DNA from: an uncultured Latescibacterota bacterium
GTDB taxonomy: Bacteria > Latescibacterota > UBA2968
Assembly: GCA_951812755.1 (NCBI GenBank)
Contig: OX638329.1
Coordinates: 3,356,522-3,420,521 of the forward strand
Reading direction: 5' to 3'
DNA length: 64,000 nt
In this document: positions 1-64,000 of the stretch, in pieces
How positions within the stretch are numbered: position 1 is the stretch's first letter
Layout of the letters: every line of letters begins with the position of its first letter
Made by a program: the position numbers and the translations under genes
Notes under the pieces: model-generated
What the model was told of the DNA's origin: nothing
The model's database searches: none
Seen by the model: only the letters and a program-made list of their open reading frames with translations

Positions 1-1
1 T

Positions 2-1534
2 GGCGATGTTGTCGAAGCACTGCGCGTCGCCCAGGAAGGGATTGTGCAACTGATTGAATTGCAGGATGATCTGATTGCCCGCGTGGGAAAACCCAAGCGG
101 TCTTTTGACGAGCCTGAAGAAAACGAGGCTCTTGTCACTGCTGTTGCCGAACGCGCTTCAGAACAGATTCACGCAGCCAATCGCATGCCGGATAAGATGG
201 CGCGCGCAGAGACGTTGTCCGCGATTCGTGCCGAAGTGCGAGAGGCACTTGCAGAGCACTTTGAAGATGTCGAAATTGGCAGTGAAATCGATCGATTGAT
301 CAAGAAGGATATGCGCGCGATGATCCTCGCGGAGAATCAACGTATTGATGGACGAGATCTCAACCAAGTTCGGCCCATTGACATCGATATGAGTATATTG
401 CCGCGCACACACGGGTCTGCTGTTTTTACGCGCGGGCAAACGCAAGCTTTGTGCGTTGCGACGCTCGGAAGCAAGATGGACACCCGGATGGTAGATGATC
501 TCGAAGGCAAATCGTTCAAGAGCTTTATGCTCGATTACAACTTTCCCAACTACAGTGTGGGTGAAACGGGGCGGATCGCAGCGCCCGGCCGGCGTGAAAT
601 CGGTCACGGTGTTTTGGCCGAAAAAGCACTCGAGCCTGTTGTGCCCGGTGAAGAGCATTTTCCTTATACGATCCGGCTGGTTTCCGAGATTTTAGAATCC
701 AATAGTTCGTCTTCAATGGCCACGGTATGTGGCGGTTCTCTCGCTTTGATGGATGCGGGCGTGCCCATTAAAAGCCATGTTGCCGGGGCTGGCGTAGGGC
801 TGGTCATGGAAGGGGATCAGTGGGCGGTTCTCACAGATATTTTAGGCGAAGAAGATCATTTGGGCGATATGGATCTCAAAATTGCGGGAACGCGCTCGGG
901 GCTGACTGCGATTCAGATGGATATTAAGATCGGCGGTATCAGTTTTGAAATTCTCAATACGGCATTTGCTCGCGCCCGAGATGCATTAAATCACATTCTC
1001 GATCTTATGGAAGAAGCTATTCCTGTGCCGAGAACGAGCTTGTCGGAATACGCACCGCGCATATTGTCCATCCGGATTGATCCGGCAAAAATCGGTGCGG
1101 TTATTGGCCCGGGCGGCAAGACCATTCGCAGCATAGAAGAGACAGGCGCAACGGTTTCAGTCGAGGACGATGGGCTGGTTACGGTCACTTCTTTAGACGC
1201 GCAAGCCGGAGAAACCGCAATGGGTATGGTTGAGGCACTCGTAGAAGAGGCAGAAGTTGGACGAATCTATGAAGGCACGGTGCGCCGGATCACAGATTTT
1301 GGCGCATTTGTCGAGATTTTGCCCGGCAAGGATGGGCTTTGCCATATTTCCGAGCTTGAACATCACCGGGTGCGCAAGGTGAACGACGTGCTCAGTGAAG
1401 GCGAAAAAGTTCAGGTCAAAGTGATCGCTATTGACGATCAGGGTAAAATTCGACTGAGTCGCAAAGTACTTATTGACAGACCCGACGGAGATTCAAATCA
1501 GCAGGGTAGGCAACGCCCCCCCCGAAGGTCGTGA
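2..1534 (+). CDS. pnp: polyribonucleotide nucleotidyltransferase (PNPase), 3' part
   Basis: Phosphorolytic 3'-5' exoribonuclease of RNA turnover, cytoplasmic. The reading frame is open from the first bases of the window, so the true start lies upstream; about 510 C-terminal residues are present of a family that is usually near 700. Seen: the end of the helical linker, the second RNase PH core domain (with the conserved MDIKIGGI stretch that holds the catalytic Asp), a KH domain with the loop IGPGGKTIR, and a C-terminal S1 domain ([20 protein letters not shown]). The first ATG/GTG-like codon near position 44 is internal and should not be taken as the start. A strong terminator follows the stop, so asnS probably has its own transcription start or depends on readthrough. 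Identification is firm; only the N-terminal half is missing. Confidence 0.97.
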
Positions 1535-1548
1535 GATTTGCTACACAC

Positions 1549-1610
1549 GTAAAAACACAAGACGATCGGTGGGCAAGCAGGTGATACCCGGTCGTCTTTC
1601 GTGTTTTTAC
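1549..1610 (+). terminator. Rho-independent terminator after pnp
   Basis: Long hairpin with arms of about 21-23 bases: GTAAAAACACAAGACGA at the left pairs with TCGTCTTTCGTGTTTTTAC at the right, with one small bulge, and the right arm carries a T-run. It sits between the pnp stop and the asnS start, 17 bases before the asnS ATG, so it could also act as an attenuator for the synthetase genes. Confidence 0.8.
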
Positions 1611-1626
1611 TCTCAGGGAACGATAT

Positions 1627-2922
1627 ATGCCAGATATCATCAGGATAAACGACGTAAGTGCATGGGAAGACAAGGAAGTTGTGATCGAGGGATGGTTGTA
1701 CAATAAACGATCAAGTGGAAAATTGCACTTTCTTCAGGTCAGAGATGGCTCTGGTACGATTCAGTGCGTGGTCTTTCAGGGCGATGTATCGCCAGACGTT
1801 TTTGAAAGGGCTTCAGATCTGGGGCAAGAGTCGTCCCTTCGCGTGATGGGAACAGTTCGGGCCGATGCGCGTTCGTCCATCGGCTTTGAAATTGGCGTCA
1901 GCGATATCGAAATTGTGCATCGTGCGGAGGATTATCCGATTACGCCCAAAGAACACGGCACGGCATTTCTGATGGATCATCGCCATTTGTGGCTGCGCTC
2001 ATCGCGTCAGCACGCCATTTTAAGCGTGCGCGCTGAAATTGTCAAAGTCTGCCGAGATTATTACGACAACAATGGCTTCACACTCGTTGACGCGCCCATT
2101 TTTACACCGTCGTCCTGCGAAGGCACCAGCACGCTTTTTGAAACCGATTATTTCGACGAGACGGCCTACCTGACGCAGAGTGGTCAACTATATATGGAAG
2201 CAGCAGCTATGGCATTTGGCAAGGTGTACTGTTTTGGTCCGACTTTTCGCGCAGAGAAATCCAAGACGCGACGCCATTTGACCGAGTTCTGGATGATTGA
2301 GCCAGAGGTGGCCTATATGGACCTGTCGGGTAATATGGACCTGGCTGAAGACTTTATCTGTTATGTTGTGCAGCGCGTGATAGAAACCTGTCGGCCTGAA
2401 CTTATGGCCTTGCAACGCGATCTCGCGCCCCTACAACGGGTGCAAAAACCATTTCCCAGGATATCTTATTCGGATGCCCATGAGTTGCTCAAAGACGCGG
2501 GTTGCGATCACACATGGGGGGAGGACTTTGGGGCTGAGGATGAAACCGTTTTGGCCAATGCACATGATCGCCCCGTGATTGTGCATCGATATCCATCAGC
2601 TTGCAAAGCTTTTTATATGAAGGGGGATCCGGACGATTCCCAACTGGCATTGTGTATGGATGTACTGGCTCCCGAAGGATATGGAGAAATCGTCGGTGGG
2701 GGACAGCGCGAGGACGATCTGGAGGTCTTACGGCGGAAGCTCGCCGAACACGGTCTTGACGAGGCGCCGTTCCAGTGGTACCTGGACCTCAGGGACTATG
2801 GATCGGTGCCACATTCCGGTTTTGGATTGGGTATTGAGCGTACAGTCGCGTGGATATGTGGATTATCCCATGTCCGCGAGACGATTCCATTCCCCCGACT
2901 TTTGCAAAGATTATATCCTTAG
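1627..2922 (+). CDS. asnS: asparaginyl-tRNA synthetase (AsnRS)
   Basis: Class II synthetase charging tRNA-Asn. Seen: an N-terminal OB-fold anticodon-binding domain (about residues 15-105), then the class II catalytic core with motif 2 ([17 protein letters not shown], near residue 205) and motif 3 ([16 protein letters not shown], near residue 398). The motif 2 region with [10 protein letters not shown] and the absence of a GAD insert separate it from bacterial AspRS. Length 431 is slightly shorter than the usual 440-470 but has both ends. The ATG has an AGGGA-type ribosome site. A leuS gene follows after 13 bases. gatC is also present in this window, so the organism may keep an amidotransferase as well as AsnRS, perhaps for Gln-tRNA. 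Confidence 0.95.
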
Positions 2923-2935
2923 GAGTTGTATTTCA

Positions 2936-5374
2936 ATGGCTTACGAGTTTGCAAAATTTGAAAAACGGTGGCGGCAACGCTGGGAAGATACCGGGCTGTA
3001 CTGTAGCCAAATTGATCCCAACCGCCCCAAGCATTATGCTTTGACTATGTTGCCTTATACTTCAGGCGATCTCCACATTGGGCACTGGTATGCGATTGTT
3101 CCCTCCGATGTTCGGGCGCGATATATGCGGATGAAAGGGCATAATGTATTGTTTCCAATCGGTTTTGATGCTTTTGGATTGCCTGCTGAAAACGCTGCAA
3201 TCCAACGGGGTATTCATCCGGCCAAATGGACGCTGGACAATGTGGAACGCATGCGCGGACAACTGAAAACAATGGGTGCAATGTTTGACTGGACGCGCGA
3301 AGCGATTACTTGCTTGCCCGAATACTATAGATGGACACAGTGGTTATTCCTCAAATTTTACGCCAATGGTCTGGCTTATCGTGAAAAAGCCCCGGTTGAT
3401 TGGTGTCCACAGTGCAATACGACCCTGGCGCGAGAGCAAGTTTGGGGGGAGGATCGACACTGCGAGCGGTGTGATACGCCCGTGATTAAAAAGGATCTGG
3501 ACCAATGGCTGTTTCGGATTACCCGATATGCAGAGGAGTTACTTGATTTTTCAGAAATTGCATGGCCTGACCGCGTGCAGACCATGCAGGAGAATTGGAT
3601 TGGACGGAGTGAGGGCATTGAATTTGAAATGCGCGTCAAAAATTCAGGTTCTTCGTTTCGCGTGTTCACAACGCGTCCAGATACCATTTTTGGCATGTCA
3701 TTTGCGGTTTTAGCCCCCGAACATCCATTGGTTGATGAGATAACCGCACCCGACCAACGGGAAGCTGTTAAAGCATACTGTGCAAAAGCCAGCCGTCAGT
3801 CGGAGATCGAGCGGCTTTCTGTGGATAAAGAACAGGATGGCGTTTTCACCGGTGCTTATGCGATTAATCCCATGAACAATGCAGATGTACCTATTTACAT
3901 TGCTGACTACGTGTTGCTCCAATATGGTACAGGGGCCATTATGGCTGTGCCTGCACACGATGAACGCGATTTTGATTTTGCAAAAAAGTATGGGTTGTCC
4001 ATTCCCGTTGTGATTGCCCCAGATGATTGGGATGGCGAAGCCCTTGTCCATCCGCATACTGGCGCAGGACGCATGGTAAATTCGGGGCGCTTCGATGGCT
4101 TATCTTCACAAGATGGACAAAACGCAGTGGCCGATGACCTCGAATCCCGGGGCATTGGCGAGCGAAAAGTCAATTATCGCCTTCACGATTGGCTGATTTC
4201 TCGTCAGCGTTATTGGGGATGTCCCATACCGATTATTTATTGTGATACATGTGGCACTGTTCCCGTACCAGTGCGTGATCTACCCGTAATGCTGCCCGAT
4301 GATGCAGAATTTTTGCCCACGGGTGAATCACCTCTCAACTATCACGAAGGATTTCTAAAAACGACCTGTCCAAAATGTGGCATGCCAGCCCAGCGCGAGA
4401 CTGATACAATGGATACATTTATGTGTTCTTCCTGGTATCAATATCGCTATTTAAGCCCACATTACGATGCCGGACCTTTTGAACCTCACGAGGGTGAATA
4501 TTGGTTGCCTGTCGATCAATATACAGGGGGGATAGAACACGCGACTATGCATCTGCTCTACACGCGATTCTTCACCAAAGCCATGCGCGACATGGACCTC
4601 GTCAGTGACGATGAACCGATGACCCGTTTGTTTAATCAGGGCGTTATTCTGGGTGAAGATCAGGAAAGAATGAGCAAGTCGCGGGGCAATGTTGTCAATC
4701 CCGACGATTTGATTGTGCAGTATGGAACAGATAGTATCCGAGCTTATGTGATGTTTCTGGGACGGTGGGAACAGGGCGGCCCGTGGAATTCGTCGAGCCT
4801 GGAAGGTATTCCGAGATTTTTGAACCGCGTGTGGCGTATAGTTGTTGAAAATGATGCTCCGGCAAAGGGCGATGCCACGCAAGAAGCTCAGGATGATCTG
4901 CGGCGCTTAACACATCAGACCATCCGCAAGGTGTCTGAAGATTTTGAGACCTTCGGGTTTAATACAGCATTGGCCGCGATTATGACGTTTAGCAATGGTT
5001 TGCTGGCGGCCCAAAATACGCCTGTTGTGCATACAGATGCCTGGAGAGAAGCTATTGAGACGCTTGTCTTGCTCCTGGCACCTGTAACGCCGCATCTCTC
5101 CGAAGAGCTGTGGTCGCGTATTGGGGGAGAGTATAGTGTCCATCAACGAGACTGGCCCGAATGGGACGAAAATCTCGCTCGACCAGCAACGATTGAGATG
5201 CCTGTCCAGGTCAATGGCAAAGTCCGTGCGCGAATGGAAGTTGAGGTCGATGCCGGGAAGGCGGAGATAGAAAGCCTGGCGTTAGAACAGCCGAATGTAC
5301 AAGCGCATGTCCAGGATCAAAAGCCGAAAAAAATAATCGTCATTCCCAATCGGCTGGTCAATATTGTAGTCTAA
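2936..5374 (+). CDS. leuS: leucyl-tRNA synthetase (LeuRS)
   Basis: Class I synthetase charging tRNA-Leu. The frame is open further upstream into asnS, but the ATG at 2936 has an AGGAG site seven bases ahead and gives the normal LeuRS N-terminus (MAYEFAKFEKRWRQRWEDTG); protein length 812. Seen: HIGH motif at residues 47-50, a Cys4 zinc-binding segment around residues 157-180 (CPQC ... CERC), the CP1 editing domain with the threonine-rich TTRPDTIFG near residue 245, a second Cys pair region (CDTCG ... CPKCG), RMSKSRG near residue 579, then the helical anticodon-binding and C-terminal domains. Thirteen bases after asnS, same strand, closed by a strong terminator: a two-gene synthetase operon. 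Confidence 0.97.
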   Translation: MAYEFAKFEKRWRQRWEDTGLYCSQIDPNRPKHYALTMLPYTSGDLHIGHWYAIVPSDVRARYMRMKGHNVLFPIGFDAFGLPAENAAIQRGIHPAKWTLDNVERMRGQLKTMGAMFDWTREAITCLPEYYRWTQWLFLKFYANGLAYREKAPVDWCPQCNTTLAREQVWGEDRHCERCDTPVIKKDLDQWLFRITRYAEELLDFSEIAWPDRVQTMQENWIGRSEGIEFEMRVKNSGSSFRVFTTRPDTIFGMSFAVLAPEHPLVDEITAPDQREAVKAYCAKASRQSEIERLSVDKEQDGVFTGAYAINPMNNADVPIYIADYVLLQYGTGAIMAVPAHDERDFDFAKKYGLSIPVVIAPDDWDGEALVHPHTGAGRMVNSGRFDGLSSQDGQNAVADDLESRGIGERKVNYRLHDWLISRQRYWGCPIPIIYCDTCGTVPVPVRDLPVMLPDDAEFLPTGESPLNYHEGFLKTTCPKCGMPAQRETDTMDTFMCSSWYQYRYLSPHYDAGPFEPHEGEYWLPVDQYTGGIEHATMHLLYTRFFTKAMRDMDLVSDDEPMTRLFNQGVILGEDQERMSKSRGNVVNPDDLIVQYGTDSIRAYVMFLGRWEQGGPWNSSSLEGIPRFLNRVWRIVVENDAPAKGDATQEAQDDLRRLTHQTIRKVSEDFETFGFNTALAAIMTFSNGLLAAQNTPVVHTDAWREAIETLVLLLAPVTPHLSEELWSRIGGEYSVHQRDWPEWDENLARPATIEMPVQVNGKVRARMEVEVDAGKAEIESLALEQPNVQAHVQDQKPKKIIVIPNRLVNIVV

Positions 5375-5388
5375 CGGACGTTACGCAA
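5372..5388 (+). repeat. TIR-like motif TAACGGACGTTACGCAA
   Basis: Seventeen-base motif overlapping the leuS stop codon. It matches, with two differences, the terminal inverted repeat of the small palindromic element at 40274-40433. Another near copy lies at 55641. It may be a solo end of a decayed element or a chance match. Confidence 0.3.
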
Positions 5389-5395
5389 CACGGAT

Positions 5396-5430
5396 AAAAA
5401 AGAGACAGGTAAAAACCTGTCTCTTTTTTA
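5396..5430. terminator. two-way terminator between leuS and gcvT
   Basis: Perfect hairpin AGAGACAGGT / ACCTGTCTCT with a 4-base loop, flanked by an A-run on the left and a T-run on the right. It therefore works in both directions and serves the convergent leuS (+) and gcvT (-) genes. Confidence 0.92.
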
Positions 5431-5448
5431 TTTTAACCTTATAGACAG

Positions 5449-6540
5449 TTACCGCTTTAAAAATGGTCGGGGCACAACCCGCGCTTTGAGGGCGCGATTT
5501 CGGATTGAAATGGCGAGTTCTATTCCAATTTCTGAATAATAGGGGGGGACATAACCCATTGCAATATTTTTTTTAAGATAGGGCGCGGCTGAACCGCTGG
5601 TGACTTTGCCAATTGCATTTCCCGAACTATTCAGGATTTCGTAACCGTGTCGGGGGATGCCGCGGTCGATCATTTCAATCATAACAAGTGTTTTCGGCAA
5701 GCCAGCCGCGCGCTGTTTCTCAAGGGCTTCAGCACCTGAAAATCCGCCCACCTGTGAGACGAACCTATCCAACCCGGCTTCTAATGGTGTTGTCGCCTCG
5801 TCGAGTTCCTGCCCGTAGAGGGGGAGAGAGGCTTCGATGCGGAGTGTATCCCGCGCGCCCAATCCTGCAGGTGATACATCGGGCGATGCGATGAGAGCAT
5901 TCCAGATTGCCACTGCATCTTCTGCTTGTGTAAATATCTCAAAACCATTCATCCCTTCACCTGTATATCCCGTGCGGGCAATGTGAACGGGTATTCCCAC
6001 GAGTTCTGCTTTTCGAATGCGGAAAAAACCGATTTCAGAGAGGTCTCGGTTTGCGATAGGGGAGAGTACTGCCTCTGATTTTGGCCCTTGAAGCGCGAGA
6101 AGGGCAAATTCTTCGCTGCGATTGGTTACTTGAACATTGTCAAAGGATCTTGCGACTTCCTGAACATGTTTCCAGTCTTTATCGACATTTGAGGCATTTA
6201 CGACGACCAGGTAGGTTGTTTTGCCAAGGCAGTAAACGATGATATCGTCAATTGCGCCGCCATTTTTGTTGAGAAACAGAGAATACTGTCCACGCCCAAT
6301 GCCGATGCGGTCTATGTCATTGGCAGTGAGAAATTGGACCAGTTTTCTGGCTCCTCTGCCCTTAAATTCAAATTCTCCCATATGCGAGACATCAAATAGT
6401 CCAGCTTGTGATCGCACCGCTTGATGTTCCGCGACTATGCCCGCGTATTGAACCGGCATTTCCCAGCCGCCAAATGGAACCATTCGGGCATTGGTTTTGC
6501 GGTGTATTTCGTTTAGTGGCGTTTGTTTTAATTTTTCCAA
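5449..6540 (-). CDS. gcvT: aminomethyltransferase, glycine cleavage T protein
   Basis: T protein of the glycine cleavage system: moves the aminomethyl carbon from lipoylated H protein to tetrahydrofolate. Length 363 is normal for GcvT. Seen: N-terminus TPLNEIHRKTNARMVPFGGW, GLFDVSHMGE, and the folate-binding stretch PLYGQELDEATTPLEAGL. The start is a TTG at 6540: no ATG gives the family N-terminus, and GAGGAG stands seven bases upstream of this TTG. No gcvH, gcvP or lipoylation gene is nearby, so the other subunits must be encoded elsewhere. The upstream region is very purine-rich on this strand; I looked for a glycine riboswitch and did not find a convincing one. Confidence 0.93.
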   Translation of the reverse strand: MEKLKQTPLNEIHRKTNARMVPFGGWEMPVQYAGIVAEHQAVRSQAGLFDVSHMGEFEFKGRGARKLVQFLTANDIDRIGIGRGQYSLFLNKNGGAIDDIIVYCLGKTTYLVVVNASNVDKDWKHVQEVARSFDNVQVTNRSEEFALLALQGPKSEAVLSPIANRDLSEIGFFRIRKAELVGIPVHIARTGYTGEGMNGFEIFTQAEDAVAIWNALIASPDVSPAGLGARDTLRIEASLPLYGQELDEATTPLEAGLDRFVSQVGGFSGAEALEKQRAAGLPKTLVMIEMIDRGIPRHGYEILNSSGNAIGKVTSGSAAPYLKKNIAMGYVPPYYSEIGIELAISIRNRALKARVVPRPFLKR

Positions 6541-6741
6541 CTATTTTCTCCTCTCTGGTCCTTGTTTTTTGAATTTAGCTTTCTCTCCTGTTTTTTTATT
6601 TAGTTTTTGTCCCATATTCTGTCCAATTCAGCTTTTTTTGCTTTTAGGCTTTTATTTTTTCAAAATTCGTGTACAATGCGTCTTTCTCCCAAAAATAACA
6701 AAAATTCATTATCTGTGCCTCTTTTTTCGTTATTTTGCCTC

Positions 6742-6770
6742 TTGACAGTATGGAAAAATAATGTTAATTT
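6742..6770 (+). promoter_or_regulatory. sigma-70-type promoter for the HTH coiled-coil gene
   Basis: TTGACA (6742-6747), 17-base spacer, then TGtTAATTT, an extended -10 ending at 6770. It lies 48 bases upstream of the HTH gene start. The whole gap 6541-6818 is strikingly AT-rich and pyrimidine-rich on this strand, with several T-runs. Confidence 0.6.
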
Positions 6771-6818
6771 AATAGAAATATATTGTAAATAAATTAGAAC
6801 TTAAGACAGGGGGAAGAT

Positions 6819-7433
6819 ATGGAAAGTTACGGGATTATCGAGGCTGCAAAAATTCTCAAAGTAACTGATAAAACAATAAGAAATTATATTAATAGGGGTT
6901 TTTTGAAGCCTGAAAAATGGAATGGAACCTGGCGAATATCCAGAAATGAAATTGAGGAATTATTTAGGAAAAAATATGGAAAAAAAATGAGGGAAAATCA
7001 GATTGATATGAGCTATAATCCCGATCAAATTATCGTCGAAAAAGCTGAATTTGAAGTGCAACAACAGCAATTGGGAAAATTGGCGACGATCGAAATAGCC
7101 GAAAGAGAACTGAGAACGGAAATTCGCAACCTGAATGAACGAAATGCACAATTAGAGGCGTCATCTGCCTCTGGATGGACGGAAGCGCGGGCGTTGAAAG
7201 AAGAACTCGAAAATACACGAGAAGAGTTAAATATGGCAAAAGAAAGGGAAAAACAAGCAGAACAAGACGTAAATTGGCTGCGTAAGCTACAAAAAGAAGT
7301 GGAAATAACCGCTCAGAAAAGCGCTGAAACGATTCAGAAGCTCCGCGAAGAGAATCAGCGGCTGTCAGATCTGTTATATCAACGAGCTCTTGGACTTGCA
7401 CACGCGGATACAGAGGAAATGGCGGAACCATAA
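6819..7433 (+). CDS. HTH_17/MerR-like DNA-binding protein with long coiled coil
   Basis: Predicted DNA-binding protein of 204 residues. Seen: an N-terminal winged-helix excisionase/MerR-type domain, residues 1-55 (IIEAAKILKVTDKTIRNYI, then GTWRISRNEIEEL), followed by an almost continuous charged coiled coil from about residue 75 to 195, rich in Glu, Lys and Gln. There is no effector-binding domain of the usual MerR kind and no Cys cluster. The ATG has an AGGGGGA site six bases upstream and a good promoter further up. The gene is much more AT-rich than its neighbours, which suggests transfer. Coiled-coil MerR-like proteins of this plan occur as nucleoid, plasmid-maintenance or developmental regulators; which of these applies cannot be told from sequence. 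Confidence 0.75.
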   Translation: MESYGIIEAAKILKVTDKTIRNYINRGFLKPEKWNGTWRISRNEIEELFRKKYGKKMRENQIDMSYNPDQIIVEKAEFEVQQQQLGKLATIEIAERELRTEIRNLNERNAQLEASSASGWTEARALKEELENTREELNMAKEREKQAEQDVNWLRKLQKEVEITAQKSAETIQKLREENQRLSDLLYQRALGLAHADTEEMAEP

Positions 7434-7640
7434 TACAACGCCAGCAAACAGACCACAACACAGCGGAAATTATTATTTTTAGATGAGGATTGAGATTCGA
7501 GCAGTTAGAAGCGGTTTCAGGTAGGATTTGGACTATTCGGCGCATCAAGTTTACATAATGCTTATTATACCGTATTTTTGGAAGTGACAATTTCCACCTG
7601 GGCAAACCTGATTCGCGGAGTTGGCGTGTAGCATGCAATC

Positions 7641-7685
7641 AAAAAACCCCTTACATGCGCCTGCGCGTCGCGTAAGGGGTTTTTT
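7641..7685. terminator. two-way terminator
   Basis: AAAAAACCCCTTAC pairs perfectly with GTAAGGGGTTTTTT around a GC-rich loop. A-run and T-run on opposite sides make it functional on both strands, between the HTH gene (+) and the small coiled-coil gene (-). The stretch 7434-7640 ahead of it holds no gene I can support. Confidence 0.92.
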
Positions 7686-7700
7686 GGGGTGGTCCTATCA

Positions 7701-7931
7701 TCAGGTTTTAAGCAAGATCAGTGTCGCAAGCGAAAGCCAGCTCGTAAGGATAAGACCAACAACCCAAAGAAAGTGTTTGTCCATGCGGTTTTCCAGGTTG
7801 TTCAAGCGGCTTTCCATGTTATTCAGGCGGCTTTCCATGTTATTCAGGCGGCTTTCGATGCTGGTCAGTCTTTGGGCGATTTGCTCAATTAGACCTTCCA
7901 GTTTTGCCAGTCTTTCAGAATCCGTTTTCAT
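7701..7931 (-). CDS. small coiled-coil protein with C-terminal membrane anchor
   Basis: About 76 residues. Seen: a short amphipathic helix, then near-perfect seven-residue repeats (SIESRLNNMESRLNNMESRL) encoded by a 21-base tandem repeat, then a hydrophobic C-terminal segment (LWVVGLILTSWLSLATLILL) that should be a single tail anchor. The layout resembles haemolysin-XhlA-like and other small tail-anchored oligomers. The ATG at 7931 is preferred over an upstream GTG at 7943. It follows the YfgM-like gene by 18 bases on the same strand and may be co-transcribed with it. Function unknown. Confidence 0.65.
   Translation of the reverse strand: MKTDSERLAKLEGLIEQIAQRLTSIESRLNNMESRLNNMESRLNNLENRMDKHFLWVVGLILTSWLSLATLILLKT
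7788..7860 (-). repeat. 21-base tandem repeat in coiled-coil gene
   Basis: About three and a half copies of a 21-base unit (TTATTCAGGCGGCTTTCCATG on the plus strand without its last base), each encoding three heptad-like turns' worth of the sequence RLNNMES. Unit length is a multiple of seven codons, so copy-number change lengthens the coil without a frameshift. Confidence 0.85.
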
Positions 7932-7949
7932 GCACCATCCCACAGGTGT

Positions 7950-8612
7950 CTAATCTATCTCAACACCCATCAGGTTCAATTGCCCGCGTGCAAATCTTGC
8001 GACGGATGACTCGTCGTATTCGTTGACGATCTTTTGGTACGCATCACTCGCTTGCTGAGGCATTTTTCCAAGTTCGTAACACCTGCCAGCTTCTTTCAGG
8101 GCTATCGGCGCAAATGGCGATCCGGGGTGAGCTTCGGCAAAGGTTGCGAACTGTTGACCTGCTTCTGCGAATTTTTCCTCATTTTCAAGACATGATGCCA
8201 GCCCCGACCAGGCACCATAACCCAATGGCCCATCTGTTGGATATTCATTCAGGTATTGTTGAAAATATGTCCGGGCCTCTGCGATGCGTCCTTCTTCATA
8301 ATGCAAATTGGCCAGCGCCATCAATGCTTCGCCCGCTTCGGCTTCGCCCGCATAGGTTTCTATTACATCCTGCGATGCGGCAAGCGCATCTTCTACGCGC
8401 CCTTCATAAAGTGCGATATAAACGTCTCCGAGAGCTATGCGAGCCGCCTCTGCGCGTTGTGTTTGTCCGCGATAGAAAAATAAGACAACCAGCGCAGCGA
8501 CAATGGCAATACCGAATCCCGTGAGGATTCTGATATAATTTGCTTCAATCTGATTCCACACCTTGAGAAACCAGACCAGTATGTCTTCTTGTTGCGGTGT
8601 TGTTTGATTCAT
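7950..8612 (-). CDS. YfgM-like tetratricopeptide membrane protein
   Basis: 220 residues. Seen: a short cytoplasmic N-terminus, one transmembrane segment at about residues 28-47 (GFGIAIVAALVVLFFY), then an extracytoplasmic row of TPR units (ALMALANLHYEEGRIAEA, AFAPIALKEAGRCYELGK-type repeats) to the end. This order matches YfgM, an accessory partner of the SecYEG translocon and periplasmic chaperones in Enterobacteria, and the broader TPR_21 group. The ATG has GGAGGA eight bases upstream. No BamB homologue, the usual YfgM neighbour, is adjacent, so the role is inferred from fold and topology only. Confidence 0.7.
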   Translation of the reverse strand: MNQTTPQQEDILVWFLKVWNQIEANYIRILTGFGIAIVAALVVLFFYRGQTQRAEAARIALGDVYIALYEGRVEDALAASQDVIETYAGEAEAGEALMALANLHYEEGRIAEARTYFQQYLNEYPTDGPLGYGAWSGLASCLENEEKFAEAGQQFATFAEAHPGSPFAPIALKEAGRCYELGKMPQQASDAYQKIVNEYDESSVARFARGQLNLMGVEID

Positions 8613-8944
8613 AAATGTTCTCCTCCCCTACCCTGTTACGAGATGTTAAAGTTCTGCGGTGTAAGTTATATAAATCGCGCATTTTGGGCAAGATAAACCA
8701 AAAAATGTTATTCAGTTCCTTGTCGTTGCATCCGTTGCACTGAAACGCCTTTTTCTGATAGTACGGACAAAACCGATTCGGGTTTTCTCGATCTAAAGAC
8801 CAATGGTAGTTCAAACAACATAAAAAGCCCTTGGTCTGATTGACGAGGGGCTTTTCTTTGGATGTTGCTTTTGACTTTCATCTGCGTAAAACGCTCAAGT
8901 TACTCGCGTTTTTTCTGCGTCATCTGCGGATGCTTTTGACGCTA
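8613..8944. other. intergenic stretch
   Basis: 332 bases between the YfgM-like gene and the end of the export operon. Contains the ribosome site of the former, the hairpin at 8823-8854, and otherwise nothing I can support; an open frame on the minus strand through it lacks a start site and family-like sequence. Confidence 0.6.
8823..8854. terminator. terminator at the end of the RND/ABC export operon
   Basis: Arms AAAAGCCCTTGGTC and GACGAGGGGCTTTT pair with one mismatch and one wobble around a 5-base loop. On the minus strand the stem runs into TTTTTA, fitting termination of the long operon whose last gene ends at 8945. Confidence 0.8.
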
Positions 8945-9679
8945 TCACAGCAGCTTTTCGCGTTCTATCATTCGCCTCAGAGCCAGAAAAATGAACAATA
9001 TACCCAGAATGGCAATGCCGGCGCGGTTTAAGACCACGCGATTTACCCACAGGCTGGTATCTAAATCTGAAGGCGGGTCAAATGGCTTGAGAAAAAGGTA
9101 ATACGATGTATCCTCAAATGTCTCGGTAGAAAGCAAAATCGCAATCAAAAGCCCAACAGCGAGCATACCAGCCGCATTGCCGCTCCGACACAATACAGAA
9201 AACAAAAATGTAGCTCCCACCATAAAAAAAGCGGGAATCCAGGCATTCAATCCCCCCAGAACATAGGGAAACTCCGCGAAAAAATAGTAGGAAATCGTAC
9301 TCATTGCCATCAGCGTGGCAAATAGCGCAGCACAGATCGACACAATTCTCACGGCCCACGTTGTGTAGTGGCTGATCGCCGTGCTGAACAGAATCTCAAG
9401 CGTATCCTTATCTCTCTCCCCCGACACCAGGTCCATCGTCAGATAAATTGCAAGCACTGTGCCCGGCACTTCAACCAATACATGGAGAGCTTGTTCGACC
9501 GAAAATCCTTCGCCCGGACGCCAGATTGCAATCGCATACAAAATTGCGTAATACGCCACAATTCCACCGAACATAAAAATCATTTTGCGGTGAAACACGA
9601 TTCTCATGCTCAGGCTGTGCATTTTCCCGACAAAGAAAAGCAACTCACGCCATGTTAGGCTGTTTGTATTCATCGCCAT
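8945..9679 (-). CDS. ABC-2-type transporter permease
   Basis: Membrane subunit of an ABC exporter, about 244 residues. Seen: six likely transmembrane segments (for example IVAYYAILYAIAIW, ILGILFIFLALR) and, between them, the LTMDLVSGERDKDTLEILFS stretch typical of ABC-2 permeases that pair with CcmA-like ATPases. The ATG at 9679 (MAMNTNSLTW) is preferred; the frame is open further upstream but that part overlaps the previous gene heavily. Even so it overlaps the end of the RND-ABC fusion gene by 35 bases, so translation is probably coupled. It is the last gene of the operon and the natural membrane partner of the ATPase domain carried by that fusion. Confidence 0.85.
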   Translation of the reverse strand: MAMNTNSLTWRELLFFVGKMHSLSMRIVFHRKMIFMFGGIVAYYAILYAIAIWRPGEGFSVEQALHVLVEVPGTVLAIYLTMDLVSGERDKDTLEILFSTAISHYTTWAVRIVSICAALFATLMAMSTISYYFFAEFPYVLGGLNAWIPAFFMVGATFLFSVLCRSGNAAGMLAVGLLIAILLSTETFEDTSYYLFLKPFDPPSDLDTSLWVNRVVLNRAGIAILGILFIFLALRRMIEREKLL

Positions 9680-12600
9680 GTCGCAAAAGATAGAGGTATG
9701 CATCTTCGAGAGTGGGCGTAACTGGATGTGCTTCTGGGATGGGATCAGTGGCGAGAAACCGCACCCGAATCCCATCGGGCACGCGCACATGTGTAATCAT
9801 ATCCAGATCGCGTTCCAGCGCATCAAAGCGTTGATCTGGTAGCAGGGCCTCCCAGACCTTATCGCGCGCTAAATCGCGCATTTCAATCGGGGTTCCCGTA
9901 TAAAGCAACTTACCGTGATTCAGCACGGCCAATTGGTTACAACTACCCGAAATATCTTCGACAATATGCGTGGAAAAAATAATGATTTTTTCCTGACTAA
10001 ATCGCGCCAGCAAATTTCTGAAACGGATCCGCTCGAGCGGATCCAATCCCGCTGTTGGCTCATCCACCACAATAATCTGTGGCAAGTGCAACAGGGTTTG
10101 TGCAATGCCCACGCGCTGTTTCATACCGCCGGAGAACGACCCAATTAGATCGTCGCGCCTATCCCACAAATTGACCTGCTCCAGACATTCTTGAACGCGC
10201 TTGCGTCGCGCTACCCCATCCTTAAATCCCTCTAAAAGCGCGCGGTATTCCAGATAATTATACGCAGACATGTGCAGATACAGGCCAAAGTGCTGCGGCA
10301 AATATCCAATCACCCCCTGCATATTCCGATGTGTAAGCGGTATTTTACCATTGGCGAGTACCGACCCGTAATTTGACGACAAAACTCGACATACAATCCG
10401 CATCAGCGTGGTCTTGCCCGCGCCATTGGGCCCCAAAAGCCCAAACATGCCGCGTGGTATATCGAGACTCACGCCGCCGAGAGCCTGGAATTGCGGGCGC
10501 GGAACGCCAATCAGGGGAACTGCGGCAGCGCCGCGGTACACAATACCTTTCACAGGGCCTAACCGCCCCGGTATATGCTCGGGATCAACGCGACCTCGTG
10601 AGACGCGGTTTGCCAAAAATCCGATGATGCGATAGAGCAAGTAGATCGCAGAAGTGGCTATGGTCAAAGATATAAGTTCCAGACGCCAGTGGATAAAGGC
10701 GACAAAGGCCAGCGGCAAAATCAATTGGGCGATTTGCGATATCCACCTGTTCTCAATCTGAAAATCGCGCAAAGCAGCCGCGCATAGCACGAGATGATGT
10801 ACGAGGCTCCATATAGCAAGCGCGGTCAAAAATATCCAGGATCCCTGTTCAAAATAGGTTTCCAAATAGATCAAAAGTGCCAGAAGTGGTAATTTCCACC
10901 ACAAACTGTCCTTAATCGCCTTTTTATCTGTCAATACCTGCCCGCGCTCTAAAAGGCGCTGATTGCGCCGCTTGAAGCGATCCCATTCTCGCTTAAACTG
11001 CCCCGGCGCACCGTAAATTTTTGTCAGGTTGCGAATTTCGAGATATTCAATATTGCCGATCTCTGCGAGAGAAGCCATACGCGCGCGATAAATGCGTTGC
11101 ACTATCCAGACTGCGCCCATACACAACATCCACGCCGGCAATGCCAAAAGACAAGTCCAGAACAAACTCTGGTAATAATCGTCAACCCAATACGTCACTC
11201 CCGCAGCGGCTGCCGTCCCCAATACAATCCCGAACCAGCCAATATCCGCCAGCCAGGCCTTGATCTGGTCAATCCCCATGTACATCACGGGAATAAATAC
11301 GAGGGTGGAAACCGTTGAAACCGCCAGCCCTCCGATTACCACAATCGCAAAGGGCGGCCAAATTTCGTAATCGCCGCCAAACGTGAGTGCCAGGGGCAAC
11401 ATGCCCAAAATGGTGGTTGCCGAAGTCATTAAAACAGGGCGAACGCGCGACCGACTCGCCGCGAGCACCGCGCGTTCTCGCCTGAACCTGCGGCGGCGAA
11501 GAGTTTCGATCGCGTCAATCAGCACGATCCCGTTGTTGACGGCAATACCGCTCAAAACAATAAGCCCCAACAGTGCCATTGGTGCTTCGCTCGAAGTCAA
11601 TCCCGTACCCGATAAGACCAGTGCCCAGCACGATCCAATAATTGCCGCGGGCCACGTACACAGAATAATCAAAGGTGCAGAAAGCGATTCAAACAAAGAG
11701 GCCAAAATCATAAAAATGAGCAGTGCAGCAATGCCCATCATCCAGTAATAAATCGTCTCTTCCTCTGCCTCGATCATTTCGATACTATACCCTTCGGGCA
11801 GCACCATTTCAGATACCACAGCTTGCACATAAGCGCGGGAGGCTTCCAGCAGTGGTTGAGACTGCAAAATTTCGTCGGCGTAGCGATAGGACACAATTAC
11901 GCGCCGCGATTGATTGGTGCGCAAAATCATGCTCCTGCCCTGATCCCGGCGCACATGCGAGACTTCCACAAGAGGGATGTACGTCCCCCCCGCACCCAGA
12001 ATCGGCGTCTGTCTCAAACCCGCAATCCCCTCCCCCTCTTCTTCGGGGTCTTCAACATTGCGAATATCAATCGGGATTTCAGTGCCTTCGGGTGTGAGAA
12101 ATGAAATATTGGACCGCGCACCGCGCGGATTGGCGTCGGATACGGCATTGAGCACCTGGCGCACCTGCAATCGCCGGTCAAACATCACTTCTTCATTGGG
12201 CAAAACATGTACTTCAGATGCGCCGCGTTCTGCATCGGCCTGCACGCTATTGGGATCGAGTTCCTCCAGTTCCTCGAGGCGATAGACCAGATCGTCGGCA
12301 AGCATTTGAAGCACTGTAAAATCATAGCCGCGAATTACAGCCATTTCCGAAGGCGCGCCACCTTCCAGGTTGAATCCACCAGAGGCCTGGCGGGTGCCCC
12401 GAATACCTCCGCCTCCCCCGCCTCCCCCGCGGCCACCACCACCTCCCCTGCCCGTGCGTGCGATGGCCTCATAACTCACAATCGCATTTTGGACATCACC
12501 GAATGACTCTTCGAGATTTTCCTTGATGAGATCGATAGAAATCTGGTCGGGGCGTTCGGATAAGGGCAAAAGTTCCACATTGATACTCGCCTGGGTTTCG

Positions 12601-14372
12601 CTAATACTGGTCGTAAAGCGATCTATACCTTTGAGATCTCGCACAGCACTTTCAATTTCGCCAACAACAGCATCGAGAGCTTCAATAGTCGTGCCTTCGG
12701 GCATGCTGATATAGACGGTAAAACGGCTTTCTTCCTGGCGAATATCCTGTTGTAGCATAAAGAAAAAAGAAATGATCAGCGTGATGACAAGCGCGCCGGC
12801 AATACCCAGTGACACTCTGATTCTGTGGCGCAAGCCCGCTTTGAGACACACAGTGTACATCTCGATCAATACGCCTGTTCCCGTTGGTGGCCGAGATGTG
12901 AGAGAAAGGGTTTTCGACGCGAGGGCAGGCACGAGTGTGAGGGCTACGAGAAGAGAGGCAAGCAGCGGAAATACCATGGACAGCGCGAGTTCCCGCAGGA
13001 TATCCTGAAAGTCACTTTGAATAAAAACTACGGGGACAAAAATCGTAATCGTAGTCGCGGTTGCCGCAACAACGGCGCGTGCGACCTCATCGGTTCCGGC
13101 TTTTGCGGCTTCTTTGGGAGATTTGCCCTGTTCAAAATGCTTGAAGATATTTTCCATGACCACGATGCCATTGTCCATCAACATGCCAACTGCAAGCGCG
13201 AGGCCACACAGCGAGAGCACATTCAAACTGAGATCCCACATATACATCAGATTAAATGTGAGCAGCAAAGAACACGGAATGGCGAGGAGCAAAACAGCGA
13301 CAAAGCGCAAATTTCTCAAAAATAAGAACAAAACAAAAAGCCCGAGCAATCCCCCGACAACAGCGGCCCGTTTGAGGAAATTGAGAGCTTCGTTCATAAT
13401 CTCTGCCTGATTTTGGCTGATCACGAGCTGGATATTTTCATAGGCGAGATCGCCGTTGACGCGTTCGATGGCACCTTCGAGTTCTTCTGCAAGTTCGATG
13501 AGATTGGCTTCATCGTCTTTTTGAATGCGAATGCCAACGGCGGCTTTGCCATTGATGCGCTGCAGGTCTGTGCGTTCCTGCAGGCCATATCGGATTTGGG
13601 CAATGTCGCCCAGGTGCAGGGGCAATTCGGGTTTGATAACTACTCTGCGGATTTGCACGAGGTCTGTAAATTGGCCCTTAATGCTAACCGCATAAGCCTG
13701 GTCGCCATCGTACACCCGCCCGAGATATTGCCGCCGCGTATTAAAAGCATTGATGCGATTGCGAACATCAGACATCGAAAGCTGGTGCGCTTGCAACATC
13801 AATGGATCGACAATAATTTCAATAGCCGTTCTTTGTCCGCCCAGAACCTGCGCGTTGACAACACCATCAACCGCTTCCAATTCCGGCCTGATTTTCTCCT
13901 CGGCAAATTCCCGCAACCAGTTTATATCGCCCTCGCCCAATACGTGAATTTGCATCACCGTGGCACTCAGATCAGAGGAATCAAAGCGCTGTATGTTGAC
14001 CCGCGTTCTTTCGGGCAAAAGCGGTTGCAGGCGCGTGATGCGGCTTTCGAGCTGCAACAGGGCGAATTTCATATCCGTATTGGGCGCGTAGGAAATGCGT
14101 ACCCCGCCATTGTTCTGGCGCGAAAAGGACTCATACGCTTCAATACCTTCGAGCTTGCCCACCTCTCTCTCGACGGGCATCACCAATTCCCGCTCGACCT
14201 GTTCGGGCGAATAGCCCTGCTGAGTGACTGCGACAAAGACCTCCGGGCGGACGAGTTCGGGAAATATCTGAACGGGCAATCGGTCCAGTGAAATCGCGCC
14301 TAAAATAGCCAGACCAAGAAAAAACATGGCTGTGGTCACGGGCCGCCGAACGGCAATACCAGCAAGTGTCAC
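9645..14372 (-). CDS. RND efflux pump fused to a membrane-interrupted ABC ATPase
   Basis: 1575 residues; a normal RND pump has about 1030. Seen: residues 1 to about 1030 are a complete HAE/AcrB-like RND subunit (IAVRRPVTTAMFFLGLAILG at the first helix; helix-4 motif VGMLMDNGIVVMEN; late motif SGIAVNNGIVLIDAI), with a polyglycine loop at about 639-660 in the second periplasmic region. Two further hydrophobic helices follow, then YLEIRNLTKIYG near residue 1108, the usual first strand of an ABC ATPase. About 165 extra residues with four likely membrane helices come next, and only then FQALGGVSLDI, Walker A GPNGAGKTT (about 1314), signature SFSGGMKQR (about 1411), Walker B IIVVDEPTAGLD (about 1432) and H-loop STHIVED. 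Normally strand and Walker A are some 30 residues apart. The start is GTG, overlapping the preceding stop by four bases, with GGAGG upstream. Known: RND pumps are driven by protons. Inference: this subunit may couple ATP use to an RND assembly. Confidence 0.88.
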   Translation of the reverse strand: MTLAGIAVRRPVTTAMFFLGLAILGAISLDRLPVQIFPELVRPEVFVAVTQQGYSPEQVERELVMPVEREVGKLEGIEAYESFSRQNNGGVRISYAPNTDMKFALLQLESRITRLQPLLPERTRVNIQRFDSSDLSATVMQIHVLGEGDINWLREFAEEKIRPELEAVDGVVNAQVLGGQRTAIEIIVDPLMLQAHQLSMSDVRNRINAFNTRRQYLGRVYDGDQAYAVSIKGQFTDLVQIRRVVIKPELPLHLGDIAQIRYGLQERTDLQRINGKAAVGIRIQKDDEANLIELAEELEGAIERVNGDLAYENIQLVISQNQAEIMNEALNFLKRAAVVGGLLGLFVLFLFLRNLRFVAVLLLAIPCSLLLTFNLMYMWDLSLNVLSLCGLALAVGMLMDNGIVVMENIFKHFEQGKSPKEAAKAGTDEVARAVVAATATTITIFVPVVFIQSDFQDILRELALSMVFPLLASLLVALTLVPALASKTLSLTSRPPTGTGVLIEMYTVCLKAGLRHRIRVSLGIAGALVITLIISFFFMLQQDIRQEESRFTVYISMPEGTTIEALDAVVGEIESAVRDLKGIDRFTTSISETQASINVELLPLSERPDQISIDLIKENLEESFGDVQNAIVSYEAIARTGRGGGGGRGGGGGGGGIRGTRQASGGFNLEGGAPSEMAVIRGYDFTVLQMLADDLVYRLEELEELDPNSVQADAERGASEVHVLPNEEVMFDRRLQVRQVLNAVSDANPRGARSNISFLTPEGTEIPIDIRNVEDPEEEGEGIAGLRQTPILGAGGTYIPLVEVSHVRRDQGRSMILRTNQSRRVIVSYRYADEILQSQPLLEASRAYVQAVVSEMVLPEGYSIEMIEAEEETIYYWMMGIAALLIFMILASLFESLSAPLIILCTWPAAIIGSCWALVLSGTGLTSSEAPMALLGLIVLSGIAVNNGIVLIDAIETLRRRRFRRERAVLAASRSRVRPVLMTSATTILGMLPLALTFGGDYEIWPPFAIVVIGGLAVSTVSTLVFIPVMYMGIDQIKAWLADIGWFGIVLGTAAAAGVTYWVDDYYQSLFWTCLLALPAWMLCMGAVWIVQRIYRARMASLAEIGNIEYLEIRNLTKIYGAPGQFKREWDRFKRRNQRLLERGQVLTDKKAIKDSLWWKLPLLALLIYLETYFEQGSWIFLTALAIWSLVHHLVLCAAALRDFQIENRWISQIAQLILPLAFVAFIHWRLELISLTIATSAIYLLYRIIGFLANRVSRGRVDPEHIPGRLGPVKGIVYRGAAAVPLIGVPRPQFQALGGVSLDIPRGMFGLLGPNGAGKTTLMRIVCRVLSSNYGSVLANGKIPLTHRNMQGVIGYLPQHFGLYLHMSAYNYLEYRALLEGFKDGVARRKRVQECLEQVNLWDRRDDLIGSFSGGMKQRVGIAQTLLHLPQIIVVDEPTAGLDPLERIRFRNLLARFSQEKIIIFSTHIVEDISGSCNQLAVLNHGKLLYTGTPIEMRDLARDKVWEALLPDQRFDALERDLDMITHVRVPDGIRVRFLATDPIPEAHPVTPTLEDAYLYLLRHGDEYKQPNMA

Positions 14373-17300
14373 GCGGATTTCCTCCGGAGTCGATCAATCA
14401 GTTCATACATGGTGGGTATCACGAGTAAGGTCATCAATGTCGATGTCACCAATCCGGCAATGACGGCAATAGCCATAGGTGCGCGCAATTTTGCCCCCTC
14501 GCCAAAGCCGATTGCCATGGGCAGCAGAGCGAGAATGGTCGTCGCACTCGTCATCATAATGGGACGCAAGCGGTCCTGCCCGCCCTGGAGGACCGCATCT
14601 CGCAATGTCATGCCAGCTTGTCTGAGCTGGTTGATGCGATCCACGAGAATGATCGCATCGTTGACCGCAATACCGCCCAGCATAATGATGCCGATATAGG
14701 CCATCACACTGAGGGGTTCGCCCAAAATATAGAATCCAAATATCACGCCGACGCCGGCTAATGGAACGGAAAACATTACAGTGAACGGATGGAGCGTGGA
14801 TTCAAATAGCGATGCCATAACCATATAGACCAGCACAATTGAAAGCAGGAGTGCGAATTTGAGACTTTCAAATGACGCTGCGCGTTCGCGCTCTTCTCCG
14901 CCAATTTCAACGCGATACCCCGACGGCACAACCATTTCCTGCATGGTAGCGCGCACGTCGGCAATAGATTCACTTAAAATGCGCCCTTCTGTGAGATACC
15001 CTGTAATGCGCCCCACGCGACGCTGATCTTCTCTCAAAATTTCGCGGGGACCTTCAATAATATTGAGCTCGGCGATATCTCCCAATGTCAGGATCGCGCC
15101 GTCTGATCCCTCGATTTGTATGGTGTGGAGTTCGCGCAGATCGACATCTCGATATTTTACCCGGATATCCCTTGTACGCTGGTCCTTAGACAGTTCGCCG
15201 GCAACTTCACCCGACAGTTGTCTTTCCAATGTGCGGCTGATGGTCTGCGTGGTCAGTCCGAATGCCGCCGCCACCTCATCGCGAATTGCCAGATCGACTT
15301 CTGGCTGCCCGCCCTGAAAACTCGTGCGCACATTGTACACCGAAGGCAGGTCCTCAATCCTCACTTGAAGCTCTTTGGTGATACGCGCCAAAATATCGAG
15401 ATTTTCCCCGGACACTTCGACCTGAATGGGCGCTTCTTGCCCCCCCATCACGCCTTCAAGCGCGGTTTCGTGTAGCTTGTATTTCACCTCGATATCGGGC
15501 ATGGCACTCAAAATGGGATCCAGATCGCGCACCAATTCGCTGACGCTGCGCGACCGCTGTGTCTCTAAAGCCACCGATAGGGTCGCGCGATTGGGACCCG
15601 TCGGTTCGCCTCCGCTCGATACCAGAGCGGGATTGAGGCCGGTCAGCGCGTACACATGAGCCACATCGCTTCCGCCAACGCTTTCGACAATCTCTTTGGC
15701 GTGCAGGGCAACCTGATCGCTCAGTTCCACACGCGAGCCTTCGGGCAATGTGAGGTCAATTTGGAATAGCCCCTGATCTTCGCGCGGGATAAATTCAGTC
15801 TGCAACTCGCGGGCAATATATCCAGTTCCACCCAGAATGAGCAGCACGACGACGAGCAGGATGGGTTTGCGGTTCAAAATACCATTGAGAAAACGATAGT
15901 ATTTATCTGACCGAACAGTCGTTTTGTGCGTGGTATTCATCCGCCTAAAAATGCGCGATGTCAGCATCGGAATCGTCGTCATTGCCACAACCAGAGATGA
16001 CAGCAGCGAAAATGCAACAGTCCACGCCTGATCCACAAAGAGTTTGCCTGCCAGCCCCTGCAAATAGACAATGGGCAAAAAAACAGCCACTGTCGTCAGC
16101 GTTGAGGCAAGAATTGCCACGCCGACTTCAGAGGCTCCTCGGCTCGATGCTGTGCGTGCATCCTCGCCGCTTTCCATATGCCGGTAAATATTCTCTATGA
16201 CCACAATAGCATTGTCAACGAGCATGCCCGCGCCCAGAGCTAATCCGCCCAGCGTCATAATATTTAGGGACAGTCCTTCAAAGTACATAAGTGTGAATGT
16301 CGCCAATACGGAAATGGGAATCGCCAACCCTATCACCAGCGTTACTGTCCAACTCCGCAACGCGATCAAAAGCACGAGAATGGCCAAAAACGCCCCGTGG
16401 ATGGCAGATGTTTCGACTTCTCCTATGGCGTCTTCGACAAATCGCGCCTGGTTTTCGACGGTTGTGAAGTGCATGCCGCTCAGGTCCGCTTCGATATCGT
16501 CTATCGCATCCAATACCGTATTGACCACGGCGACTGTGTTGCTACCGGCTTCTTTGTAAATGGCGAGGCCAACGCATTCTCGTCCATCGAGGCGCACGAT
16601 GGTTTCTCGCTCTTGATATTCCAGATCAACCGTGCCCACATCGCGCACGCGCACCGGAACCCGGTCTCCAGAAACCACACCCCCTGCCCCGCGCTTTTCT
16701 CCCACAATGACTTCCCGCACATCGTTGATATCATTTAAGCGACCGAGGGCTTTGACCGTATATGACTGCTGGTTTTCTCTGAGCGTGCCTCCGGATACAT
16801 CGGCATTGGCCTGTGCGATGCGATTGATGACCGCATCGGGTGAAAGCCCAAACGCTTCGAGCAAATAGGGATCGAGCGAAACGCGCACTTCCTTTTCTGC
16901 CCCCCCTTCCACTTCGGCAGACGCCACGCCATCGAGGGCTTCCAATTTCGGTTTGATCAGCAATTCTACCGTGCCTACCAGTGCATCGAGTTCAGTGTTT
17001 TCGTCGGCTGTAATCGCTATTCGCATCACCGCAAGTGCGAGCGGGTCTTCTCGCGTCACATCCAACTGCGACACATCTTCATTTGCCGCATAGCGCCCCA
17101 CTCTTTTTTGCACGTCGAGCAACCCGTAATCCATGTCCGCATCCCAGGCAAATTCCGCAATGACTACGGCTTGTCCAGAGCGGGTAATAGAATAGACGCG
17201 CTTGACGCCGTTAATCGTGCTCACATCGCGTTCGAGGCGGCGCGTATAGCTTTCTTCAATCTCGACAGGCGATTTGCCCGGTGCAGTTAAGTCGATGGTG

Positions 17301-17434
17301 ACGACAGGTGTTTGCAAATCGGGTAGGAGATCTGTACCCAAACCATCCAGTGATATCCAGCCGAGCAAAACCACCGCGAGGGTTGCCATAGCAATTGTCA
17401 CGGGATATCGCGTTGAAAATTCCGGCAAATTCAT
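14369..17434 (-). CDS. RND efflux transporter permease
   Basis: Inner-membrane proton-driven exporter subunit, 1021 residues, normal for the HAE/AcrB group. Seen: first helix region STRYPVTIAMATLAVVLLGW, large periplasmic porter domains, helix-4 motif LVDNAIVVIENIYRHME in which the first of the two usual Asp residues is kept and the second is Asn, and the second half repeat LGGIAVNDAIILVDRINQLR followed by the MTSATTILALLPMAIG helix. The start ATG overlaps the adaptor stop by four bases (ATGA), and its own stop overlaps the next RND gene. Two different RND subunits encoded in tandem suggest a heteromeric trimer, as known for MdtBC; that is inference here. Confidence 0.95.
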   Translation of the reverse strand: MNLPEFSTRYPVTIAMATLAVVLLGWISLDGLGTDLLPDLQTPVVTIDLTAPGKSPVEIEESYTRRLERDVSTINGVKRVYSITRSGQAVVIAEFAWDADMDYGLLDVQKRVGRYAANEDVSQLDVTREDPLALAVMRIAITADENTELDALVGTVELLIKPKLEALDGVASAEVEGGAEKEVRVSLDPYLLEAFGLSPDAVINRIAQANADVSGGTLRENQQSYTVKALGRLNDINDVREVIVGEKRGAGGVVSGDRVPVRVRDVGTVDLEYQERETIVRLDGRECVGLAIYKEAGSNTVAVVNTVLDAIDDIEADLSGMHFTTVENQARFVEDAIGEVETSAIHGAFLAILVLLIALRSWTVTLVIGLAIPISVLATFTLMYFEGLSLNIMTLGGLALGAGMLVDNAIVVIENIYRHMESGEDARTASSRGASEVGVAILASTLTTVAVFLPIVYLQGLAGKLFVDQAWTVAFSLLSSLVVAMTTIPMLTSRIFRRMNTTHKTTVRSDKYYRFLNGILNRKPILLVVVLLILGGTGYIARELQTEFIPREDQGLFQIDLTLPEGSRVELSDQVALHAKEIVESVGGSDVAHVYALTGLNPALVSSGGEPTGPNRATLSVALETQRSRSVSELVRDLDPILSAMPDIEVKYKLHETALEGVMGGQEAPIQVEVSGENLDILARITKELQVRIEDLPSVYNVRTSFQGGQPEVDLAIRDEVAAAFGLTTQTISRTLERQLSGEVAGELSKDQRTRDIRVKYRDVDLRELHTIQIEGSDGAILTLGDIAELNIIEGPREILREDQRRVGRITGYLTEGRILSESIADVRATMQEMVVPSGYRVEIGGEERERAASFESLKFALLLSIVLVYMVMASLFESTLHPFTVMFSVPLAGVGVIFGFYILGEPLSVMAYIGIIMLGGIAVNDAIILVDRINQLRQAGMTLRDAVLQGGQDRLRPIMMTSATTILALLPMAIGFGEGAKLRAPMAIAVIAGLVTSTLMTLLVIPTMYELIDRLRRKSA

Positions 17435-18498
17435 CGTCCGTCTCCCGTGACCCGCACCCGGGTGCGCGGCCTCAGTGTTTCGTAATTGCTCGTGATCAAC
17501 TGGTCTCCCGGTTCAAGTCCAATTACAATTTCCACGCGATCTCGGTCTTCCAGGCCGGTTTCTACTTCGCGTTGTTGTGCACGGCCTTCTTCTTCGACAA
17601 AAACAACCTTCTGATTCCGCCGCCGCAAAACGAGATTGCGCGCAATAAGTACGACATTTTGTCGCGATTCCGTGACTATTTCTGTTTTGACAAACATACC
17701 CGCTCGCAAAAGCAAGTCGGGATTATCGACCATCCCGACGACCTGAACTGTGCGCGTGACGGGATCGATAGCCGGATCCATCTCGACAATTTCACCTTCA
17801 AAAACTTCTTCGGGCAAAGCGTAATTGCTCACGCGGATGCCCTGGCCCAATTTCACATTGATAATCTGGGCATTGGGAATTTTCAAATCGACAAATAACT
17901 GTGAATAATCCATAATTTTTGCGATTGTGGTATTCGGAGTCACCAGCGTTCCCTGCGTAATATCCGCGAGTTCCGACAGCACGCCCTGAATAGGTGTCAA
18001 GAGCTTAGTTTTATCGATCTTGATGAGGGCATCCTGATAATTGGCTTCTGCATCGGCCCATGCTCTACGCGCACTTTCAACGGCCATTTCCGTTGCCAGT
18101 TGTCGGCTAAACAGAGTTTCCTGCTCCTTTAGCGTTCGCTTGGCTGTTTCAACCGCGAGTTTGCGCGCTTCCACTCGTGCGCCAACAACCCATTCATCGC
18201 TGTCGAGCCTGGCTATAGTCTGCCCCCTTCTAACCTCCGACCCCTTGGCGAGCAAGCGGTTATTACTCCCCTTGCTCCAGTACAGACTCCCCCGAATCTC
18301 AGTCGTGATCTGGGCTTCGCGCACTGGTCTGAGAGTTCCGGTAGCTGTCACAATAGATTCAATTGTTCCCGTCTCTACGGATTGAACAGTAACGGGAACT
18401 GTCAGATCAACGGTGCGCTGTTCTGCCTGTTGATCACAGGCGACTATCCCACAAAGGATAATTACCAACAGAAATTTTGAGCAAAAATCAAACTTCAC
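17431..18498 (-). CDS. RND periplasmic adaptor (membrane fusion) lipoprotein
   Basis: Links RND pumps in the inner membrane to an outer-membrane channel. Seen: lipoprotein signal peptide with lipobox region ILCGIVAC, then the beta-barrel/lipoyl half (TGTLRPVREAQITTEIRG), a helical hairpin around the middle (AVETAKRTLKEQETLFSRQL), the second lipoyl half and the membrane-proximal domain ending LRPRTRVRVTGDGR. The GTG at 18498 is chosen as the start: GGAGG lies seven bases upstream of it, while the ATG two codons earlier abuts the ribosome site. Protein about 355 residues. It precedes the two RND genes with 4-base overlap. No TolC-like gene is present in the window. Confidence 0.93.
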   Translation of the reverse strand: MKFDFCSKFLLVIILCGIVACDQQAEQRTVDLTVPVTVQSVETGTIESIVTATGTLRPVREAQITTEIRGSLYWSKGSNNRLLAKGSEVRRGQTIARLDSDEWVVGARVEARKLAVETAKRTLKEQETLFSRQLATEMAVESARRAWADAEANYQDALIKIDKTKLLTPIQGVLSELADITQGTLVTPNTTIAKIMDYSQLFVDLKIPNAQIINVKLGQGIRVSNYALPEEVFEGEIVEMDPAIDPVTRTVQVVGMVDNPDLLLRAGMFVKTEIVTESRQNVVLIARNLVLRRRNQKVVFVEEEGRAQQREVETGLEDRDRVEIVIGLEPGDQLITSNYETLRPRTRVRVTGDGR

Positions 18499-18516
18499 AT
18501 CCATACCTCCGTTAAA

Positions 18517-21500
18517 TTAAAATCCCAACAACCCGCCGCCACCTCTGTTACCACCGGGACCTCGCCTACCATCTCCGCCGCCGCGATCCCCGCCGCCGCG
18601 CCCGCCACCAGGTCCACCTCTGCCGCGCCCAGTAAAGGTGGGCATTTCATCTTCGTAGGCATCGGGGTTTTGCGGATCAAAAAAGCGCCATCGTACAGCA
18701 TCGGCATAGAGACGCCCACGTCCATCTGCACGGTCGGACAATTCGACTACGGCTTCTTCTCCTTCGGCAAATTTGTATCGCCCCAGATAATTCCATCCCG
18801 CTTTCATCTGGTCGCGTTCCATTTCGAGTGTATCTGCTTTGCCGCTGTGAAAAATAGTCAGTGTAAAGCTCGATCCGACGCGCATGCGCCTGGCCATTGA
18901 GGGATCGGGGAAAAAGAAGCCCACATCATACTCTCCGTCTTTGGGGATTTGCGCTGTCCACACGGCTGGCTGTGCGCCATCTCCCGGACGCTTCATTCGG
19001 AAATTTGTCTCAAATCGCCCAAAGGCCATTGGCGAGCCCTGCTCGCTCCAGTTGCCGCCTTTGAGTCCCGGACGGAAGTAGCGCGTTGCGCGCCGCACGG
19101 GCATTGAAAATCCGTCGTCGTCATTATCTACGATAATTTCAACAGGACCAGAATCTTCGCCCGTCACGTCTTTTACATAAGCAACCGGAAAGCCCTCTGT
19201 GACATCTTCGGGAACGCGCACGGGGGACATAAGAGGTCGCCGATTCCGTGCAAAAAAAGGTTCGACCATCACCCTGAAGGGCTGTTCCCAAAGAACCATC
19301 GAAACTTCAATTTCCTGTCCACCTTCAATCTCGACGCCTTTTAGGGCTTCATCGCCCCGTCCAGTAGCCGTAATTTGCACATATCCCCTGCCCGGTTCGC
19401 TATTCTTAATTCTCAGAATCAATTGATAGACCACCATCCCAAAGCCATCGTCCATCTTCAGAGCTTTTACCCTTGTAAGGGTATAGCCGGGGATCTCTGT
19501 ACTAAAAATCCAGTCGTTGACGAGACGCTGTAATTTTTGACTCTCTTCACTTTCTGTGGTATCGCCCACTGCAGCGCGTTCAAAGGTCGAAAAATCAATG
19601 TCCTCGTATTTGTGATTGTGGTCTATGTCGTCTAAGACCGTGCGAAATGTTTCCTCACCCAAAAAAGATTCCATCATTTGAAAAAGTGCGGGTCCTTTGG
19701 CGTCGAGAACCTGACGGTAGAGACCGGCTTGCGTTTCGGGATTTAAATCGGCAAATGACTTGCGTTGCATTTTTGCAACCAACGTATCCCAGGCAGCCCC
19801 ACCACCAGTTGTCCTGCTGCGCCCACCTGGTCCACCACGTCCGCCTGGTCCATCGCGCCCGCCACGCCCCCTGTCGCCACCACCACCGCGTCGTTGGCTC
19901 GAATAAAAAGCGGAGGTCATATCGGTGCTTAAATCATTCTGAAGATACATGGGCATGCCCTTTTTGAGCAAGGCGTGATGATCGCCCACAAACTGCTTGT
20001 CATAAGCCCAGAGTTGAACAACAGGGCTGCGAAACAATCCGCCAGGCTGTCCCTGTCTGCCCGAATTTCCTTCCCGGGAAAAAAAGGTCGAAAAAACTGC
20101 GCGGACCAAAAGATCCTTTTTAATGTCTTTGGGTTCACGGTTGCCGCGCGAACGCTCCTGATAGCGCTTGAAATCGCGGGTAAATTGCTGCCGCATGAAC
20201 ACATCTTCTTCTATCATTAACACACCGGGCAGTGTCAACCCGCCCTTTTCTTCCCAGCCTTCGTAATACCATTGAACATGAAAGGAAATTTCCACCAAAG
20301 AAAGACTGGAATAGGGGTATTTCATGCCCGATTCTTGTTCCATTGCGTCCATTATTTGCTCAAGCGCACTTAAAATCTCTTCTTCGGCACCTTCAAAAAA
20401 TCGGACTGGACGCAGATGCGATGGGTGGGCGTAAAGGGCGCATTCGACATCGTGAATGGTCGCGCGATAAACGCGGTATTCACCCGCATTGAGCGATAGG
20501 ACAGGTACGGGATTTTCGACGATCCACTGACGCGTTATCTGTGTGCCGAGCGTATCGGTCTTGCCGACCCGTCCCTGGGTAATGACTTCTAAGCCCTGAG
20601 GATATGTTATTTTCAGATTTGCCGTTGAAAAGGAGACCGCACGCGCATCCTCATAGCCATAATCAACGCCCGTTACTGGATACCATCGGCTGCGCGGAGG
20701 CAAAAAGATGGAATTGTCGCGAATCCACGCCGTTAAAGATCCTTTATTAAATATGCCTAATGGTCCTTCGCGTTTGCGCAGCTTCGGTCTGGCTTTTTCC
20801 CGTTGGAGATCAAAACCATCTGTGTTAATATCACCCGCGTATGCCAGTGTCAGGTCGAGTTCTCGCTCTGATTGCAGGGGATTAGCGGGCATGACGCGGA
20901 TCACGCTTCCCTTCCGCTCCCACGCTATTGCGCCGCCGTCAGCATGCGTCAGACTCTGGATTTCAAATCCGGGATTGAGTGAAAGAATCAGCGTATCGAG
21001 CGGCACTTCGTAGGAGTTTTTCAATGTAATCGTGCCAGAGGCGGCAAGCGGCTCCTCCCCCAAAAGTGTCAGTGCCAGATCGTAATGGGTTATTTCCGCG
21101 ACGGAAATATTCGCAACCGCTTCCTGTTGCGCTATCAACGAACTGCGATATGCTTTCCCATCTTGCGCGCCTGCATCCATATAAAAGTAAAGCCCTACAG
21201 CCAGACCAAAACCGGTCAGTGCGCATCCGCGACCAAACCAGCGCGCGACTAAGGAATGTGCAAGACGGGGATACCAATCAATTGAAAAGCCAAAAAATCC
21301 AATGCCGAGCAAGATGTAAAACAGGCGTTGTAGTCCTACTTGCGTAATATCTGCCAGACCAATCAGATCGGAATAATACAGAGGCGTAAAAAAAGCACCA
21401 AAGTCGTAGATGCCGTCATATCGCCTGCCCAGGAATAACAGGACAGCCAACAAATACCCGATCACAATCAGGGCAACTGCGGCTTGCCGCCGCAACACTG

Positions 21501-22011
21501 CCCCCAGAAAAAATGTCACAGAAGACATAAAAATCAGGGCGGGCAGGTTCATGAGCACGAGGTAGCTGATATAGGGTTTTATTGTAAACGGATTGCCCGT
21601 CATGCTGATTTTTGCAGCCTGGATACTCAAGGTTAAAAGCAGAACCCCCAGGCTCAAAAAAATAAGCGCACTAACAATGCCCAGATACTTACCTGCGACC
21701 AGTTCCGCAGTGGAAATGGGTCGCCCGGCCACAACTTCGTAAATATGCGCCTGTTCATCCGCTGCTCTAAAATCCCCCACAATAAATGCAATGACAATGG
21801 TCTGTAAGAAACTATACACTAAAAACGGGACATAAGAATCAATGCCCACGGGTAGTTCAGCACCATTGGCTTCTGCTATAGCAAAGCCGATGCCGAGTAA
21901 AATGGGAACGCTCATGCCCAGACCGCCCAAAATGCGGAATTTTATAGTTCGAAAGAGCATTTTGCGCTCATAACGCGCAACGCCCCATACATTGTTAAAG
22001 ATAGATAGCAT
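18517..22011 (-). CDS. ABC-2 permease fused to M1-peptidase-like and golvesin-like domains
   Basis: 1164 residues. Seen: residues 1 to about 270 form an ABC-2 permease with six or so helices (VPFLVYSFLQTIVIAFIVGD, IPTLADI-type ends); after a further helix the rest is extracytoplasmic and follows the M1 aminopeptidase plan (beta domain, then helical domain). The stretch GGLTLPGVLMIEED stands where the GAMEN exopeptidase motif is expected, and LVRAVFSTFFSRE where HExxH should be, so the zinc ligands are missing. A Gly/Arg-rich insert of about 35 residues lies near 703-738, a golvesin/xanthan-lyase-like beta domain near 1030-1120 (MKAGWNYLGRYKFAEGEE), and a Gly/Arg-rich tail from about 1125. Permease/M1 fusions are known in Bacteroidota; loss of the catalytic residues and the two RGG-like tracts are the odd parts. 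Probably partner of the ATPase encoded just upstream. Confidence 0.82.
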   Translation of the reverse strand: MLSIFNNVWGVARYERKMLFRTIKFRILGGLGMSVPILLGIGFAIAEANGAELPVGIDSYVPFLVYSFLQTIVIAFIVGDFRAADEQAHIYEVVAGRPISTAELVAGKYLGIVSALIFLSLGVLLLTLSIQAAKISMTGNPFTIKPYISYLVLMNLPALIFMSSVTFFLGAVLRRQAAVALIVIGYLLAVLLFLGRRYDGIYDFGAFFTPLYYSDLIGLADITQVGLQRLFYILLGIGFFGFSIDWYPRLAHSLVARWFGRGCALTGFGLAVGLYFYMDAGAQDGKAYRSSLIAQQEAVANISVAEITHYDLALTLLGEEPLAASGTITLKNSYEVPLDTLILSLNPGFEIQSLTHADGGAIAWERKGSVIRVMPANPLQSERELDLTLAYAGDINTDGFDLQREKARPKLRKREGPLGIFNKGSLTAWIRDNSIFLPPRSRWYPVTGVDYGYEDARAVSFSTANLKITYPQGLEVITQGRVGKTDTLGTQITRQWIVENPVPVLSLNAGEYRVYRATIHDVECALYAHPSHLRPVRFFEGAEEEILSALEQIMDAMEQESGMKYPYSSLSLVEISFHVQWYYEGWEEKGGLTLPGVLMIEEDVFMRQQFTRDFKRYQERSRGNREPKDIKKDLLVRAVFSTFFSREGNSGRQGQPGGLFRSPVVQLWAYDKQFVGDHHALLKKGMPMYLQNDLSTDMTSAFYSSQRRGGGGDRGRGGRDGPGGRGGPGGRSRTTGGGAAWDTLVAKMQRKSFADLNPETQAGLYRQVLDAKGPALFQMMESFLGEETFRTVLDDIDHNHKYEDIDFSTFERAAVGDTTESEESQKLQRLVNDWIFSTEIPGYTLTRVKALKMDDGFGMVVYQLILRIKNSEPGRGYVQITATGRGDEALKGVEIEGGQEIEVSMVLWEQPFRVMVEPFFARNRRPLMSPVRVPEDVTEGFPVAYVKDVTGEDSGPVEIIVDNDDDGFSMPVRRATRYFRPGLKGGNWSEQGSPMAFGRFETNFRMKRPGDGAQPAVWTAQIPKDGEYDVGFFFPDPSMARRMRVGSSFTLTIFHSGKADTLEMERDQMKAGWNYLGRYKFAEGEEAVVELSDRADGRGRLYADAVRWRFFDPQNPDAYEDEMPTFTGRGRGGPGGGRGGGDRGGGDGRRGPGGNRGGGGLLGF

Positions 22012-22023
22012 GGTATTGGTCCT

Positions 22024-22917
22024 TTACGCGGCAATTTCGCCTGTGGTATCGCCTCCGACAAAATAGACATAGGCATCTTCGAGATTGGGCGCGACTGCTT
22101 CGGCATCAGCGGGAGGCTCGCCATCGCCCACCATACGCAAACGCATCTGGTCGCCCTCAACATTTACTGTGACTACGCGAAACACCCGCGACAGCATTTC
22201 AAAGCCAGCGTCATCGACCTGCACTTCCCACGTTTTGCCATCGGCTTTTGAAATGAGTTCTCCGGGAGAACCGCGAAATATCATTTGACCGGTATCCAAA
22301 ACCGCGAGATCTTCGCAGGTACTCGAAATATCGCCCACTATATGCGTGGAAATCAAAATTGCGCGATCGCTACTCAAGCGTCCCAAAATACTCCGAAATC
22401 GGATGCGTTCTTCCGGGTCAAGTCCAACGGTGGGTTCATCGACAATGAGAAACTCTGGATTGGCCAAAATGGCCTGTGCAATGCCAAGGCGGCGCATCAT
22501 GCCACCGGAAAACGTGCCCGAGCGTCGATTGCGCGCTTCGTACAAGCCGACTTCGTTTAGAGCTTGCTCTACGCGATTTAGACGCGCGCTTCTATTGTGC
22601 ATGCCGCCCAAAACAGCCATATAATCGAGAAATTCCCAGGCAGTCAGTTGTGGATAGGTCCCAAAATGCTGGGGCAAATATCCCAGACGTCGGCGAATTT
22701 CTGTGCGGTCTTTTACGAGGTCGAACTCATCCATGGTCACGTTGCCGCTCGATGCGTCCATCTGAGTTGATAAAATTTTAATCAGTGTTGTTTTTCCTGC
22801 ACCATTGGGTCCCAACAGACCAAATGTTCCGTGTGGGATCCTCAAGGTGACATCGTCTAAGGCGGGAACTGCGCCACGGCGATATACTTTTGTCAGGTTT
22901 GAAATGCGAATGACCAT
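22024..22917 (-). CDS. ABC transporter ATP-binding protein (ABC-2 exporter type)
   Basis: 297-residue CcmA-like ATPase. Seen: RISNLTKVYRRG first strand, Walker A GPNGAGKTT, Q-loop region LGYLPQHFG, signature FSGGMMRRLG, Walker B FLIVDEPTVGLD, H-loop STHIVGD, and a C-terminal extension of about 80 residues ending in LEDAYVYFVGGD. The C-terminal extension is strongly similar in layout to that of the ATPase domain in the RND-ABC fusion (which ends LEDAYLYLL), so the two ATPases look like paralogues. The ATG has GAGGAG eight bases upstream. Twelve bases separate it from the permease/M1 gene. Confidence 0.95.
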   Translation of the reverse strand: MVIRISNLTKVYRRGAVPALDDVTLRIPHGTFGLLGPNGAGKTTLIKILSTQMDASSGNVTMDEFDLVKDRTEIRRRLGYLPQHFGTYPQLTAWEFLDYMAVLGGMHNRSARLNRVEQALNEVGLYEARNRRSGTFSGGMMRRLGIAQAILANPEFLIVDEPTVGLDPEERIRFRSILGRLSSDRAILISTHIVGDISSTCEDLAVLDTGQMIFRGSPGELISKADGKTWEVQVDDAGFEMLSRVFRVVTVNVEGDQMRLRMVGDGEPPADAEAVAPNLEDAYVYFVGGDTTGEIAA

Positions 22918-23044
22918 CAGTATGGCTCCTCATTGTGCTTTGCCAACGATTAGACCTGAAATTTGCGAATGGAGTTCCCTTAGACGGCAAAAATTTAGCG
23001 ATTAGGCCAACCAGCCCAACCGCCAATAGGAGAATGCGAGACAT
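22778..23044 (-). CDS. possible tiny membrane ORF upstream of ABC ATPase
   Basis: An 88-codon frame whose first 20 residues are strongly hydrophobic (MSRILLLAVGLVGLIAKFLP) and whose ATG has an excellent ribosome site (AGGAGTAGGGAGT). It starts 11 bases after the fdhD stop. Its 3' 140 bases run out of frame inside the ABC ATPase gene, where the peptide loses any protein-like character. It may be a real leader peptide coupling translation, a frameshifted remnant, or chance. Confidence 0.3.
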   Translation of the reverse strand: MSRILLLAVGLVGLIAKFLPSKGTPFANFRSNRWQSTMRSHTDGHSHFKPDKSISPWRSSRLRRCHLEDPTRNIWSVGTQWCRKNNTD

Positions 23045-23055
23045 ACTCCCTACTC

Positions 23056-23883
23056 CTATTGCACAGCCCCTGTATAAATGACCATCCTTTTATCCCGTGC
23101 AAAACCAATGAGAGTTATTCCCATCGCCTGTGCAAGATCTGCTGCCAATGAACTCGCTGCAGATACGGCAACCACGACAGGTATGCGTGCAACAACGGCC
23201 TTTTGCACGATTTCAAAACTCGCTCTGCTGCTTACCGCGAGTATCTGAATTCCCTCCCCTTCTACTATGTTATGTGTTTCGAGCAAGTGCCCCACAACCT
23301 TATCTACTGCATTGTGCCGGCCAATATCTTCAAAACAGCAATACATATCCCCTGTTTCAGAAAATGCGGCAGCAGCATGAACCCCCCCTGTTTGTGCAAA
23401 CACGTATTGGGATTGGCGCATCTGATCCTGGGCAGAAAAAATCATCGCAGCCTGAACGGCGCGACCGTCGTCAATGGGCTGGCACCGCTGCATCATATCT
23501 TCTATCTGCTCGCGCCCGCATACCCCACACGCCGATGAAGTCAGCGTGCCTCGTCGTCCCGCTCGAATCCTTTCGGGATCGAGTATCTCTCCCGGACGGG
23601 GGAGAACATCGATGACATTTCCATACTCAGGAGTCCCCGGGCGACCGCAGTGTTCTGCACGCCCAACATCGCCGATTTTACGGATGATCCCCTCGCCATA
23701 CAGAAATCCAAGCGCAAGGGCGCGGTCCGCCCCCGGTGTTCGCATGGTCACGGCAACGGATTCTCCGGCAACGCGAATTTCAAGAGGCTCTTCTACAACC
23801 AGCACATCATCTACGGATTTGCCGATAGAGCCATCATACCGCGTGACGCGATGTATTACACTGGTCTGTGGTTTTGCTCTCAT
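23056..23883 (-). CDS. fdhD: formate dehydrogenase accessory sulfurtransferase FdhD
   Basis: Transfers sulfur from a cysteine desulfurase to the molybdenum cofactor of formate dehydrogenases, cytoplasmic. About 275 residues. Seen: EEPLEIRVAGESVAVTMRTP near the N-terminus, the conserved TSSACGVCG with Cys119 and Cys122, and FEDIGRHNAVDKVVG, all hallmarks of the family. The ATG at 23883 has AGGA eight bases upstream; an ATG seven codons earlier (23904) has no ribosome site. No formate dehydrogenase subunit or molybdenum-cofactor gene is in the window. It lies at the head of the export operon on the same strand, probably without functional link. Confidence 0.95.
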   Translation of the reverse strand: MRAKPQTSVIHRVTRYDGSIGKSVDDVLVVEEPLEIRVAGESVAVTMRTPGADRALALGFLYGEGIIRKIGDVGRAEHCGRPGTPEYGNVIDVLPRPGEILDPERIRAGRRGTLTSSACGVCGREQIEDMMQRCQPIDDGRAVQAAMIFSAQDQMRQSQYVFAQTGGVHAAAAFSETGDMYCCFEDIGRHNAVDKVVGHLLETHNIVEGEGIQILAVSSRASFEIVQKAVVARIPVVVAVSAASSLAADLAQAMGITLIGFARDKRMVIYTGAVQ

Positions 23884-23973
23884 GGGTGTTATCCTTTTAT
23901 CCATGTCAAAATAAGCGACATATGAAGCAAAAGCAATTTTTCAATTTCGCGACGATTGTGAAACATTTTTGCC

Positions 23974-24003
23974 TTGCGTCTTATAGGTTTAGGGCTATAT
24001 ATT
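23974..24003 (+). promoter_or_regulatory. possible promoter of HU-like gene
   Basis: TTGCGT followed after 18 bases by TATATT (or TATATA at 16), about 40 bases upstream of the HU-like ATG, in the gap divergent from fdhD. Moderate match only. Confidence 0.35.
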
Positions 24004-24044
24004 AGCTCCATGCCTCGATGATACCTGTGAAATGGGAGGACCGA

Positions 24045-24341
24045 ATGACAATGACAAAGAAGGACATCGCCTTAAAAATCTCTGATCGCTTGGGAATTAA
24101 AAAGCAACTCGCTTATGAGATTGTAAATACGCTTTTTAACGCCATGCGCGAAAATTTGATTGCCGGTGATCGAATCGAAATCAGAGGATTTGGCGTGCTG
24201 GGTATCAAGCCTACCAAACCGAAACCCGCTGCACGCAACCCCCGCACAGGCGAGATTGTTTATGTCCCTGCTCGACGAAAGAGCTATTTTAAAGCTGGTG
24301 TTTTGATCAAGAAAGCATTGCACGAACCTTTGGATGAATAG
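24045..24341 (+). CDS. HU/IHF-family DNA-binding protein
   Basis: Small nucleoid protein, about 98 residues, binding and bending DNA as a dimer. Seen: N-terminal helices (KKDIALKISDRLGIKKQLAYEIV), IEIRGFGVLGIKPTKP and the beta-arm consensus ARNPRTGE near residue 68, then the C-terminal helix. The ATG at 24045 is chosen because GGGAGGA stands just ahead; 24051 is also possible, and an ATG at 24018 has no ribosome site. Whether it is HU or IHF cannot be told. It stands alone with a terminator downstream. Confidence 0.93.
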   Translation: MTMTKKDIALKISDRLGIKKQLAYEIVNTLFNAMRENLIAGDRIEIRGFGVLGIKPTKPKPAARNPRTGEIVYVPARRKSYFKAGVLIKKALHEPLDE

Positions 24342-24453
24342 AGGTGTTTTCCACCCTTGCTTGGAATAAGCAAATTACAATAGAAATCAGGCCCAATGCA
24401 CACGTTTCCAATACAAGCGCAACGTAATATTACTTTAAAAATAACAAGTACAT

Positions 24454-24486
24454 AAAAAAGGTTCGGCTAAAAGCCAAACCTTTTTT
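24454..24486. terminator. terminator after HU-like gene
   Basis: AAAAAAGGTT and GGCT pair with AGCC and AACCTTTTTT around a 4-base loop, one mismatch. A-run and T-run on the two sides allow function in both directions between convergent genes. Confidence 0.85.
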
Positions 24487-24502
24487 ATACCACCGCCCCC
24501 TG

Positions 24503-24601
24503 AACTGGTCTGGACTGCGACCAGTTGTACACCGCTCAATCACCTACATACACTGCTTAATTGTGTCAGGGGATGTGGTGTACAACGAACCGTTGTACAC
24601 C
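24503..24601. repeat. cluster of inverted repeats built on GTTGTACACC
   Basis: Three copies of GTTGTACACC: plus strand at 24524-24533, minus at 24577-24586, plus at 24592-24601. The last two form a perfect 10-base palindrome with a 5-base loop ending two bases before the stop codon of the following minus-strand gene. A further inverted repeat AACTGGTC / GACCAGTT (24503-24526) overlaps the first copy. There is no T-run, so a simple terminator is unlikely. Confidence 0.6.
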
Positions 24602-24603
24602 AG

Positions 24604-24879
24604 TTATTCATCTGCTATAGCAGCCGCATCATCCGCCTCTGCTTCGGCCTGACTGTTCGATGTCAAAAACTCATACGCTTTATTTAACACCAATACGGCT
24701 TTGGGAATATCGTTTACGTTCAGGCTATTGGTTCTTTGCCAATTCCCCTCTTTATCCAAATAACTTCGCTGAAATGAAACCGTGCGTACGGTGAAAAAAT
24801 CTTCACCACGCTTGTATTCATTTTCGAAAATCGAAGCACTACACAGACCGTGACGAAATGTAATTTCGGGTTGTGCCAT
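24604..24879 (-). CDS. small conserved hypothetical protein
   Basis: 91 residues. Seen: a beta-rich core (SASIFENEYKRGEDFFTVRT, then FQRSYLDKEGNWQRTNSLN) followed by one helix (IPKAVLVLNKAYEFL) and an acidic Ala/Glu tail. The pattern 'I..A.ifeNe...g.....v...R.Y.d.eG.W..t.sl...d.pk...vl..a' resembles small proteins widespread in Planctomycetota and related phyla whose fold may be like the PC4/whirly single-strand DNA binders; that link is only a guess. The ATG has GGGAGGTG nine bases upstream. Function not assigned. Confidence 0.65.
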   Translation of the reverse strand: MAQPEITFRHGLCSASIFENEYKRGEDFFTVRTVSFQRSYLDKEGNWQRTNSLNVNDIPKAVLVLNKAYEFLTSNSQAEAEADDAAAIADE

Positions 24880-24973
24880 CCTGTTTCACCTCCCTTCTAT
24901 TTGGTAAGCAAAATGTAAAAGAGCCTATTAATCATCGCTTTTCACCTTTCTCACATCCCCACCTGCCTCTACT

Positions 24974-27900
24974 TCACTTTAAGAGCGCAACGCGATTTGT
25001 AAATATCGCTTCCTTGTCTTTTAGAAGGACTATATAGATTCCAGACCCCACAGATGCTCCCGAGTCATTTTTACCATCCCATATACGCCGATAATATCCT
25101 GCCGGCAAATGTTGTTGAACCAACCGTCGGATGGGTTGTCCCAGGATATTATATATAGTTACATAAACAGGACCTCCTGTAGTGTAAAAACCTAACACAG
25201 TTGCAGTATTGAAAGGATTAGGTGACGGGTAAATGCCCCAATCTGTTTCCAGACCACGGGGTTTTGAATCGCCAGATATAGGACTATTAACCATCTGGCC
25301 TTCACTATCAAAAACAATGGGTTTTCCCGATACGACATTTTCATCGTTCACACCATTCAGGGTATCTGGTTCCACTTCCGAAACAGGTGGTGTACCGGGT
25401 GACATCGCGTGCTGGCCAGGGATTCGGGGGTGTAACTCTGGAGGAGCATCCGGCGACAACAGCCATGAAACATCTGGTGTAGCTTTTGGTACGCGCACAG
25501 ACCGCGCTACAGTCTTACCATCGGGCAGGATCAGATGAACAACATCTCCACCGCTACTGAGTCCATTTCCTATCTGACCTCCAGCAGACAAGACAGTACC
25601 GGGGATACTCACAGGCGTCCCTCCACCAAAGATGGTGACATAACCACCGGGTACGAGCATGACATCATCGGGAAAAGGAAAGAATTGAGAGACAACGATA
25701 TCGTCATCGCCGAGCATCCATCCGCTCAGGTCGAGCGTATCTGCACCGGTATTAGCCAATTCGACAAAAGCATCTGTATGTCGATCCACAACCCCATCGT
25801 TATTGGCATCCACCTGTTTGGGTAACATCAGGATTTCGGAGAATACCAGACCGTTAGGGATAGTCAATTCTTCGGGGTCAATTGCATCATCGCCATGCCC
25901 TAAGCGTCCGACTGAGATAGATTTCCCTTCGTATATCTCATTGTGTAATAGATAATTGCCATTATCATCTCTGGCAAAGGATATGCCCTGACGCGCGTTC
26001 TCATACGTCATTTTAGATACCACCGTACTTCCATCGGGTGCCAATAACTGCACGGTATCGCCTCCATTGGACAGGCCATCGCCAATGCGACCGTCATCGG
26101 CAAAAATCCGCTCGCTAACGGGCATATCCCCCCCACCAAAGAGCACTGCGACAGCTTGAGGTTTGAGCATTGTATTGTCGGGAAATCGAAAAAGCTTTTT
26201 TAGAGGCACATCGTCATCACCGAGGTAATAGCCGCCAATATCGATGGGATGCTCGCCCAAATTCGCTATTTCGACAAACTCATCCTGATAGGTGTGCCGC
26301 CCCCCATCACCGTTGGTATCACCTGCGTCGCCTGTGGCCGGATTGGGATATACTTCAGAGATCACCAGGTCTTTGGGTGGTTGAAAAATGTCAAGTGTAT
26401 CTCTACCCGCTGTATTTATGGAATCTGCTCTCGTCGCCTCTTGTCCATCCGGTGATGTACCGGGCGACATCGCGTGCCAGTCGGGGATTTGGGGGTGTAA
26501 CTGTGGTGGGGCATCAGGCGACAATAGCCATGAAACATCTGGCGTGGCTTTTGGTACGCGCACAGACCGCGCTACAGTCTTACCATCGGACATGATCAGA
26601 TGGACGACATCACCGCCACTAGCAAGACCATTGCCGATTCGATCGCCTACAGACAAAACGTGACCGGGAATCCCTAAAGGCGTTCCCCCACCAAAAATGG
26701 TGACATAACCTCCGGGCACGAGCACGACACTATCGGGAAAAGGAAAAAACTTAGAGACAACGATATCGTCATCGCCGAGCATCCATCCGCTCAGGTCGAG
26801 GGTATCTGCGCCGATGTTAGTCAGTTCTACAAAAGCATCTGCATGTCGATCCACAACCCCATCGTTATTGGCATCCACCTGTTCGGGCAGCATCAGGATT
26901 TCGGAAAATACGATACCATCCGGGACAGCCAATGTGTCGGTCAATCCTTCAGGCTCAATCGGGTCATCTCCAGGTTTTAAGCGTCCGACAGAAGTTGAAT
27001 CCTCTTTGTATATCTCATTGTGCAAGACATAATTGCCGTCTTCATCTCTGGCATAAGAGACGCCTCTGGTCGAGCGTTCATATACCATTGAAGCGACTAC
27101 TGTACTGCTATCGGGTGCCAATAACTGCACGGTATCGCTCCAATTGGACAGGCCATCGCCAATGCGACCGTCATCGACAAAAATCCGATCTTTAACTGGC
27201 ATATTTCCTCCACCAAAGAGTACTACGACCGCTTGCGTATCGAGCACTGTGTTATCGGGAAATCGAAATAGGCGATCTGCTGAAACATCGTCATCGCCGA
27301 GGAAATAGCCACCAATATCGATGGGATTTTCGCTCTGATTCGCCACTTCGATAAACTCATCCTGATAAGTGTGCCGCACCCCATCGCCATTGGCATCGCC
27401 CGCTTCACCCCAGGCGGGATTGGGATACACCTCCGAGATCACCAATGCTGGTTTTTCCTTTTCTAACACCCGGATATATGTGTGAAGACTCTCCCGACCT
27501 CTCCAGAAAAATCCGACCTCCGTTTCACCAGGATGCACAGCAACCACCTTGTTGTTATGTTCGATTCGCGCGATAGTGGTATCCCACGATACCCATAAAA
27601 CCTCATCATCGAGCTGCGTTGGTACTCCATCTTTATAAATCGCGGGTATCAGTGAAACGGATTCTCCTTCTATCATGTCCAGATATTCGGGAAAAGATTG
27701 GAGTATATCGAAAAGCGACCGTGGTTTGCCGGGTGAAAATAGCCCTTTGCCCGGGTCAGCACTGTGCAATACCCACCCGCCAGTCCCTTCCGGATACCGC
27801 ACCAGAGATTGGTCCTTACCCCCTTCTTTACCCCATTCTGCTCTGGCAATTGTATCGCCTGCAGTTTTTATGAGAAATACCTCGTCGCTTGTATTGTTTA

Positions 27901-28285
27901 AACCTCTACTACCTATTTTGCCATCATCGACAAAAACTTTGCCTTCAAATTCAGATTTAATTTTCGTTATATCTCCGCCGCCAAAAAGGACGATGTATTC
28001 GCCAGGGCCAATCACTGTGTCTGATGGGAAAGAAAATGGTTTGCTCGTCTTAGAGTTGTCTGTCAATTGCCACCCACCGATCACAATAGTATCTGATCCG
28101 GTATTCAGTATTTCCACAAATTCGTCCTCACTGGTGTGCCGGACACCATCTCTATTGGCATCACCCCGATCCCCCGATGGCGGGCCTGCAAGGACCTCAT
28201 TGATCACGACATCCTTTTCAGCACCGAAAACTTGTATCTTCCAAAGCATTCCCAATATCACAACAATAATCCCGTATCTCATCAT
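24974..28285 (-). CDS. secreted multi-LTD protein with FlgD-like C-terminal tail
   Basis: Large surface or secreted protein, 1103 residues. The frame is open 26 codons further up, but ATG 28285 has a perfect AGGAGGT ribosome site and begins a signal peptide (MMRYGIIVVILGMLWKIQVFGA). Seen: five lamin-tail-domain-like units, the first at about 25-150, then about 277, 457, 637 and 814 onwards; a BIG2-like bacterial immunoglobulin domain at about 200-275 between the first and second; and a FlgD-Ig-like tail from about residue 1019 (PSPNPFNTATVLGFY to the end), the kind of C-terminus found on secreted FCB-group proteins. Units two and four share the signature GDANGDG/GDTNGDG, and three and five share VDANNDGVVDRH, both DxNxDG-type calcium-loop sequences. 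Units alternate in two types, with DNA-level duplication. Confidence 0.82.
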   Translation of the reverse strand: MMRYGIIVVILGMLWKIQVFGAEKDVVINEVLAGPPSGDRGDANRDGVRHTSEDEFVEILNTGSDTIVIGGWQLTDNSKTSKPFSFPSDTVIGPGEYIVLFGGGDITKIKSEFEGKVFVDDGKIGSRGLNNTSDEVFLIKTAGDTIARAEWGKEGGKDQSLVRYPEGTGGWVLHSADPGKGLFSPGKPRSLFDILQSFPEYLDMIEGESVSLIPAIYKDGVPTQLDDEVLWVSWDTTIARIEHNNKVVAVHPGETEVGFFWRGRESLHTYIRVLEKEKPALVISEVYPNPAWGEAGDANGDGVRHTYQDEFIEVANQSENPIDIGGYFLGDDDVSADRLFRFPDNTVLDTQAVVVLFGGGNMPVKDRIFVDDGRIGDGLSNWSDTVQLLAPDSSTVVASMVYERSTRGVSYARDEDGNYVLHNEIYKEDSTSVGRLKPGDDPIEPEGLTDTLAVPDGIVFSEILMLPEQVDANNDGVVDRHADAFVELTNIGADTLDLSGWMLGDDDIVVSKFFPFPDSVVLVPGGYVTIFGGGTPLGIPGHVLSVGDRIGNGLASGGDVVHLIMSDGKTVARSVRVPKATPDVSWLLSPDAPPQLHPQIPDWHAMSPGTSPDGQEATRADSINTAGRDTLDIFQPPKDLVISEVYPNPATGDAGDTNGDGGRHTYQDEFVEIANLGEHPIDIGGYYLGDDDVPLKKLFRFPDNTMLKPQAVAVLFGGGDMPVSERIFADDGRIGDGLSNGGDTVQLLAPDGSTVVSKMTYENARQGISFARDDNGNYLLHNEIYEGKSISVGRLGHGDDAIDPEELTIPNGLVFSEILMLPKQVDANNDGVVDRHTDAFVELANTGADTLDLSGWMLGDDDIVVSQFFPFPDDVMLVPGGYVTIFGGGTPVSIPGTVLSAGGQIGNGLSSGGDVVHLILPDGKTVARSVRVPKATPDVSWLLSPDAPPELHPRIPGQHAMSPGTPPVSEVEPDTLNGVNDENVVSGKPIVFDSEGQMVNSPISGDSKPRGLETDWGIYPSPNPFNTATVLGFYTTGGPVYVTIYNILGQPIRRLVQQHLPAGYYRRIWDGKNDSGASVGSGIYIVLLKDKEAIFTNRVALLK
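25394..27450 (-). repeat. internal tandem duplication of about 1.07 kb in LTD gene
   Basis: Two adjacent copies, roughly 25394-26458 and 26459-27450, each encoding one type-A and one type-B LTD unit. Anchors such as ACCGGGTGACATCGCGTG (25394) and ACCGGGCGACATCGCGTG (26459), and the AAAATCCG segments near 26103 and 27181, are offset by 1065-1078 bases. Long stretches are nearly identical, so the duplication is recent or kept alike by conversion. Confidence 0.85.
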
Positions 28286-28563
28286 ATTGACCTCCTGCGA
28301 TAATTTTTCTTTATGACATCTGCAAATCGCGTGCCAAAAGCTAAAAAATATCATAAGAGACATTAAATCAGTGAGTTACGCTCATGGAGGTCTGTATAAC
28401 CAAATAGCATTGGAGAACGAATCGTTCAATTTTTGGCGATGAATGAATCAAATTTTTCAAAAAAAATCCCGGCCATTATAGTGACCGGGGTTCATTTATG
28501 CTTGACGTATATCGAAAAAACGTGTTATTGATTGCGTCGTCTAACCAACAGGAGGATAAGACT

Positions 28564-29340
28564 ATGGACTGTAAATTACCCGAAGACTTTCACACAGTTC
28601 TCCAAATAGAGAATGCGGCTGAACGATTTGACGAAGCCTTGCAAGTCGCAGAAAAAATTTCTGCTGCAGACGTCAAATTGTATCCCAACATGGACCACGC
28701 GGCGATCTTCACGGATCCTCCGTGCCTCGTTGCGGGGCCTCTAAAAAAAATGGGTTATGTTGCAGGTTGGGACACCAGGTGCTACCCCTCCCCCGTCGAT
28801 GAACAGGATTATATCAACGTGCCATCGGGTTTACCCGTCGGACATCCCGCCCTCGCACGCGGCTGGTTTCACTATGTCGCTGTGGTTCACCCCGTTGACC
28901 AACCCGCACTCGATCAGATGCTTGGGCAGGGATACGGCAATCCCTTTATCCACCACCTGACCTGGGGCATAGTACCGCCAGACCGAAACGGCGGGGATGA
29001 TTTCGACTATGCATGCAGAGTTATTTCTCACATGGTCAACACGCGACAACGCATTGGAGGTTATCTAAATCAAGAACCGGGAACTCTGATAATGGCGTTA
29101 CCATCCGATATTACACGACACCCACGATTTGAAACCACCCTTCCCGAATTGCTCGACGGATTAGATACCGACTCTTATCAGGTTGAAACCATGCAAGGCG
29201 GTGGATTTCTGATTCAGTTTTTTGTTCTAACTGGTGGGCGAATTGAAGTTGCACTTCGCATCAATACCCGGCAAACCTTCAACCCCAAAAGTGTACACAA
29301 AATTTCAGAAGACGAAATCAGCACTCAGCAGACTGATTGA
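28564..29340 (+). CDS. uncharacterised protein, possibly VOC-like
   Basis: 258 residues, no signal peptide, no membrane segment. The ATG at 28564 is supported by AGGAGG eight bases upstream; the open frame before it is not coding-like. Seen: MDHAAIFTDPP near residue 50, a central HYVAVVHPVDQPALDQML, then NPFIHHLTWGIVPPD and a beta-rich C-terminus (GGGFLIQFFVLTGGRIEVAL). Histidine-rich strands and the two-halves layout are a little like vicinal-oxygen-chelate enzymes such as HppD-like proteins, but I cannot align metal ligands with confidence. It converges on rpoN, ten bases away, with no visible terminator between. Confidence 0.6.
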   Translation: MDCKLPEDFHTVLQIENAAERFDEALQVAEKISAADVKLYPNMDHAAIFTDPPCLVAGPLKKMGYVAGWDTRCYPSPVDEQDYINVPSGLPVGHPALARGWFHYVAVVHPVDQPALDQMLGQGYGNPFIHHLTWGIVPPDRNGGDDFDYACRVISHMVNTRQRIGGYLNQEPGTLIMALPSDITRHPRFETTLPELLDGLDTDSYQVETMQGGGFLIQFFVLTGGRIEVALRINTRQTFNPKSVHKISEDEISTQQTD

Positions 29341-29350
29341 ACTGACCTGT

Positions 29351-30841
29351 CTAAAGTGCCTTCCGAAGTCGTGCGGAACTGATGTTGAGTTGATCTCGAT
29401 ATTTGGCTACCGTGCGTCGCGCGATATGAATGCCTTCTTTTTTTAAAATAGTTGATATGTGTTGATCGCTCAGTGGATCCTGCACATCTTCATTGCCAAT
29501 GAGCTGTGCAATTTTTTCTTTTACACTTTTGGCAGAGATATCGTCGCCATCGTATCGACTCCATCCCCCATCAAAAAAATATTTCAATTCATAAACACCA
29601 TGTGGTGTTTGTACATATTTGCCATTACTCACGCGGCTGATAGTCGAAATGTGCATCTGCACCTTATCAGCTACTTCTTGAAGCACCATTGGCTTGAGAA
29701 AACCAGGGCCTCGCTCAAAAAACTGAACCTGATTTTCGACAATACATCTCATGACTTTTAACATGGTTGCGCGCCTTTGATGAATCGCATTGATAAACCA
29801 GCGCGCAGAATTGAGTTTTTCAACAACAAATTTTTTGGTCTCTCGCAACTTTGGATCATCTCGGCTCGACTTGTCCGATTGTCTGAGCAAGGTGCGATAA
29901 ATTGGGGTGACGCGCAATTCGGGCAGGATGCGATCGGTCAGGGCAACAACGTACTCGTCACCGATCTTTTGGACTTCGAGGTCGGGAATAACGTGATTGA
30001 GATTCAATTCGGGTTCAGGTTCTATATTGGGCTTGGGATTGAGCGACGCGAGGACTTCCTCAACAACGCGCATATCATCAATGCTCGTGTCGAGTGCCTG
30101 GCTTATCAGGCTAAATCGGCGGTTGATCCAGTTGTCGAGGTGATTGCGTACTACCTCTGCAACCAAACCGTTTGTGATATTTTTTTCTTTTAACTGAATC
30201 AGCAAACACTCTTGAAGGTTTCGCGCACCAACACCTACTGGGTCAAATGTCTGGATAATGCCCAAAACGCATGCCACATTGTCGGGATTAACCCCAAGTT
30301 CATCAGCCACTTCCCCTATCGTACATCCCAAAAACCCGTCTTCGTCAATATTGCCAATTAAGTATTCGGCGATAATGCGATCACTCGGCGAAAGATCCGT
30401 GATTGCCACCTGTTCTAAAAGTAAATCCCGCAGCGTTTTTTGAGTGGTACTGTCGTTGTGCCAGTCTTCAGTATTGGATTCAAATTCTTCACGAGGGCTG
30501 GCATACCCGGATTCGTTTAAGTAGTGATCCCAGTCTTGCGCATCAAATGCGTCTGTATCGAGTGTGTCTAAATCCGATTCTTCAAATTCCAATTCTGCAA
30601 GGAGCTCTTCATCCTCGTCTTCGTTCTCGGATTCGTCATCCAGTTCGGCTTCGGGCTCTTCCTGCTCCAAATCCAGATTAACATCTTCGTCAATTTCCAA
30701 AAGCGGATTGATCTCCAATTCTTGCCGAATTAACTCTGCTAATTCCAGAGTTGGCAATTGGAGCAGGTGCAAAGATTGGATGAGTTGCGGCGCCAATTTC
30801 TGCTGAATCAACTGAGATTGTGTATGATCAAGCCCAATCAT
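29351..30841 (-). CDS. rpoN: RNA polymerase sigma-54 factor
   Basis: Alternative sigma factor for -24/-12 promoters, needing AAA+ activators. About 496 residues. Seen: region I (LAPQLIQSLHLLQLPTLELAELIRQEL), a very acidic region II (DDESENEDEDEELLAELEFEE), core-binding and HTH domains, and the C-terminal RpoN box ARRTVAKYR. The ATG at 30841 gives the family N-terminus; a TTG 12 codons upstream is possible. It follows lptB and a MOSC gene on the same strand, close to the lptA-lptB-rpoN order known in Proteobacteria. No bacterial enhancer-binding protein is encoded in the window. Confidence 0.96.
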   Translation of the reverse strand: MIGLDHTQSQLIQQKLAPQLIQSLHLLQLPTLELAELIRQELEINPLLEIDEDVNLDLEQEEPEAELDDESENEDEDEELLAELEFEESDLDTLDTDAFDAQDWDHYLNESGYASPREEFESNTEDWHNDSTTQKTLRDLLLEQVAITDLSPSDRIIAEYLIGNIDEDGFLGCTIGEVADELGVNPDNVACVLGIIQTFDPVGVGARNLQECLLIQLKEKNITNGLVAEVVRNHLDNWINRRFSLISQALDTSIDDMRVVEEVLASLNPKPNIEPEPELNLNHVIPDLEVQKIGDEYVVALTDRILPELRVTPIYRTLLRQSDKSSRDDPKLRETKKFVVEKLNSARWFINAIHQRRATMLKVMRCIVENQVQFFERGPGFLKPMVLQEVADKVQMHISTISRVSNGKYVQTPHGVYELKYFFDGGWSRYDGDDISAKSVKEKIAQLIGNEDVQDPLSDQHISTILKKEGIHIARRTVAKYRDQLNISSARLRKAL

Positions 30842-30898
30842 AGTATAAAAAACGCTCCCACTTTGTTTTGTAATCAAATAATTCCATGCATTGTTCGC

Positions 30899-31447
30899 TT
30901 ATACTTTCTTCACAGTATTGCCAATTCGTATCGCGCCAGTGCGAATGACCTTTGCATTGATACCGCGCAACTGTAGCTGCTTGCCCACGGGAGAACTGAT
31001 AAATTTCAGCGCGTCCAGCCCAAAACGCGCAGCAAATTTTTTACATCCTGTATGGGGTTGATCTGTCACCTCGATCACCGCTTCCCCCAGACTCAGTCGG
31101 GTACCCGGTGGCACATTCTCCGCGCTCAGATCGAGATCCATATACAACTGGTCTCCAGCCAGTGCCCAACGCTCCTTTTTCTGTGCCAACAGAGCAATCA
31201 CGCGGGCGTTCATGATGTTGAGTTGCATGTCTGGATGGGCCGACCCATCTACCGTTTGAGAGCTACCGCGTGTTTTCCAGTTGTCGCCCACGAGCCCTTC
31301 AACCAGATGGAGTTCGCCCACTTCCATGACCTCCCTGGCCTCAACCTGCGGCCGTCGCACAATCAGCTCTAATACACCCGCATCTGTGGGCGACTGACGG
31401 ATATTTTCTAATCCCGCTTCCAACTCTGCCATCGTTACATGTTTCAT
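30899..31447 (-). CDS. MOSC-domain protein
   Basis: About 182 residues. Seen: GELHLVEGLVGDNW, a middle stretch SAHPDMQLNIMNARV, and PHTGCKKFAARFGLDALKF with the conserved Cys of the MOSC (molybdenum cofactor sulfurase C-terminal) fold. Known: stand-alone MOSC proteins bind or act on sulfur-bearing molybdenum-cofactor-type compounds, or detoxify N-hydroxylated bases (YiiM, YcbX); the substrate here is open. ATG 31447 has AGGA six bases upstream. It lies between lptB and rpoN, where other bacteria have no such gene. Confidence 0.85.
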   Translation of the reverse strand: MKHVTMAELEAGLENIRQSPTDAGVLELIVRRPQVEAREVMEVGELHLVEGLVGDNWKTRGSSQTVDGSAHPDMQLNIMNARVIALLAQKKERWALAGDQLYMDLDLSAENVPPGTRLSLGEAVIEVTDQPHTGCKKFAARFGLDALKFISSPVGKQLQLRGINAKVIRTGAIRIGNTVKKV

Positions 31448-31538
31448 TCTTGTCCTCATAAGTGTTCAGTAAGAGAAAGGAACAACTTTAAATAATAACA
31501 AATAACGGAGAGGGTTGTAAACCCTTTTTCCCAATTTG

Positions 31539-32264
31539 TTACGAATCGAGGCGAAATCGGTCGCCCAGATAAATGCGACGCGCTTTGTCGCTTGCTGCCA
31601 ATGCCTGAGGTGTACCCGATAGGAGAATCTTTCCCTCAGAGAGCAAATAGGAGCGATCAGTAATCGCCAAAGTTTCTCGCACATTGTGATCGGTAATCAA
31701 AACCCCGATATTTCGGCGTTTCAACTCGGCAATAATATTCTGAATATCTTCCACCGCACGCGGATCCACGCCGGCAAAAGGTTCGTCGAGCAGCATAAAG
31801 AGCGGATCTCGGGAGAGTGCCCGCGCGATTTCCAGTCGGCGCGTTTCGCCACCCGATAAACTATCTGCGCGTTGGTGAGACAAATGTCCAACTCCCAGGT
31901 CTTTCAATACCTTGCGAGCGCGTTCTGCGCGCTCTGCCTTACTCATTTTCCCATATTCGAGAACGGACAGGATATTTTCCAGAACGGTCATTTTTCTAAA
32001 AACCGTAGATTCCTGCGCCAGATAACCAATGCCCTGGCGGGCGCGGCGATACATGGGCAATGTAGTGATGTCCCGATCACCTAAAAAAATGTGTCCGGCA
32101 TTTGACGAGATTGCGCCGACAATAAGGTAAAAACACGTCGTTTTTCCCGCGCCATTAGGCCCTAAGAGACCGACAATTTCACCGGGATTGACAATCAAAC
32201 TGACCTGATCGACAACCAGGCGCCGTGCGTATTTTTTAACCAAACCCTCGGCTCTCAGGTTCAC
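31539..32264 (-). CDS. lptB: LPS export ABC ATPase LptB
   Basis: Cytoplasmic ATPase that powers lipopolysaccharide extraction from the inner membrane with LptFG. 241 residues, normal length. Seen: Walker A GPNGAGKTT (35-43), LGYLAQE-type Q-loop (GIGYLAQESTVFRKMTV), signature LSGGETRRLEIARAL, Walker B LFMLLDEPFAGVDP, H-loop ITDHNVRETL; the FAGVDP and TDHNVRE forms mark LptB rather than other ABC ATPases. ATGA overlap with the lptA stop. lptF and lptG are not in the window. Confidence 0.97.
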   Translation of the reverse strand: MNLRAEGLVKKYARRLVVDQVSLIVNPGEIVGLLGPNGAGKTTCFYLIVGAISSNAGHIFLGDRDITTLPMYRRARQGIGYLAQESTVFRKMTVLENILSVLEYGKMSKAERAERARKVLKDLGVGHLSHQRADSLSGGETRRLEIARALSRDPLFMLLDEPFAGVDPRAVEDIQNIIAELKRRNIGVLITDHNVRETLAITDRSYLLSEGKILLSGTPQALAASDKARRIYLGDRFRLDS

Positions 32265-33570
32265 GGCGCATCCTCCAATTCAGCGGTATAGTGACCTCGC
32301 ACAGCCCCTTCAGCTCGGATAGATGTCAACTGCCCCGGGGCAAATTTCAAAAGGAGATAATCCCCGGAGACCGTCACATCGTCGCTATCTTGGGTGACTC
32401 GCGTGCAATGTGCTTCATCGAAAATTGCCATCTGGTCTAACTCGCCGTTGGCAAACCACAACACACATCGCTTGCCCCCCAGGCGGCTTTCCGATAAGCT
32501 GTCCTGAGCAACATAAGAGCCAGTGCAGCCACCAGACAGTATTAAACTATCCAGTTTTCCATCTCTATAGACCAATCTGAGATCGTCGCCAGAGAGCACC
32601 GCCCGCGACGTATCTCGCTCGCTCAGATCGAGCATCACATCACCCCAGGCGTGCATGCGCTGCGGGGTCTCATCACGAAAGACAATCCGAGCGGAATCTG
32701 AGCGTATTTTTTGCGTATGACCATCGGCAAGAGCCATAGCATGGATGAGCGTGCTGTCCGAAAGCACCAACGCGCCGATGGTTTGATCAGATATTTCCAT
32801 AAGAATTTTCGCGCCCTGTGCAGAAACGGAATCGCGGTTACTGGGATTGGCCCAGGTCATCAGGGGCTTACCAGAAAGGACGATTGCAGAATCCACGTAC
32901 GCGCCAGACAAGGCTTTCCCCTGTGTGTATCCCTGTCGCAAGATGAGGTTGCCATTGAGAAAGAGTTCTTGCCCGCGATTGACAAAGGCAATGGAATCGG
33001 ACTGTGCCTCAAGGGTATCGCCGTATTCTCCCACTATCTGTAACTGCGTCTGGCCCTGTAAGTTTCCGCGCTCGCGGATCAAATCGTAGCGCAATTGGGA
33101 AGCGTGCAGTCTGCGGCCTTCGGGCAACAGAAGGGCGACATCACCCTCGGCAATAAGCGAATCCTCTTTGCTTAAAAACCGCACGATACGCGCCTCAAGC
33201 GTGCGCTGGTTGTCGCTTAGAAAGACGTGTCCCCGAAACGTCGCGAGATCTTCGCGGTCTTGAAAAATAAGTGTATCGGCGCGAATTTCTCGCACCGTAT
33301 CTTTGTAACTCACTCGATGTACAAAAAGATAGGTCGCATCCCCAACGCGCACATGTGCAGAATCGGCTTTTACAATGAGTTGGCGCAAGCTGTCTTCATA
33401 TACCACGCCTCCGCGGTAATTGCGCTGTGTCTGATCGTTCAATAGTAGCGTTTCTACCCAATCTGCACTGAGCTTCTGCTCGGCATATATCTCCGGGCAG
33501 GTGCATATAAGCAGAACTCCGAGAAAGCCCCGGAGTTCTGATCGCAAACGAAAATAATGTATGATATTTT

Positions 33571-33574
<4 letters not shown>
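32261..33574 (-). CDS. lptA: LptA/OstA-like LPS transport protein
   Basis: Periplasmic bridge for LPS, beta-jellyroll of the OstA fold. About 437 residues, more than twice E. coli LptA, which suggests extra jellyroll repeats, or an LptA merged with a LptD-N-terminal-like part. Seen: signal peptide after the start (FLGVLLICTCPEIYA), then repeated short strands of the form 'A..a....(d/e)..i.a.G.V.l' such as LVYRDGKLDSLILSGG and FNGNLILRQG-like units. The start is GTG at 33574, overlapping the lptC TGA by four bases (GTGA); an earlier open frame in lptC is not used. Position between lptC and lptB confirms the assignment. Confidence 0.88.
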
Positions 33575-35923
<2,349 letters not shown>

Positions 35924-36211
35924 TTATTCAATTACTCTGGGGACGCGGAAGTGACCTTGCCCAGAAAGCGGGGCATTCGCCAGCGCGTCCGACCGGTCCA
36001 ATGACTGCCCCATCACATCGTCTCGAAACGCATTTTTTAGGGGGAGTACATGTGCTGTTGGGGAGACCTCTGTTGTATCGAGTTGATCAAGTGCCGCAAC
36101 ATATTCGAGCATGCGGTTCAAATCATCGATTAGCTGCGCCTCCTCTTCCGGCGCAAAATTCAGGCGCGCAAGTTGCGCCACTTTTCGTACATCATTTTTT
36201 GAAACAGGCAT
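35924..36211 (-). CDS. gatC: Asp/Glu-tRNA amidotransferase subunit C
   Basis: Small stabilising subunit of GatCAB, which amidates mischarged Glu-tRNA-Gln or Asp-tRNA-Asn. 95 residues, normal. Seen: VRKVAQLARLNFAPEEE, then the family pattern LDQLDTTEVSPTAHVLPLKN and FRDDV. gatA and gatB are not in the window. The 5' end, with the eight bases before the ATG, is duplicated about 340 bases upstream (36447-36551), and the stop codon of the antitoxin gene between the copies lies exactly in the shared TAAACACT just ahead of this ATG. Confidence 0.93.
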   Translation of the reverse strand: MPVSKNDVRKVAQLARLNFAPEEEAQLIDDLNRMLEYVAALDQLDTTEVSPTAHVLPLKNAFRDDVMGQSLDRSDALANAPLSGQGHFRVPRVIE

Positions 36212-36216
36212 AGTGT

Positions 36217-36450
36217 TTACCGAAGGAATGCGTTGAGTAAGTCATCTGGGAGCGGCTCAAAAAAGCTGTGAGGGATGGTCATTCCGCGGTCAATTCCTAC
36301 AGGGCGCAGTTCGGCAGGAGATTGTGGCACCGGACGAATCTCCGCTATCGGTACATTGCGCCGACAAACGACGATTGTCTCTCCTTGCTCTACGCTGTCG
36401 ATGTAGTGCGAGAAATGAGTTTTTGCCTCAGAAATGTTGACTTTGATCAT
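36217..36450 (-). CDS. Phd/YefM-family antitoxin, orphan
   Basis: 77 residues. Seen: MIKVNISEAKTHFSHYIDSVEQGE and IVVCRRNVPIAEIRPVP, the classic prevent-host-death N-terminal DNA-binding and dimer domain, then a C-terminal tail with FEPLPDDLLNAFL that would normally neutralise a PIN or Fic/Doc toxin. No toxin gene follows: the next codons are gatC. The ATG overlaps (ATGA) the stop of the gatC-fragment ORF, so translation is coupled to it. GGAG lies upstream. An intact toxin could be elsewhere in the genome, or the antitoxin may protect against one that was lost. Confidence 0.88.
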   Translation of the reverse strand: MIKVNISEAKTHFSHYIDSVEQGETIVVCRRNVPIAEIRPVPQSPAELRPVGIDRGMTIPHSFFEPLPDDLLNAFLR

Positions 36451-36551
36451 TCTACACTCCGTTCAAAACTGATTCGGACCTCTTCTTTCGGCGCAAACTC
36501 CAAGCACGCAAGCCGCACCACTTTTCGCATATCATCTTTTGAAACAGGCAT
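36447..36551 (-). pseudogene. duplicated 5' fragment of gatC
   Basis: A 34-residue frame (MPVSKDDMRKVVRLACLEFA then PKEEVRISFERSVE) that matches the first 26 codons of gatC at about four bases in five, including the eight bases ahead of the ATG (TAAACACT). It ends in a TGA overlapping the antitoxin ATG. Too short for the complete GatC fold. Best read as a relict of a duplication or of recombination that brought in the antitoxin gene. Confidence 0.75.
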
Positions 36552-36612
36552 AGTGTTTAGATAAGGTTTTTGAATTTCAGCAGCATTTTGCGGGTATATC
36601 TTACACAATTTT

Positions 36613-37569
36613 TCAGGGTGCCGGTAACAACTGCCAACTCCCGTTATGGAGGGCCAACCGCGACGTGTCGGTCTTGTTATTCCTTAATGCCTCTTCGGTA
36701 CGTCGGCTGTCGTTGATAAATTGACTGGATTTGAATGCAAATATACTATTTGCGTTAGTATTTGGATACCTAAATACTTCGATACCTTTACCTATTATGC
36801 AGGTAATTCCGTCGAAACGTATGTATCTGTCGTGAGCGTATGTACTAAAAACATGATTTAGAGACAGGTGTAAGGTAATCTTTTTAATTTTTTTTAGTCC
36901 GAGTTGAGAAACCTTTTTCTGCAATTTTATTGCAATCTGGTCTAAGGCAACCGAATTTCTGCCTGCATCTGGAGATGAGTAGATTGTGACGTAGCATTTA
37001 GACGAATCGTTCTCAAGGAATTGAAACAGGTTAAGTAAATCATTCTGCTCATCATCGAAGTTCCACGCGGCATATCTATCTACGATAGTAACTTGTTTTG
37101 AAATCTTGGCAAGCATTTGAAAACGTTCTGCCCAGAGGTCAACTATCGGCTGGCCTATCGGTATATTGCAATTGGCAAGTTGTCTTGCGGATTCAAATTT
37201 ATCGGATTCACTAACATTGTGCAGTTCGGCGGCCTCGACATTTCCACAATATTTAGTTGGATTCAGGCCGAACACCAGCGCACGAGTTTCTTCTATAAGC
37301 GCAAGTTCAAACTTATGATGATACTTTGCCAAATCCTCAGGATCGTCTATACTTGCCCAATCAATTTCACTGGTATCCTGCCATAGAGGATAGCCATTAG
37401 ATTGAAATGTCGTGTAATATTCACGCAGTTGATGCTTAAGAATAGAATTTTGGGAATCGACATCTACTAGAATCCCATAGGGATTCCAATGATTTTTCAA
37501 CAGGTTTCGTATATGGTAAGGTTTTGCTTTAGAAAGTGCATCAGGTTCAATAGTGAATTTTACTAACAC
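36613..37569 (-). CDS. putative PLD/MIT_C-like effector of an ATPase cassette
   Basis: 318 residues, no signal peptide. Seen: an N-terminal half without recognised motifs; from about residue 155 strand-loop patterns KQVTIVDRYAAW (about 160), FLENDSSKCYVTIYSS, and then AHDRYIRFDG (His near 243) followed by TCIIGKGIEVF. The HDRYI...iGkGie order recalls the half HKD motif of the phospholipase-D-like MIT_C domain found in effector proteins of defence operons. I see only one such motif, so an active nuclease would need a dimer. The start is a GTG with GGAGG upstream. It follows the AAA ATPase by 13 bases, AT-rich unlike pyrG or pcrA. Function inferred mainly from context. Confidence 0.5.
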   Translation of the reverse strand: MLVKFTIEPDALSKAKPYHIRNLLKNHWNPYGILVDVDSQNSILKHQLREYYTTFQSNGYPLWQDTSEIDWASIDDPEDLAKYHHKFELALIEETRALVFGLNPTKYCGNVEAAELHNVSESDKFESARQLANCNIPIGQPIVDLWAERFQMLAKISKQVTIVDRYAAWNFDDEQNDLLNLFQFLENDSSKCYVTIYSSPDAGRNSVALDQIAIKLQKKVSQLGLKKIKKITLHLSLNHVFSTYAHDRYIRFDGITCIIGKGIEVFRYPNTNANSIFAFKSSQFINDSRRTEEALRNNKTDTSRLALHNGSWQLLPAP

Positions 37570-37582
37570 CCCTCCCCCTCCC

Positions 37583-39127
37583 TTATTCAGCTATCAATTC
37601 GTTGAATCCCTCGTCAAAGAAGCCGTGCGGCCACTCGTCAGTGAAATCACCATCTTCGTCAAGTTCCAGAACCTCTATCTTGCTACCCTCATCGCCAGGG
37701 TTTACGTAAATCACTGAAACGTCATTAGGGTTAAGAGTTTCTTCCCGAATATGTCGTTGAATACGCCGTATCAGCAGTTCGCTGTGCGTTTCGACAATCC
37801 ACTGCTTCCCGTCTTTGCCCGTACTCGTCTCAATCATCAAGTCAGCGATGTTTGCCTGAAGCCTGGGATGAAGGTGTATCTCCGGTTGTTCGACACAGAT
37901 TATTGCGTTTTCCTCTCGGGTTAGGCCCTCGGTTATTATTGGTAATAGCTGATTTATTCCAAATCCCACATCGGCAAGGGTTACCGGAGTTTTTGTGTTC
38001 TTATCAATAAGGGCAATGGAAATATATTTTCCGGCTAGTTGTACATCTCCAAATTCTCTAACCTTTAGTTCGTAAGGGATTTCAAAGAGATCAAACCACT
38101 CGTTCACCTTTGTTTGAATATCAGAACTGTGATAAAGAATATGAGGCATGAACTCCCCCCGGATGCCAGTTGACTCTCTGCCTCTCCCTGAAATCGTATA
38201 GATCCTTTCCGGGTAATTCCGCAATGGCCCCATATAAGTGATTGAACGCAGGAGGTCTTCATAACTCGACGGAATATCTTCCAGATTAAGTCCCGCTATC
38301 TGTTCTGGTTTTATTTTGGATATCAGTGCCATTACTTGTTTTTCTACCAGTAACAGTCCTTGTGCCTCTTGCTTTTTAATTTCCTCTATCTGTTTCATTA
38401 CTATTTCTGCTCTTTTCTTTGCCCCTTCCCTTGCCTCTGCCTCTGCCTCTGCCTCTGCCGTCATTCGTTCCATAAATTGTGTCACTTTCTGTATCTTTGC
38501 CCGTTCCTCTGCTAATGCCTCTGCTAAGATATGTTCGTCTACCAGTTTAGTCCCCCATCTCCGTACCAATCCCTGTGTCCTTTCCAATTCTAGGATTTCT
38601 ATCGCTGGTAAAAAATTTTTACCTGAAAATGATGGTTTTCTTGGAAATATTTCACGGTTATCACCCACACCTGAGATTGATAGCTGTGGTGTATCCCAAG
38701 AATTTATATCGGGATCGTACTCCAATTTAGCATCAAGGAGTACTTCGTTCTCATCAAGAATTTGATACCTTAATTTTGACAAGAATGAAGAATCTTTAGT
38801 AGAACCTAAAGTCAGGTTTACGCCAGATTTAGTGATAGATGAATTTTTGAATGTAACGCCTATTCCAATTTTACATTCTATGTCGTGTTTGTAGATCAGA
38901 GCGGGAAAGCCGCCCAAATCGACATATTCCCCCCTAGTCATCGGTTCCCTTCTACCCTTTTTTTTCCATTCTCCATCTAGTGACTGCTTTAGCATGAGCA
39001 GTGCTTGAATTATGGAGCTTTTTCCCCCTGAGTTGGGACCGTAGATAAGGGTAATTTTGGACATTGGAGCTTTTTGTTCTGTGTCTCCAAACGCCTTGAA
39101 ATTTTTCAATCTGAGTTCTGAAAGCAT
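37583..39127 (-). CDS. AAA family ATPase, DUF3696/OLD-like
   Basis: 514-residue ABC-type (RecF/OLD-like) ATPase. Seen: LSELRLKNFKAFGD start, Walker A YGPNSGGKSS (about 30), a central coiled coil at about 203-260 rich in Ala and Glu, signature-like ADVGFGINQLLPII, Walker B CVEQPEIHLHPRLQ (about 410), a D-loop/H-switch region VETHSELLIRRI (about 444), and C-terminal DGDFTDEWPHGFFDEGFNEL matching DUF3696. Known: DUF3696 ATPases occur in bacterial defence operons beside an effector gene, much as PtuA pairs with PtuB in Septu. There is no TOPRIM domain, so it is not a classical OLD nuclease. It precedes the PLD-like gene by 13 bases. Confidence 0.85.
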   Translation of the reverse strand: MLSELRLKNFKAFGDTEQKAPMSKITLIYGPNSGGKSSIIQALLMLKQSLDGEWKKKGRREPMTRGEYVDLGGFPALIYKHDIECKIGIGVTFKNSSITKSGVNLTLGSTKDSSFLSKLRYQILDENEVLLDAKLEYDPDINSWDTPQLSISGVGDNREIFPRKPSFSGKNFLPAIEILELERTQGLVRRWGTKLVDEHILAEALAEERAKIQKVTQFMERMTAEAEAEAEAREGAKKRAEIVMKQIEEIKKQEAQGLLLVEKQVMALISKIKPEQIAGLNLEDIPSSYEDLLRSITYMGPLRNYPERIYTISGRGRESTGIRGEFMPHILYHSSDIQTKVNEWFDLFEIPYELKVREFGDVQLAGKYISIALIDKNTKTPVTLADVGFGINQLLPIITEGLTREENAIICVEQPEIHLHPRLQANIADLMIETSTGKDGKQWIVETHSELLIRRIQRHIREETLNPNDVSVIYVNPGDEGSKIEVLELDEDGDFTDEWPHGFFDEGFNELIAE

Positions 39128-39169
39128 AGACTTCCCTTTGCTTTTGTGTATGCGGTTTTCAAGTCTAAC

Positions 39170-39277
39170 TCAGCTACGAATATCAGATAAACACACCCCG
39201 AAATCAAGAGGATTTACCCAGGTTTTTGATCGACAAAATCCTAACAACAGACCGGTATCCAGCAAGAAGTTACTCAT
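39170..39277 (-). pseudogene. truncated PIN-domain toxin (VapC-like), N-terminal fragment
   Basis: 35 codons, MSNFLLDTGLLLGFCRSKTW and then an early stop. LLDTG..LGF at the N-terminus is the first strand and first catalytic Asp of a PIN domain; the other acidic residues and the remaining hundred or so codons are missing. It begins 12 bases after the 39290-40231 gene and stops 42 bases before the ATPase start, as if the ATPase cassette had replaced the rest of it. Confidence 0.7.
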
Positions 39278-39289
39278 GATATTCAGGGC

Positions 39290-40231
39290 TTAATCCAATT
39301 GCGCCAGAAGTTCTTCTACAGGTTCATTGCCGGGCCATGTGCCGCATAAACTCAGGACATTGAAGGCTCGGGCCTGCTTCTCTTGTATCCGTGTTAAGCC
39401 GCGGGACCTGGATATCTCGGTAAAAGGCAGTTCTTCAAATACGGCATCTCTGTCTTGATAGGGTCTAAGTCGATGAGCTTCGATTAGTCGGGGCTGGCCG
39501 TTAGCCTTGAAGTGGACCATGCCCTGAACAGTTGCACGCTTGCCCCACAACGGGCGCAACACCCCAACATCGAGTTTATCAGATTGTAGGCGACCAAACA
39601 TTTTCCTGCCATCACCTGATTCGAGAAAAAACCGACCACTATCATGTTTGATTTCTTCGAGCCAGCCGCTGATGATAAATGCCTTTGAGGGCGGAAGGCT
39701 CTTCAGTCTTTCTTCAATCTGATTACAAACAGACGCATCAAGGGTGAATTCCCCGTAATCAGATTCTTGAGGGATCAAGTGGTAGCAGATGTTGGCGTTT
39801 CCTGTAGGCTGTCGGAATCTGAGAATTGCGCTGAGAACGGCTCTGTCAAAGTGGTCGCCAGAGGAGGTCGATTCTTGAGCTTCTTGAATCGACAGTGCGG
39901 CGAGATCAACAGCGGTATCTTGCATGGTCGGCTGTTCATGCCGGAAATTCTGTTGGGCAAACTGTGCGTAGGCTGTCTCGCCAAGCTGGGGTGCCTCAAT
40001 CTCCAAAATATTTGAGCCGAGTTTTTGTTCATTGAGGGTGAAGTCAAGGGCTGCATTCAGCCATCTGGGTCTTGGCCCCCTACCACTACCTTCGCCAGTG
40101 AACATCAGACGAGTGGCGCATTCCGCTGTCTTAACAAGGGCGTCCAAAGAGCACTGAAGTGTTGCCACTTTGATCCGACCTTTGTTCTCTCGAAGGCCGC
40201 GCAGGCGAAATTGGTAGCGTCGCGTGTTCAT
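39290..40231 (-). CDS. uncharacterised protein, partner of PIN-domain genes
   Basis: About 313 residues, cytoplasmic, no family I can name. Seen: an N-terminal basic stretch MNTRRYQFRLRGLRENKGRI, an alpha-rich middle with low-complexity acidic patches, and a C-terminal half containing LPPSKAFIISGWLEEIKHDSGRF and GRLQSDKLDVGVLRPLWGK, which could form a small OB-like or SH3-like beta domain. The ATG at 40231 has GGAG just upstream; the GTG two codons earlier overlaps that site. Its downstream neighbour is the truncated PIN gene, so the pair looks like an antitoxin-like or nucleic-acid-binding partner of a VapC-type toxin. Confidence 0.6.
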   Translation of the reverse strand: MNTRRYQFRLRGLRENKGRIKVATLQCSLDALVKTAECATRLMFTGEGSGRGPRPRWLNAALDFTLNEQKLGSNILEIEAPQLGETAYAQFAQQNFRHEQPTMQDTAVDLAALSIQEAQESTSSGDHFDRAVLSAILRFRQPTGNANICYHLIPQESDYGEFTLDASVCNQIEERLKSLPPSKAFIISGWLEEIKHDSGRFFLESGDGRKMFGRLQSDKLDVGVLRPLWGKRATVQGMVHFKANGQPRLIEAHRLRPYQDRDAVFEELPFTEISRSRGLTRIQEKQARAFNVLSLCGTWPGNEPVEELLAQLD

Positions 40232-40273
40232 GAGCACTCCCTTTATCTGTCGGTCAGCGTTTTAGACCTTACT

Positions 40274-40433
40274 TAACTGACGTTACGCATGTCAGGCGTT
40301 TTGTCATGCTGAGCGGAGTGAAACGGAGCCGAAGCATCTTTTCCACCTGCGTTAGTAGTAGATTCTTCGACTCCGCTGCGCTACGCTCAGAATGACAGGC
40401 GCATTATATTCTGCCTATGCGTAACATCAGTTA
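40274..40433. repeat. MITE-like palindromic element
   Basis: 160-base element with terminal inverted repeats TAACTGACGTTACGCAT (left) and its complement with one mismatch (right). Inside lies a second, imperfect inverted repeat of about 38-base arms, 40302-40397, starting TGTCATGCTGAGCGGAG and ending CTCAGAATGACA. The inner unit recurs at 54234-54336. No transposase is encoded. The gap 40232-40448 contains nothing else. Confidence 0.75.
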
Positions 40434-40448
40434 CTTAAAAAAGTAGGT

Positions 40449-42620
40449 TTACCCCGGCTGAAGATTCGCAAATTTGACCATGAGCGTCTTGACGACGCCA
40501 CCGTCGAATTTTACTTTGAGCCTGGCCGTTTGTCCCGATCCCGCGCGGCTTTGAATCTGTCCTCGACCCCAGGCGGGATGCACGACCCAGGATCCCACAT
40601 CCATTAAAAACGGTTCTCCTGGGTTGACCCGTCGGGCGGGTTCTCGGTTCGATTTGGGGCGCGGAACACTGCTGACCTCGCTGATCTTAAAACCGACATC
40701 GAGCAGATCTTCGGGTATTTCGGACAAAAACTGCGACGCCGTACAGGCTATCGCACCGCCGTATCGCTGCCTCCGCATTGCATAGGACAAAAAGAGCCGG
40801 TCCTCGGCGCGGGTAATGCCAACGTAAAAAAGACGGCGTTCTTCTTCCAGCGCATCATCCCAATTTCCCTCGTCACCAGTGGGCCGCAAAATCGGAAACA
40901 GCCCATCTTCGAGGCCGGTAACAAATACAATGGGAAATTCCAAGCCTTTGGCACTGTGCAGGGTCATCAGCGTGACCGCGTCCGCGGCATTTTCCCACTG
41001 ATCCACATCTGTCACCAGCGAAACTTTCCTCAAATACGCCTCTAAAGAGACATCGTCCGACTGTTCGACAAAAATCTGAATATCTGTCAGCAATTCAGCG
41101 ACATGCGCCCTTCTCGATTCGCGTTCTTCAGGCAGGAGTTTCTCAAAACCACCCAAATATCCGGTTTCATCGACAATTTTTGCCGCGAGTTCATCTGCTG
41201 GCGTCGTCTCCATATCCTGGCGAAAACCCTCGATCGCATCGTAAAACCGCTGCATCGCGTGGGCTGTGCGCTTCGGAATCGTATCAATAGCGTCTAAATG
41301 TGCAAGTGCCTGATAGGGCGCAAGCCCCTCGCGCATGGCGAACTCATCAAGACGTCCTGTAGATGTCGCTCCAATACCGCGGCGCGGTGTGTTAATCACG
41401 CGCCAAAAACTGATGGAATCGCGCGGATTGACCACCAATTTGAGATACGCGAGTACATCTTTGACTTCCTTGCGCTCGTAAAATCGCACATCCCCCACGA
41501 TTTGATATGGGATATTGGCGCGTCTAAATCCTTCTTCAAGGGCGCGAGATTGTGCATTGGTGCGATAGAGTACCGCCATATCTCGGTAGGTATGCGCGTG
41601 CTTAAAATCTCGCGCTACGCCAGCGATCCAACGGGCTTCTTCTGCTTCATCGGCGCACCTTTTCAAACGGATTTTCTCGCCTCCCCCGCGATCTGTCCAC
41701 AGTTCTTTTCCCTTGCGCCCCGCATTGTTGCGAATCAGGGCATTGCCGGCATCCAGAATAACCTGTGTCGAACGGTAATTTTGCTCCAGACGTATGACAA
41801 GCGCGTTGGGATAATCGGCTTCAAAATCGAGAATATTGCGAATATCTGCGCCGCGCCACGCATAGATGCTCTGATCGTCATCGCCAACAACACATATATT
41901 GTGATGAACTTCGGCCAGATAACGCGCAAAAAGGTATTGTGGGCGATTGGTATCTTGATATTCGTCGATTAAAATATGTGAAAACTGCGTCTGATAGGTT
42001 TGGCGCACATCTTCGTGGTCGCGGATCAACGCCACGCTCAATGTCAACAAATCGTCAAAATCAACGGCATTATTCTGTTTCAGGGCATCCTGATAGTGGC
42101 GAAAAACCCGCGCGATTATTTGCTCCCGAAATGTACTCGCGCGCTGGGCGAACACATCGACCCCCACCATCTGGTTTTTTGCCTGGCTGATTCGCGTGCG
42201 AATTAAACGCGCAGGGAAATCGCGTTCAGAAAGTTCCTCATCGGCAATAACCCGTCGCAGAAGCGCGAGTTGATCTGTTGTATCGTAAATCGTAAAGCTG
42301 GATCTCAGTCCCACCCGTTCGGCCTGCGCTCGCAAAAGACGCGCACATAAACTATGGAACGTGCCAATCCACATGGTTTTGCACGAGCGATGCAGCAAGT
42401 CTTCGACGCGCTCGCGCATTTCTCCTGCGGCCTTGTTGGTAAAGGTCATCGCCAGAATTTGTTTCGGATCAACGCCGCATTCACTCAACAGATAGGCGAT
42501 GCGTCGCGTCAAAACGCGCGTTTTGCCAGACCCCGCCCCCGCGAGAACAAGTACAGGGCCATCTACGGCCTGTACCGCTTTGCGTTGTGCATCATTTAAT
42601 CCATCGAGAATCGAAGACAT
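40449..42620 (-). CDS. pcrA: UvrD/PcrA-type DNA helicase
   Basis: SF1A 3'-5' helicase for repair and replication restart. 723 residues, normal. Seen: GPVLVLAGAGSGKTRVLTRR (motif I), TFTNKAAGEMRERV (Ia), ILIDEYQDTN (II), GDDDQSIYAWRGAD (III), LEQNYRST (IV), LMTLHSAKGLEFPIVFVTG (V) and LFYVGITRAEDRLFLS (VI), then a Tudor-like C-terminus binding RNA polymerase in homologues (WVVHPAWGRGQIQSRAG). It is the last gene of a minus-strand run with mltG and ruvX. Confidence 0.96.
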   Translation of the reverse strand: MSSILDGLNDAQRKAVQAVDGPVLVLAGAGSGKTRVLTRRIAYLLSECGVDPKQILAMTFTNKAAGEMRERVEDLLHRSCKTMWIGTFHSLCARLLRAQAERVGLRSSFTIYDTTDQLALLRRVIADEELSERDFPARLIRTRISQAKNQMVGVDVFAQRASTFREQIIARVFRHYQDALKQNNAVDFDDLLTLSVALIRDHEDVRQTYQTQFSHILIDEYQDTNRPQYLFARYLAEVHHNICVVGDDDQSIYAWRGADIRNILDFEADYPNALVIRLEQNYRSTQVILDAGNALIRNNAGRKGKELWTDRGGGEKIRLKRCADEAEEARWIAGVARDFKHAHTYRDMAVLYRTNAQSRALEEGFRRANIPYQIVGDVRFYERKEVKDVLAYLKLVVNPRDSISFWRVINTPRRGIGATSTGRLDEFAMREGLAPYQALAHLDAIDTIPKRTAHAMQRFYDAIEGFRQDMETTPADELAAKIVDETGYLGGFEKLLPEERESRRAHVAELLTDIQIFVEQSDDVSLEAYLRKVSLVTDVDQWENAADAVTLMTLHSAKGLEFPIVFVTGLEDGLFPILRPTGDEGNWDDALEEERRLFYVGITRAEDRLFLSYAMRRQRYGGAIACTASQFLSEIPEDLLDVGFKISEVSSVPRPKSNREPARRVNPGEPFLMDVGSWVVHPAWGRGQIQSRAGSGQTARLKVKFDGGVVKTLMVKFANLQPG

Positions 42621-42646
42621 AAGTCAGTTGTCAAGCCCCCTAATCC

Positions 42647-43672
42647 CTAATCCCCTGTTACCAGTTTCTTTTTTTCCCAGGTTTTTTTTCGTACAGACGC
42701 GGTCCTTTTTTTGGCTGCCGCGTGCTCTTGCAAAGTGCGTGTAAAAATATGGCCGCCTTCGCCCGTAGCGACAAAATACAAATAATCGACATCAGCGGGA
42801 AAAAGCGCAGCCTCGATAGATGCGCGCCCAGGACTGTTAATCGGCCCGGGTGGGAGTCCCGCATGGCGATAGGTATTATAGGGCGAATCGTAGCTATAAT
42901 CCTTATAAAATAGTCGTCGGGATTCACCGGGAAGAGCATATTGCACCGTGGGATCGGCTTGTAGGCGCATGCCTTTTTTAAGGCGATTGTGATAAACCGC
43001 AGCAATTGTGTCTCGCTCGGAATCCCAACTGGTTTCCCCTTCTATAATAGATGCGAGCGTGATCACCTCGTGAATACTCATTTCGAGTTCCCGTGCGCGT
43101 CTCTGGAGCCGCTCATCAAAAACAGCGTGACAATGCTCAGCCATCCTGCGCAGAACTTGTTGTTCTGATACTGTTGTTGAAAAATTATAGGTTTCGGGGA
43201 ACAAATAGCCTTCGAGGTCTTTGGCTTGCACGGAAAGGGTTTTGCAAAAAGTGGGACTGTACATTAACAACAGCAATTTTTTTTGGTCGAGATTCAATTT
43301 TTTAGATAGGATCTCTGCAACTTGTTCTTTTTTCAAACCCTCAGGAACCGTGACATTTTGCGTAATATCGCGCGGACGCTCCAACTCGCTCAAAACCTCC
43401 CAGGTTGTCATCTGACCGTCGAAGGGATGAATACCAGCCTTCAAGCGGCGACTACTTCCATTGAAGTGCGCGAAAAATTGCAGCAGACGCGGGCTGTGAA
43501 TCAAACGTTTCCGATACAGCTGTTGGCCGATTTGTTTAACCGTTGCCCCGTGTCGAATCTCGACCTCTTTCTTCCCCACTCCGGTTGGCCGATTAAAAAT
43601 AAAAATTCCCGTGCAAGCACCCAAAACGCACACAATTGGCACAATGCTTAAAATAAAGAGAAACCGTTTCAT
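42647..43672 (-). CDS. mltG: endolytic murein transglycosylase MltG (YceG)
   Basis: Inner-membrane enzyme cutting nascent glycan strands. 341 residues. Seen: one N-terminal helix (FLFILSIVPIVCVLGACTGIF), a LysM-like domain, and the catalytic region LEGYLFPETYNF, ASIIEGET with the catalytic Glu at about 211, VYHNRLKKGMRLQADPTVQY and YNTYRHAGLPPGPI. ruvX lies 6 bases upstream on the same strand, a pairing common in many bacteria. Confidence 0.96.
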   Translation of the reverse strand: MKRFLFILSIVPIVCVLGACTGIFIFNRPTGVGKKEVEIRHGATVKQIGQQLYRKRLIHSPRLLQFFAHFNGSSRRLKAGIHPFDGQMTTWEVLSELERPRDITQNVTVPEGLKKEQVAEILSKKLNLDQKKLLLLMYSPTFCKTLSVQAKDLEGYLFPETYNFSTTVSEQQVLRRMAEHCHAVFDERLQRRARELEMSIHEVITLASIIEGETSWDSERDTIAAVYHNRLKKGMRLQADPTVQYALPGESRRLFYKDYSYDSPYNTYRHAGLPPGPINSPGRASIEAALFPADVDYLYFVATGEGGHIFTRTLQEHAAAKKRTASVRKKTWEKKKLVTGD

Positions 43673-43678
43673 AATGGT

Positions 43679-44089
43679 CTATCTCCCTTTGTGTTGCAAA
43701 TAGGTTTCGAGAATTAATACAGCAGCCAGGCGATCTACTTCTCCTCTGCTTTTCTTTTTTTGCATGGCATGTAATTCGCGTTTTGCTCCCACCGATGAAA
43801 GCCGCTCATCAAACGTGTGAACCGGCAGATTGCACAAAACGGCGAGTTGGGAAGCGAATTTTTCTGTGACCTGCGCCATTTCTCCGCGGCTACCATCCAT
43901 GTTTAAAGGCAAGCCAATAACCACTTCCTCAACGACCTCGCACTTTGCACATTTTGCGACCTGTGCCACACTATCATTGAAATTTTGAACTTTGAGCGTG
44001 GGCAATCCTCGAACAGAAATTTGCAATTCATCGCATACCGCAAGTCCAATGCGGCGCCTGCCAAAGTCAACGGCTAAAATACGCGCCAT
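43679..44089 (-). CDS. ruvX: Holliday junction resolvase-like RuvX (YqgF)
   Basis: RNase-H-fold nuclease implicated in 16S rRNA 5' processing and Holliday junction resolution. 136 residues, normal. Seen: LAVDFGRRRIGLAV with the first catalytic Asp (residue 8), VVIGLPLNMDGSRG, TFDERLSSVGA and DRLAAVLILETYL near the C-terminus. It sits between a small coupled gene pair and mltG in a same-strand run. Confidence 0.94.
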   Translation of the reverse strand: MARILAVDFGRRRIGLAVCDELQISVRGLPTLKVQNFNDSVAQVAKCAKCEVVEEVVIGLPLNMDGSRGEMAQVTEKFASQLAVLCNLPVHTFDERLSSVGAKRELHAMQKKKSRGEVDRLAAVLILETYLQHKGR

Positions 44090-44103
44090 TCACTACTCCA
44101 CAC

Positions 44104-44280
44104 TCAGGGTTGTCCATCGGTATGCCCTCGCAAACGATCGCGCTTTTCCATAGCAACTTTGTGGAGGGCAACCGCGAGTTCGCGCGCATCGGCCTGTCCG
44201 CGTTTTGCAGATGGTAGCAGATTGTCTCTAAGGGCTTCTATTTCGTCAATATGCGCCCGAAGAATGAGTGGATTATTCAC
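44104..44280 (-). CDS. 58-residue conserved-context small protein
   Basis: Short gene with a GTG start (44280) that overlaps the TGA of the preceding gene by four bases (GTGA), so it is probably translated by coupling. Sequence is helical and charged (MNNPLILRAHIDEIEALRDN, then LLPSAKRGQADARELAVALH). No signal peptide, no motif that I recognise. It is 14 bases upstream of ruvX. Both partners of the pair are uncharacterised. Confidence 0.65.
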   Translation of the reverse strand: MNNPLILRAHIDEIEALRDNLLPSAKRGQADARELAVALHKVAMEKRDRLRGHTDGQP

Positions 44281-44621
44281 CTTTCTTCCTTTTTGTTGGT
44301 ATGACCATTGCGGTGGGGTTTACCAAATTGTGGGGGCATCCCATACAGGGATTCGACAGCCGATGTGTCAGTAACAGGGCGATCCCACAGCGATTTGATA
44401 ATGGATTGGAACATCACCTGCAGGGATCGTTTGCGGTTTTTCAGGCAGAGCTTGCGGATGCGCTTTCGAGAGGTGCGCCTGGGTTCTTCGCGGATAAAAT
44501 CTGCCGCACTAATCCCTTGCTCGTGTGCGTGCTCCATCAGATTGCTAAACGCTTCAATATCTGCATTATCCGTCAAAACGGATAATATGCGATCATCTTC
44601 GCTAAAATCTGGCTTTTCCAT
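44277..44621 (-). CDS. hypothetical basic protein coupled to small downstream gene
   Basis: 114 residues. The ATG at 44621 has AGGAG seven bases upstream; a TTG five codons earlier overlaps that site. Seen: an acidic N-terminal helix pair (MEKPDFSEDDRILSVLTDNA) and then a strongly basic middle (EEPRRTSRKRIRKLCLKNRK), ending with a Lys/His-rich tail. The basic patch suggests nucleic-acid or ribosome contact, but that is only inference. No family recognised. It lies between the GWxTD gene and ruvX. Confidence 0.6.
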   Translation of the reverse strand: MEKPDFSEDDRILSVLTDNADIEAFSNLMEHAHEQGISAADFIREEPRRTSRKRIRKLCLKNRKRSLQVMFQSIIKSLWDRPVTDTSAVESLYGMPPQFGKPHRNGHTNKKEER

Positions 44622-44711
44622 TTTCCTCTCCTTCAAGCAAACTTAAGCAATACACGCATTTCTGTCAATCAGTCGGCCTAAAAAAATCAAGCGGATTGTT
44701 TTCATACATCC

Positions 44712-47700
44712 TCATCGAATATAGTAAAAAAAACTATCCTTTGCCACCTGTGTTTCCGCGACGAGATCTTCAATAATCACAAAGAGGCGATTCTGGCCTG
44801 TCTGTGCGTGTTCGAGATGGACTTCGAGGGGCAGACGTTCCCAATCGCTATTGCCCACCTGTGTGTAGGACAGCGCAATCTCGGGTTGGTCAATATTGCC
44901 TGGTGTCCGCCTCTGCTCCGTTTCTGTTGCCTTGACTGCGGTTGTCACGCGATAGCGGGTTTGCCCAAACTCGTCTTTTGACAAATTGTACACTTCGCAA
45001 TAAAACGCGAGGGGATCGGGCGCACGGACAGTCCTTCGAGGATTGGGAACGACCTGCCAATTACCCCGCCGAAATCGCATATTGCGTAGTGTATCTGACA
45101 GGCTTTTAACGAGCAGGAGATCGCTGATATGAAGCCGTTTTTCGCTATAGTCATCAATCGCCACATCGAGCGAGAGCACCCTTTGCCGCGCGGTCATAAC
45201 ATCGGTAACGGTCAGTGTGAGATGATACATCCCTGCGGGTACGTCCTGGCGCGTGATATCCACGACTTCCCGAATGGCGACATTTGAAGTATCTACAAAA
45301 TGCTGCACTTTTTGCGCGTTTCGATACACCACGCGATATGCCGAATCAGCCAGCGCGACCGCGTGCTCGAGCACTACCTGGGGCTGTTGTCCATCTGTAA
45401 CGGCGAGCAAATTTGCAAGCGGTATGCCATAAATAATATCAACGCGGGTTTTACCTGCACTGCCTCGAAAGTCCGCCAGATCAAAGTAAAAAGTGCCCAA
45501 CGACAAGCGGGGTGCTTTGCGAAATTCGTCGGTCTGGTTCACTGTGGCGTTTTTATAGCGAATTGCCGGAGCGTGTTCAGCAAGGCGAATATTATCTCGA
45601 AGCATAGTGGGGGGAATAGGCGGAATGGGGGCGAAATCAAACCCGGAGACGCCACCCAGTTCGCGAGTAAAATCGATGACTATGCCACCATCCACCTCGG
45701 TATAGACCCACGACTCCCAGGGCACGATACTGCGATCGTGTTGCATGGTAACAGGTGCATAAGCTTCCTGAGAAGGATCGCTGCGAGAGGTTTCTTCGCG
45801 CCGTCCTTCAACCGGGCCAAAGGTGCTCTGATCTGGAAGATCGAGCGTTTCGCTTTCGCGCTCAGCAGCAAACCCGCGATCGCTTCGAATGGGAAAAACC
45901 GGGCCAATCAATTCACTTTCATTGGGATCCCGATATAATTCTCGGTACACCTTTTCTTTCACTTCTTGAACGCGCGTTGAAGGCAGTGAAGAAACCCATC
46001 CCGAACGGGCGCGATAATCGGGCTCACCGTATCGAATATAGACTTCTCCGCGCCGGTCCCAGGGATAGTTTTCCCGCCCAAATGCCCAGCGCGCCAACCA
46101 GACCCGTTCGTAGTGCGCCAGTTGTCGTTCGTTGTATGCGCTGGACAAATTCGGATTTTTCGCACGCCAAAAACGCGCCACATACTTATTCTTTTCTGCA
46201 TCGTCAAGTGCGTGGTAAGCCCCTATTTCCTCTTCTGACAACAGCACCTGAATATCGTTGTAAAGCTGGCTTTCGCGCGCGTCAATTTGCGCGAGAAATT
46301 TCTCGAATAATTGCGTTGATTCCCCATAGCGTTTCACCCGCAGTGCTTTGATTGCCATAATGGGTAACAAATGAGATGCCTCGGGTTTTTCGCGTGCGAT
46401 AGGTGCGACAAAGCGATCGATATCCCGATAATTTTTCAACTGCAACAGACTTCTGCCCAGCCGCATAGCGACTTCGTCATCGGGATTGTCCGTCAAATAC
46501 GCCTGATAAAACGCTCGTGATCTTTGATGGTCTTCACTATCGGCATACCAATCGCCCAACACGCGGTATGGCGGGAGATAGGTCGAATCGCGCCGAATAG
46601 CTTCTTCGGCAACTTTTACCCCATCAACCATTCCCCGATCGAGAAGGGCCTGCGCCAAAAAGCTGTACGCATCCAGATAATCTGGATCAGATCGGATTGC
46701 AGATCTGAGTGCTTGCACCCCGTCATCGAAATACCCCCCTCGCCTCAGCAGCACCAGCCCTTTTCCCGCGCGTGCCTGTGCCGGAGCATCGGAAAAAGTC
46801 ATAGCTTTTTCAAATGCTTCGTCTGCCTGCTTGAGCAATCCCCGATCGAGATAGGCATGACCGAGCACACTCCACGATTGCCCGTCTCTTGCCTGGTCGC
46901 GCAACACTGCAACTTGTGTCTCTGCTGCCCCTGCCCCGTACTGCGCGAGGTCTTCACCAAGCCGGCTCATGGTCGCAGATACAATATCCGCCATCTTATC
47001 CCATCGCCAGACCCTTCGCCCACTTGAAGACCCCATCCAGAGAATTTTCCCGGTCTCCACTTCAATCAAACGCAATACCAGGCCGATATTGTCTGTCGCG
47101 CCGTCTTTGCCCAGCACGAGCAAGCTACCCGTCAAAATGGCCTCCGCAAGCGTTGTTTCCGATGCTTGCCGTCGCAAATCGGGACTGATGCGAGAAAATC
47201 GCTCGCGTCCCTGTGTTCCTTTTAATGCTCCTGGCACGAGAGAAAACAGGCCATCGCGCCGAATCGCATTTTTAAGATGCATTTCACAATCGGCAACAAG
47301 GGGCAGATAATCCGTGGTGTGGAGCGGTTGCACGAGAATATGGTGCGACAGATGCTCGGCCTCTGGCGCGGGTGCAGGTGTTTCCTCTTCGGCAAATCCA
47401 AGTGCAGACCGCACTTCAACAGCGGGGATCTCTCCCACAACCCGATGTGCCCGCGTCCAAAGCCACGCAGGATTGTCCCGCACCTCACCCGTCCAGACAA
47501 TCACACCTGCCTGAAGATCGATGAGCTTGAGTTTAATCGTGTAAATGCCCGTAAACGCGACAGAACCCGTCAAAAGATAGGTGGCGGGAACTCTTTTGCT
47601 AAGGAACTCGCGCAGCGCGGGAGAAAGCTGCTTGTCCGCCTGGTCTATTTCCCCTGCTGGCACATCGGTTTCTATTAAAATCAAACGCGCCCTTCCCAGA

Positions 47701-47906
47701 GCGGGAACATAGGCGCGGCGGTGGAGTTCATAGGCGATGCGATCAGCCATATAGACGCCGTAATCGCCATTATAAGGTGAATAAAAGGGCGCGATTGCCA
47801 ATCGGAAGGTGGCTGGCGACTGAGAAAAAACACTGGCGGGCAACAGTAACGCGGCCAGTACATAAAGACATATCTGATAGAGTATTTTTCGCCTTAGCAA
47901 TAGCAT
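44712..47906 (-). CDS. GWxTD-domain protein with CsgG-like and TPR domains
   Basis: 1064-residue secreted or envelope protein. Seen: signal peptide (YVLAALLLPASVFSQ), two CsgG/FlgT-like alpha-beta units in the first 330 residues (LAIAPFYSPYNGDYGVYMAD; TYLLTGSVAFTGIYTIKLKL), a row of TPR repeats at about 350-520 (LGHAYLDRGLLKQADEAFEK, AYSFLAQALLDRGM), then the GWxTD domain at about 570-690 (FWRAKNPNLSSAYNERQLAH, DRRGEVYIRYGEPDYR, where the GW.TD position reads PW.RR), and a long beta-rich tail. GWxTD proteins are typical of FCB-type phyla and candidate phyla; their molecular role is unknown. It follows the DUF5683-like gene by about ten bases. Confidence 0.82.
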   Translation of the reverse strand: MLLLRRKILYQICLYVLAALLLPASVFSQSPATFRLAIAPFYSPYNGDYGVYMADRIAYELHRRAYVPALGRARLILIETDVPAGEIDQADKQLSPALREFLSKRVPATYLLTGSVAFTGIYTIKLKLIDLQAGVIVWTGEVRDNPAWLWTRAHRVVGEIPAVEVRSALGFAEEETPAPAPEAEHLSHHILVQPLHTTDYLPLVADCEMHLKNAIRRDGLFSLVPGALKGTQGRERFSRISPDLRRQASETTLAEAILTGSLLVLGKDGATDNIGLVLRLIEVETGKILWMGSSSGRRVWRWDKMADIVSATMSRLGEDLAQYGAGAAETQVAVLRDQARDGQSWSVLGHAYLDRGLLKQADEAFEKAMTFSDAPAQARAGKGLVLLRRGGYFDDGVQALRSAIRSDPDYLDAYSFLAQALLDRGMVDGVKVAEEAIRRDSTYLPPYRVLGDWYADSEDHQRSRAFYQAYLTDNPDDEVAMRLGRSLLQLKNYRDIDRFVAPIAREKPEASHLLPIMAIKALRVKRYGESTQLFEKFLAQIDARESQLYNDIQVLLSEEEIGAYHALDDAEKNKYVARFWRAKNPNLSSAYNERQLAHYERVWLARWAFGRENYPWDRRGEVYIRYGEPDYRARSGWVSSLPSTRVQEVKEKVYRELYRDPNESELIGPVFPIRSDRGFAAERESETLDLPDQSTFGPVEGRREETSRSDPSQEAYAPVTMQHDRSIVPWESWVYTEVDGGIVIDFTRELGGVSGFDFAPIPPIPPTMLRDNIRLAEHAPAIRYKNATVNQTDEFRKAPRLSLGTFYFDLADFRGSAGKTRVDIIYGIPLANLLAVTDGQQPQVVLEHAVALADSAYRVVYRNAQKVQHFVDTSNVAIREVVDITRQDVPAGMYHLTLTVTDVMTARQRVLSLDVAIDDYSEKRLHISDLLLVKSLSDTLRNMRFRRGNWQVVPNPRRTVRAPDPLAFYCEVYNLSKDEFGQTRYRVTTAVKATETEQRRTPGNIDQPEIALSYTQVGNSDWERLPLEVHLEHAQTGQNRLFVIIEDLVAETQVAKDSFFYYIR

Positions 47907-47918
47907 CACCGGCCTTCC

Positions 47919-48695
47919 TCAATTTATGGGCACCGATAGGGTAACTTGTGCCGGTCCGATCACCAGATGATCCAATACATTGGATAACCAGACCGCAGCG
48001 AGCAAACCCAGCACGAGATTGGCCCGCCCAGCACGAGATTTTGTGCGTTCAAAATTTTGGGTAAACGCATCGGAATTCGTGCCGGATATGCGTTGGCCCA
48101 GTTGCAAATCATTCAAACGCGTACCGCGATAGGTATTATATGCACTGCGATAGGATATATCGGTTACAAACCAGGCCGCTGCGAGCACTGCAGAAACCCC
48201 CATAAAGCCATACCCCCGTTTTTTATGCCCGCGGTACAACTGCCCCCAACCCGGCAACAGAAGCGAGCGACCCGCAGCCCCCAAAAACGTAGTTTTTCCG
48301 AGGGTTTGTCGCAGTGTTTTGTGACGCATGCCTAAAAGCAAAGCCCGTGTATCTGTAAGTGCTTGATCAGTGCCGATATTCATAATCCCCTTGTTGACCT
48401 CTGGATTCAGGTGTAATGCCTCTACAAGTGCCAGACGCGCACGAGACGTATCACCAGAAGCCATGTGAATGCGTCCCAGATCAAAAAAAATCTCGGCTCT
48501 CCGATTCTGTTGCGGCCTGTCGAGCAGGGGCACCACACCCAACAAGTTCGGAAGATGGGAAAGTGTCTCAAATGCGCTGGCATAATCCCCTGCGCGATAG
48601 GCAGCCTGCGCTTTTTCAATAATTTCTCGGTCATCCGCCCAGGCCGAACCCATCATCAGACAAAATAACACTCCTAAAAATAGACTACGGTACAT
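47919..48695 (-). CDS. DUF5683-like envelope protein with TPR-like N-terminus
   Basis: 258 residues. Seen: signal peptide (SLFLGVLFCLMMGSAWA), an alpha-helical TPR-like part (AQAAYRAGDYASAFETLSHL; GDTSRARLALVEALHLNPEV), then the DUF5683 pattern AAGRSLLLPGWGQLYRGHKKRG, followed by two membrane helices and a short tail. Such proteins are common in the FCB group and lie near assembly or secretion genes. The ATG overlaps the end of the upstream lipoprotein gene by 11 bases, so translation is coupled. Confidence 0.75.
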   Translation of the reverse strand: MYRSLFLGVLFCLMMGSAWADDREIIEKAQAAYRAGDYASAFETLSHLPNLLGVVPLLDRPQQNRRAEIFFDLGRIHMASGDTSRARLALVEALHLNPEVNKGIMNIGTDQALTDTRALLLGMRHKTLRQTLGKTTFLGAAGRSLLLPGWGQLYRGHKKRGYGFMGVSAVLAAAWFVTDISYRSAYNTYRGTRLNDLQLGQRISGTNSDAFTQNFERTKSRAGRANLVLGLLAAVWLSNVLDHLVIGPAQVTLSVPIN

Positions 48696-50211
48696 ACGTT
48701 ATGACCCCCCCATTTTCATCTGAAAGATGGACGAGATTTAGAGCCGATCCGCCAATGGTCAGATCACCTGCCGCAAATGTACCTGAAGGCAGAGGCCAGG
48801 ATAGCAGGGTTGTTCCATCTGCCTGAAGGACGCTCACCTGCGTGCGATCCAGTATAAAAATTTGACCCGCAGCATTGAGTGTTAAAGCATGCGGTTCGAT
48901 CTCTGGATGCAGCACATCCTCCCATGTGATATCACTGAGCATCTCACCCGAGAAGCGCAAAATCCCTCGTTGAACCCGATTAGCCCATGCGGCCCAGATA
49001 ACATCATTGTGAACTGCGATATCTACGGGATCTCTATATTCGAGATCGAAAGTGCCCACAGGAGAACCCTCGGCAGAATAGGCGCGCAATTGCCCGTCTG
49101 TTGCAATGTAAACCCGCTTTTGATCGTCCTGAGCCAACCGCACATGCGAAGATGCGCTCATCCAATTGTCGGGGATATGCCACACCGTGGTGTTATTAAC
49201 CAGTTCAATCCCCACAACTACAACGCGCCCTACCGAATCAATCCCCCCGATATAAGTGTGTGGAGAAACAACCCGAAGTCCTATCAGCGAAGGCCCGGCC
49301 AGATCCACCGATTGCGACACCAGGTCGTTCAATTGCGGGAAAGAAGTTCCGACAAGGTGGCGCAATATATGTGGCCTATCGGGAATATCGACATTCAGAG
49401 TATGCCGAAGCCGAGAAAGAGAAGTCTGGTCAGGGCGAACAATTAGTGCCAGCATATCGGCTTCGCCTGCGGGATCCGCAGCCGAAAGTCGCATCCTCTC
49501 AGTGGTTCCGCGTAGGGGTTCTACGATATGCCGCCCCGCTTCGCGATAAAATTGCACGCGCACACTGCGGCTTGTATGTTGCACACCCGTTGAGAGGCGT
49601 GACCTGATGGCATAAGTATAAAGGCGATTGTCAGCTATTGACCGATCCTCAAAGGACGTCTGCTGCGGGTCTTGCGTAATAAAGAGTGTCTGGTAATCTC
49701 CTCCTGCTGATGCGCGCACAACTTCATAAGTCACCACCTCACCCGCTTCCGCATCCCAGACGAGTTGCACAGTAAGAGCAACGGGATTGCGCCGAATTTC
49801 GCGTAAGCCAGCGCCGGGGATAGGGACTTCAACAGCAGAAGTACTCACCAGGCCGCCTTCACTATGTTCGGCAGTCACGCGGTATTGCAGCCGCTCGCCA
49901 GCAATCAGTTCATCATCTCGGAACGTCCCCACAGTCGCGTATTTGCCATTGGCATCGGTACCGGAGGAACGCACGATATTTATAAAACCGGAAATATCTC
50001 GCCGCTCGAGAACAAAATTCTCAACGCGCTTTTGACCCAGATACTCCCACTGCACGACGACCATTCCGGTGTTCGCCTCATAAGCGGCATCAAGGATGTG
50101 GATAAGGGGTGTATTGTATGGATCTATACTCAGATCGCGTTGGGGATTATAACATCCGATCAGAATCCCCACAGCACACGCAAATATCATATAAGAGAAA
50201 CGATTTCCCAT
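48685..50211 (-). CDS. lipoprotein with FN3-like and beta-propeller-like domains
   Basis: 508 residues. Seen: lipoprotein signal ending in ILIGC, two fibronectin-III-like units in the first 220 residues (VVVQWEYLGQKRVENFVLER; LVWDAEAGEVVTYEVVRASA), then from about 240 a beta-rich region with repeated blades of the NHL/SMP-30 sort (VRLAQDDQKRVYIATDGQLR; HALTLNAAGQIFILDRTQVS). Probably an outer-membrane-anchored binding or scaffold protein. The start has GAGG eight bases upstream. It heads the minus-strand operon and diverges from the TonB-like gene; the 218-base gap between holds the promoters of both, which I cannot place exactly. Confidence 0.72.
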   Translation of the reverse strand: MGNRFSYMIFACAVGILIGCYNPQRDLSIDPYNTPLIHILDAAYEANTGMVVVQWEYLGQKRVENFVLERRDISGFINIVRSSGTDANGKYATVGTFRDDELIAGERLQYRVTAEHSEGGLVSTSAVEVPIPGAGLREIRRNPVALTVQLVWDAEAGEVVTYEVVRASAGGDYQTLFITQDPQQTSFEDRSIADNRLYTYAIRSRLSTGVQHTSRSVRVQFYREAGRHIVEPLRGTTERMRLSAADPAGEADMLALIVRPDQTSLSRLRHTLNVDIPDRPHILRHLVGTSFPQLNDLVSQSVDLAGPSLIGLRVVSPHTYIGGIDSVGRVVVVGIELVNNTTVWHIPDNWMSASSHVRLAQDDQKRVYIATDGQLRAYSAEGSPVGTFDLEYRDPVDIAVHNDVIWAAWANRVQRGILRFSGEMLSDITWEDVLHPEIEPHALTLNAAGQIFILDRTQVSVLQADGTTLLSWPLPSGTFAAGDLTIGGSALNLVHLSDENGGVITYVP

Positions 50212-50429
50212 TTATTGTGCCTCAAAAAAGGGAGATTTCTGATCAATGGACTTTAATATATTGATATGAACCATGAATAAACAAGTAGTTTTGCCGAACA
50301 AGGGCTTGCAAAAATAACTTGCCTTTCTATGCCAGCAGTGTTAAAATTTATAGATAGGTATAAGTATTCAGCAAAATAAGCCAATAGCTTAATCACATAG
50401 ACTCACCGTTCCTGTCGCCGAGAAAAGCT

Positions 50430-51119
50430 ATGGAAAAAAACTCAGACCAGTGGATCACGCCTGAAATTCCGCGTACCAAAAATCCAGATTGTGATCTCAA
50501 ACGCACTTATAAGCGCATATTTCGCATCAGCATGGGGATTGCATTCATCTTGCATGTGGGCATGGGGATGATGTTTCCCACATTCACAGCCGGCACGCGC
50601 AAAATAGAGCGACGTACCATCGTCATAGAAAACGTCGAGATACCGGAAACCCGTCAGATTCACCGCGCACCGCCACCGCCGCGTCCGTCTATTCCCATTG
50701 CAACCGAAAGCGAAGATGTGCCCGACGATGTTACTATTGAAACTACTGACCTCGACTTTGATAAAGTCGATCTCCATGTGCCCCCACCTCCTGGTGATGA
50801 GACTGCTGTAATAGAGGAACCAGAAGAAGAGATACTCGAATATTTCATGGTCGAAGAAAAACCCGTGCTCATCAAGCGAGGAACACTGGTATATCCCCCA
50901 GTCGCCCTCAAGGCGGGTATTGAAGGCACCGTTCACTTGAAAATACTGGTTGACAAAGCCGGAGTAGTCGAACAAGCCGATGCTGTCAAAGGCAAAGAAA
51001 TTTTTTACAAAGCGGCCCTTCAGGCCGTTAATCAATACCGTTTTAAGCCTGCCCGTCAAAATGATAGACCTGTGAAAGTCTATCTCGTCATACCCATACG
51101 TTTCCGAATCGATCGGTAA
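50430..51119 (+). CDS. TonB-like energy-transducing protein
   Basis: Couples the inner-membrane proton gradient to outer-membrane transporters. 229 residues. Seen: cytoplasmic N-terminus, one transmembrane segment about residues 33-48 (ISMGIAFILHVGMGMMF), a Pro-rich and acidic periplasmic span (RAPPPPRPSIPIATE; LHVPPPPGDE), and a C-terminal TonB domain from about 150 (PVALKAGIEGTVHLKILVDK; AVNQYRFKPARQ). ExbB and ExbD genes are not adjacent. A terminator follows. Confidence 0.9.
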   Translation: MEKNSDQWITPEIPRTKNPDCDLKRTYKRIFRISMGIAFILHVGMGMMFPTFTAGTRKIERRTIVIENVEIPETRQIHRAPPPPRPSIPIATESEDVPDDVTIETTDLDFDKVDLHVPPPPGDETAVIEEPEEEILEYFMVEEKPVLIKRGTLVYPPVALKAGIEGTVHLKILVDKAGVVEQADAVKGKEIFYKAALQAVNQYRFKPARQNDRPVKVYLVIPIRFRIDR

Positions 51120-51137
51120 TCTAAAAACGCAAACACC

Positions 51138-51168
51138 AACCCCCCGACAATTTGCCGGGGGGTTTTGT
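51138..51168. terminator. terminator after TonB-like gene
   Basis: AACCCCCCG pairs with CGGGGGGTT around a nine-base loop and is followed by TTTTGTT. It separates the convergent TonB-like (+) and ParA-like (-) genes. Confidence 0.88.
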
Positions 51169-51231
51169 TATTGGCTACAAACGAATCTACGAATTCGCAC
51201 TGACTTTGGGTGGTGAGGAGGGGGTCGTCTA

Positions 51232-52014
51232 TTACTCGCTTCGCTTCGTTGTAGGCTTCGCCTGTGCGTCTATTCGTCCAAGCATTTGCAATTCTGCCCA
51301 CAATTCCCGATACGCTTGAGTTGCCTTTGAACGCGGCCTGAAGCATGCCACGGGTTGTCTCGCCCAGCCCATCCGTTCCACATCCGTTGTGTACGGAATT
51401 TGTGCGTTTAAGAATTTACCCCCGCGCTCACCCACCTGCGCGACCGTGTCCTTATGCATTGTTTTGCGCTGTTCAACCATTGAAAAAAACGATACCATTT
51501 TTCCGCGCTTCAATTTATTTTTTTTAAAGAAATCTACCAATTTTTGGTGTGTCAACATCGACAGAGTCGTCGGAATACACGGCACAACTACATAATCGGC
51601 TGCCCTGAAAACATGCTCGGCAAGGAGCGTCAAGTTGGGCGGGCAATCCAAAAAAATATAATCGTACTCTTTCCGCATCGGGGTTAATAGACGCTTCAAA
51701 TAGCTTTTGTTTTTCGCCCGTTCATCCAACCCCAAATCCAGATTGCGAAAAGACATGGCCGAAGGCAATAAGTCCAGACCTTCAAAGTCCGTCCCCCGAA
51801 TATTATTCTCTAGGTGCTTGCCGCCCTTCAAGAAACGCTTGCGTCCAAACTTTTTCTTTGCGCGGATGCGAAAATAAAAAGCCGCAGCTCCTTGTGGGTC
51901 TAAATCGCATAGCAATGCGGTTGCACCGGATTGAACCGCTTCATAAGCCAGATTCACTGCGGCGGCGGTCTTTCCCACGCCACCTTTCATGCTATACAAT
52001 GCAAAGATACTCAC
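51232..52014 (-). CDS. ParA/Soj-family ATPase
   Basis: 260-residue deviant Walker-A ATPase. Seen: MSIFALYSMKGGVGKTAAAV with KGGVGKT, LLCDLDPQGAAAFYF, and YIFLDCPPNLTLLAEHVFRA. The start is a GTG at 52014 with GAGGAG five bases upstream; the GTG two codons earlier overlaps that site. No parB or parS neighbour is present, so it is not a plain chromosome partition locus. It follows the CHAD gene by 19 bases. Stand-alone ParA proteins position large assemblies; the CYTH-CHAD neighbours hint at polyphosphate granules, which is inference. Confidence 0.88.
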   Translation of the reverse strand: MSIFALYSMKGGVGKTAAAVNLAYEAVQSGATALLCDLDPQGAAAFYFRIRAKKKFGRKRFLKGGKHLENNIRGTDFEGLDLLPSAMSFRNLDLGLDERAKNKSYLKRLLTPMRKEYDYIFLDCPPNLTLLAEHVFRAADYVVVPCIPTTLSMLTHQKLVDFFKKNKLKRGKMVSFFSMVEQRKTMHKDTVAQVGERGGKFLNAQIPYTTDVERMGWARQPVACFRPRSKATQAYRELWAELQMLGRIDAQAKPTTKRSE

Positions 52015-52033
52015 ACCCACTCCTCAATGAGAT

Positions 52034-53566
52034 TTACTTTCTAAACAAATCGCGGTATAAACGAACATTTTTCTTTCCAGCAAAAACGGCAAAAGCACTG
52101 GCAAATTTGCGCCGAACCCCTTGTTGCTGGCTGTGCAAACGCGCGATAAGCCCGCCAATAGCCGCAGCACAAAGCAGACGATCCGCACGCCGGCTGCGGG
52201 GCAACACCTCGTTTAAATAGGCCATCAATTCTTGTTGTTGTACCGATAAATCGTTAAAATCTCCCAGATTATCCTGCAATTTCTTCATGTACCCAATGAG
52301 TTTGTCCATCTTATCTTTGGAAAAAAACGAGGCAAAAAACTCCAACAAATACCGCAATTTTTTGCAGTCAATTCGCAAATTGTGCAATGCTTCGTCAGGC
52401 GTATCATCTCCAATCGCCTGCCCCCTTTTGAGCACCTGCTTAAAGCGTTTAAAAATAATTTTTCGGGCAAGGGATATGGCCGGCACAGCGGGATCTGTCC
52501 CTACCCGAGACTGTTCGCTCTGCAAAAAAGCCGCCCAGGAATCCATCAGGTCCAGATATTCGGGTGCATCGAGAACCTGCACCATGTCGTTAAGGGCACG
52601 CCGACGCTCGCTTTTTAAGCGCGAAAACACGGCATCCAACCCGGGTTGCAGCGACTGGGGTAACATTGCGCGATAAGTCTCTTCTTCGAGCAAATACACG
52701 TCCAGATCGCGCAACCGATTGGTCGATCTGCCCAATTGCCGAAACTCATCCTTAAAATGTGCCACCGCATCTTCGGGCAAAACGCCTTTGATTTGACTCA
52801 GTGCCGATCGCGTGCGCCGAATCGCAACCCGAAAATCGTGCAGAAATTCCGTATCCCAATCCGCGCGAATGCCCGCTTCATTTTGGCGCATCACATCGTG
52901 CAGGCATTGCAAAATCTCACATGTTGCCTCGCGCCCACTCGCCTCGTGATTCAGGTTGAGATTGAGCTTTGAAGAATAATCGCCCGGTACGCCCCCTGCG
53001 AGATTCATCACGCGTTCAAATACACCTTCTGCCGGGTGTACAATATCCGATTTAATAAACTGACGGCGCAAATTCTCAAAATCGCGTTCATATCCCCGCA
53101 CGCTTCGCAATGTCAAAGTCTCAACGTGTCTGTTCTCTGTGCTGGTATGCGTGAGAAACAACCGAACAACCGTTTTTTCATCCGCATTCAAAACGCCAAA
53201 TCCGCAAACCTTCTGCGTCACCTGCGCCCGAAGTAACAGTGCGCGAACCGAGAGCGCGCCCCGCAGTGTGTCGCGCAACTCGCCCTTTGAAAACATCCAC
53301 CAGAAGCGGCCTTGCAGATTTTGTTTCATCTCGATCTGGTCGCGTACCAAAGGGTATCCGCCATCTGAAATGCGCTGTAAATACACCGCATTTCCCGCCT
53401 GTATCAGCGCGAGTGCCTTTTGATATAAACGCCAGTCAAACGTGTCGAAATACCGCACTGTCTTCTCAACCTCAGATACAGGTAACAGACGCTCGGGCGC
53501 GAGTTTTTCGACCACTTCCCATCCATGTGGTTCGCTCAAAACATAAGTTTCACTGCGCGTGATCAT
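52034..53566 (-). CDS. CHAD-domain protein with degenerate CYTH-like N-terminus
   Basis: About 510 residues. Seen: an N-terminal part with the CYTH-like fragment VRYFDTFDWRLYQKALALIQ, in which the ExExK metal motif is absent, then the CHAD four-helix-bundle pair from about 215 to 480 with the conserved His/Arg/Lys-rich helices (FLHDFRVAIRRTRSALSQIK; ALHNLRIDCKKLRYLLEFFA). Known: CHAD domains bind polyphosphate through these basic residues. ATG 53566 overlaps the CYTH gene end by 17 bases. Together with the upstream CYTH enzyme this is a polyphosphate-related module. Confidence 0.88.
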   Translation of the reverse strand: MITRSETYVLSEPHGWEVVEKLAPERLLPVSEVEKTVRYFDTFDWRLYQKALALIQAGNAVYLQRISDGGYPLVRDQIEMKQNLQGRFWWMFSKGELRDTLRGALSVRALLLRAQVTQKVCGFGVLNADEKTVVRLFLTHTSTENRHVETLTLRSVRGYERDFENLRRQFIKSDIVHPAEGVFERVMNLAGGVPGDYSSKLNLNLNHEASGREATCEILQCLHDVMRQNEAGIRADWDTEFLHDFRVAIRRTRSALSQIKGVLPEDAVAHFKDEFRQLGRSTNRLRDLDVYLLEEETYRAMLPQSLQPGLDAVFSRLKSERRRALNDMVQVLDAPEYLDLMDSWAAFLQSEQSRVGTDPAVPAISLARKIIFKRFKQVLKRGQAIGDDTPDEALHNLRIDCKKLRYLLEFFASFFSKDKMDKLIGYMKKLQDNLGDFNDLSVQQQELMAYLNEVLPRSRRADRLLCAAAIGGLIARLHSQQQGVRRKFASAFAVFAGKKNVRLYRDLFRK

Positions 53567-54026
53567 CGGGCGTACCCTTATGTGCGAGGATTGCATTTTT
53601 GTAACGGTCATCATCGGTCACATCTCGTCCAAACCACGGCGGCGGGACAAAGCGAGAACTTTCATCTACGGTCTCAAACTCGACTTCGGCCACTACCAGG
53701 CCCTTCAGGCGGCCGAGGTACACATCCAGTTCAATTGTCCACGTCCCTTCAACTATCTCATAGCGCACTTTTTCGACTCGCCTGCCCTCAGTTAAAGGCC
53801 AGAGGTTATCAAATTGCGACCGGCTCAATTCCACCTCGACTTCCGTCCGTTGTACACCCTTGCCCTGTTTCACAGTCTGATAAAATCGCTCGCCTTTGCG
53901 GCGCAGTCGAACTTCCGTACCATTCTCCCCCACTGCGATATATCCCTGTGAGATTTTTACCCCCGTGCAAGCTGTCAGATCCGGCATTTTTTGCACGCAA
54001 AATTTCCGCTCAATTTCTTTTGTCAT
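53550..54026 (-). CDS. CYTH (triphosphate tunnel) phosphatase-like protein
   Basis: 158 residues, a complete stand-alone CYTH barrel. Seen: KEIERKFCV with the ExExK metal/substrate motif at the start, EVRLRRKGERFYQTVKQG, TEVEVELSRSQF, and VVAEVEFETVDESSRF at the C-terminal side. Known: enzymes of this fold hydrolyse inorganic triphosphate, thiamine triphosphate or make cAMP; small bacterial members are mostly tripolyphosphatases. Its gene leads the CYTH-CHAD-ParA run. No clear ribosome site is visible ahead of the ATG. Confidence 0.9.
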   Translation of the reverse strand: MTKEIERKFCVQKMPDLTACTGVKISQGYIAVGENGTEVRLRRKGERFYQTVKQGKGVQRTEVEVELSRSQFDNLWPLTEGRRVEKVRYEIVEGTWTIELDVYLGRLKGLVVAEVEFETVDESSRFVPPPWFGRDVTDDDRYKNAILAHKGTPDDHAQ

Positions 54027-54424
54027 AACAAAACGCGAGTTCCCAGATGTGAAAAGCAGGACAGGACGCTTTATCCCCGGTACTTAATGATAACATACCT
54101 CATCGTCAAAAGCAATTTTTACGATGATATTTGATGTAGCCTTGCTTTCTCTATCGCATTGCGCCGTTTTTGGCGTATATTGAAATTCGAAATACGTCAT
54201 GTGTGACTTCAAGATCAAAGGTCATAAGAGCACTGTCATTCTGAGCGGAGCGCAGCGGAGTCGAAGAATCTGCTGTCTCAACAGTGTGCATGGGTAACAG
54301 ATGCTTCGTCAGCCTAGCGGCTTCCTCAGCATGACAGGGTGTATAGCGTATTTATTTTTAAAGTCACACATCGCGTTCGAAATATAACAACCTTGTATTA
54401 CTACACCAAAAGGGAGATCGCACT
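54027..54424. other. intergenic stretch with palindromic repeat
   Basis: 398 bases between divergent CYTH (-) and SDR (+) genes. It holds the repeat at 54199-54371 and the SDR ribosome site (GGGAG eight bases before the ATG); I see no gene. Confidence 0.6.
54199..54371. repeat. second copy of the palindromic repeat
   Basis: Inner inverted repeat 54234-54336 (TGTCATTCTGAGCGGAGCG ... CTCAGCATGACA) is clearly related to the one at 40302-40397. Here it is flanked by a different outer pair, ATGTGTGACTT (54199) and AAGTCACACAT (54361), 11 bases and perfect. The shared inner unit in two different frames suggests a mobile, structure-forming repeat. Confidence 0.75.
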
Positions 54425-55192
54425 ATGTCACTCGATGGAAAAAAGGCTCTCGTCACTGGTGGCCGCCGCAATATCGGTCGCGGCATTGCCCTTGCTCTGG
54501 CTCAGGCAGGCTGTGATGTGGGCATCAACGACCTCGAACGAGATGCCGATGCCGACAGGACCCTGGAACTGATCCGGGATCAGGGGCGAGAAGCCGACTT
54601 CTTTCAGGCTGATATATCCGACCGAGCACAGGTGGAAGCGATGTTCACCGCCTTCATCACCCGTTTTAACCGCCTCGATATCCTGGTTAACAACCCCTAT
54701 GCCGGAAGCGGGGCTACCTTCCTCGAAATCACCGAAGAAAACTGGGATTTGACCCTGGACGTGTGTCTCAAAGGCTTTTTTCTTTGCAGTCAACAGGCCG
54801 CCCGCATCATGGTACAACAGGGCGAAGGAGGCTGCATTGTCAGTACTTCTTCGGTCCATGCCTACCGCGCCTGGCCCAGCGATACGGCCTACGGAGTGGC
54901 TAAAGCCGGTGTGCTACGTCTCACCGAGAGCATGGCCGTGGACCTGGGTCCCCACAATATTCGCTGCAACGCCGTGATGCCGGGGCATATGGATCTGACC
55001 CATATTTTTGGCACTCAGGCCCCGTCTGTGGGCAGCGTATCCGACAACCTCAAAGCCAATATACCCTTGCAGCGCCGCGGCACCCCCGAGGACATCGGAC
55101 GAGCCGTTGCCTTTCTCTGCTCGCCAGCGGCCGGTAATATTACCGGTGCCTCCCTACCGGTGGATGGCGGTCTCTTGACCACGGGCGTCTAA
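54425..55192 (+). CDS. short-chain dehydrogenase/reductase (SDR)
   Basis: 255-residue NAD(P)-dependent oxidoreductase of the classical SDR type. Seen: cofactor motif VTGGRRNIGRG (10-20), acidic DIS after the third strand, VNNPYAG (the NNAG position), catalytic Ser near 143, Tyr156 and Lys160 in AYGVAKAG, and a C-terminal SLPVDGGLL. NINDLERDA after the second strand suggests NAD rather than NADP preference. Substrate unknown. GGGAG eight bases upstream. It is more GC-rich than its neighbours and 21 bases ahead of the XRE gene, with which it may be co-transcribed. Confidence 0.93.
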   Translation: MSLDGKKALVTGGRRNIGRGIALALAQAGCDVGINDLERDADADRTLELIRDQGREADFFQADISDRAQVEAMFTAFITRFNRLDILVNNPYAGSGATFLEITEENWDLTLDVCLKGFFLCSQQAARIMVQQGEGGCIVSTSSVHAYRAWPSDTAYGVAKAGVLRLTESMAVDLGPHNIRCNAVMPGHMDLTHIFGTQAPSVGSVSDNLKANIPLQRRGTPEDIGRAVAFLCSPAAGNITGASLPVDGGLLTTGV

Positions 55193-55213
55193 TGTTTGAA
55201 GGAGACGTGACCA

Positions 55214-55528
55214 ATGGCTAAGACAAGAGATGCGAATCGAATCATAGATGATGTAACAGGGGATGATGAAGAATTGCAGCAGATGATTGCAGAGGAGACA
55301 GTCAACTCAGAAGTTGCTCGCCTAATATATGAAGCTAGAAAGATGGCGGGCTTGACGCAGACTGAATTGGCAGAATTAATCGGATCCAAACAACCGGTTA
55401 TTGCCCGCTTTGAGGATGCAGATTATGAAGGACATTCACTCACGATGCTTCAAAGAATCGCGATCGCATTGAATCAAAGGATTGAGATTAATTTCGTACC
55501 AGTGGAAGTGCAACAAGAGGTCGTGTAA
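55214..55528 (+). CDS. XRE-family antitoxin-like regulator, orphan
   Basis: 104 residues. Seen: an N-terminal acidic helix (DDVTGDDEELQQMIAEE), then a helix-turn-helix AGLTQTELAELIGSKQPVIA and the dimer part LQRIAIALNQRIEINFVPVE. This is the HigA/XRE antitoxin type usually encoded just after a RelE/HigB toxin; here an SDR takes that place and no toxin is seen. GGAG lies about 11 bases upstream. Confidence 0.85.
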   Translation: MAKTRDANRIIDDVTGDDEELQQMIAEETVNSEVARLIYEARKMAGLTQTELAELIGSKQPVIARFEDADYEGHSLTMLQRIAIALNQRIEINFVPVEVQQEVV

Positions 55529-55970
55529 AAGTAGCAGGTTGAATAGCGGGACATGTCCACAGAAGCGGGGTAACTCCATTGTTGAGGGCTTGCCGAAGTT
55601 GGGAATTCCTGAAAAAGAATCCGTTGAACATGAATCTTAATAACTGATGTTAGGCAAGAACCACTGCGACAGCCATCAGGTCAAGCGGTACATATCTTTC
55701 ACATAACCGCTCATTCATCGCTCAAAATATACACTTTTTCCGCCGACATTTGTGCTCCTCCACCTACGCTCCAACAAACATTCCACAAATTCAAGTTGTG
55801 AATAAGACCGCAATACTGCATATTGAAAACATAATGAGGTGCCTGAGTTTCTGACAAGTCTCTTTTATCGCGTAATTTCGTGATAATTTCATTTTCTGGC
55901 CTGATATTTGCTTGAGTTCTGACTGTTGCGTTTGTCCAAAATACGACCAACTCTCAGACCAGGATCTCAC
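55529..55970. other. intergenic stretch
   Basis: 442 bases without a gene I can support. It contains the near-copy of the element terminus at 55641-55656 and only broken, non-protein-like frames. The ribosome site of the Rpn-like gene lies at its end. It may be a decayed remnant. Confidence 0.5.
55641..55656 (+). repeat. TIR-like motif TAACTGATGTTAGGCA
   Basis: Sixteen bases differing by one base from the right terminal repeat (as read inward, TAACTGATGTTACGCA) of the element at 40274-40433. No partner repeat is evident nearby. Confidence 0.4.
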
Positions 55971-56951
55971 ATGGCCGAATTTGATGCAATATCCAAACAC
56001 CTCATTCAAACTTATCCCAACGACTTTGCCAGCTTCACCCTCGGCCGCGAGGACGTTGAAATTCTTGCAGTCATTGACACAGAGCAACTTACTGTTGAAG
56101 CTCGCCAGACAGATAGCCTGATTCGCGTGCGCATTGATAACGAGGAGGTATTGGTCCACAACGAGTTTCAAACGACTGACAGCACCAATCCGCCTATGCC
56201 GCGCCGCATGGCAGGGTATATCGGACGTGCCATTGAGCATCACGGTTTGCCGATCTATTCCAACGTGATTTACCTGCGTCCCGATGCAGGGCGGCGCGAT
56301 CCCGGGTACTATGTCCAGGAGCATCTCGACTACCAAATCGCGATTCATTACAGGGTCATCCGGCTGATTGAGATAGAAGGCGAGCACGTTCTCGAATCGG
56401 GGCAATCGGGTCTGATTCCTTTCACGCCATTGATGAAGCCACCTGAGGGGATGGCCTTAGATGCGTGGTTGCATCAGTGTATTCACACGGCTCGGACGCG
56501 CCCTATCGCCCGGTCATATAGGGCGGATTCTCTGGCTGGCATGGTGGCCTTGAGTGAGTTGGTATATGATTCTGAAACCATTTCTGCTATTATTTTCAAG
56601 GAGGGCATCATGGATATCTTGCGCGAATCATCTCTTTTTCAATCCCTTACTCAACAAAGCAGAGAGGAAGCCAGAGAGGAGGGCCTTGAGCAGGGCCTTG
56701 AGCAGGGCCTTGAGCAGGGCCTTGAGCAGGGCAGAGAGGAAGGCTTTGAACAAGGCATTGAGCAGGGGGGCAGGCAACGCACCATCGAAGCTATCCTCGA
56801 AGTGCTGGAGATTCGATTTGACCTGAACGAAGCGCACCCCCTATCCACCCGCATTTCTGCCATTGACGATTTGCAACGCCTCAAGCAGTTGCTCCGTGCG
56901 GCGATACAGTTGCCCAATCTCGAGGCATTTCAGCGCGTGTTAGATGCGTGA
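55971..56951 (+). CDS. Rpn-like PD-(D/E)XK nuclease / transposase-related protein
   Basis: 326 residues. Seen: a nuclease-fold N-terminal half with DSLIRVRIDNEEVLVHNEFQ, the (D)...hxEfQ pattern of the Rpn (recombination-promoting nuclease) family, then a helical part and a repeat-coded charged coil (EGLEQGLEQGLEQGLEQG) made from 12-base units, and a short C-terminal helical domain. ATG 55971 has AGGA upstream; the 15 codons before it are not coding-like. Known: Rpn proteins are DNA endonucleases that promote RecA-independent recombination and often carry variable repeats. It stands alone between intergenic DNA and the NTF2-like gene. Confidence 0.8.
   Translation: MAEFDAISKHLIQTYPNDFASFTLGREDVEILAVIDTEQLTVEARQTDSLIRVRIDNEEVLVHNEFQTTDSTNPPMPRRMAGYIGRAIEHHGLPIYSNVIYLRPDAGRRDPGYYVQEHLDYQIAIHYRVIRLIEIEGEHVLESGQSGLIPFTPLMKPPEGMALDAWLHQCIHTARTRPIARSYRADSLAGMVALSELVYDSETISAIIFKEGIMDILRESSLFQSLTQQSREEAREEGLEQGLEQGLEQGLEQGREEGFEQGIEQGGRQRTIEAILEVLEIRFDLNEAHPLSTRISAIDDLQRLKQLLRAAIQLPNLEAFQRVLDA
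56682..56765 (+). repeat. 12-base tandem repeat in Rpn-like gene
   Basis: Four exact copies of GGCCTTGAGCAG (56682-56729) followed by three degenerate units to 56765. Each unit codes for GLEQ, so copy-number change keeps the frame. Confidence 0.92.
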
Positions 56952-56978
56952 TGTGATTTCCATACCAATCCCTCATTT

Positions 56979-57740
56979 TTACATTCTCGAAATACCACCG
57001 ATCGTCCACACGCCCTCAACTTTGCCGACAACAAGAATGGCCTGTTCGCCGTTGCCAGATGCCTCGTCAGCAGTCACCGCCACAAGAACACCTTCAGGGC
57101 CAGATTGTGCAACCTCGATGTTTACATTGCTGAACGATGTTGTTCTTTCATTGACTTGCTGTGCCAGTTCTGTGGCACTTTCGATCCGGGTGACTTCACC
57201 AACGCCGACGTCAAGGAGTGGAAACCGGCAGAGAGTAGCACAGGCATCGCCATCGTTTTTGTCGCGTGCATCGTAATAGCGCTGGACATGATCGGTTGCG
57301 ATCTCAACGGCCTTGGCGATCGCTGTTTCGTCGTCCTGCCCGTCGTGATAAGTACCCAATGCAAATCGCGCCTGGATACCCCACGAGTCGGCGGGCTTGG
57401 TAACAATGTAGGTGACGCGGTTCCAGAGGATGGGATCGTCGTCTGCGTTGTAGCGCGTCCATCCGCCTACAAGGTGAACTTTGTTGAGCGATTCATGAAA
57501 ACGAACCGGTTCTCGCCCTCTCGTTAGAACCCAACCAGTCGCGATCCGTGACGTCCAGTCGGCATCATCAGCGTAGTCTCGAGCTGTATCGAAATACATG
57601 GTTGAGCCGTTTGCGGCAACTCTTACATGGGGATAACTCATCACGGCAGCCCAGGCATCTCCATTTTGAGATGCGTCGGCTTTGTAAAATTCAAAGTAGG
57701 CTTCTTCGGGTGTGTCAAAGTGCATCTTGTATTTGGTCAT
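56979..57740 (-). CDS. double NTF2/SnoaL-like protein
   Basis: 253 residues, two alike alpha+beta halves. Seen: first half FYKADASQNGDAWAAVMSYP with HVRVAANGSTMYF, second half HVQRYYDARDKNDGDACATL with CRFPLLDVGVGEVTRIESA; both match the NTF2-like (SnoaL, DUF4440-type) plan of a long helix followed by curved sheet, and both end in strands such as GVLVAVTADEAS. Function not predictable from fold alone; such proteins bind small hydrophobic molecules or act as isomerases. Overlaps the start of the PhyH gene's end by 26 bases, on the same strand. Confidence 0.72.
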   Translation of the reverse strand: MTKYKMHFDTPEEAYFEFYKADASQNGDAWAAVMSYPHVRVAANGSTMYFDTARDYADDADWTSRIATGWVLTRGREPVRFHESLNKVHLVGGWTRYNADDDPILWNRVTYIVTKPADSWGIQARFALGTYHDGQDDETAIAKAVEIATDHVQRYYDARDKNDGDACATLCRFPLLDVGVGEVTRIESATELAQQVNERTTSFSNVNIEVAQSGPEGVLVAVTADEASGNGEQAILVVGKVEGVWTIGGISRM

Positions 57741-58899
57741 TTGCGTTCTCTCTTATTTGATCTCCCGAATTTTGTGCCTCAGCAACGACTTCCTGCATGC
57801 CATCCCACTCACTCCAGGGATCACAAAGTTTATCGATAGAAATTTGCCATGGATCATGACCTTCGGGATAGTCGAGAAATTCGCCTTCCCAACCGCGATC
57901 CGGGTGATCACTGTCTCCTCTTACCTTTGCACCACCGGGACGATGGCGACGTAATCGAAAGTAGGCACTGATGCGTGGGTCTGCACCCAAATCGTTGCGG
58001 GTACCGCAGTGAGGAGTACCGTGAACCGCAATAAAAGCATCGCCTTCTTCCACGAGCACAGGGGTAGGCTCAGGCCACATGAGACCATCAGGTGTGAACT
58101 GCGCGCCCTCACGATAATGATTGGCGATCCATTCTGGAAGCGTATTGATACCAACCCCATTATCACCAACACGCTTTAAACGCGGCCAACCATGGCCTTC
58201 AGGGCCGATGACGCCACCCTGGTCGCGTTGCTGCCTGAAGAATTCAGCCGTGTGATGATGGGCACCCCGAAGGACGGCAAAGTTGCCATAGCCAAATTTG
58301 GATTGATCGTTGAGGACAACAGCGGCAAAGCAGGTAAAACCGCCGAGTGAGAGCGTGCAATCTGGATTCTGAAACAAAGGCGTACCGTTTATCCCGAGCA
58401 CGTTGGCACTGCGATCTCCAAAGTGTGGTGTTTTGGGCACATGCCAATCGTCTACTTCGTTCGCTGTTTTGGGAATGGCTCCAGACCACTGGCCATCAAT
58501 GTGCGGGAAGAAGGCGTGATTGGGCACTTCATCGTCGGGCAGACCATGGTTGCCGATTTCTCTGGATGGCTCACGCGGATACAAGATTGGGGCAAAACCA
58601 TGCGTTGGCGGATCAAAAGGCCCCATCGTATTGGTGAGAATGTCGGTCAGTGCTGTTTTATTAATGAGGTCTGTGATGGCGTCTTCACTGCCGACATAAC
58701 GGTTTCTTCTTTTGGGCGGATCCATTGTGCCGTTTAGGATTTTACCTGCGGTGATGTTGACCAGCCGTCGGGCACGTTGGGTCAGTTCTTTAGGCACGAT
58801 GTTTTTGAGGATGATGTATCCATCCCGATAGAGCGCGCGTTTTTGCCTGAAAGTGAGTTCGGTTGGGCCGTCTGAGCGTGTGTGTTTCATAACGGACAT
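57715..58899 (-). CDS. phytanoyl-CoA dioxygenase family (PhyH) oxygenase
   Basis: 394-residue Fe(II)/2-oxoglutarate-dependent oxygenase. Seen: RDGYIILKNIVPKEL at the N-terminus, FFPHIDGQWSG giving the HxD metal motif (His133, Asp135), and the distal His in AVHGTPHCGTRN (His293 or His297) with a following Arg in SAYFRLRRHRPG for 2-oxoglutarate. Long for the family, with C-terminal extension. Substrate unknown. Second PhyH gene of the operon; shares little sequence with the 58957-59703 one. Confidence 0.85.
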   Translation of the reverse strand: MSVMKHTRSDGPTELTFRQKRALYRDGYIILKNIVPKELTQRARRLVNITAGKILNGTMDPPKRRNRYVGSEDAITDLINKTALTDILTNTMGPFDPPTHGFAPILYPREPSREIGNHGLPDDEVPNHAFFPHIDGQWSGAIPKTANEVDDWHVPKTPHFGDRSANVLGINGTPLFQNPDCTLSLGGFTCFAAVVLNDQSKFGYGNFAVLRGAHHHTAEFFRQQRDQGGVIGPEGHGWPRLKRVGDNGVGINTLPEWIANHYREGAQFTPDGLMWPEPTPVLVEEGDAFIAVHGTPHCGTRNDLGADPRISAYFRLRRHRPGGAKVRGDSDHPDRGWEGEFLDYPEGHDPWQISIDKLCDPWSEWDGMQEVVAEAQNSGDQIRENANDQIQDAL

Positions 58900-58956
58900 C
58901 TTTCTGGTTTAGATGACGATAACCCATTTCATGGGTTTCAGCGCTTGGGGCTGGTT

Positions 58957-59703
58957 CTAATTAAAATCAAATGTTGCTGAAGGGGTGAAACGGGCGATCC
59001 CTTGTGTTTCTGCGGCCGGATTTGGATTTTGTGGATAATAATCGGGGATTTGTGTCCCCTTCCTCGCGAGTCTTACAGCCAATGAGATTCTTGGCTCGCC
59101 ATACTCAAAAGGCAGACTGCGATGCATGATTTGAGAATGAAACACCGTGAACTGGCCTCTTTTCATTGTGAGTGTGCCGATCCTATCATGGACGAGTTCT
59201 GGCACTTCTTTTACAAATCGCATATCTCTGTTCCATCCATCAATGGGTTGATGAGATCCCTTCACATATTCGATGCGGCCAGCACCGTACCCAATGTCGG
59301 TCAACGCAAATAGAACCGTGAAGTGGTTGCTGGTATCATAGAGATTGACTTGATCGCGACCGTTTTCGTATGCGCGATCGTGGTGCCATATATTCTCTGA
59401 CACGCCTTCAGATTTCAATTGAAAAACGCTACCCCAGATAAAAAGATCATTGCCGAAATGTTCGGACACCACGGACTTCACATTGTCATCGAGACAGAGG
59501 TCTCTCATCACCTTGAATTCCATGTGTCTATCGATCTTCGTTCTAAATTGGGGTTCTTGTCCTGCCAACTGGCGCACGATATTTTCCTGGCGTTGTAGCG
59601 CTTGTAGTTCTATCCCGACCTCACATACGGCATCGACGAGGGATTTGTCTGCCAACTCAAAAGGACCGGTTAGGCCATTTTCTTGTAATTGCTCGATTGA
59701 CAT
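58957..59703 (-). CDS. phytanoyl-CoA dioxygenase family (PhyH) oxygenase
   Basis: 248 residues. Seen: HxD in WHHDRAY (His107, Asp109), GAGRIEYVKGSHQP, the third ligand in FHSQIMHRSLPF, and PRISLAVRLARKG containing the 2-oxoglutarate Arg; this is the PhyH/ectoine-hydroxylase-type arrangement. Substrate unknown; neighbours suggest small-molecule or modified-sugar breakdown. GGAGGAG five or six bases upstream of ATG 59703. Follows the ThDP gene by 46 bases. Confidence 0.9.
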   Translation of the reverse strand: MSIEQLQENGLTGPFELADKSLVDAVCEVGIELQALQRQENIVRQLAGQEPQFRTKIDRHMEFKVMRDLCLDDNVKSVVSEHFGNDLFIWGSVFQLKSEGVSENIWHHDRAYENGRDQVNLYDTSNHFTVLFALTDIGYGAGRIEYVKGSHQPIDGWNRDMRFVKEVPELVHDRIGTLTMKRGQFTVFHSQIMHRSLPFEYGEPRISLAVRLARKGTQIPDYYPQNPNPAAETQGIARFTPSATFDFN

Positions 59704-59749
59704 TGTTGCTCCTCCAAAAAAATGTGGTTTTTTGCGATCTTATATCCTG

Positions 59750-61423
59750 TTAGGCTGGCATCCAGGCTTTTGCAGCAATGCCTTCGAGATGGGTTTTGAC
59801 ATCGACGACGGCGGGTTTGCCTGCGTTGAGGGCTTGCTCAAGAGCACTTTGCAGCTCGCTGATTTTGTTGACGGTGATGCCAAAACATCCCATGGCTTCG
59901 GCCATTTTGGCAAAGTCTGCGTCTGGGAAGAGCCAGAGTTCGTCAGAGCCTTTGGTACGACCGCCATAGGTGCGTTCTACACCACCTTGTTCCTGGTTCA
60001 ACGAATGGTTGTTGTTGATGACGGTGACGGTGTTGATTTCGGATTTCATGGCGGTGTCGAGTTCGGTCATGTGATACCAGATGCCCCCATCGCCAGTGAA
60101 GCAAATGACGGGACGGTCTGGTGCGGCGCATTTGGCACCGAGGGCTGCAGGGAAACCCCAGCCGAGTGAACCAGAACAGCGGATATAAGATTGTGTGGGA
60201 TATTTGAAGTCGAGCATGGTGCCGGTCCAGATGCCGGAGTGTCCTGTGTCGGAGACGAGTATGGCATCGGAAGGAAGAAAGTCAGACAGTTCTTTGCAGA
60301 GGCGTTCGGGACGCATGGGTTCGGTGTCGGAGTTGACATGTTTGGCCATGTCTTCTTTCCATGCGTTGACGAGTTCGTGGATGCGGGCGATCCATTGGGT
60401 GCGAGGCTCTGCTTTGCTGGCCTGATCAATCATGAGGCGCAATGTGTTTCGCACGTCGCCTTGAAGGCCGAAGGTGAGGGGATAGTTGCGACCCAATTCT
60501 TCGGCGTTGATGTCGAGTTGAATGATGGGCGTGCCTTGTGGCGGCACTTTATACCCATTGGTAACCTGCCCGCCCGTATGGCTGCCGATGAAGAAAACCA
60601 GATCGGTTTCAAACATGGCCTGATTGGCACAGGCGCGTGAGTATGAACCGGGTGTGCCGATAGCGAGTTCGTGATCGGCGGGAAACATGGCTTTGGCATT
60701 GAGGGATGTGGCAACGGGGATAGAAAGCTTCTCGGCAAGGGCGATGAGTTCGGCGCTGGCATCAGATGTGGTCACACCGCCACCGGCCATGATGATCGGC
60801 TTTTTGGCTTGAGATAGAAGGCTGAGGGCTTCGGTGATCAATTCGGGTTCGGCAGTCGGGCGAAAAGGTGGAATCTGGGAAAAGGCAGATTCGATGACGA
60901 CTTCAAAATCGGCTTCGGCTTCAACGACGACTTGACCGGCAAGACCTTGTAGATCGAGATGTACGGGACCGGGTGTGCCTGTGGTGGCTGATCGAAAAGC
61001 CTGCCGCAAATACACGGGCAACAGATCGACGGCGTGGACATCAGCGGTGTATTTTGTAACTGCACCAAACGGATTTCGGTGATCGACTTCCTGATAGGCA
61101 TGGCGGAGCTGATTGACATGGCTTTCTTTGCCTGTGATTGCGATAACAGGCGAGCAGGCAAGATAGGCGTCTTGAAGACCAGCAGCGAGGTTAACGGCAC
61201 CAACGGATTGGGCCATACAAAGACCTGGACCGCGTCTGACGCGCGCATACGCATCGGCCATGTACGCGGCGGCTTTTTCTCCGTGGGTTTGCACGCGTTT
61301 CATGCCGAAATTTTCCATTTCCATCAATGCTCGGGGCGCGATGTAGGGCATAAAAAAGACGGTGTCTATTCCGTGGCCATGCACGGTTTCTGCGAGAAAT
61401 CGTGCACCTGTCATTTGGGGCAT
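59750..61423 (-). CDS. thiamine-diphosphate enzyme of acetolactate-synthase type
   Basis: 557-residue ThDP-dependent enzyme. Seen: N-terminal pyrimidine-binding domain with catalytic Glu49 in THGEKAAAYMADAYAR, central FAD/NAD-type domain fold (KKPIIMAGGGVTTSD), and C-terminal pyrophosphate domain with FTGDGGIWYHMTELDTA (GDG near 443) and VINNNHSLNQEQGG. This is the general plan of acetolactate synthase, benzoylformate and oxalyl-CoA decarboxylases, and sulfoacetaldehyde acetyltransferase. The residues that decide between them are not clear to me. Context (sulfatase, oxygenases) makes a catabolic role likelier than branched-chain amino acid synthesis; no small regulatory subunit is present. 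Confidence 0.87.
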   Translation of the reverse strand: MPQMTGARFLAETVHGHGIDTVFFMPYIAPRALMEMENFGMKRVQTHGEKAAAYMADAYARVRRGPGLCMAQSVGAVNLAAGLQDAYLACSPVIAITGKESHVNQLRHAYQEVDHRNPFGAVTKYTADVHAVDLLPVYLRQAFRSATTGTPGPVHLDLQGLAGQVVVEAEADFEVVIESAFSQIPPFRPTAEPELITEALSLLSQAKKPIIMAGGGVTTSDASAELIALAEKLSIPVATSLNAKAMFPADHELAIGTPGSYSRACANQAMFETDLVFFIGSHTGGQVTNGYKVPPQGTPIIQLDINAEELGRNYPLTFGLQGDVRNTLRLMIDQASKAEPRTQWIARIHELVNAWKEDMAKHVNSDTEPMRPERLCKELSDFLPSDAILVSDTGHSGIWTGTMLDFKYPTQSYIRCSGSLGWGFPAALGAKCAAPDRPVICFTGDGGIWYHMTELDTAMKSEINTVTVINNNHSLNQEQGGVERTYGGRTKGSDELWLFPDADFAKMAEAMGCFGITVNKISELQSALEQALNAGKPAVVDVKTHLEGIAAKAWMPA

Positions 61424-61435
61424 TGGGGTCTCCTT

Positions 61436-62110
61436 TTATGGTCTTCTGCTGGTGATGGGACGCAGAACTTTGACGTTGGTATCGATGGTGATTTTTTTGC
61501 GCTCTTGAATGGCTTTTTGGCCGATTTCCCAGACTTTGCCCATTTCGGGATCATCGGGTTGTGCGATGGTGCCGACATTGCTGTGATGGCCTTCCCAATG
61601 ATACAGGCTGTCGTATCGCGTCATCATGTAGATGCGGTCTTCGGGTGCTGATTTGGTTATCCATTGGCCAATGGGGCGCACACCTTCGCCTCGGGTGACC
61701 CAGGGCCACCACTGATTTTCTGATAAGTCGACAAAACGCGAAACGTCGGTGGGCGCGACTTTGAATGAGCGCAGAGTATAAATGCCAGGCTCTTTTTCGG
61801 GGGCGTCGCTATCAGGCTGTCTTTGCGTGAGGGGCAAGAGGGAAATACATTCGGTTTCGTGTACGAGTGCGGCACGTCCACTGCCTTCATTGGCGAGATT
61901 GTCCCAGTTTCGGGTTTCTTCCCAATGACCATGGCTGTCGTATCGCGTCATGAGAAAGATGCGTTCGGGGCCACCTATGGCAGCGACCCAGAGGCCGAGT
62001 GCACGCGCTCCTTTTTCTTCGATGGCTGGCCAGATCTGTTCTTCGCTAAAACGAACAAATTCGGCGTAGTCTTTGCGGTGAACGTGAAATGTGCGGATGG
62101 TATAGATCAT
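61436..62110 (-). CDS. double NIPSNAP-family protein
   Basis: 224 residues built of two ferredoxin-like NIPSNAP halves: IYTIRTFHVHRKDYAEFVRF (from residue 2) and IYTLRSFKVAPTDVSRFVDL (from about 108), each with the conserved MTRYDS stretch. Known: NIPSNAP domains dimerise and occur beside oxygenases and catabolic enzymes in environmental bacteria; their chemistry is mostly unknown. GGAGGA upstream of the ATG. 12 bases before the ThDP gene. Confidence 0.85.
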   Translation of the reverse strand: MIYTIRTFHVHRKDYAEFVRFSEEQIWPAIEEKGARALGLWVAAIGGPERIFLMTRYDSHGHWEETRNWDNLANEGSGRAALVHETECISLLPLTQRQPDSDAPEKEPGIYTLRSFKVAPTDVSRFVDLSENQWWPWVTRGEGVRPIGQWITKSAPEDRIYMMTRYDSLYHWEGHHSNVGTIAQPDDPEMGKVWEIGQKAIQERKKITIDTNVKVLRPITSRRP

Positions 62111-62161
62111 TCATTCCTCCAAATTACCAATTCAGCCATATATCATTCCCTGATTAGTTCC

Positions 62162-64000
62162 TCACCTAAGTTCTACGCATATATCTACAAAATGGATAAC
62201 GCCAGTGAATTCAAAAGGTGAAACGCCCGCGATGGGTGAATGTCGGTTGCGACCGACTTCTACACCGCGCATCTTTGACCTGCGTGTGGCGTCTGGAATT
62301 TGGATCGAACCGATTGTCTCGCCATCTTCCGTGAGAGTGATGGTTCCTGTGCCATCGTCGGCTGGTTTGAACGCAGCGCCCACGGTAATACGACCATTGG
62401 GTAGCGTCGTTGTGGAACGACCCGAGATTGTTTGACCCAGCGCGTTATACACAAAGCACAGTGTGCCATTCTGTATGAATAAAGAAAATCCATCAAGGGA
62501 TTTTCCCTGGGCATAGATGACGCCTTCGGTTTCTGGCAGGATCTCAACTTCGGCAGTTAATGACCAGTTTCCCTGTTCCAGTGCGGGCGATTGTTTTGAT
62601 GCAATGCGAGCCATTGGCGGAACAAAATGATACGTCAGCGAATCGGGTTCCGCAGTGGTGGGGCGCGGTGGCAGCCCAGAGCGCAGAGGCAAGACGCCAT
62701 AGCGTCCGGCTTCTACCCACCATCTATCAATCAGCTTTTTCAGTTGATCTGGCTCGGTCTTTGCGAGGTTATTGGATTGCGAGAAATCTTCATCGAGATA
62801 ATACAATTCCCATTCGTCATCATTGTAATCGTCGTCTGGGTCGTGTCTGGTAACGGCCATCCAGCCGTCGAGCCAGAGCGCACGGTTGCCCATCATTTCA
62901 AAATACTGAACAGGTTTTTGCGTAGGGCAATCTCTGTCGTCAAAAGTGTAGGCCATGCTCGTTCCCGTAATAGGCATCTGATCGTATCCACGGTAGCACG
63001 ACCGAGGTTGTAAATTGAGTACTTCAAGTATTGTTGGTGTGAGATCTGAAACGAAGTGGAACTGTCCCCTTACACCGCCAGCATCTTTTATAGCTGGGGG
63101 ATAGTGAATGATCATCGGCACGCGTACACCGCCCGCATGTGTATCCTGCTTGTACCATGGCAAGGGTGTGTTGCCCACCTGAGCCCAACCCCAGGGGATA
63201 TCGGTGTAGCTGTGCGGGCTCCCGATGTCATCCAGTTTTTCTTGTATGGCATCGAAATCTTCTTCTGGTAAAGCGCGACCGGTTTTCCCGCCTACGGTCT
63301 GCCCATTGTTTGCGGCATTGCGCAGGGGACTTGGACCAATGTTCATAACACCGTAAGGACCACCGTTTTGGCTGGTGCCGTTATCGGCGGTGAGTACCAG
63401 GAGTGTATTATCCAGTTGATCAATAGCGCGCAGATGTTCGATCAGTCGTCCGATTTGTGCATCCGTATGCTCAAGGAAACCTGCCCATGTTTCCTGCAGC
63501 CGGCACACGAAATTCTTTTCATTCTGGCTCAGTGTTTCCCAGGGCTGTACGCCAGGATTCCTGGGTGGCAGGCGAGTGCCGTCAGGGATAATCCCAAGTT
63601 CGGTTTGCTTTTGAAAATAGCGCTCACGGATAACGTCCCACCCTTCGTCAAAACGACCTTTGTATTTATCGATGTATTCTTTTGGCGCTTGATGTGGGTT
63701 ATGCATAGCACCGGGCGCGAAGTACATGAAGAACGGTGTTTCGGGACGCATGGCCTTGAGGTCATTGACAAACTCGATGGCGTGATCTACCAGATCCTCT
63801 GTGAGGTGATAACCTTCTTCAGGCGTTTTTTGGGGCGATACAGGGTGGTTGTCATAGGTCAGTTCTGGATAAAACTGATCGGTTGCACCGGGTAAGAATC
63901 CGTAGAAGCGATCGAACCCGCGCTGTAATGGCCATTCTTCGCGAGATCCACCAGCTGAGTTTTGTGTACTGGGGTTGAGATGCCATTTGCCCAGGGCAAA
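62162..64000 (-). CDS. sulfatase (arylsulfatase type), 5' end beyond the window
   Basis: Type I sulfatase hydrolysing sulfate esters. The frame is open to the right edge, so the start and the CxPxR formylglycine site lie outside. About 612 residues are present. Seen: FALGKWHLNP at the very edge, the metal and core pattern (PFFMYFAPGAMHNPHQAPKE; LVLTADNGTSQNGG), then a helical and sheet C-terminal sulfatase part ending near YGVLPL, and after about residue 450 (counting from the edge) a beta-sandwich, LamG/concanavalin-like extension (EQGNWSLTAEVEILPETEGV). The extension may bind sugar. It heads the catabolic-looking operon that continues with NIPSNAP, ThDP and PhyH genes. Confidence 0.92.
   Translation of the reverse strand, partial: FALGKWHLNPSTQNSAGGSREEWPLQRGFDRFYGFLPGATDQFYPELTYDNHPVSPQKTPEEGYHLTEDLVDHAIEFVNDLKAMRPETPFFMYFAPGAMHNPHQAPKEYIDKYKGRFDEGWDVIRERYFQKQTELGIIPDGTRLPPRNPGVQPWETLSQNEKNFVCRLQETWAGFLEHTDAQIGRLIEHLRAIDQLDNTLLVLTADNGTSQNGGPYGVMNIGPSPLRNAANNGQTVGGKTGRALPEEDFDAIQEKLDDIGSPHSYTDIPWGWAQVGNTPLPWYKQDTHAGGVRVPMIIHYPPAIKDAGGVRGQFHFVSDLTPTILEVLNLQPRSCYRGYDQMPITGTSMAYTFDDRDCPTQKPVQYFEMMGNRALWLDGWMAVTRHDPDDDYNDDEWELYYLDEDFSQSNNLAKTEPDQLKKLIDRWWVEAGRYGVLPLRSGLPPRPTTAEPDSLTYHFVPPMARIASKQSPALEQGNWSLTAEVEILPETEGVIYAQGKSLDGFSLFIQNGTLCFVYNALGQTISGRSTTTLPNGRITVGAAFKPADDGTGTITLTEDGETIGSIQIPDATRRSKMRGVEVGRNRHSPIAGVSPFEFTGVIHFVDICVELR

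Follow-up and report, generated by a model that had tools for sequence, protein, structure and literature searches.

Exporters of the ABC and RND families are regarded as distinct machines, each energised in its own way. The locus described here lies in a window of 64,000 nucleotides (the whole stretch of DNA analysed, from an uncultured Latescibacterota bacterium), and several described systems resemble it in part. Tripartite RND pumps of the AcrAB-TolC type share with it linked genes for an adaptor and an RND permease, but the window operon has a second RND protein with a fused ABC ATPase and encodes a complete set of ABC parts. In the NosDFY system, the periplasmic partner NosD sits on NosY. 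The permease of the window protein has a NosY-like fold, whereas its periplasmic part is covalently attached, resembles peptidase family M1 and has RND pumps among its partners. Members of family M1 (aminopeptidase N, ERAP1, LTA4H and the two-domain enzyme of Deinococcus) share with the window protein the N-terminal beta, helical and Ig-like domains, but the window protein has neither HExxH nor the third-ligand Glu, and its Pfam score is below the cut-off. Four proteins from Marinifilum genomes (L220-L223), which we take to be ABC transporter permease/M1 aminopeptidase fusions and refer to as active fusions, have in one chain an ABC-2 permease half and, after it, an M1 ectodomain, as does the window protein, and the likeness is one of homology throughout. 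These fusions have two permease halves and an HExxH-x18-E motif, whereas the window protein has a single half and lacks the zinc ligands; conversely, a Golvesin match was not found in them, and the window protein has a Golvesin domain. Unlike the active fusions, the window protein adjoins RND genes, and instead of a second half in its chain there is a separate permease gene downstream. Finally, the C-terminal module of Paenibacillus xanthan lyase 6f2p, in the CBM6-CBM35 group, has the same fold as this Golvesin domain; there the module sits on a lyase and here on a transporter, and carbohydrate binding is only putative. PMC9166713 names both golvesin and a xanthan lyase among the proteins that carry the CBM6-CBM35-CBM36_like_2 domain.

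M1-like ectodomain and its missing zinc site

The gene at 18517-22011 on the minus strand (ATG at 22011, stop at 18519-18517) encodes 1164 residues comprising an ABC-2 permease, an M1-like pseudo-peptidase, a Golvesin_C domain and a Gly/Arg tail. Its AlphaFold2 model has a mean pLDDT of 78.7 and a pTM of 0.72. The permease part (residues 1-300; 21112-22011) aligns in the model with NosY of NosDFY over 228 residues (Z 20.9) and matches permease half 2 of the active fusions by profile. The ectodomain (residues 296-925; 19237-21126) has the M1 fold: Foldseek finds M1 enzymes with a best E of 1.4e-19, and VIA-align superposes it on the two-domain Deinococcus enzyme 6koy over 392 residues (Z 19.5, rmsd 3.5, 14% identity). 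The Pfam match to Peptidase_M1 (PF01433; residues 763-834) scores 16.6 bits, below the curated cut-off of 27.7. Further on, residues about 957-1110 (18682-19143) form a CBM-like beta-sandwich of the CBM6/CBM35 kind. Here Golvesin_C (PF25275) matches residues 985-1107 well above its cut-off (63.8 vs 31.6 bits, E 2.2e-17), which bears out the golvesin-like domain proposed in an earlier sequence-only reading; profile comparison gives E 7e-13 and alignment to the xanthan-lyase C-terminal fold covers 135 residues (Z 18.4, rmsd 1.9). The domain was found in 25/25 members of one set of relatives (A1), with residues strongly conserved across the set.

The same reading had called the M1-like domain catalytically dead and devoid of HExxH and GAMEN-like residues. 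A motif search finds neither HExxH nor GxMEN in the window protein, and HExxH and G[AG]MEN occur in none of 89 distinct relatives drawn from Latescibacterota, Acidobacteriota, Bacteroidota, KSB1, Krumholzibacteriota and others. Together with the M1 fold of the model, this upholds the claim of a dead enzyme and extends it to the whole family. The lack of GAMEN, although true of the window protein, turns out not to be diagnostic, since the active fusions are without it too. When conserved His residues were sought in the catalytic region (residues 560-840), the top column of the 82-row alignment held His in only 33% of rows, and no other conserved set of zinc ligands was found in this alignment. 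Twelve hhalign runs, in which the close members, the distant ones or the whole family were aligned to two sets of M1 proteins, spread the old HExxH position over about residues 627-672. Because these runs differ by tens of residues, an exact mapping of the former ligands was dropped, and the claim is limited to the absence of a conserved His from the region. Judged from the sequences, loss of the zinc site is old and family-wide, and the ectodomain would be a pseudo-peptidase; that it binds rather than cleaves is a fair inference, although some metal-free activity is conceivable.

Profile comparison connects this family with the active fusions. Its profile matches the four of them over 805 columns (hhalign probability 99.6, E 3e-24), beginning at their column 317 and covering permease half 2 and the M1 part, and a split test supports both portions; against 14 M1 proteins the probability is 99.8 (E 2e-30). 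The match suggests that the window family is a pseudo-peptidase branch of such fusions. The window protein would then descend from them or share an ancestor with them, its branch having probably lost its zinc site and acquired the Golvesin domain. The second ABC-2 permease of the operon was considered as a counterpart of half 1, but in a split test it is similar to both halves (half 1, E 7.5e-6; half 2, E 3.3e-7), and no assignment to either half is made. A full-text literature search for an M1 aminopeptidase with an ABC permease, and for an inactive M1 peptidase, returned nothing.

A conserved ABC-RND operon

The order of the operon is conserved: ABC ATPase, window permease, in some cases TolC, adaptor, RND, RND-ABC fusion and second ABC-2 permease. 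In the window, all on the minus strand, these are a stand-alone ATPase (22024-22917; the closest NCBIfam models, DrrA and GldA, are below cut-off), the permease gene, an RND periplasmic adaptor or membrane fusion protein (17431-18504), an unfused AcrB-type RND permease free of Gly/Arg tracts (14369-17434), an RND permease that carries a fused ABC ATPase domain interrupted by a hydrophobic insertion (9645-14372), and a second ABC-2-type permease (8945-9790 as listed). The end of the fusion gene and the last reading frame overlap, and the true start of the latter may be lower. Counts from 80 named loci place the ATPase immediately upstream of the permease in 71 of the 72 with room for it, the adaptor downstream on the same strand in 62/66 and the RND gene in 55/59. 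The RND-ABC fusion lies on one frame in 28 of 30 distant genomes and is split across two contigs in one more; a hydrophobic reading frame directly follows it in 27/31 loci. Between the permease gene and the adaptor, the window holds no gene for an outer-membrane channel. A TolC-type gene adjoins the operon in locus L083, the only one to which Pfam was applied in this respect, and most of the distant operons have room for such a gene beside them.

Neighbours upstream of the ATPase vary among loci, and the idea of a shared accessory gene there as a clue to the cargo was abandoned. Two proteins encoded upstream of the ATPase in other loci bear Gly/Arg tracts; no relatives of them were found in further loci, and a PDB sequence search with both gave nothing useful. 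One of them, P0003, shows a sub-threshold likeness to the LolB family (E 2e-4, 20.9 vs 50 bits) and has weak partial relatives only (8/14 genomes match, self-match included), and it too was set aside as a general cargo clue. The operon is not described in the full-text literature searched for RND, ABC and M1 fusions, a search in which subscription papers were mostly outside the scope; the accessible part of PMC8277102 contains neither 'RND permease' nor 'ABC-RND'. Widely conserved as it is, the export machine appears to be undescribed.

Gly/Arg tracts

Both RGG-like tracts pointed out in the sequence-only reading are present. The internal one (residues 704-741; 19789-19902) has 17 Gly, 8 Arg and three RGG triplets in 38 residues and forms a disordered loop joining two helices of the M1-like domain, whereas the disordered C-terminal tail (residues 1124-1164; 18520-18642) has 22 Gly, 7 Arg and four RGG in 41. 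A third tract, likewise anticipated there, starts at residue 641 of the RND-ABC fusion (12353-12452), in the second large periplasmic loop between two ACR_tran stretches. With a fixed threshold of at least 15 Gly plus Arg and at least 7 Gly per 25 residues, tracts occur in 2 of the 44 reading frames of the window, both within the operon, vs none of 316 (121,589 residues) in 20 samples of 20 kb each, taken at even intervals from this genome. Among relatives they are found in 35 of 89 members of the window-protein family and in 23 of 74 RND-ABC fusions (many of these sequences end before the tract site), in 3/75 adaptors, and in none of 80 ATPases or 77 unfused RND proteins. They occupy five sites of the permease protein, one and the same periplasmic loop in RND-ABC fusions, and adaptor tails. 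The tracts are real and specific to the operon.

Neither finding that would have overturned the sequence-only reading, a zinc site elsewhere or the absence of tracts from close homologues, was made: among 19 close relatives, 16 retain the tail and 8 the internal tract. The further suggestion that the tracts are a shared interaction feature holds in part: they are confined to extracytoplasmic parts of operon proteins and recur at independent sites. Permease and RND-ABC tracts occur together in the close tier only; in the distant tier a permease tract does not go with a long RND-ABC tract, so co-occurrence fails as a general rule and a shared interaction is not established. The tracts resemble RGG/RG-rich nucleic-acid-binding proteins in having RGG triplets that cluster within disordered sequence. 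Nucleic-acid binding or Arg methylation, for which such a composition is in itself no evidence, is unlikely outside the cytoplasm.

A proposed dual-energised exporter and its alternatives

We favour, with a probability of roughly 0.6, an explanation in which a non-catalytic M1/Golvesin ectodomain is carried on an ABC half within a trans-envelope RND-ABC machine. The window protein would form one half of the transmembrane part of an ABC exporter, and its ectodomain, presumably on the periplasmic side, would combine a large non-catalytic M1-fold domain with a lectin-like Golvesin domain. The hybrid exporter, which appears to be conserved in the FCB group, would consist of two ABC permeases, a free ABC ATPase, an RND-fused ABC ATPase domain, two RND subunits and an adaptor. 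The four ABC parts may form one heteromeric transporter, and the ectodomain may bind cargo (peptide, glycan or glycolipid) or pass it from the ABC part to the conduit of RND, adaptor and channel. The ectodomain is best read as a receptor or a coupling module, with no catalytic role, in an exporter that draws on two energy sources.

It might be argued that the M1-like domain still acts as a peptidase, through an unrecognised metal site, since position 532 is His in 65 of 82 alignment rows and E574 and E602 are invariant in 82/82. In profile alignments, these residues correspond to H872, E906 and E925 of the active fusions, which are invariant in all four alongside HExxH, and hence they are not a new metal site. 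The catalytic region is devoid of a further conserved His, and a PF01433 search of the whole genome gives no match at E 0.001 (0/1; control 8/14), all of which makes a peptidase with such a site very improbable. The invariance of E574 and E602 does indicate that the old GAMEN region is still constrained. It also bears on the view that the ectodomain serves only as a mechanical coupling or scaffold, joining the ABC part with the adaptor and the RND trimer while binding no cargo. The NosY-like permease, the retention of the ectodomain in every member at low identity (20-26% to distant members), which suits a structural role, and the RND-ATPase fusion, which suggests tight physical coupling, are in line with such a view. 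Yet both Glu residues lie in the region of the former substrate groove, where binding fits better, and the strongly conserved residues of the CBM6/CBM35-like domain in 25/25 members also argue against a mere scaffold, which we consider unlikely.

The tracts are harder to interpret. They may be neutral low-complexity expansions in length-tolerant loops with no role in interactions, a view to which we give somewhat less than an even chance. Sites vary by lineage (a and e in close relatives; b, c and d in distant ones), 53 of 89 relatives have no tract, pLDDT is below 50 in both tracts of the window protein, and slippage can expand Gly-rich DNA, of which weak tandem repeats at 18571-18600 and 19820-19863 may be a trace. 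However, synonymous codons are mixed in both tracts, the genomic background is empty, and the tail persists in most close relatives. The tracts recur in three proteins of one operon but spare its ATPase and first RND protein, and the only other reading frames with a tract in 57 distant loci (2/269) both lie directly upstream of the ATPase. Within the favoured hybrid exporter, the tracts would be disordered extracytoplasmic loops and tails, gained repeatedly, whose most likely role is to tether partner subunits or anionic polymers of the envelope or to engage them loosely; this is the weakest step of the proposal.

It is more speculative, and rather doubtful at present, that all these features define an undescribed class of trans-envelope exporters conserved throughout the FCB group. 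An ABC heterotransporter and an RND pump would there form one machine using both ATP and proton motive force, with a dead-peptidase/lectin cargo receptor and Gly/Arg periplasmic stickers. The recurrent tracts would be an unusual case of RGG-type disorder working outside the cytoplasm. An RND subunit carrying an ABC ATPase domain, next to a dead-peptidase permease and present from Latescibacterota to Bacteroidota, makes coupling between ABC and RND directly testable. Among the 272 relatives found are proteins of named strains of Marinifilum, Labilibaculum, Carboxylicivirga and Mangrovibacterium, in which genetics may be possible.

Domain architecture and the missing zinc site

The minus-strand ORF at 18517-22011 encodes a protein of 1164 aa. 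Pfam recognizes a Golvesin_C domain at residues 985-1107 (E 2.2e-17), matches to an ABC-2 permease model and to the C-terminal part of Peptidase_M1 both fall below the cut-off, and the sole NCBIfam match is a weak one to the GldF permease. We built an AlphaFold2 model (mean pLDDT 78.7, pTM 0.72) on an alignment of 25 of the 36 family ORFs known at that stage. In this model residues 6-251 superpose on NosY of NosDFY (VIA-align Z 20.9, rmsd 3.0, 228 residues) and are followed by a further helix at about residues 254-299, and residues 298-879 superpose on the Deinococcus two-domain M1 peptidase 6koy (Z 19.5, rmsd 3.5, 392 residues, 14% identity). M1 enzymes also rank first in Foldseek (E 1.4e-19). 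The Golvesin part, modelled separately on 37 of 80 available sequences (pLDDT 82.1), has a lectin-like fold. Its best match is the C-terminal module of the Paenibacillus xanthan lyase 6f2p (Z 18.4, rmsd 1.9, 135 residues), which a profile of this part recovers by sequence as well (E 7.1e-13); the rows below 6f2p score far lower, and many of them represent CBM35- or CBM4-type carbohydrate-binding modules.

A motif check found neither HExxH nor GxMEN in the window protein. A first search for relatives gave matches in 31 of 60 genomes, and a scan of species genomes gave 272 relatives, the best 80 of which were fetched. Among 89 distinct family ORFs, fragments counted, HExxH and G[AG]MEN are both absent (0/89 each). 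An 82-row alignment was built from the query and 81 ORFs of 1050-1260 aa, 8 of the 89 being left out for length. His occurs in at most 33% of its rows at every column across residues 560-840, query-gap columns included; E574 and E602 are invariant. These results, together with the M1 fold, support the sequence-only reading of the M1-like domain as catalytically dead, and the permease, M1-plan domain, golvesin-like domain and two low-complexity tracts that it described are all confirmed. As far as sequence can tell, the loss of the zinc site is family-wide, with the placement of individual former ligand residues only approximate.

At E 0.001, the genome of the window has no M1 match (0/1; 8/14 control genomes have one). 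As a yardstick, above-cut-off M1 matches were present in 11 of 12 distant genomes searched, and among them we found four ABC-permease/M1 fusions (loci L220-L223, from Marinifilum genomes). Like the window protein, these lack GAMEN; unlike its family, they carry an HExxH-type motif (HEMAHQWW) and the third-ligand Glu, and may be regarded as active. The family aligns with their profile over 805 columns from column 317 on, that is, with the second permease half and the M1 part (probability 99.6, E 3.3e-24). Tested piecewise, the permease part fits half 2 (E 5e-12) better than half 1 (E 1e-6), and the ectodomain pairs with the M1 part (E 1e-16); nothing in these four fusions matches the Golvesin part. 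This pattern places the window protein, judging by homology, in a pseudo-peptidase branch akin to the active fusions, to which a Golvesin domain has been added. As such it would not be a peptidase, but a further form of ABC-permease/M1 fusion. Duplicate permease genes lie adjacent or nearby in loci L104, L116 and L077, and one Latescibacterota genome (G052) has at least five copies.

A conserved operon and a possible export system

In the window, the minus-strand gene order is ABC ATPase, window protein, adaptor, RND, RND-ABC fusion (9645-14372) and ABC-2 permease. Among the 80 named loci, the ATPase is directly upstream of the permease gene in 71 of the 72 with room (the miss is L058), the adaptor follows downstream on the same strand in 62 of 66 loci, as does RND in 55 of 59. 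In three of the four adaptor misses (L065, L069 and L073, all Acidobacteriota), the adaptor, RND and RND-ABC genes sit divergently upstream; the fourth, L100, has none of them. The permease gene and the adaptor are about 1.5 kb apart in most distant loci; in L083 this gap holds a gene of TolC type (Pfam OEP, E 1.5e-36). Among the close relatives, only L045/L058 (genome G008) lacks a recognisable ATPase gene immediately 5' of the permease gene. Near the operon, 24974-28363 encodes a large, apparently secreted protein in which 'FVEIxNxG'-type segments recur; by eye these look lamin-tail-like.

The RND-ABC layout is conserved as far as Bacteroidota and KSB1. Searches of 30 distant genomes with the RND-ABC fusion returned a single match of at least 1,440 residues in 27, two pieces within a 1,627-codon frame in one, a match split over two contigs in another, and no match of that kind in G088. 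The fused ATPase domain is interrupted: between strand 1 (IEYLEIRNLTKIYG) and the Walker A part lie about 150 residues that include hydrophobic segments. Of the 39 sequences aligned, 11 were viewed, and every one has this layout. The fusion C-terminus is present in 31 of 39 loci examined, 27 of which continue with a strongly hydrophobic ORF; of the four that do not, L046 and L047 have a BLAST match to the second ABC-2-type permease of the operon.

Both permeases probably combine with the two ATPase domains in a single ABC transporter, which the RND-ABC fusion would link to the RND trimer. The extra helix after the NosY-like part of the model would put the ectodomain on the periplasmic side, where it may bind cargo or couple both halves. 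As for cargo, a glycan or glycolipid would suit the xanthan-lyase-like module and a peptide the M1 groove, neither being preferred. The interest is broader than first noted: this looks like an old and widespread RND-ABC hybrid for export, apparently not described before, in which the pseudo-peptidase would act as receptor.

Gly/Arg-rich tracts

The two RGG-like tracts of the window protein, at residues 704-741 and 1124-1164, both have pLDDT below 50. With one fixed threshold throughout, none of 316 background ORFs from this genome has a tract, versus 2 of 44 ORFs in the window. By gene family in the fetched loci, they are found in 0/80 ATPases, 0/77 first RND proteins, 3/75 adaptors and 23/74 RND-ABC fusions, many of the last being truncated ahead of the tract site, and in 35/89 members of the window-protein family (36/89 on whole frames, upstream extensions included). 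That family has five tract sites in all. Among close relatives a tract follows residue 700 in 8 of 19 and the tail tract is present in 16 of 19; two more hits, upstream of the likely start, are probably untranslated. Among distant relatives tracts lie near residue 610 in 1, at 875-890 in 7 and at 1031-1048 in 7 of 62. In almost all RND-ABC fusion sequences viewed, a Gly-rich stretch occupies one alignable position; it is long and Arg-containing chiefly in close relatives. In the window it begins at residue 641, right behind the first of two ACR_tran stretches (5-634, Pfam), a position corresponding to the second large periplasmic loop of RND proteins.

The presence of tracts in both the permease and the RND-ABC fusion had been taken as a possible shared interaction feature. 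However, tract sites vary by lineage, many family members have no tracts, and in distant relatives the permease and RND-ABC tracts are not associated, all of which argues against a shared function. Codon use within the tracts is mixed, which is evidence against a very recent simple repeat.

Of the 269 other ORFs in 57 distant loci, two bear a tract, and each of these lies immediately upstream of the ATPase gene. These (L096:4959-5852 and L121:5066-5947) look exported, one being lipoprotein-like and one weakly LolB-like, and have no mutual BLAST match. Two adaptors with Gly/Arg C-terminal tails of their own (L070:10455-11588 and L047:8387-9511) stand next to tract-bearing RND-ABC fusions. Tandem repeats detected by TRF in the window lie at 56676-56767 (12-bp unit, 7.7 copies) and 7785-7860 (21-bp unit, 3.6 copies).

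Follow-up and report, generated by a model that had tools for sequence, protein, structure and literature searches.

How did an orphan antitoxin gene come to lie between two starts of gatC in a bacterium with one complete gatC? We addressed this question in a 64,000-nucleotide stretch of DNA (the window) from a 6.53 Mb, single-contig genome of Ca. Latescibacterota (G000), which we compared with ten genomes of the same genus (11 in the genus set) and eleven genomes outside the genus. The relatives are mostly fragmented MAGs; the named ones are Ca. Latescibacterota, and one is filed as Gemmatimonadota. Their names, together with papers on the phylum in sponges, suggest that they are sponge-associated.

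The start of gatC is duplicated around an orphan antitoxin gene

We found a direct repeat of 88 nt on the minus strand of the window (36139-36226 and 36479-36566), the copies of which are 83% identical and spaced exactly 340 bp apart. A self-search of the surrounding hotspot recovered the repeat as 81 nt at 85% identity (E=1.7e-21). When the whole 64-kb window was compared with itself by BLAST, only three matches reached E<1e-6, this repeat among them, and it is therefore not a chance similarity. The repeat contains the first ~26 codons of gatC and 8 leader bases, and the phd/yefM gene is located exactly between the copies. The original prediction had described such a duplication (26 codons plus eight upstream bases, about 340 bp apart) around a Phd-type antitoxin gene, and the repeat and ORF coordinates bear this out; its estimate of about 79% identity was slightly low, as the copies are 81-85% identical depending on the stretch compared. 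Elsewhere in the window, a tandem duplication of ~1 kb with 81% identity (25386-27444) is located inside an ORF of 1129 aa (24974-28363).

The first copy of the repeat belongs to a gatC 5' fragment, gatC' (36447-36559, minus strand; secure to 36479 and possible to 36447), which reads ATGCCTGTTTCAAAAGATGAT... The fragment forms a 34-codon open frame (36447-36551), and its TGA overlaps the ATG of phd (ATGA). The second copy (36139-36219, minus strand) contains a putatively rebuilt leader and the start of the intact gatC (35924-36211, minus strand; 95 aa; PF02686, E=2.3e-19), which is the only full-length gatC in the genome. The sequence TAAACACT precedes the ATG in both copies, and the TAA of the second TAAACACT is the stop codon of phd. 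Both codon overlaps are exactly as originally described.

The gatC' fragment is 85% identical over 81 nt to the gatC of its own genome and 89% identical to that of G010; it is nearest to the gatC of G010 and G003 rather than to its own, based on 80 bp with few informative sites. A repeat of 80 bp is too short for phylogeny to assign the rebuilt gatC start to a donor. Compared with the G010 gatC, the fragment has 2 synonymous and 6 nonsynonymous differences, where neutral evolution would predict 72.5% nonsynonymous. It shows no protein constraint and drifts in a pseudogene-like manner, as expected without selection, and its length of 26 codons combined with the absence of constraint rules out a second functional gatC. 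The fragment can be aligned with small gaps to about codon 37, where it reaches the phd ATG, but this extension is suggestive only (tail shuffle p=0.09).

The antitoxin gene is under constraint and its toxin has been lost

The orphan antitoxin gene (36217-36450, minus strand; 77 aa) matches Phd/YefM families above the cut-offs (PF02604, E=5.4e-9; NCBIfam phd_fam TIGR01552, E=1.2e-6). In G010, a phd gene with 93% amino-acid identity is followed by a 128-aa PIN gene (PF01850, E=8e-9) and then by gatC, which is preceded by ...GGTAATCACTATG. The locus resembles Phd/YefM-PIN (VapC-like) type II toxin-antitoxin modules in its antitoxin family and in the adjacent PIN toxin of G010, but differs in that the toxin gene of the window has been deleted. 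No cognate toxin gene is present directly 3' of the window phd, where gatC comes next. We conclude that the toxin is gone because the 3' end of phd continues directly into ...GGTAAACACTATG, joining the gatC leader where G010 has its PIN gene.

The window phd is intact and remains constrained; its 77-aa product has lost C-terminal residues. It differs from the G010 phd by 11 synonymous and 5 nonsynonymous changes (p=5e-4), and on the window branch by 6 synonymous and 2 nonsynonymous changes (p=0.008), part of which branch may predate the loss of the toxin. One could suppose that the gatC' fragment has been kept as a translated leader, a regulatory device in which the ATGA overlap ties translation of phd to the promoter and start site of gatC. 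The 34-codon frame that closes at the phd start and the constraint on phd are in line with this reading. However, the fragment itself shows no protein constraint and is 5'-truncated in G002, and phd is preceded by a GGAG of its own, six bases ahead of the ATG, all of which makes such a device very unlikely.

The close form of phd was found only at this site, in 4 of the 11 genus genomes. The best match from outside the genus has 55% identity and contains stop codons; all others there have less than 46%. Carriage of phd on a dispersed mobile element was ruled out, as the close phd is confined to this site in the genus. The window's genome also contains a PIN (48% identical) at G000:C1:1375348, with a small ORF adjacent on its upstream side; since this ORF could be the partner of that PIN, there is no case for the lone Phd protecting against it.

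The pcrA-gatC junction is a genus-specific hotspot

The genes of the window hotspot are ordered on the minus strand as pcrA, a 315-aa gene, an AAA ATPase gene, a PLD-like gene, the gatC fragment, phd, gatC, and pyrG. The left border is a pcrA/UvrD helicase gene (40449-42620; UvrD-helicase PF00580, E=1.1e-93), for which the best NCBIfam model was TIGR01073 pcrA (E=1e-255), yet below the equivalog cut-off. It adjoins gatC across the family and order. The conserved gene 3' of gatC is pyrG (CTP synthase; 34076-35857; CTP_synth_N PF06418, E=5.6e-103), and the gatC-pyrG order is the same in relatives.

The 315-aa gene (39290-40237) had no confident match in Pfam, NCBIfam, or PADLOC and is usually located 5' of a large PIN gene in the hotspot. 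The large PIN is intact in G001 (PF01850, E=4.5e-6), G002, G004, and G008, and is reduced in the window to a relic of ~17 codons (39200-39277, minus strand, within 39200-39289), with ~400 bp deleted relative to G002 by alignment. Both hotspot PIN genes, the large PIN and the Phd partner, have thus been lost in the window, and their neighbours persist. The ATPase gene (AAA_15/DUF3696; 37583-39127; PF13175, E=8.1e-26) and the PLD-like (MIT_C) gene (36613-37569; PF16565, E=4.9e-4, below the curated cut-off) resemble nsnB and nsnC of the Menshen system (NsnA-NsnB-NsnC). The NsnB match is strong (PADLOC, E=2.7e-61), whereas the NsnC match is weak (PADLOC, E=4.1e-4). No NsnA-like gene was found among the window genes scanned, and the three-gene set is thus incomplete. 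Between pcrA and the 315-aa gene, we observed a MITE-like palindromic element of ~155-165 bp with a strong hairpin (40277-40430), which has about 40 copies in the genome at 76-94% identity and is missing at this spot in G001, G004, G005, and G009.

Outside the genus, the gap between pcrA and gatC is 85-197 bp in 10 of 11 genomes and 970 bp in one, and therefore the ancestral state was one gatC without cargo. Within the genus, the site is empty in three of 11 genomes (G003, G006, and G007), and the content of the others varies. The 315-aa gene and large PIN occur together in G001, G002, G004, and G008, and G005, G009, and the window carry deleted versions. The ATPase and PLD-like module is found in G000, G002, and G005, a GmrSD-like gene in G001 and G004, an AlbA_2 gene in G008 and G009, and an OLD-like ATPase gene in G008. 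The Phd-PIN pair is intact in G010 and present as remnants in G000, G002, and G009. With conserved flanks (pcrA and gatC) and variable content comprising at least five module types in the non-empty genomes, the pcrA-gatC junction is a hotspot, specific to this genus, for modules of the defence-like and toxin-antitoxin types. Family scans, the only search made for them, found no integrase or transposase among the called cargo proteins. There was no support for the cargo having replaced more of the pcrA 3' end than its last few bases, since a 3-bp deletion in the pcrA tail is common to filled and empty genomes.

Trees built upstream and downstream of the site agree on the groupings G000 with G009 and G005 with G006, and are weakly supported elsewhere. 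The 315-aa gene has diverged in step with the flanks, so that much of the hotspot content may go back to old vertical inheritance accompanied by losses and not to recent exchange. The 315-aa genes of G005 (locus L037) and G009 (L042), which are not sister species, have the same internal deletion (residues ~35-184); this could be due to exchange, an old polymorphism, or the same event occurring repeatedly. In G002 (L036), the ATPase is 65% identical to that of the window, although its PLD-like partner is very different (32% identity), which suggests partner exchange.

The fragment is probably the displaced native start of gatC

In G005, the ATPase-PLD module, with no phd, is joined straight to a single gatC. 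Aligned to the window, the G005 sequence continues without a break from the module through the fragment copy and into gatC (window 38363-36479, 87%), and the gatC leader of G005 (AAAAACCTTATCAAACACT...) matches the leader of the fragment (AAAAACCTTATCTAAACACT). For these reasons we consider the gatC' fragment to be the native start, and the downstream gatC to carry a new leader. The original prediction of a rebuilt gatC leader holds for the intact gatC, with the fragment being the native start displaced from it. On its own, G005 could be a later excision product rather than a pre-insertion state, because recombination between the direct repeats would recreate the same sequence.

The G010 contigs break off at the phd ATG and, on the other side, 43 bp short of the pcrA stop, such that the comparison with G010 covers phd and the sequence to its right; G009 has a run of Ns across the gatC start. 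In G002, most of phd is gone and gatC codons ~7-26 are fused to the 3' end of phd, which is followed by gatC. The deletion end in G002 resembles that of the window, with GCATTCC followed by TTCGGTAA or ATTGGTAA. Since G000 and G002 are not sisters, the toxin-loss state is either old, with losses elsewhere, or has been exchanged.

The repeats are direct and in the same orientation, which would also be the outcome of an ancient tandem duplication of the gatC start, with phd acquired later between the copies by chance. However, the ends of the repeat coincide with both ends of the phd gene, and no relative was found to have two gatC starts without phd sequence between them. The original prediction had named relatives with both gatC copies and no antitoxin as the observation that would count against it. 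We looked for such relatives and found none: all seven phd-less relatives in the genus (G001, G003, G004, G005, G006, G007, and G008) have one gatC each. An ancient duplication filled by chance is scarcely credible on this evidence.

Border-gene ends are displaced at other sites in the hotspot

Displaced ends of border genes were found between modules in 4 of 8 filled genomes (G000, G002, G008, and G009). In G009, a 45-bp copy of the pcrA 3' end is located between the phd remnant and the AlbA_2 gene and is 93% identical to the pcrA of G003 (E=7e-14). In G008, three direct repeats of ~140-180 bp surround the AlbA_2 and OLD-like genes (L040, 11387-15328), and two of them end in a pcrA-end scar (E=3e-8 and 1.6e-5). 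Inside each of these repeats, a 25-bp motif (TTTTTGATTGGGTTTTGATTTTCGG) occurs twice at a distance of 89 nt. The G008 repeats were found nowhere else in the genus except in the G009 hotspot, and this confinement to two hotspots ruled out a dispersed repeat family. Comparable scars in other species point to recombination that was one-ended, took place at the flanking genes, and did not involve an integrase. The event in the window is one of several in the pcrA-gatC hotspot.

A probable origin by one-sided recombination

We consider it probable that the locus arose in a hotspot through one-sided recombination that brought in Phd-PIN together with a gatC start, followed by deletion of the toxin. 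In an ancestor, a Phd-PIN module would have arrived joined to a gatC start. One side of the recombination, inside gatC, would have been homologous; the opposite side was presumably a non-homologous join of native gatC codon ~25-37 to the phd leader. The native start of gatC would thereby have been stranded behind the ATPase-PLD module as a dead 5' fragment, and a rebuilt, complete gatC would have followed the toxin. A later deletion would then have removed the PIN toxin, fusing the 3' end of phd to the leader of gatC and giving phd the TAA of that leader as its stop. G002 would share the toxin-less state, by descent or exchange. The one-sided crossover and the order of events are what we infer from these comparisons, and the same applies to any function of the lone Phd. 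The core idea of the original prediction, insertion by recombination that rebuilt the gatC leader, is supported by the single-gatC relatives and the G005 junction. The antitoxin alone was probably not the insert: given the intact pair in G010, the sequences indicate that a complete Phd-PIN pair was most likely inserted and that its antitoxin was orphaned later.

Nobusato and colleagues reportedly proposed insertion with long target duplication for restriction-modification units, in which a selfish module lies between long direct target repeats. Applied here, Phd-PIN would have inserted into the gatC of the same cell, copying a target of ~87 bp (TAAACACT and codons 1-26) on both sides, and the toxin would have been lost later. 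Both cases have a selfish gene module between long direct copies of its target; they differ in that the module here is a toxin-antitoxin pair and in that neighbour species are also scarred at the opposite border. The anatomy of the window is exactly that expected and by itself fits long target duplication equally. In addition, both window copies have TAAACACT, whereas G010 and G002 read TAATCACT and TAACCACT ahead of the intact gatC. However, the pcrA-end scars of G008 and G009 at the other border have differing break points, which recombination between alleles explains better than one insertion chemistry, and the close phd is found only at this site. We regard long target duplication as possible but rather unlikely. 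The work in question (Nobusato, Uchiyama, Ohashi and Kobayashi 2000) is cited in PMC3874152.

Going beyond one-sided recombination at a single border, the hotspot might stack modules recurrently, with the gene-end spacers (gatC 5' or pcrA 3') providing homology for the next gain or loss, and so perpetuate itself without a recombinase of its own. We mention this as an improbable extension.

Relation to known systems

There is good documentation of integrase-less hotspots whose content changes through recombination in the core genes that flank them (Oliveira et al. 2017, PMC5635113). Unlike in those hotspots, displaced gatC 5' and pcrA 3' ends stay here between the stacked modules, and this suggests that the join was one-ended and not the outcome of a clean double recombination. 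In E. coli experiments on homology-facilitated illegitimate recombination, mostly single crossovers with shortened homology were obtained, which duplicated 109-950 bp of the end of the target gene (PMC3240628). Those duplications are on the same scale as the ~87-180 bp repeats in the hotspot, and they likewise combine homology on one side with an illegitimate join or shortened homology on the opposite side. The E. coli events were selected in the laboratory, whereas ours would be a natural event in an uncultured phylum. By this analogy, the window pattern fits an integration that used homology at one end and was joined without homology at the opposite end. The process is of a known kind and its novelty is modest.

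The locus is an unusually legible fossil of a toxin-antitoxin module entering an operon border without a recombinase. Its aftermath is preserved in the window: the toxin has been lost, the antitoxin gene has been kept under constraint, and the start of an essential gene appears to have been rebuilt. With eleven species in empty, single, and stacked states, the turnover of a hotspot through recombination in its flanking genes becomes testable in an uncultured phylum.
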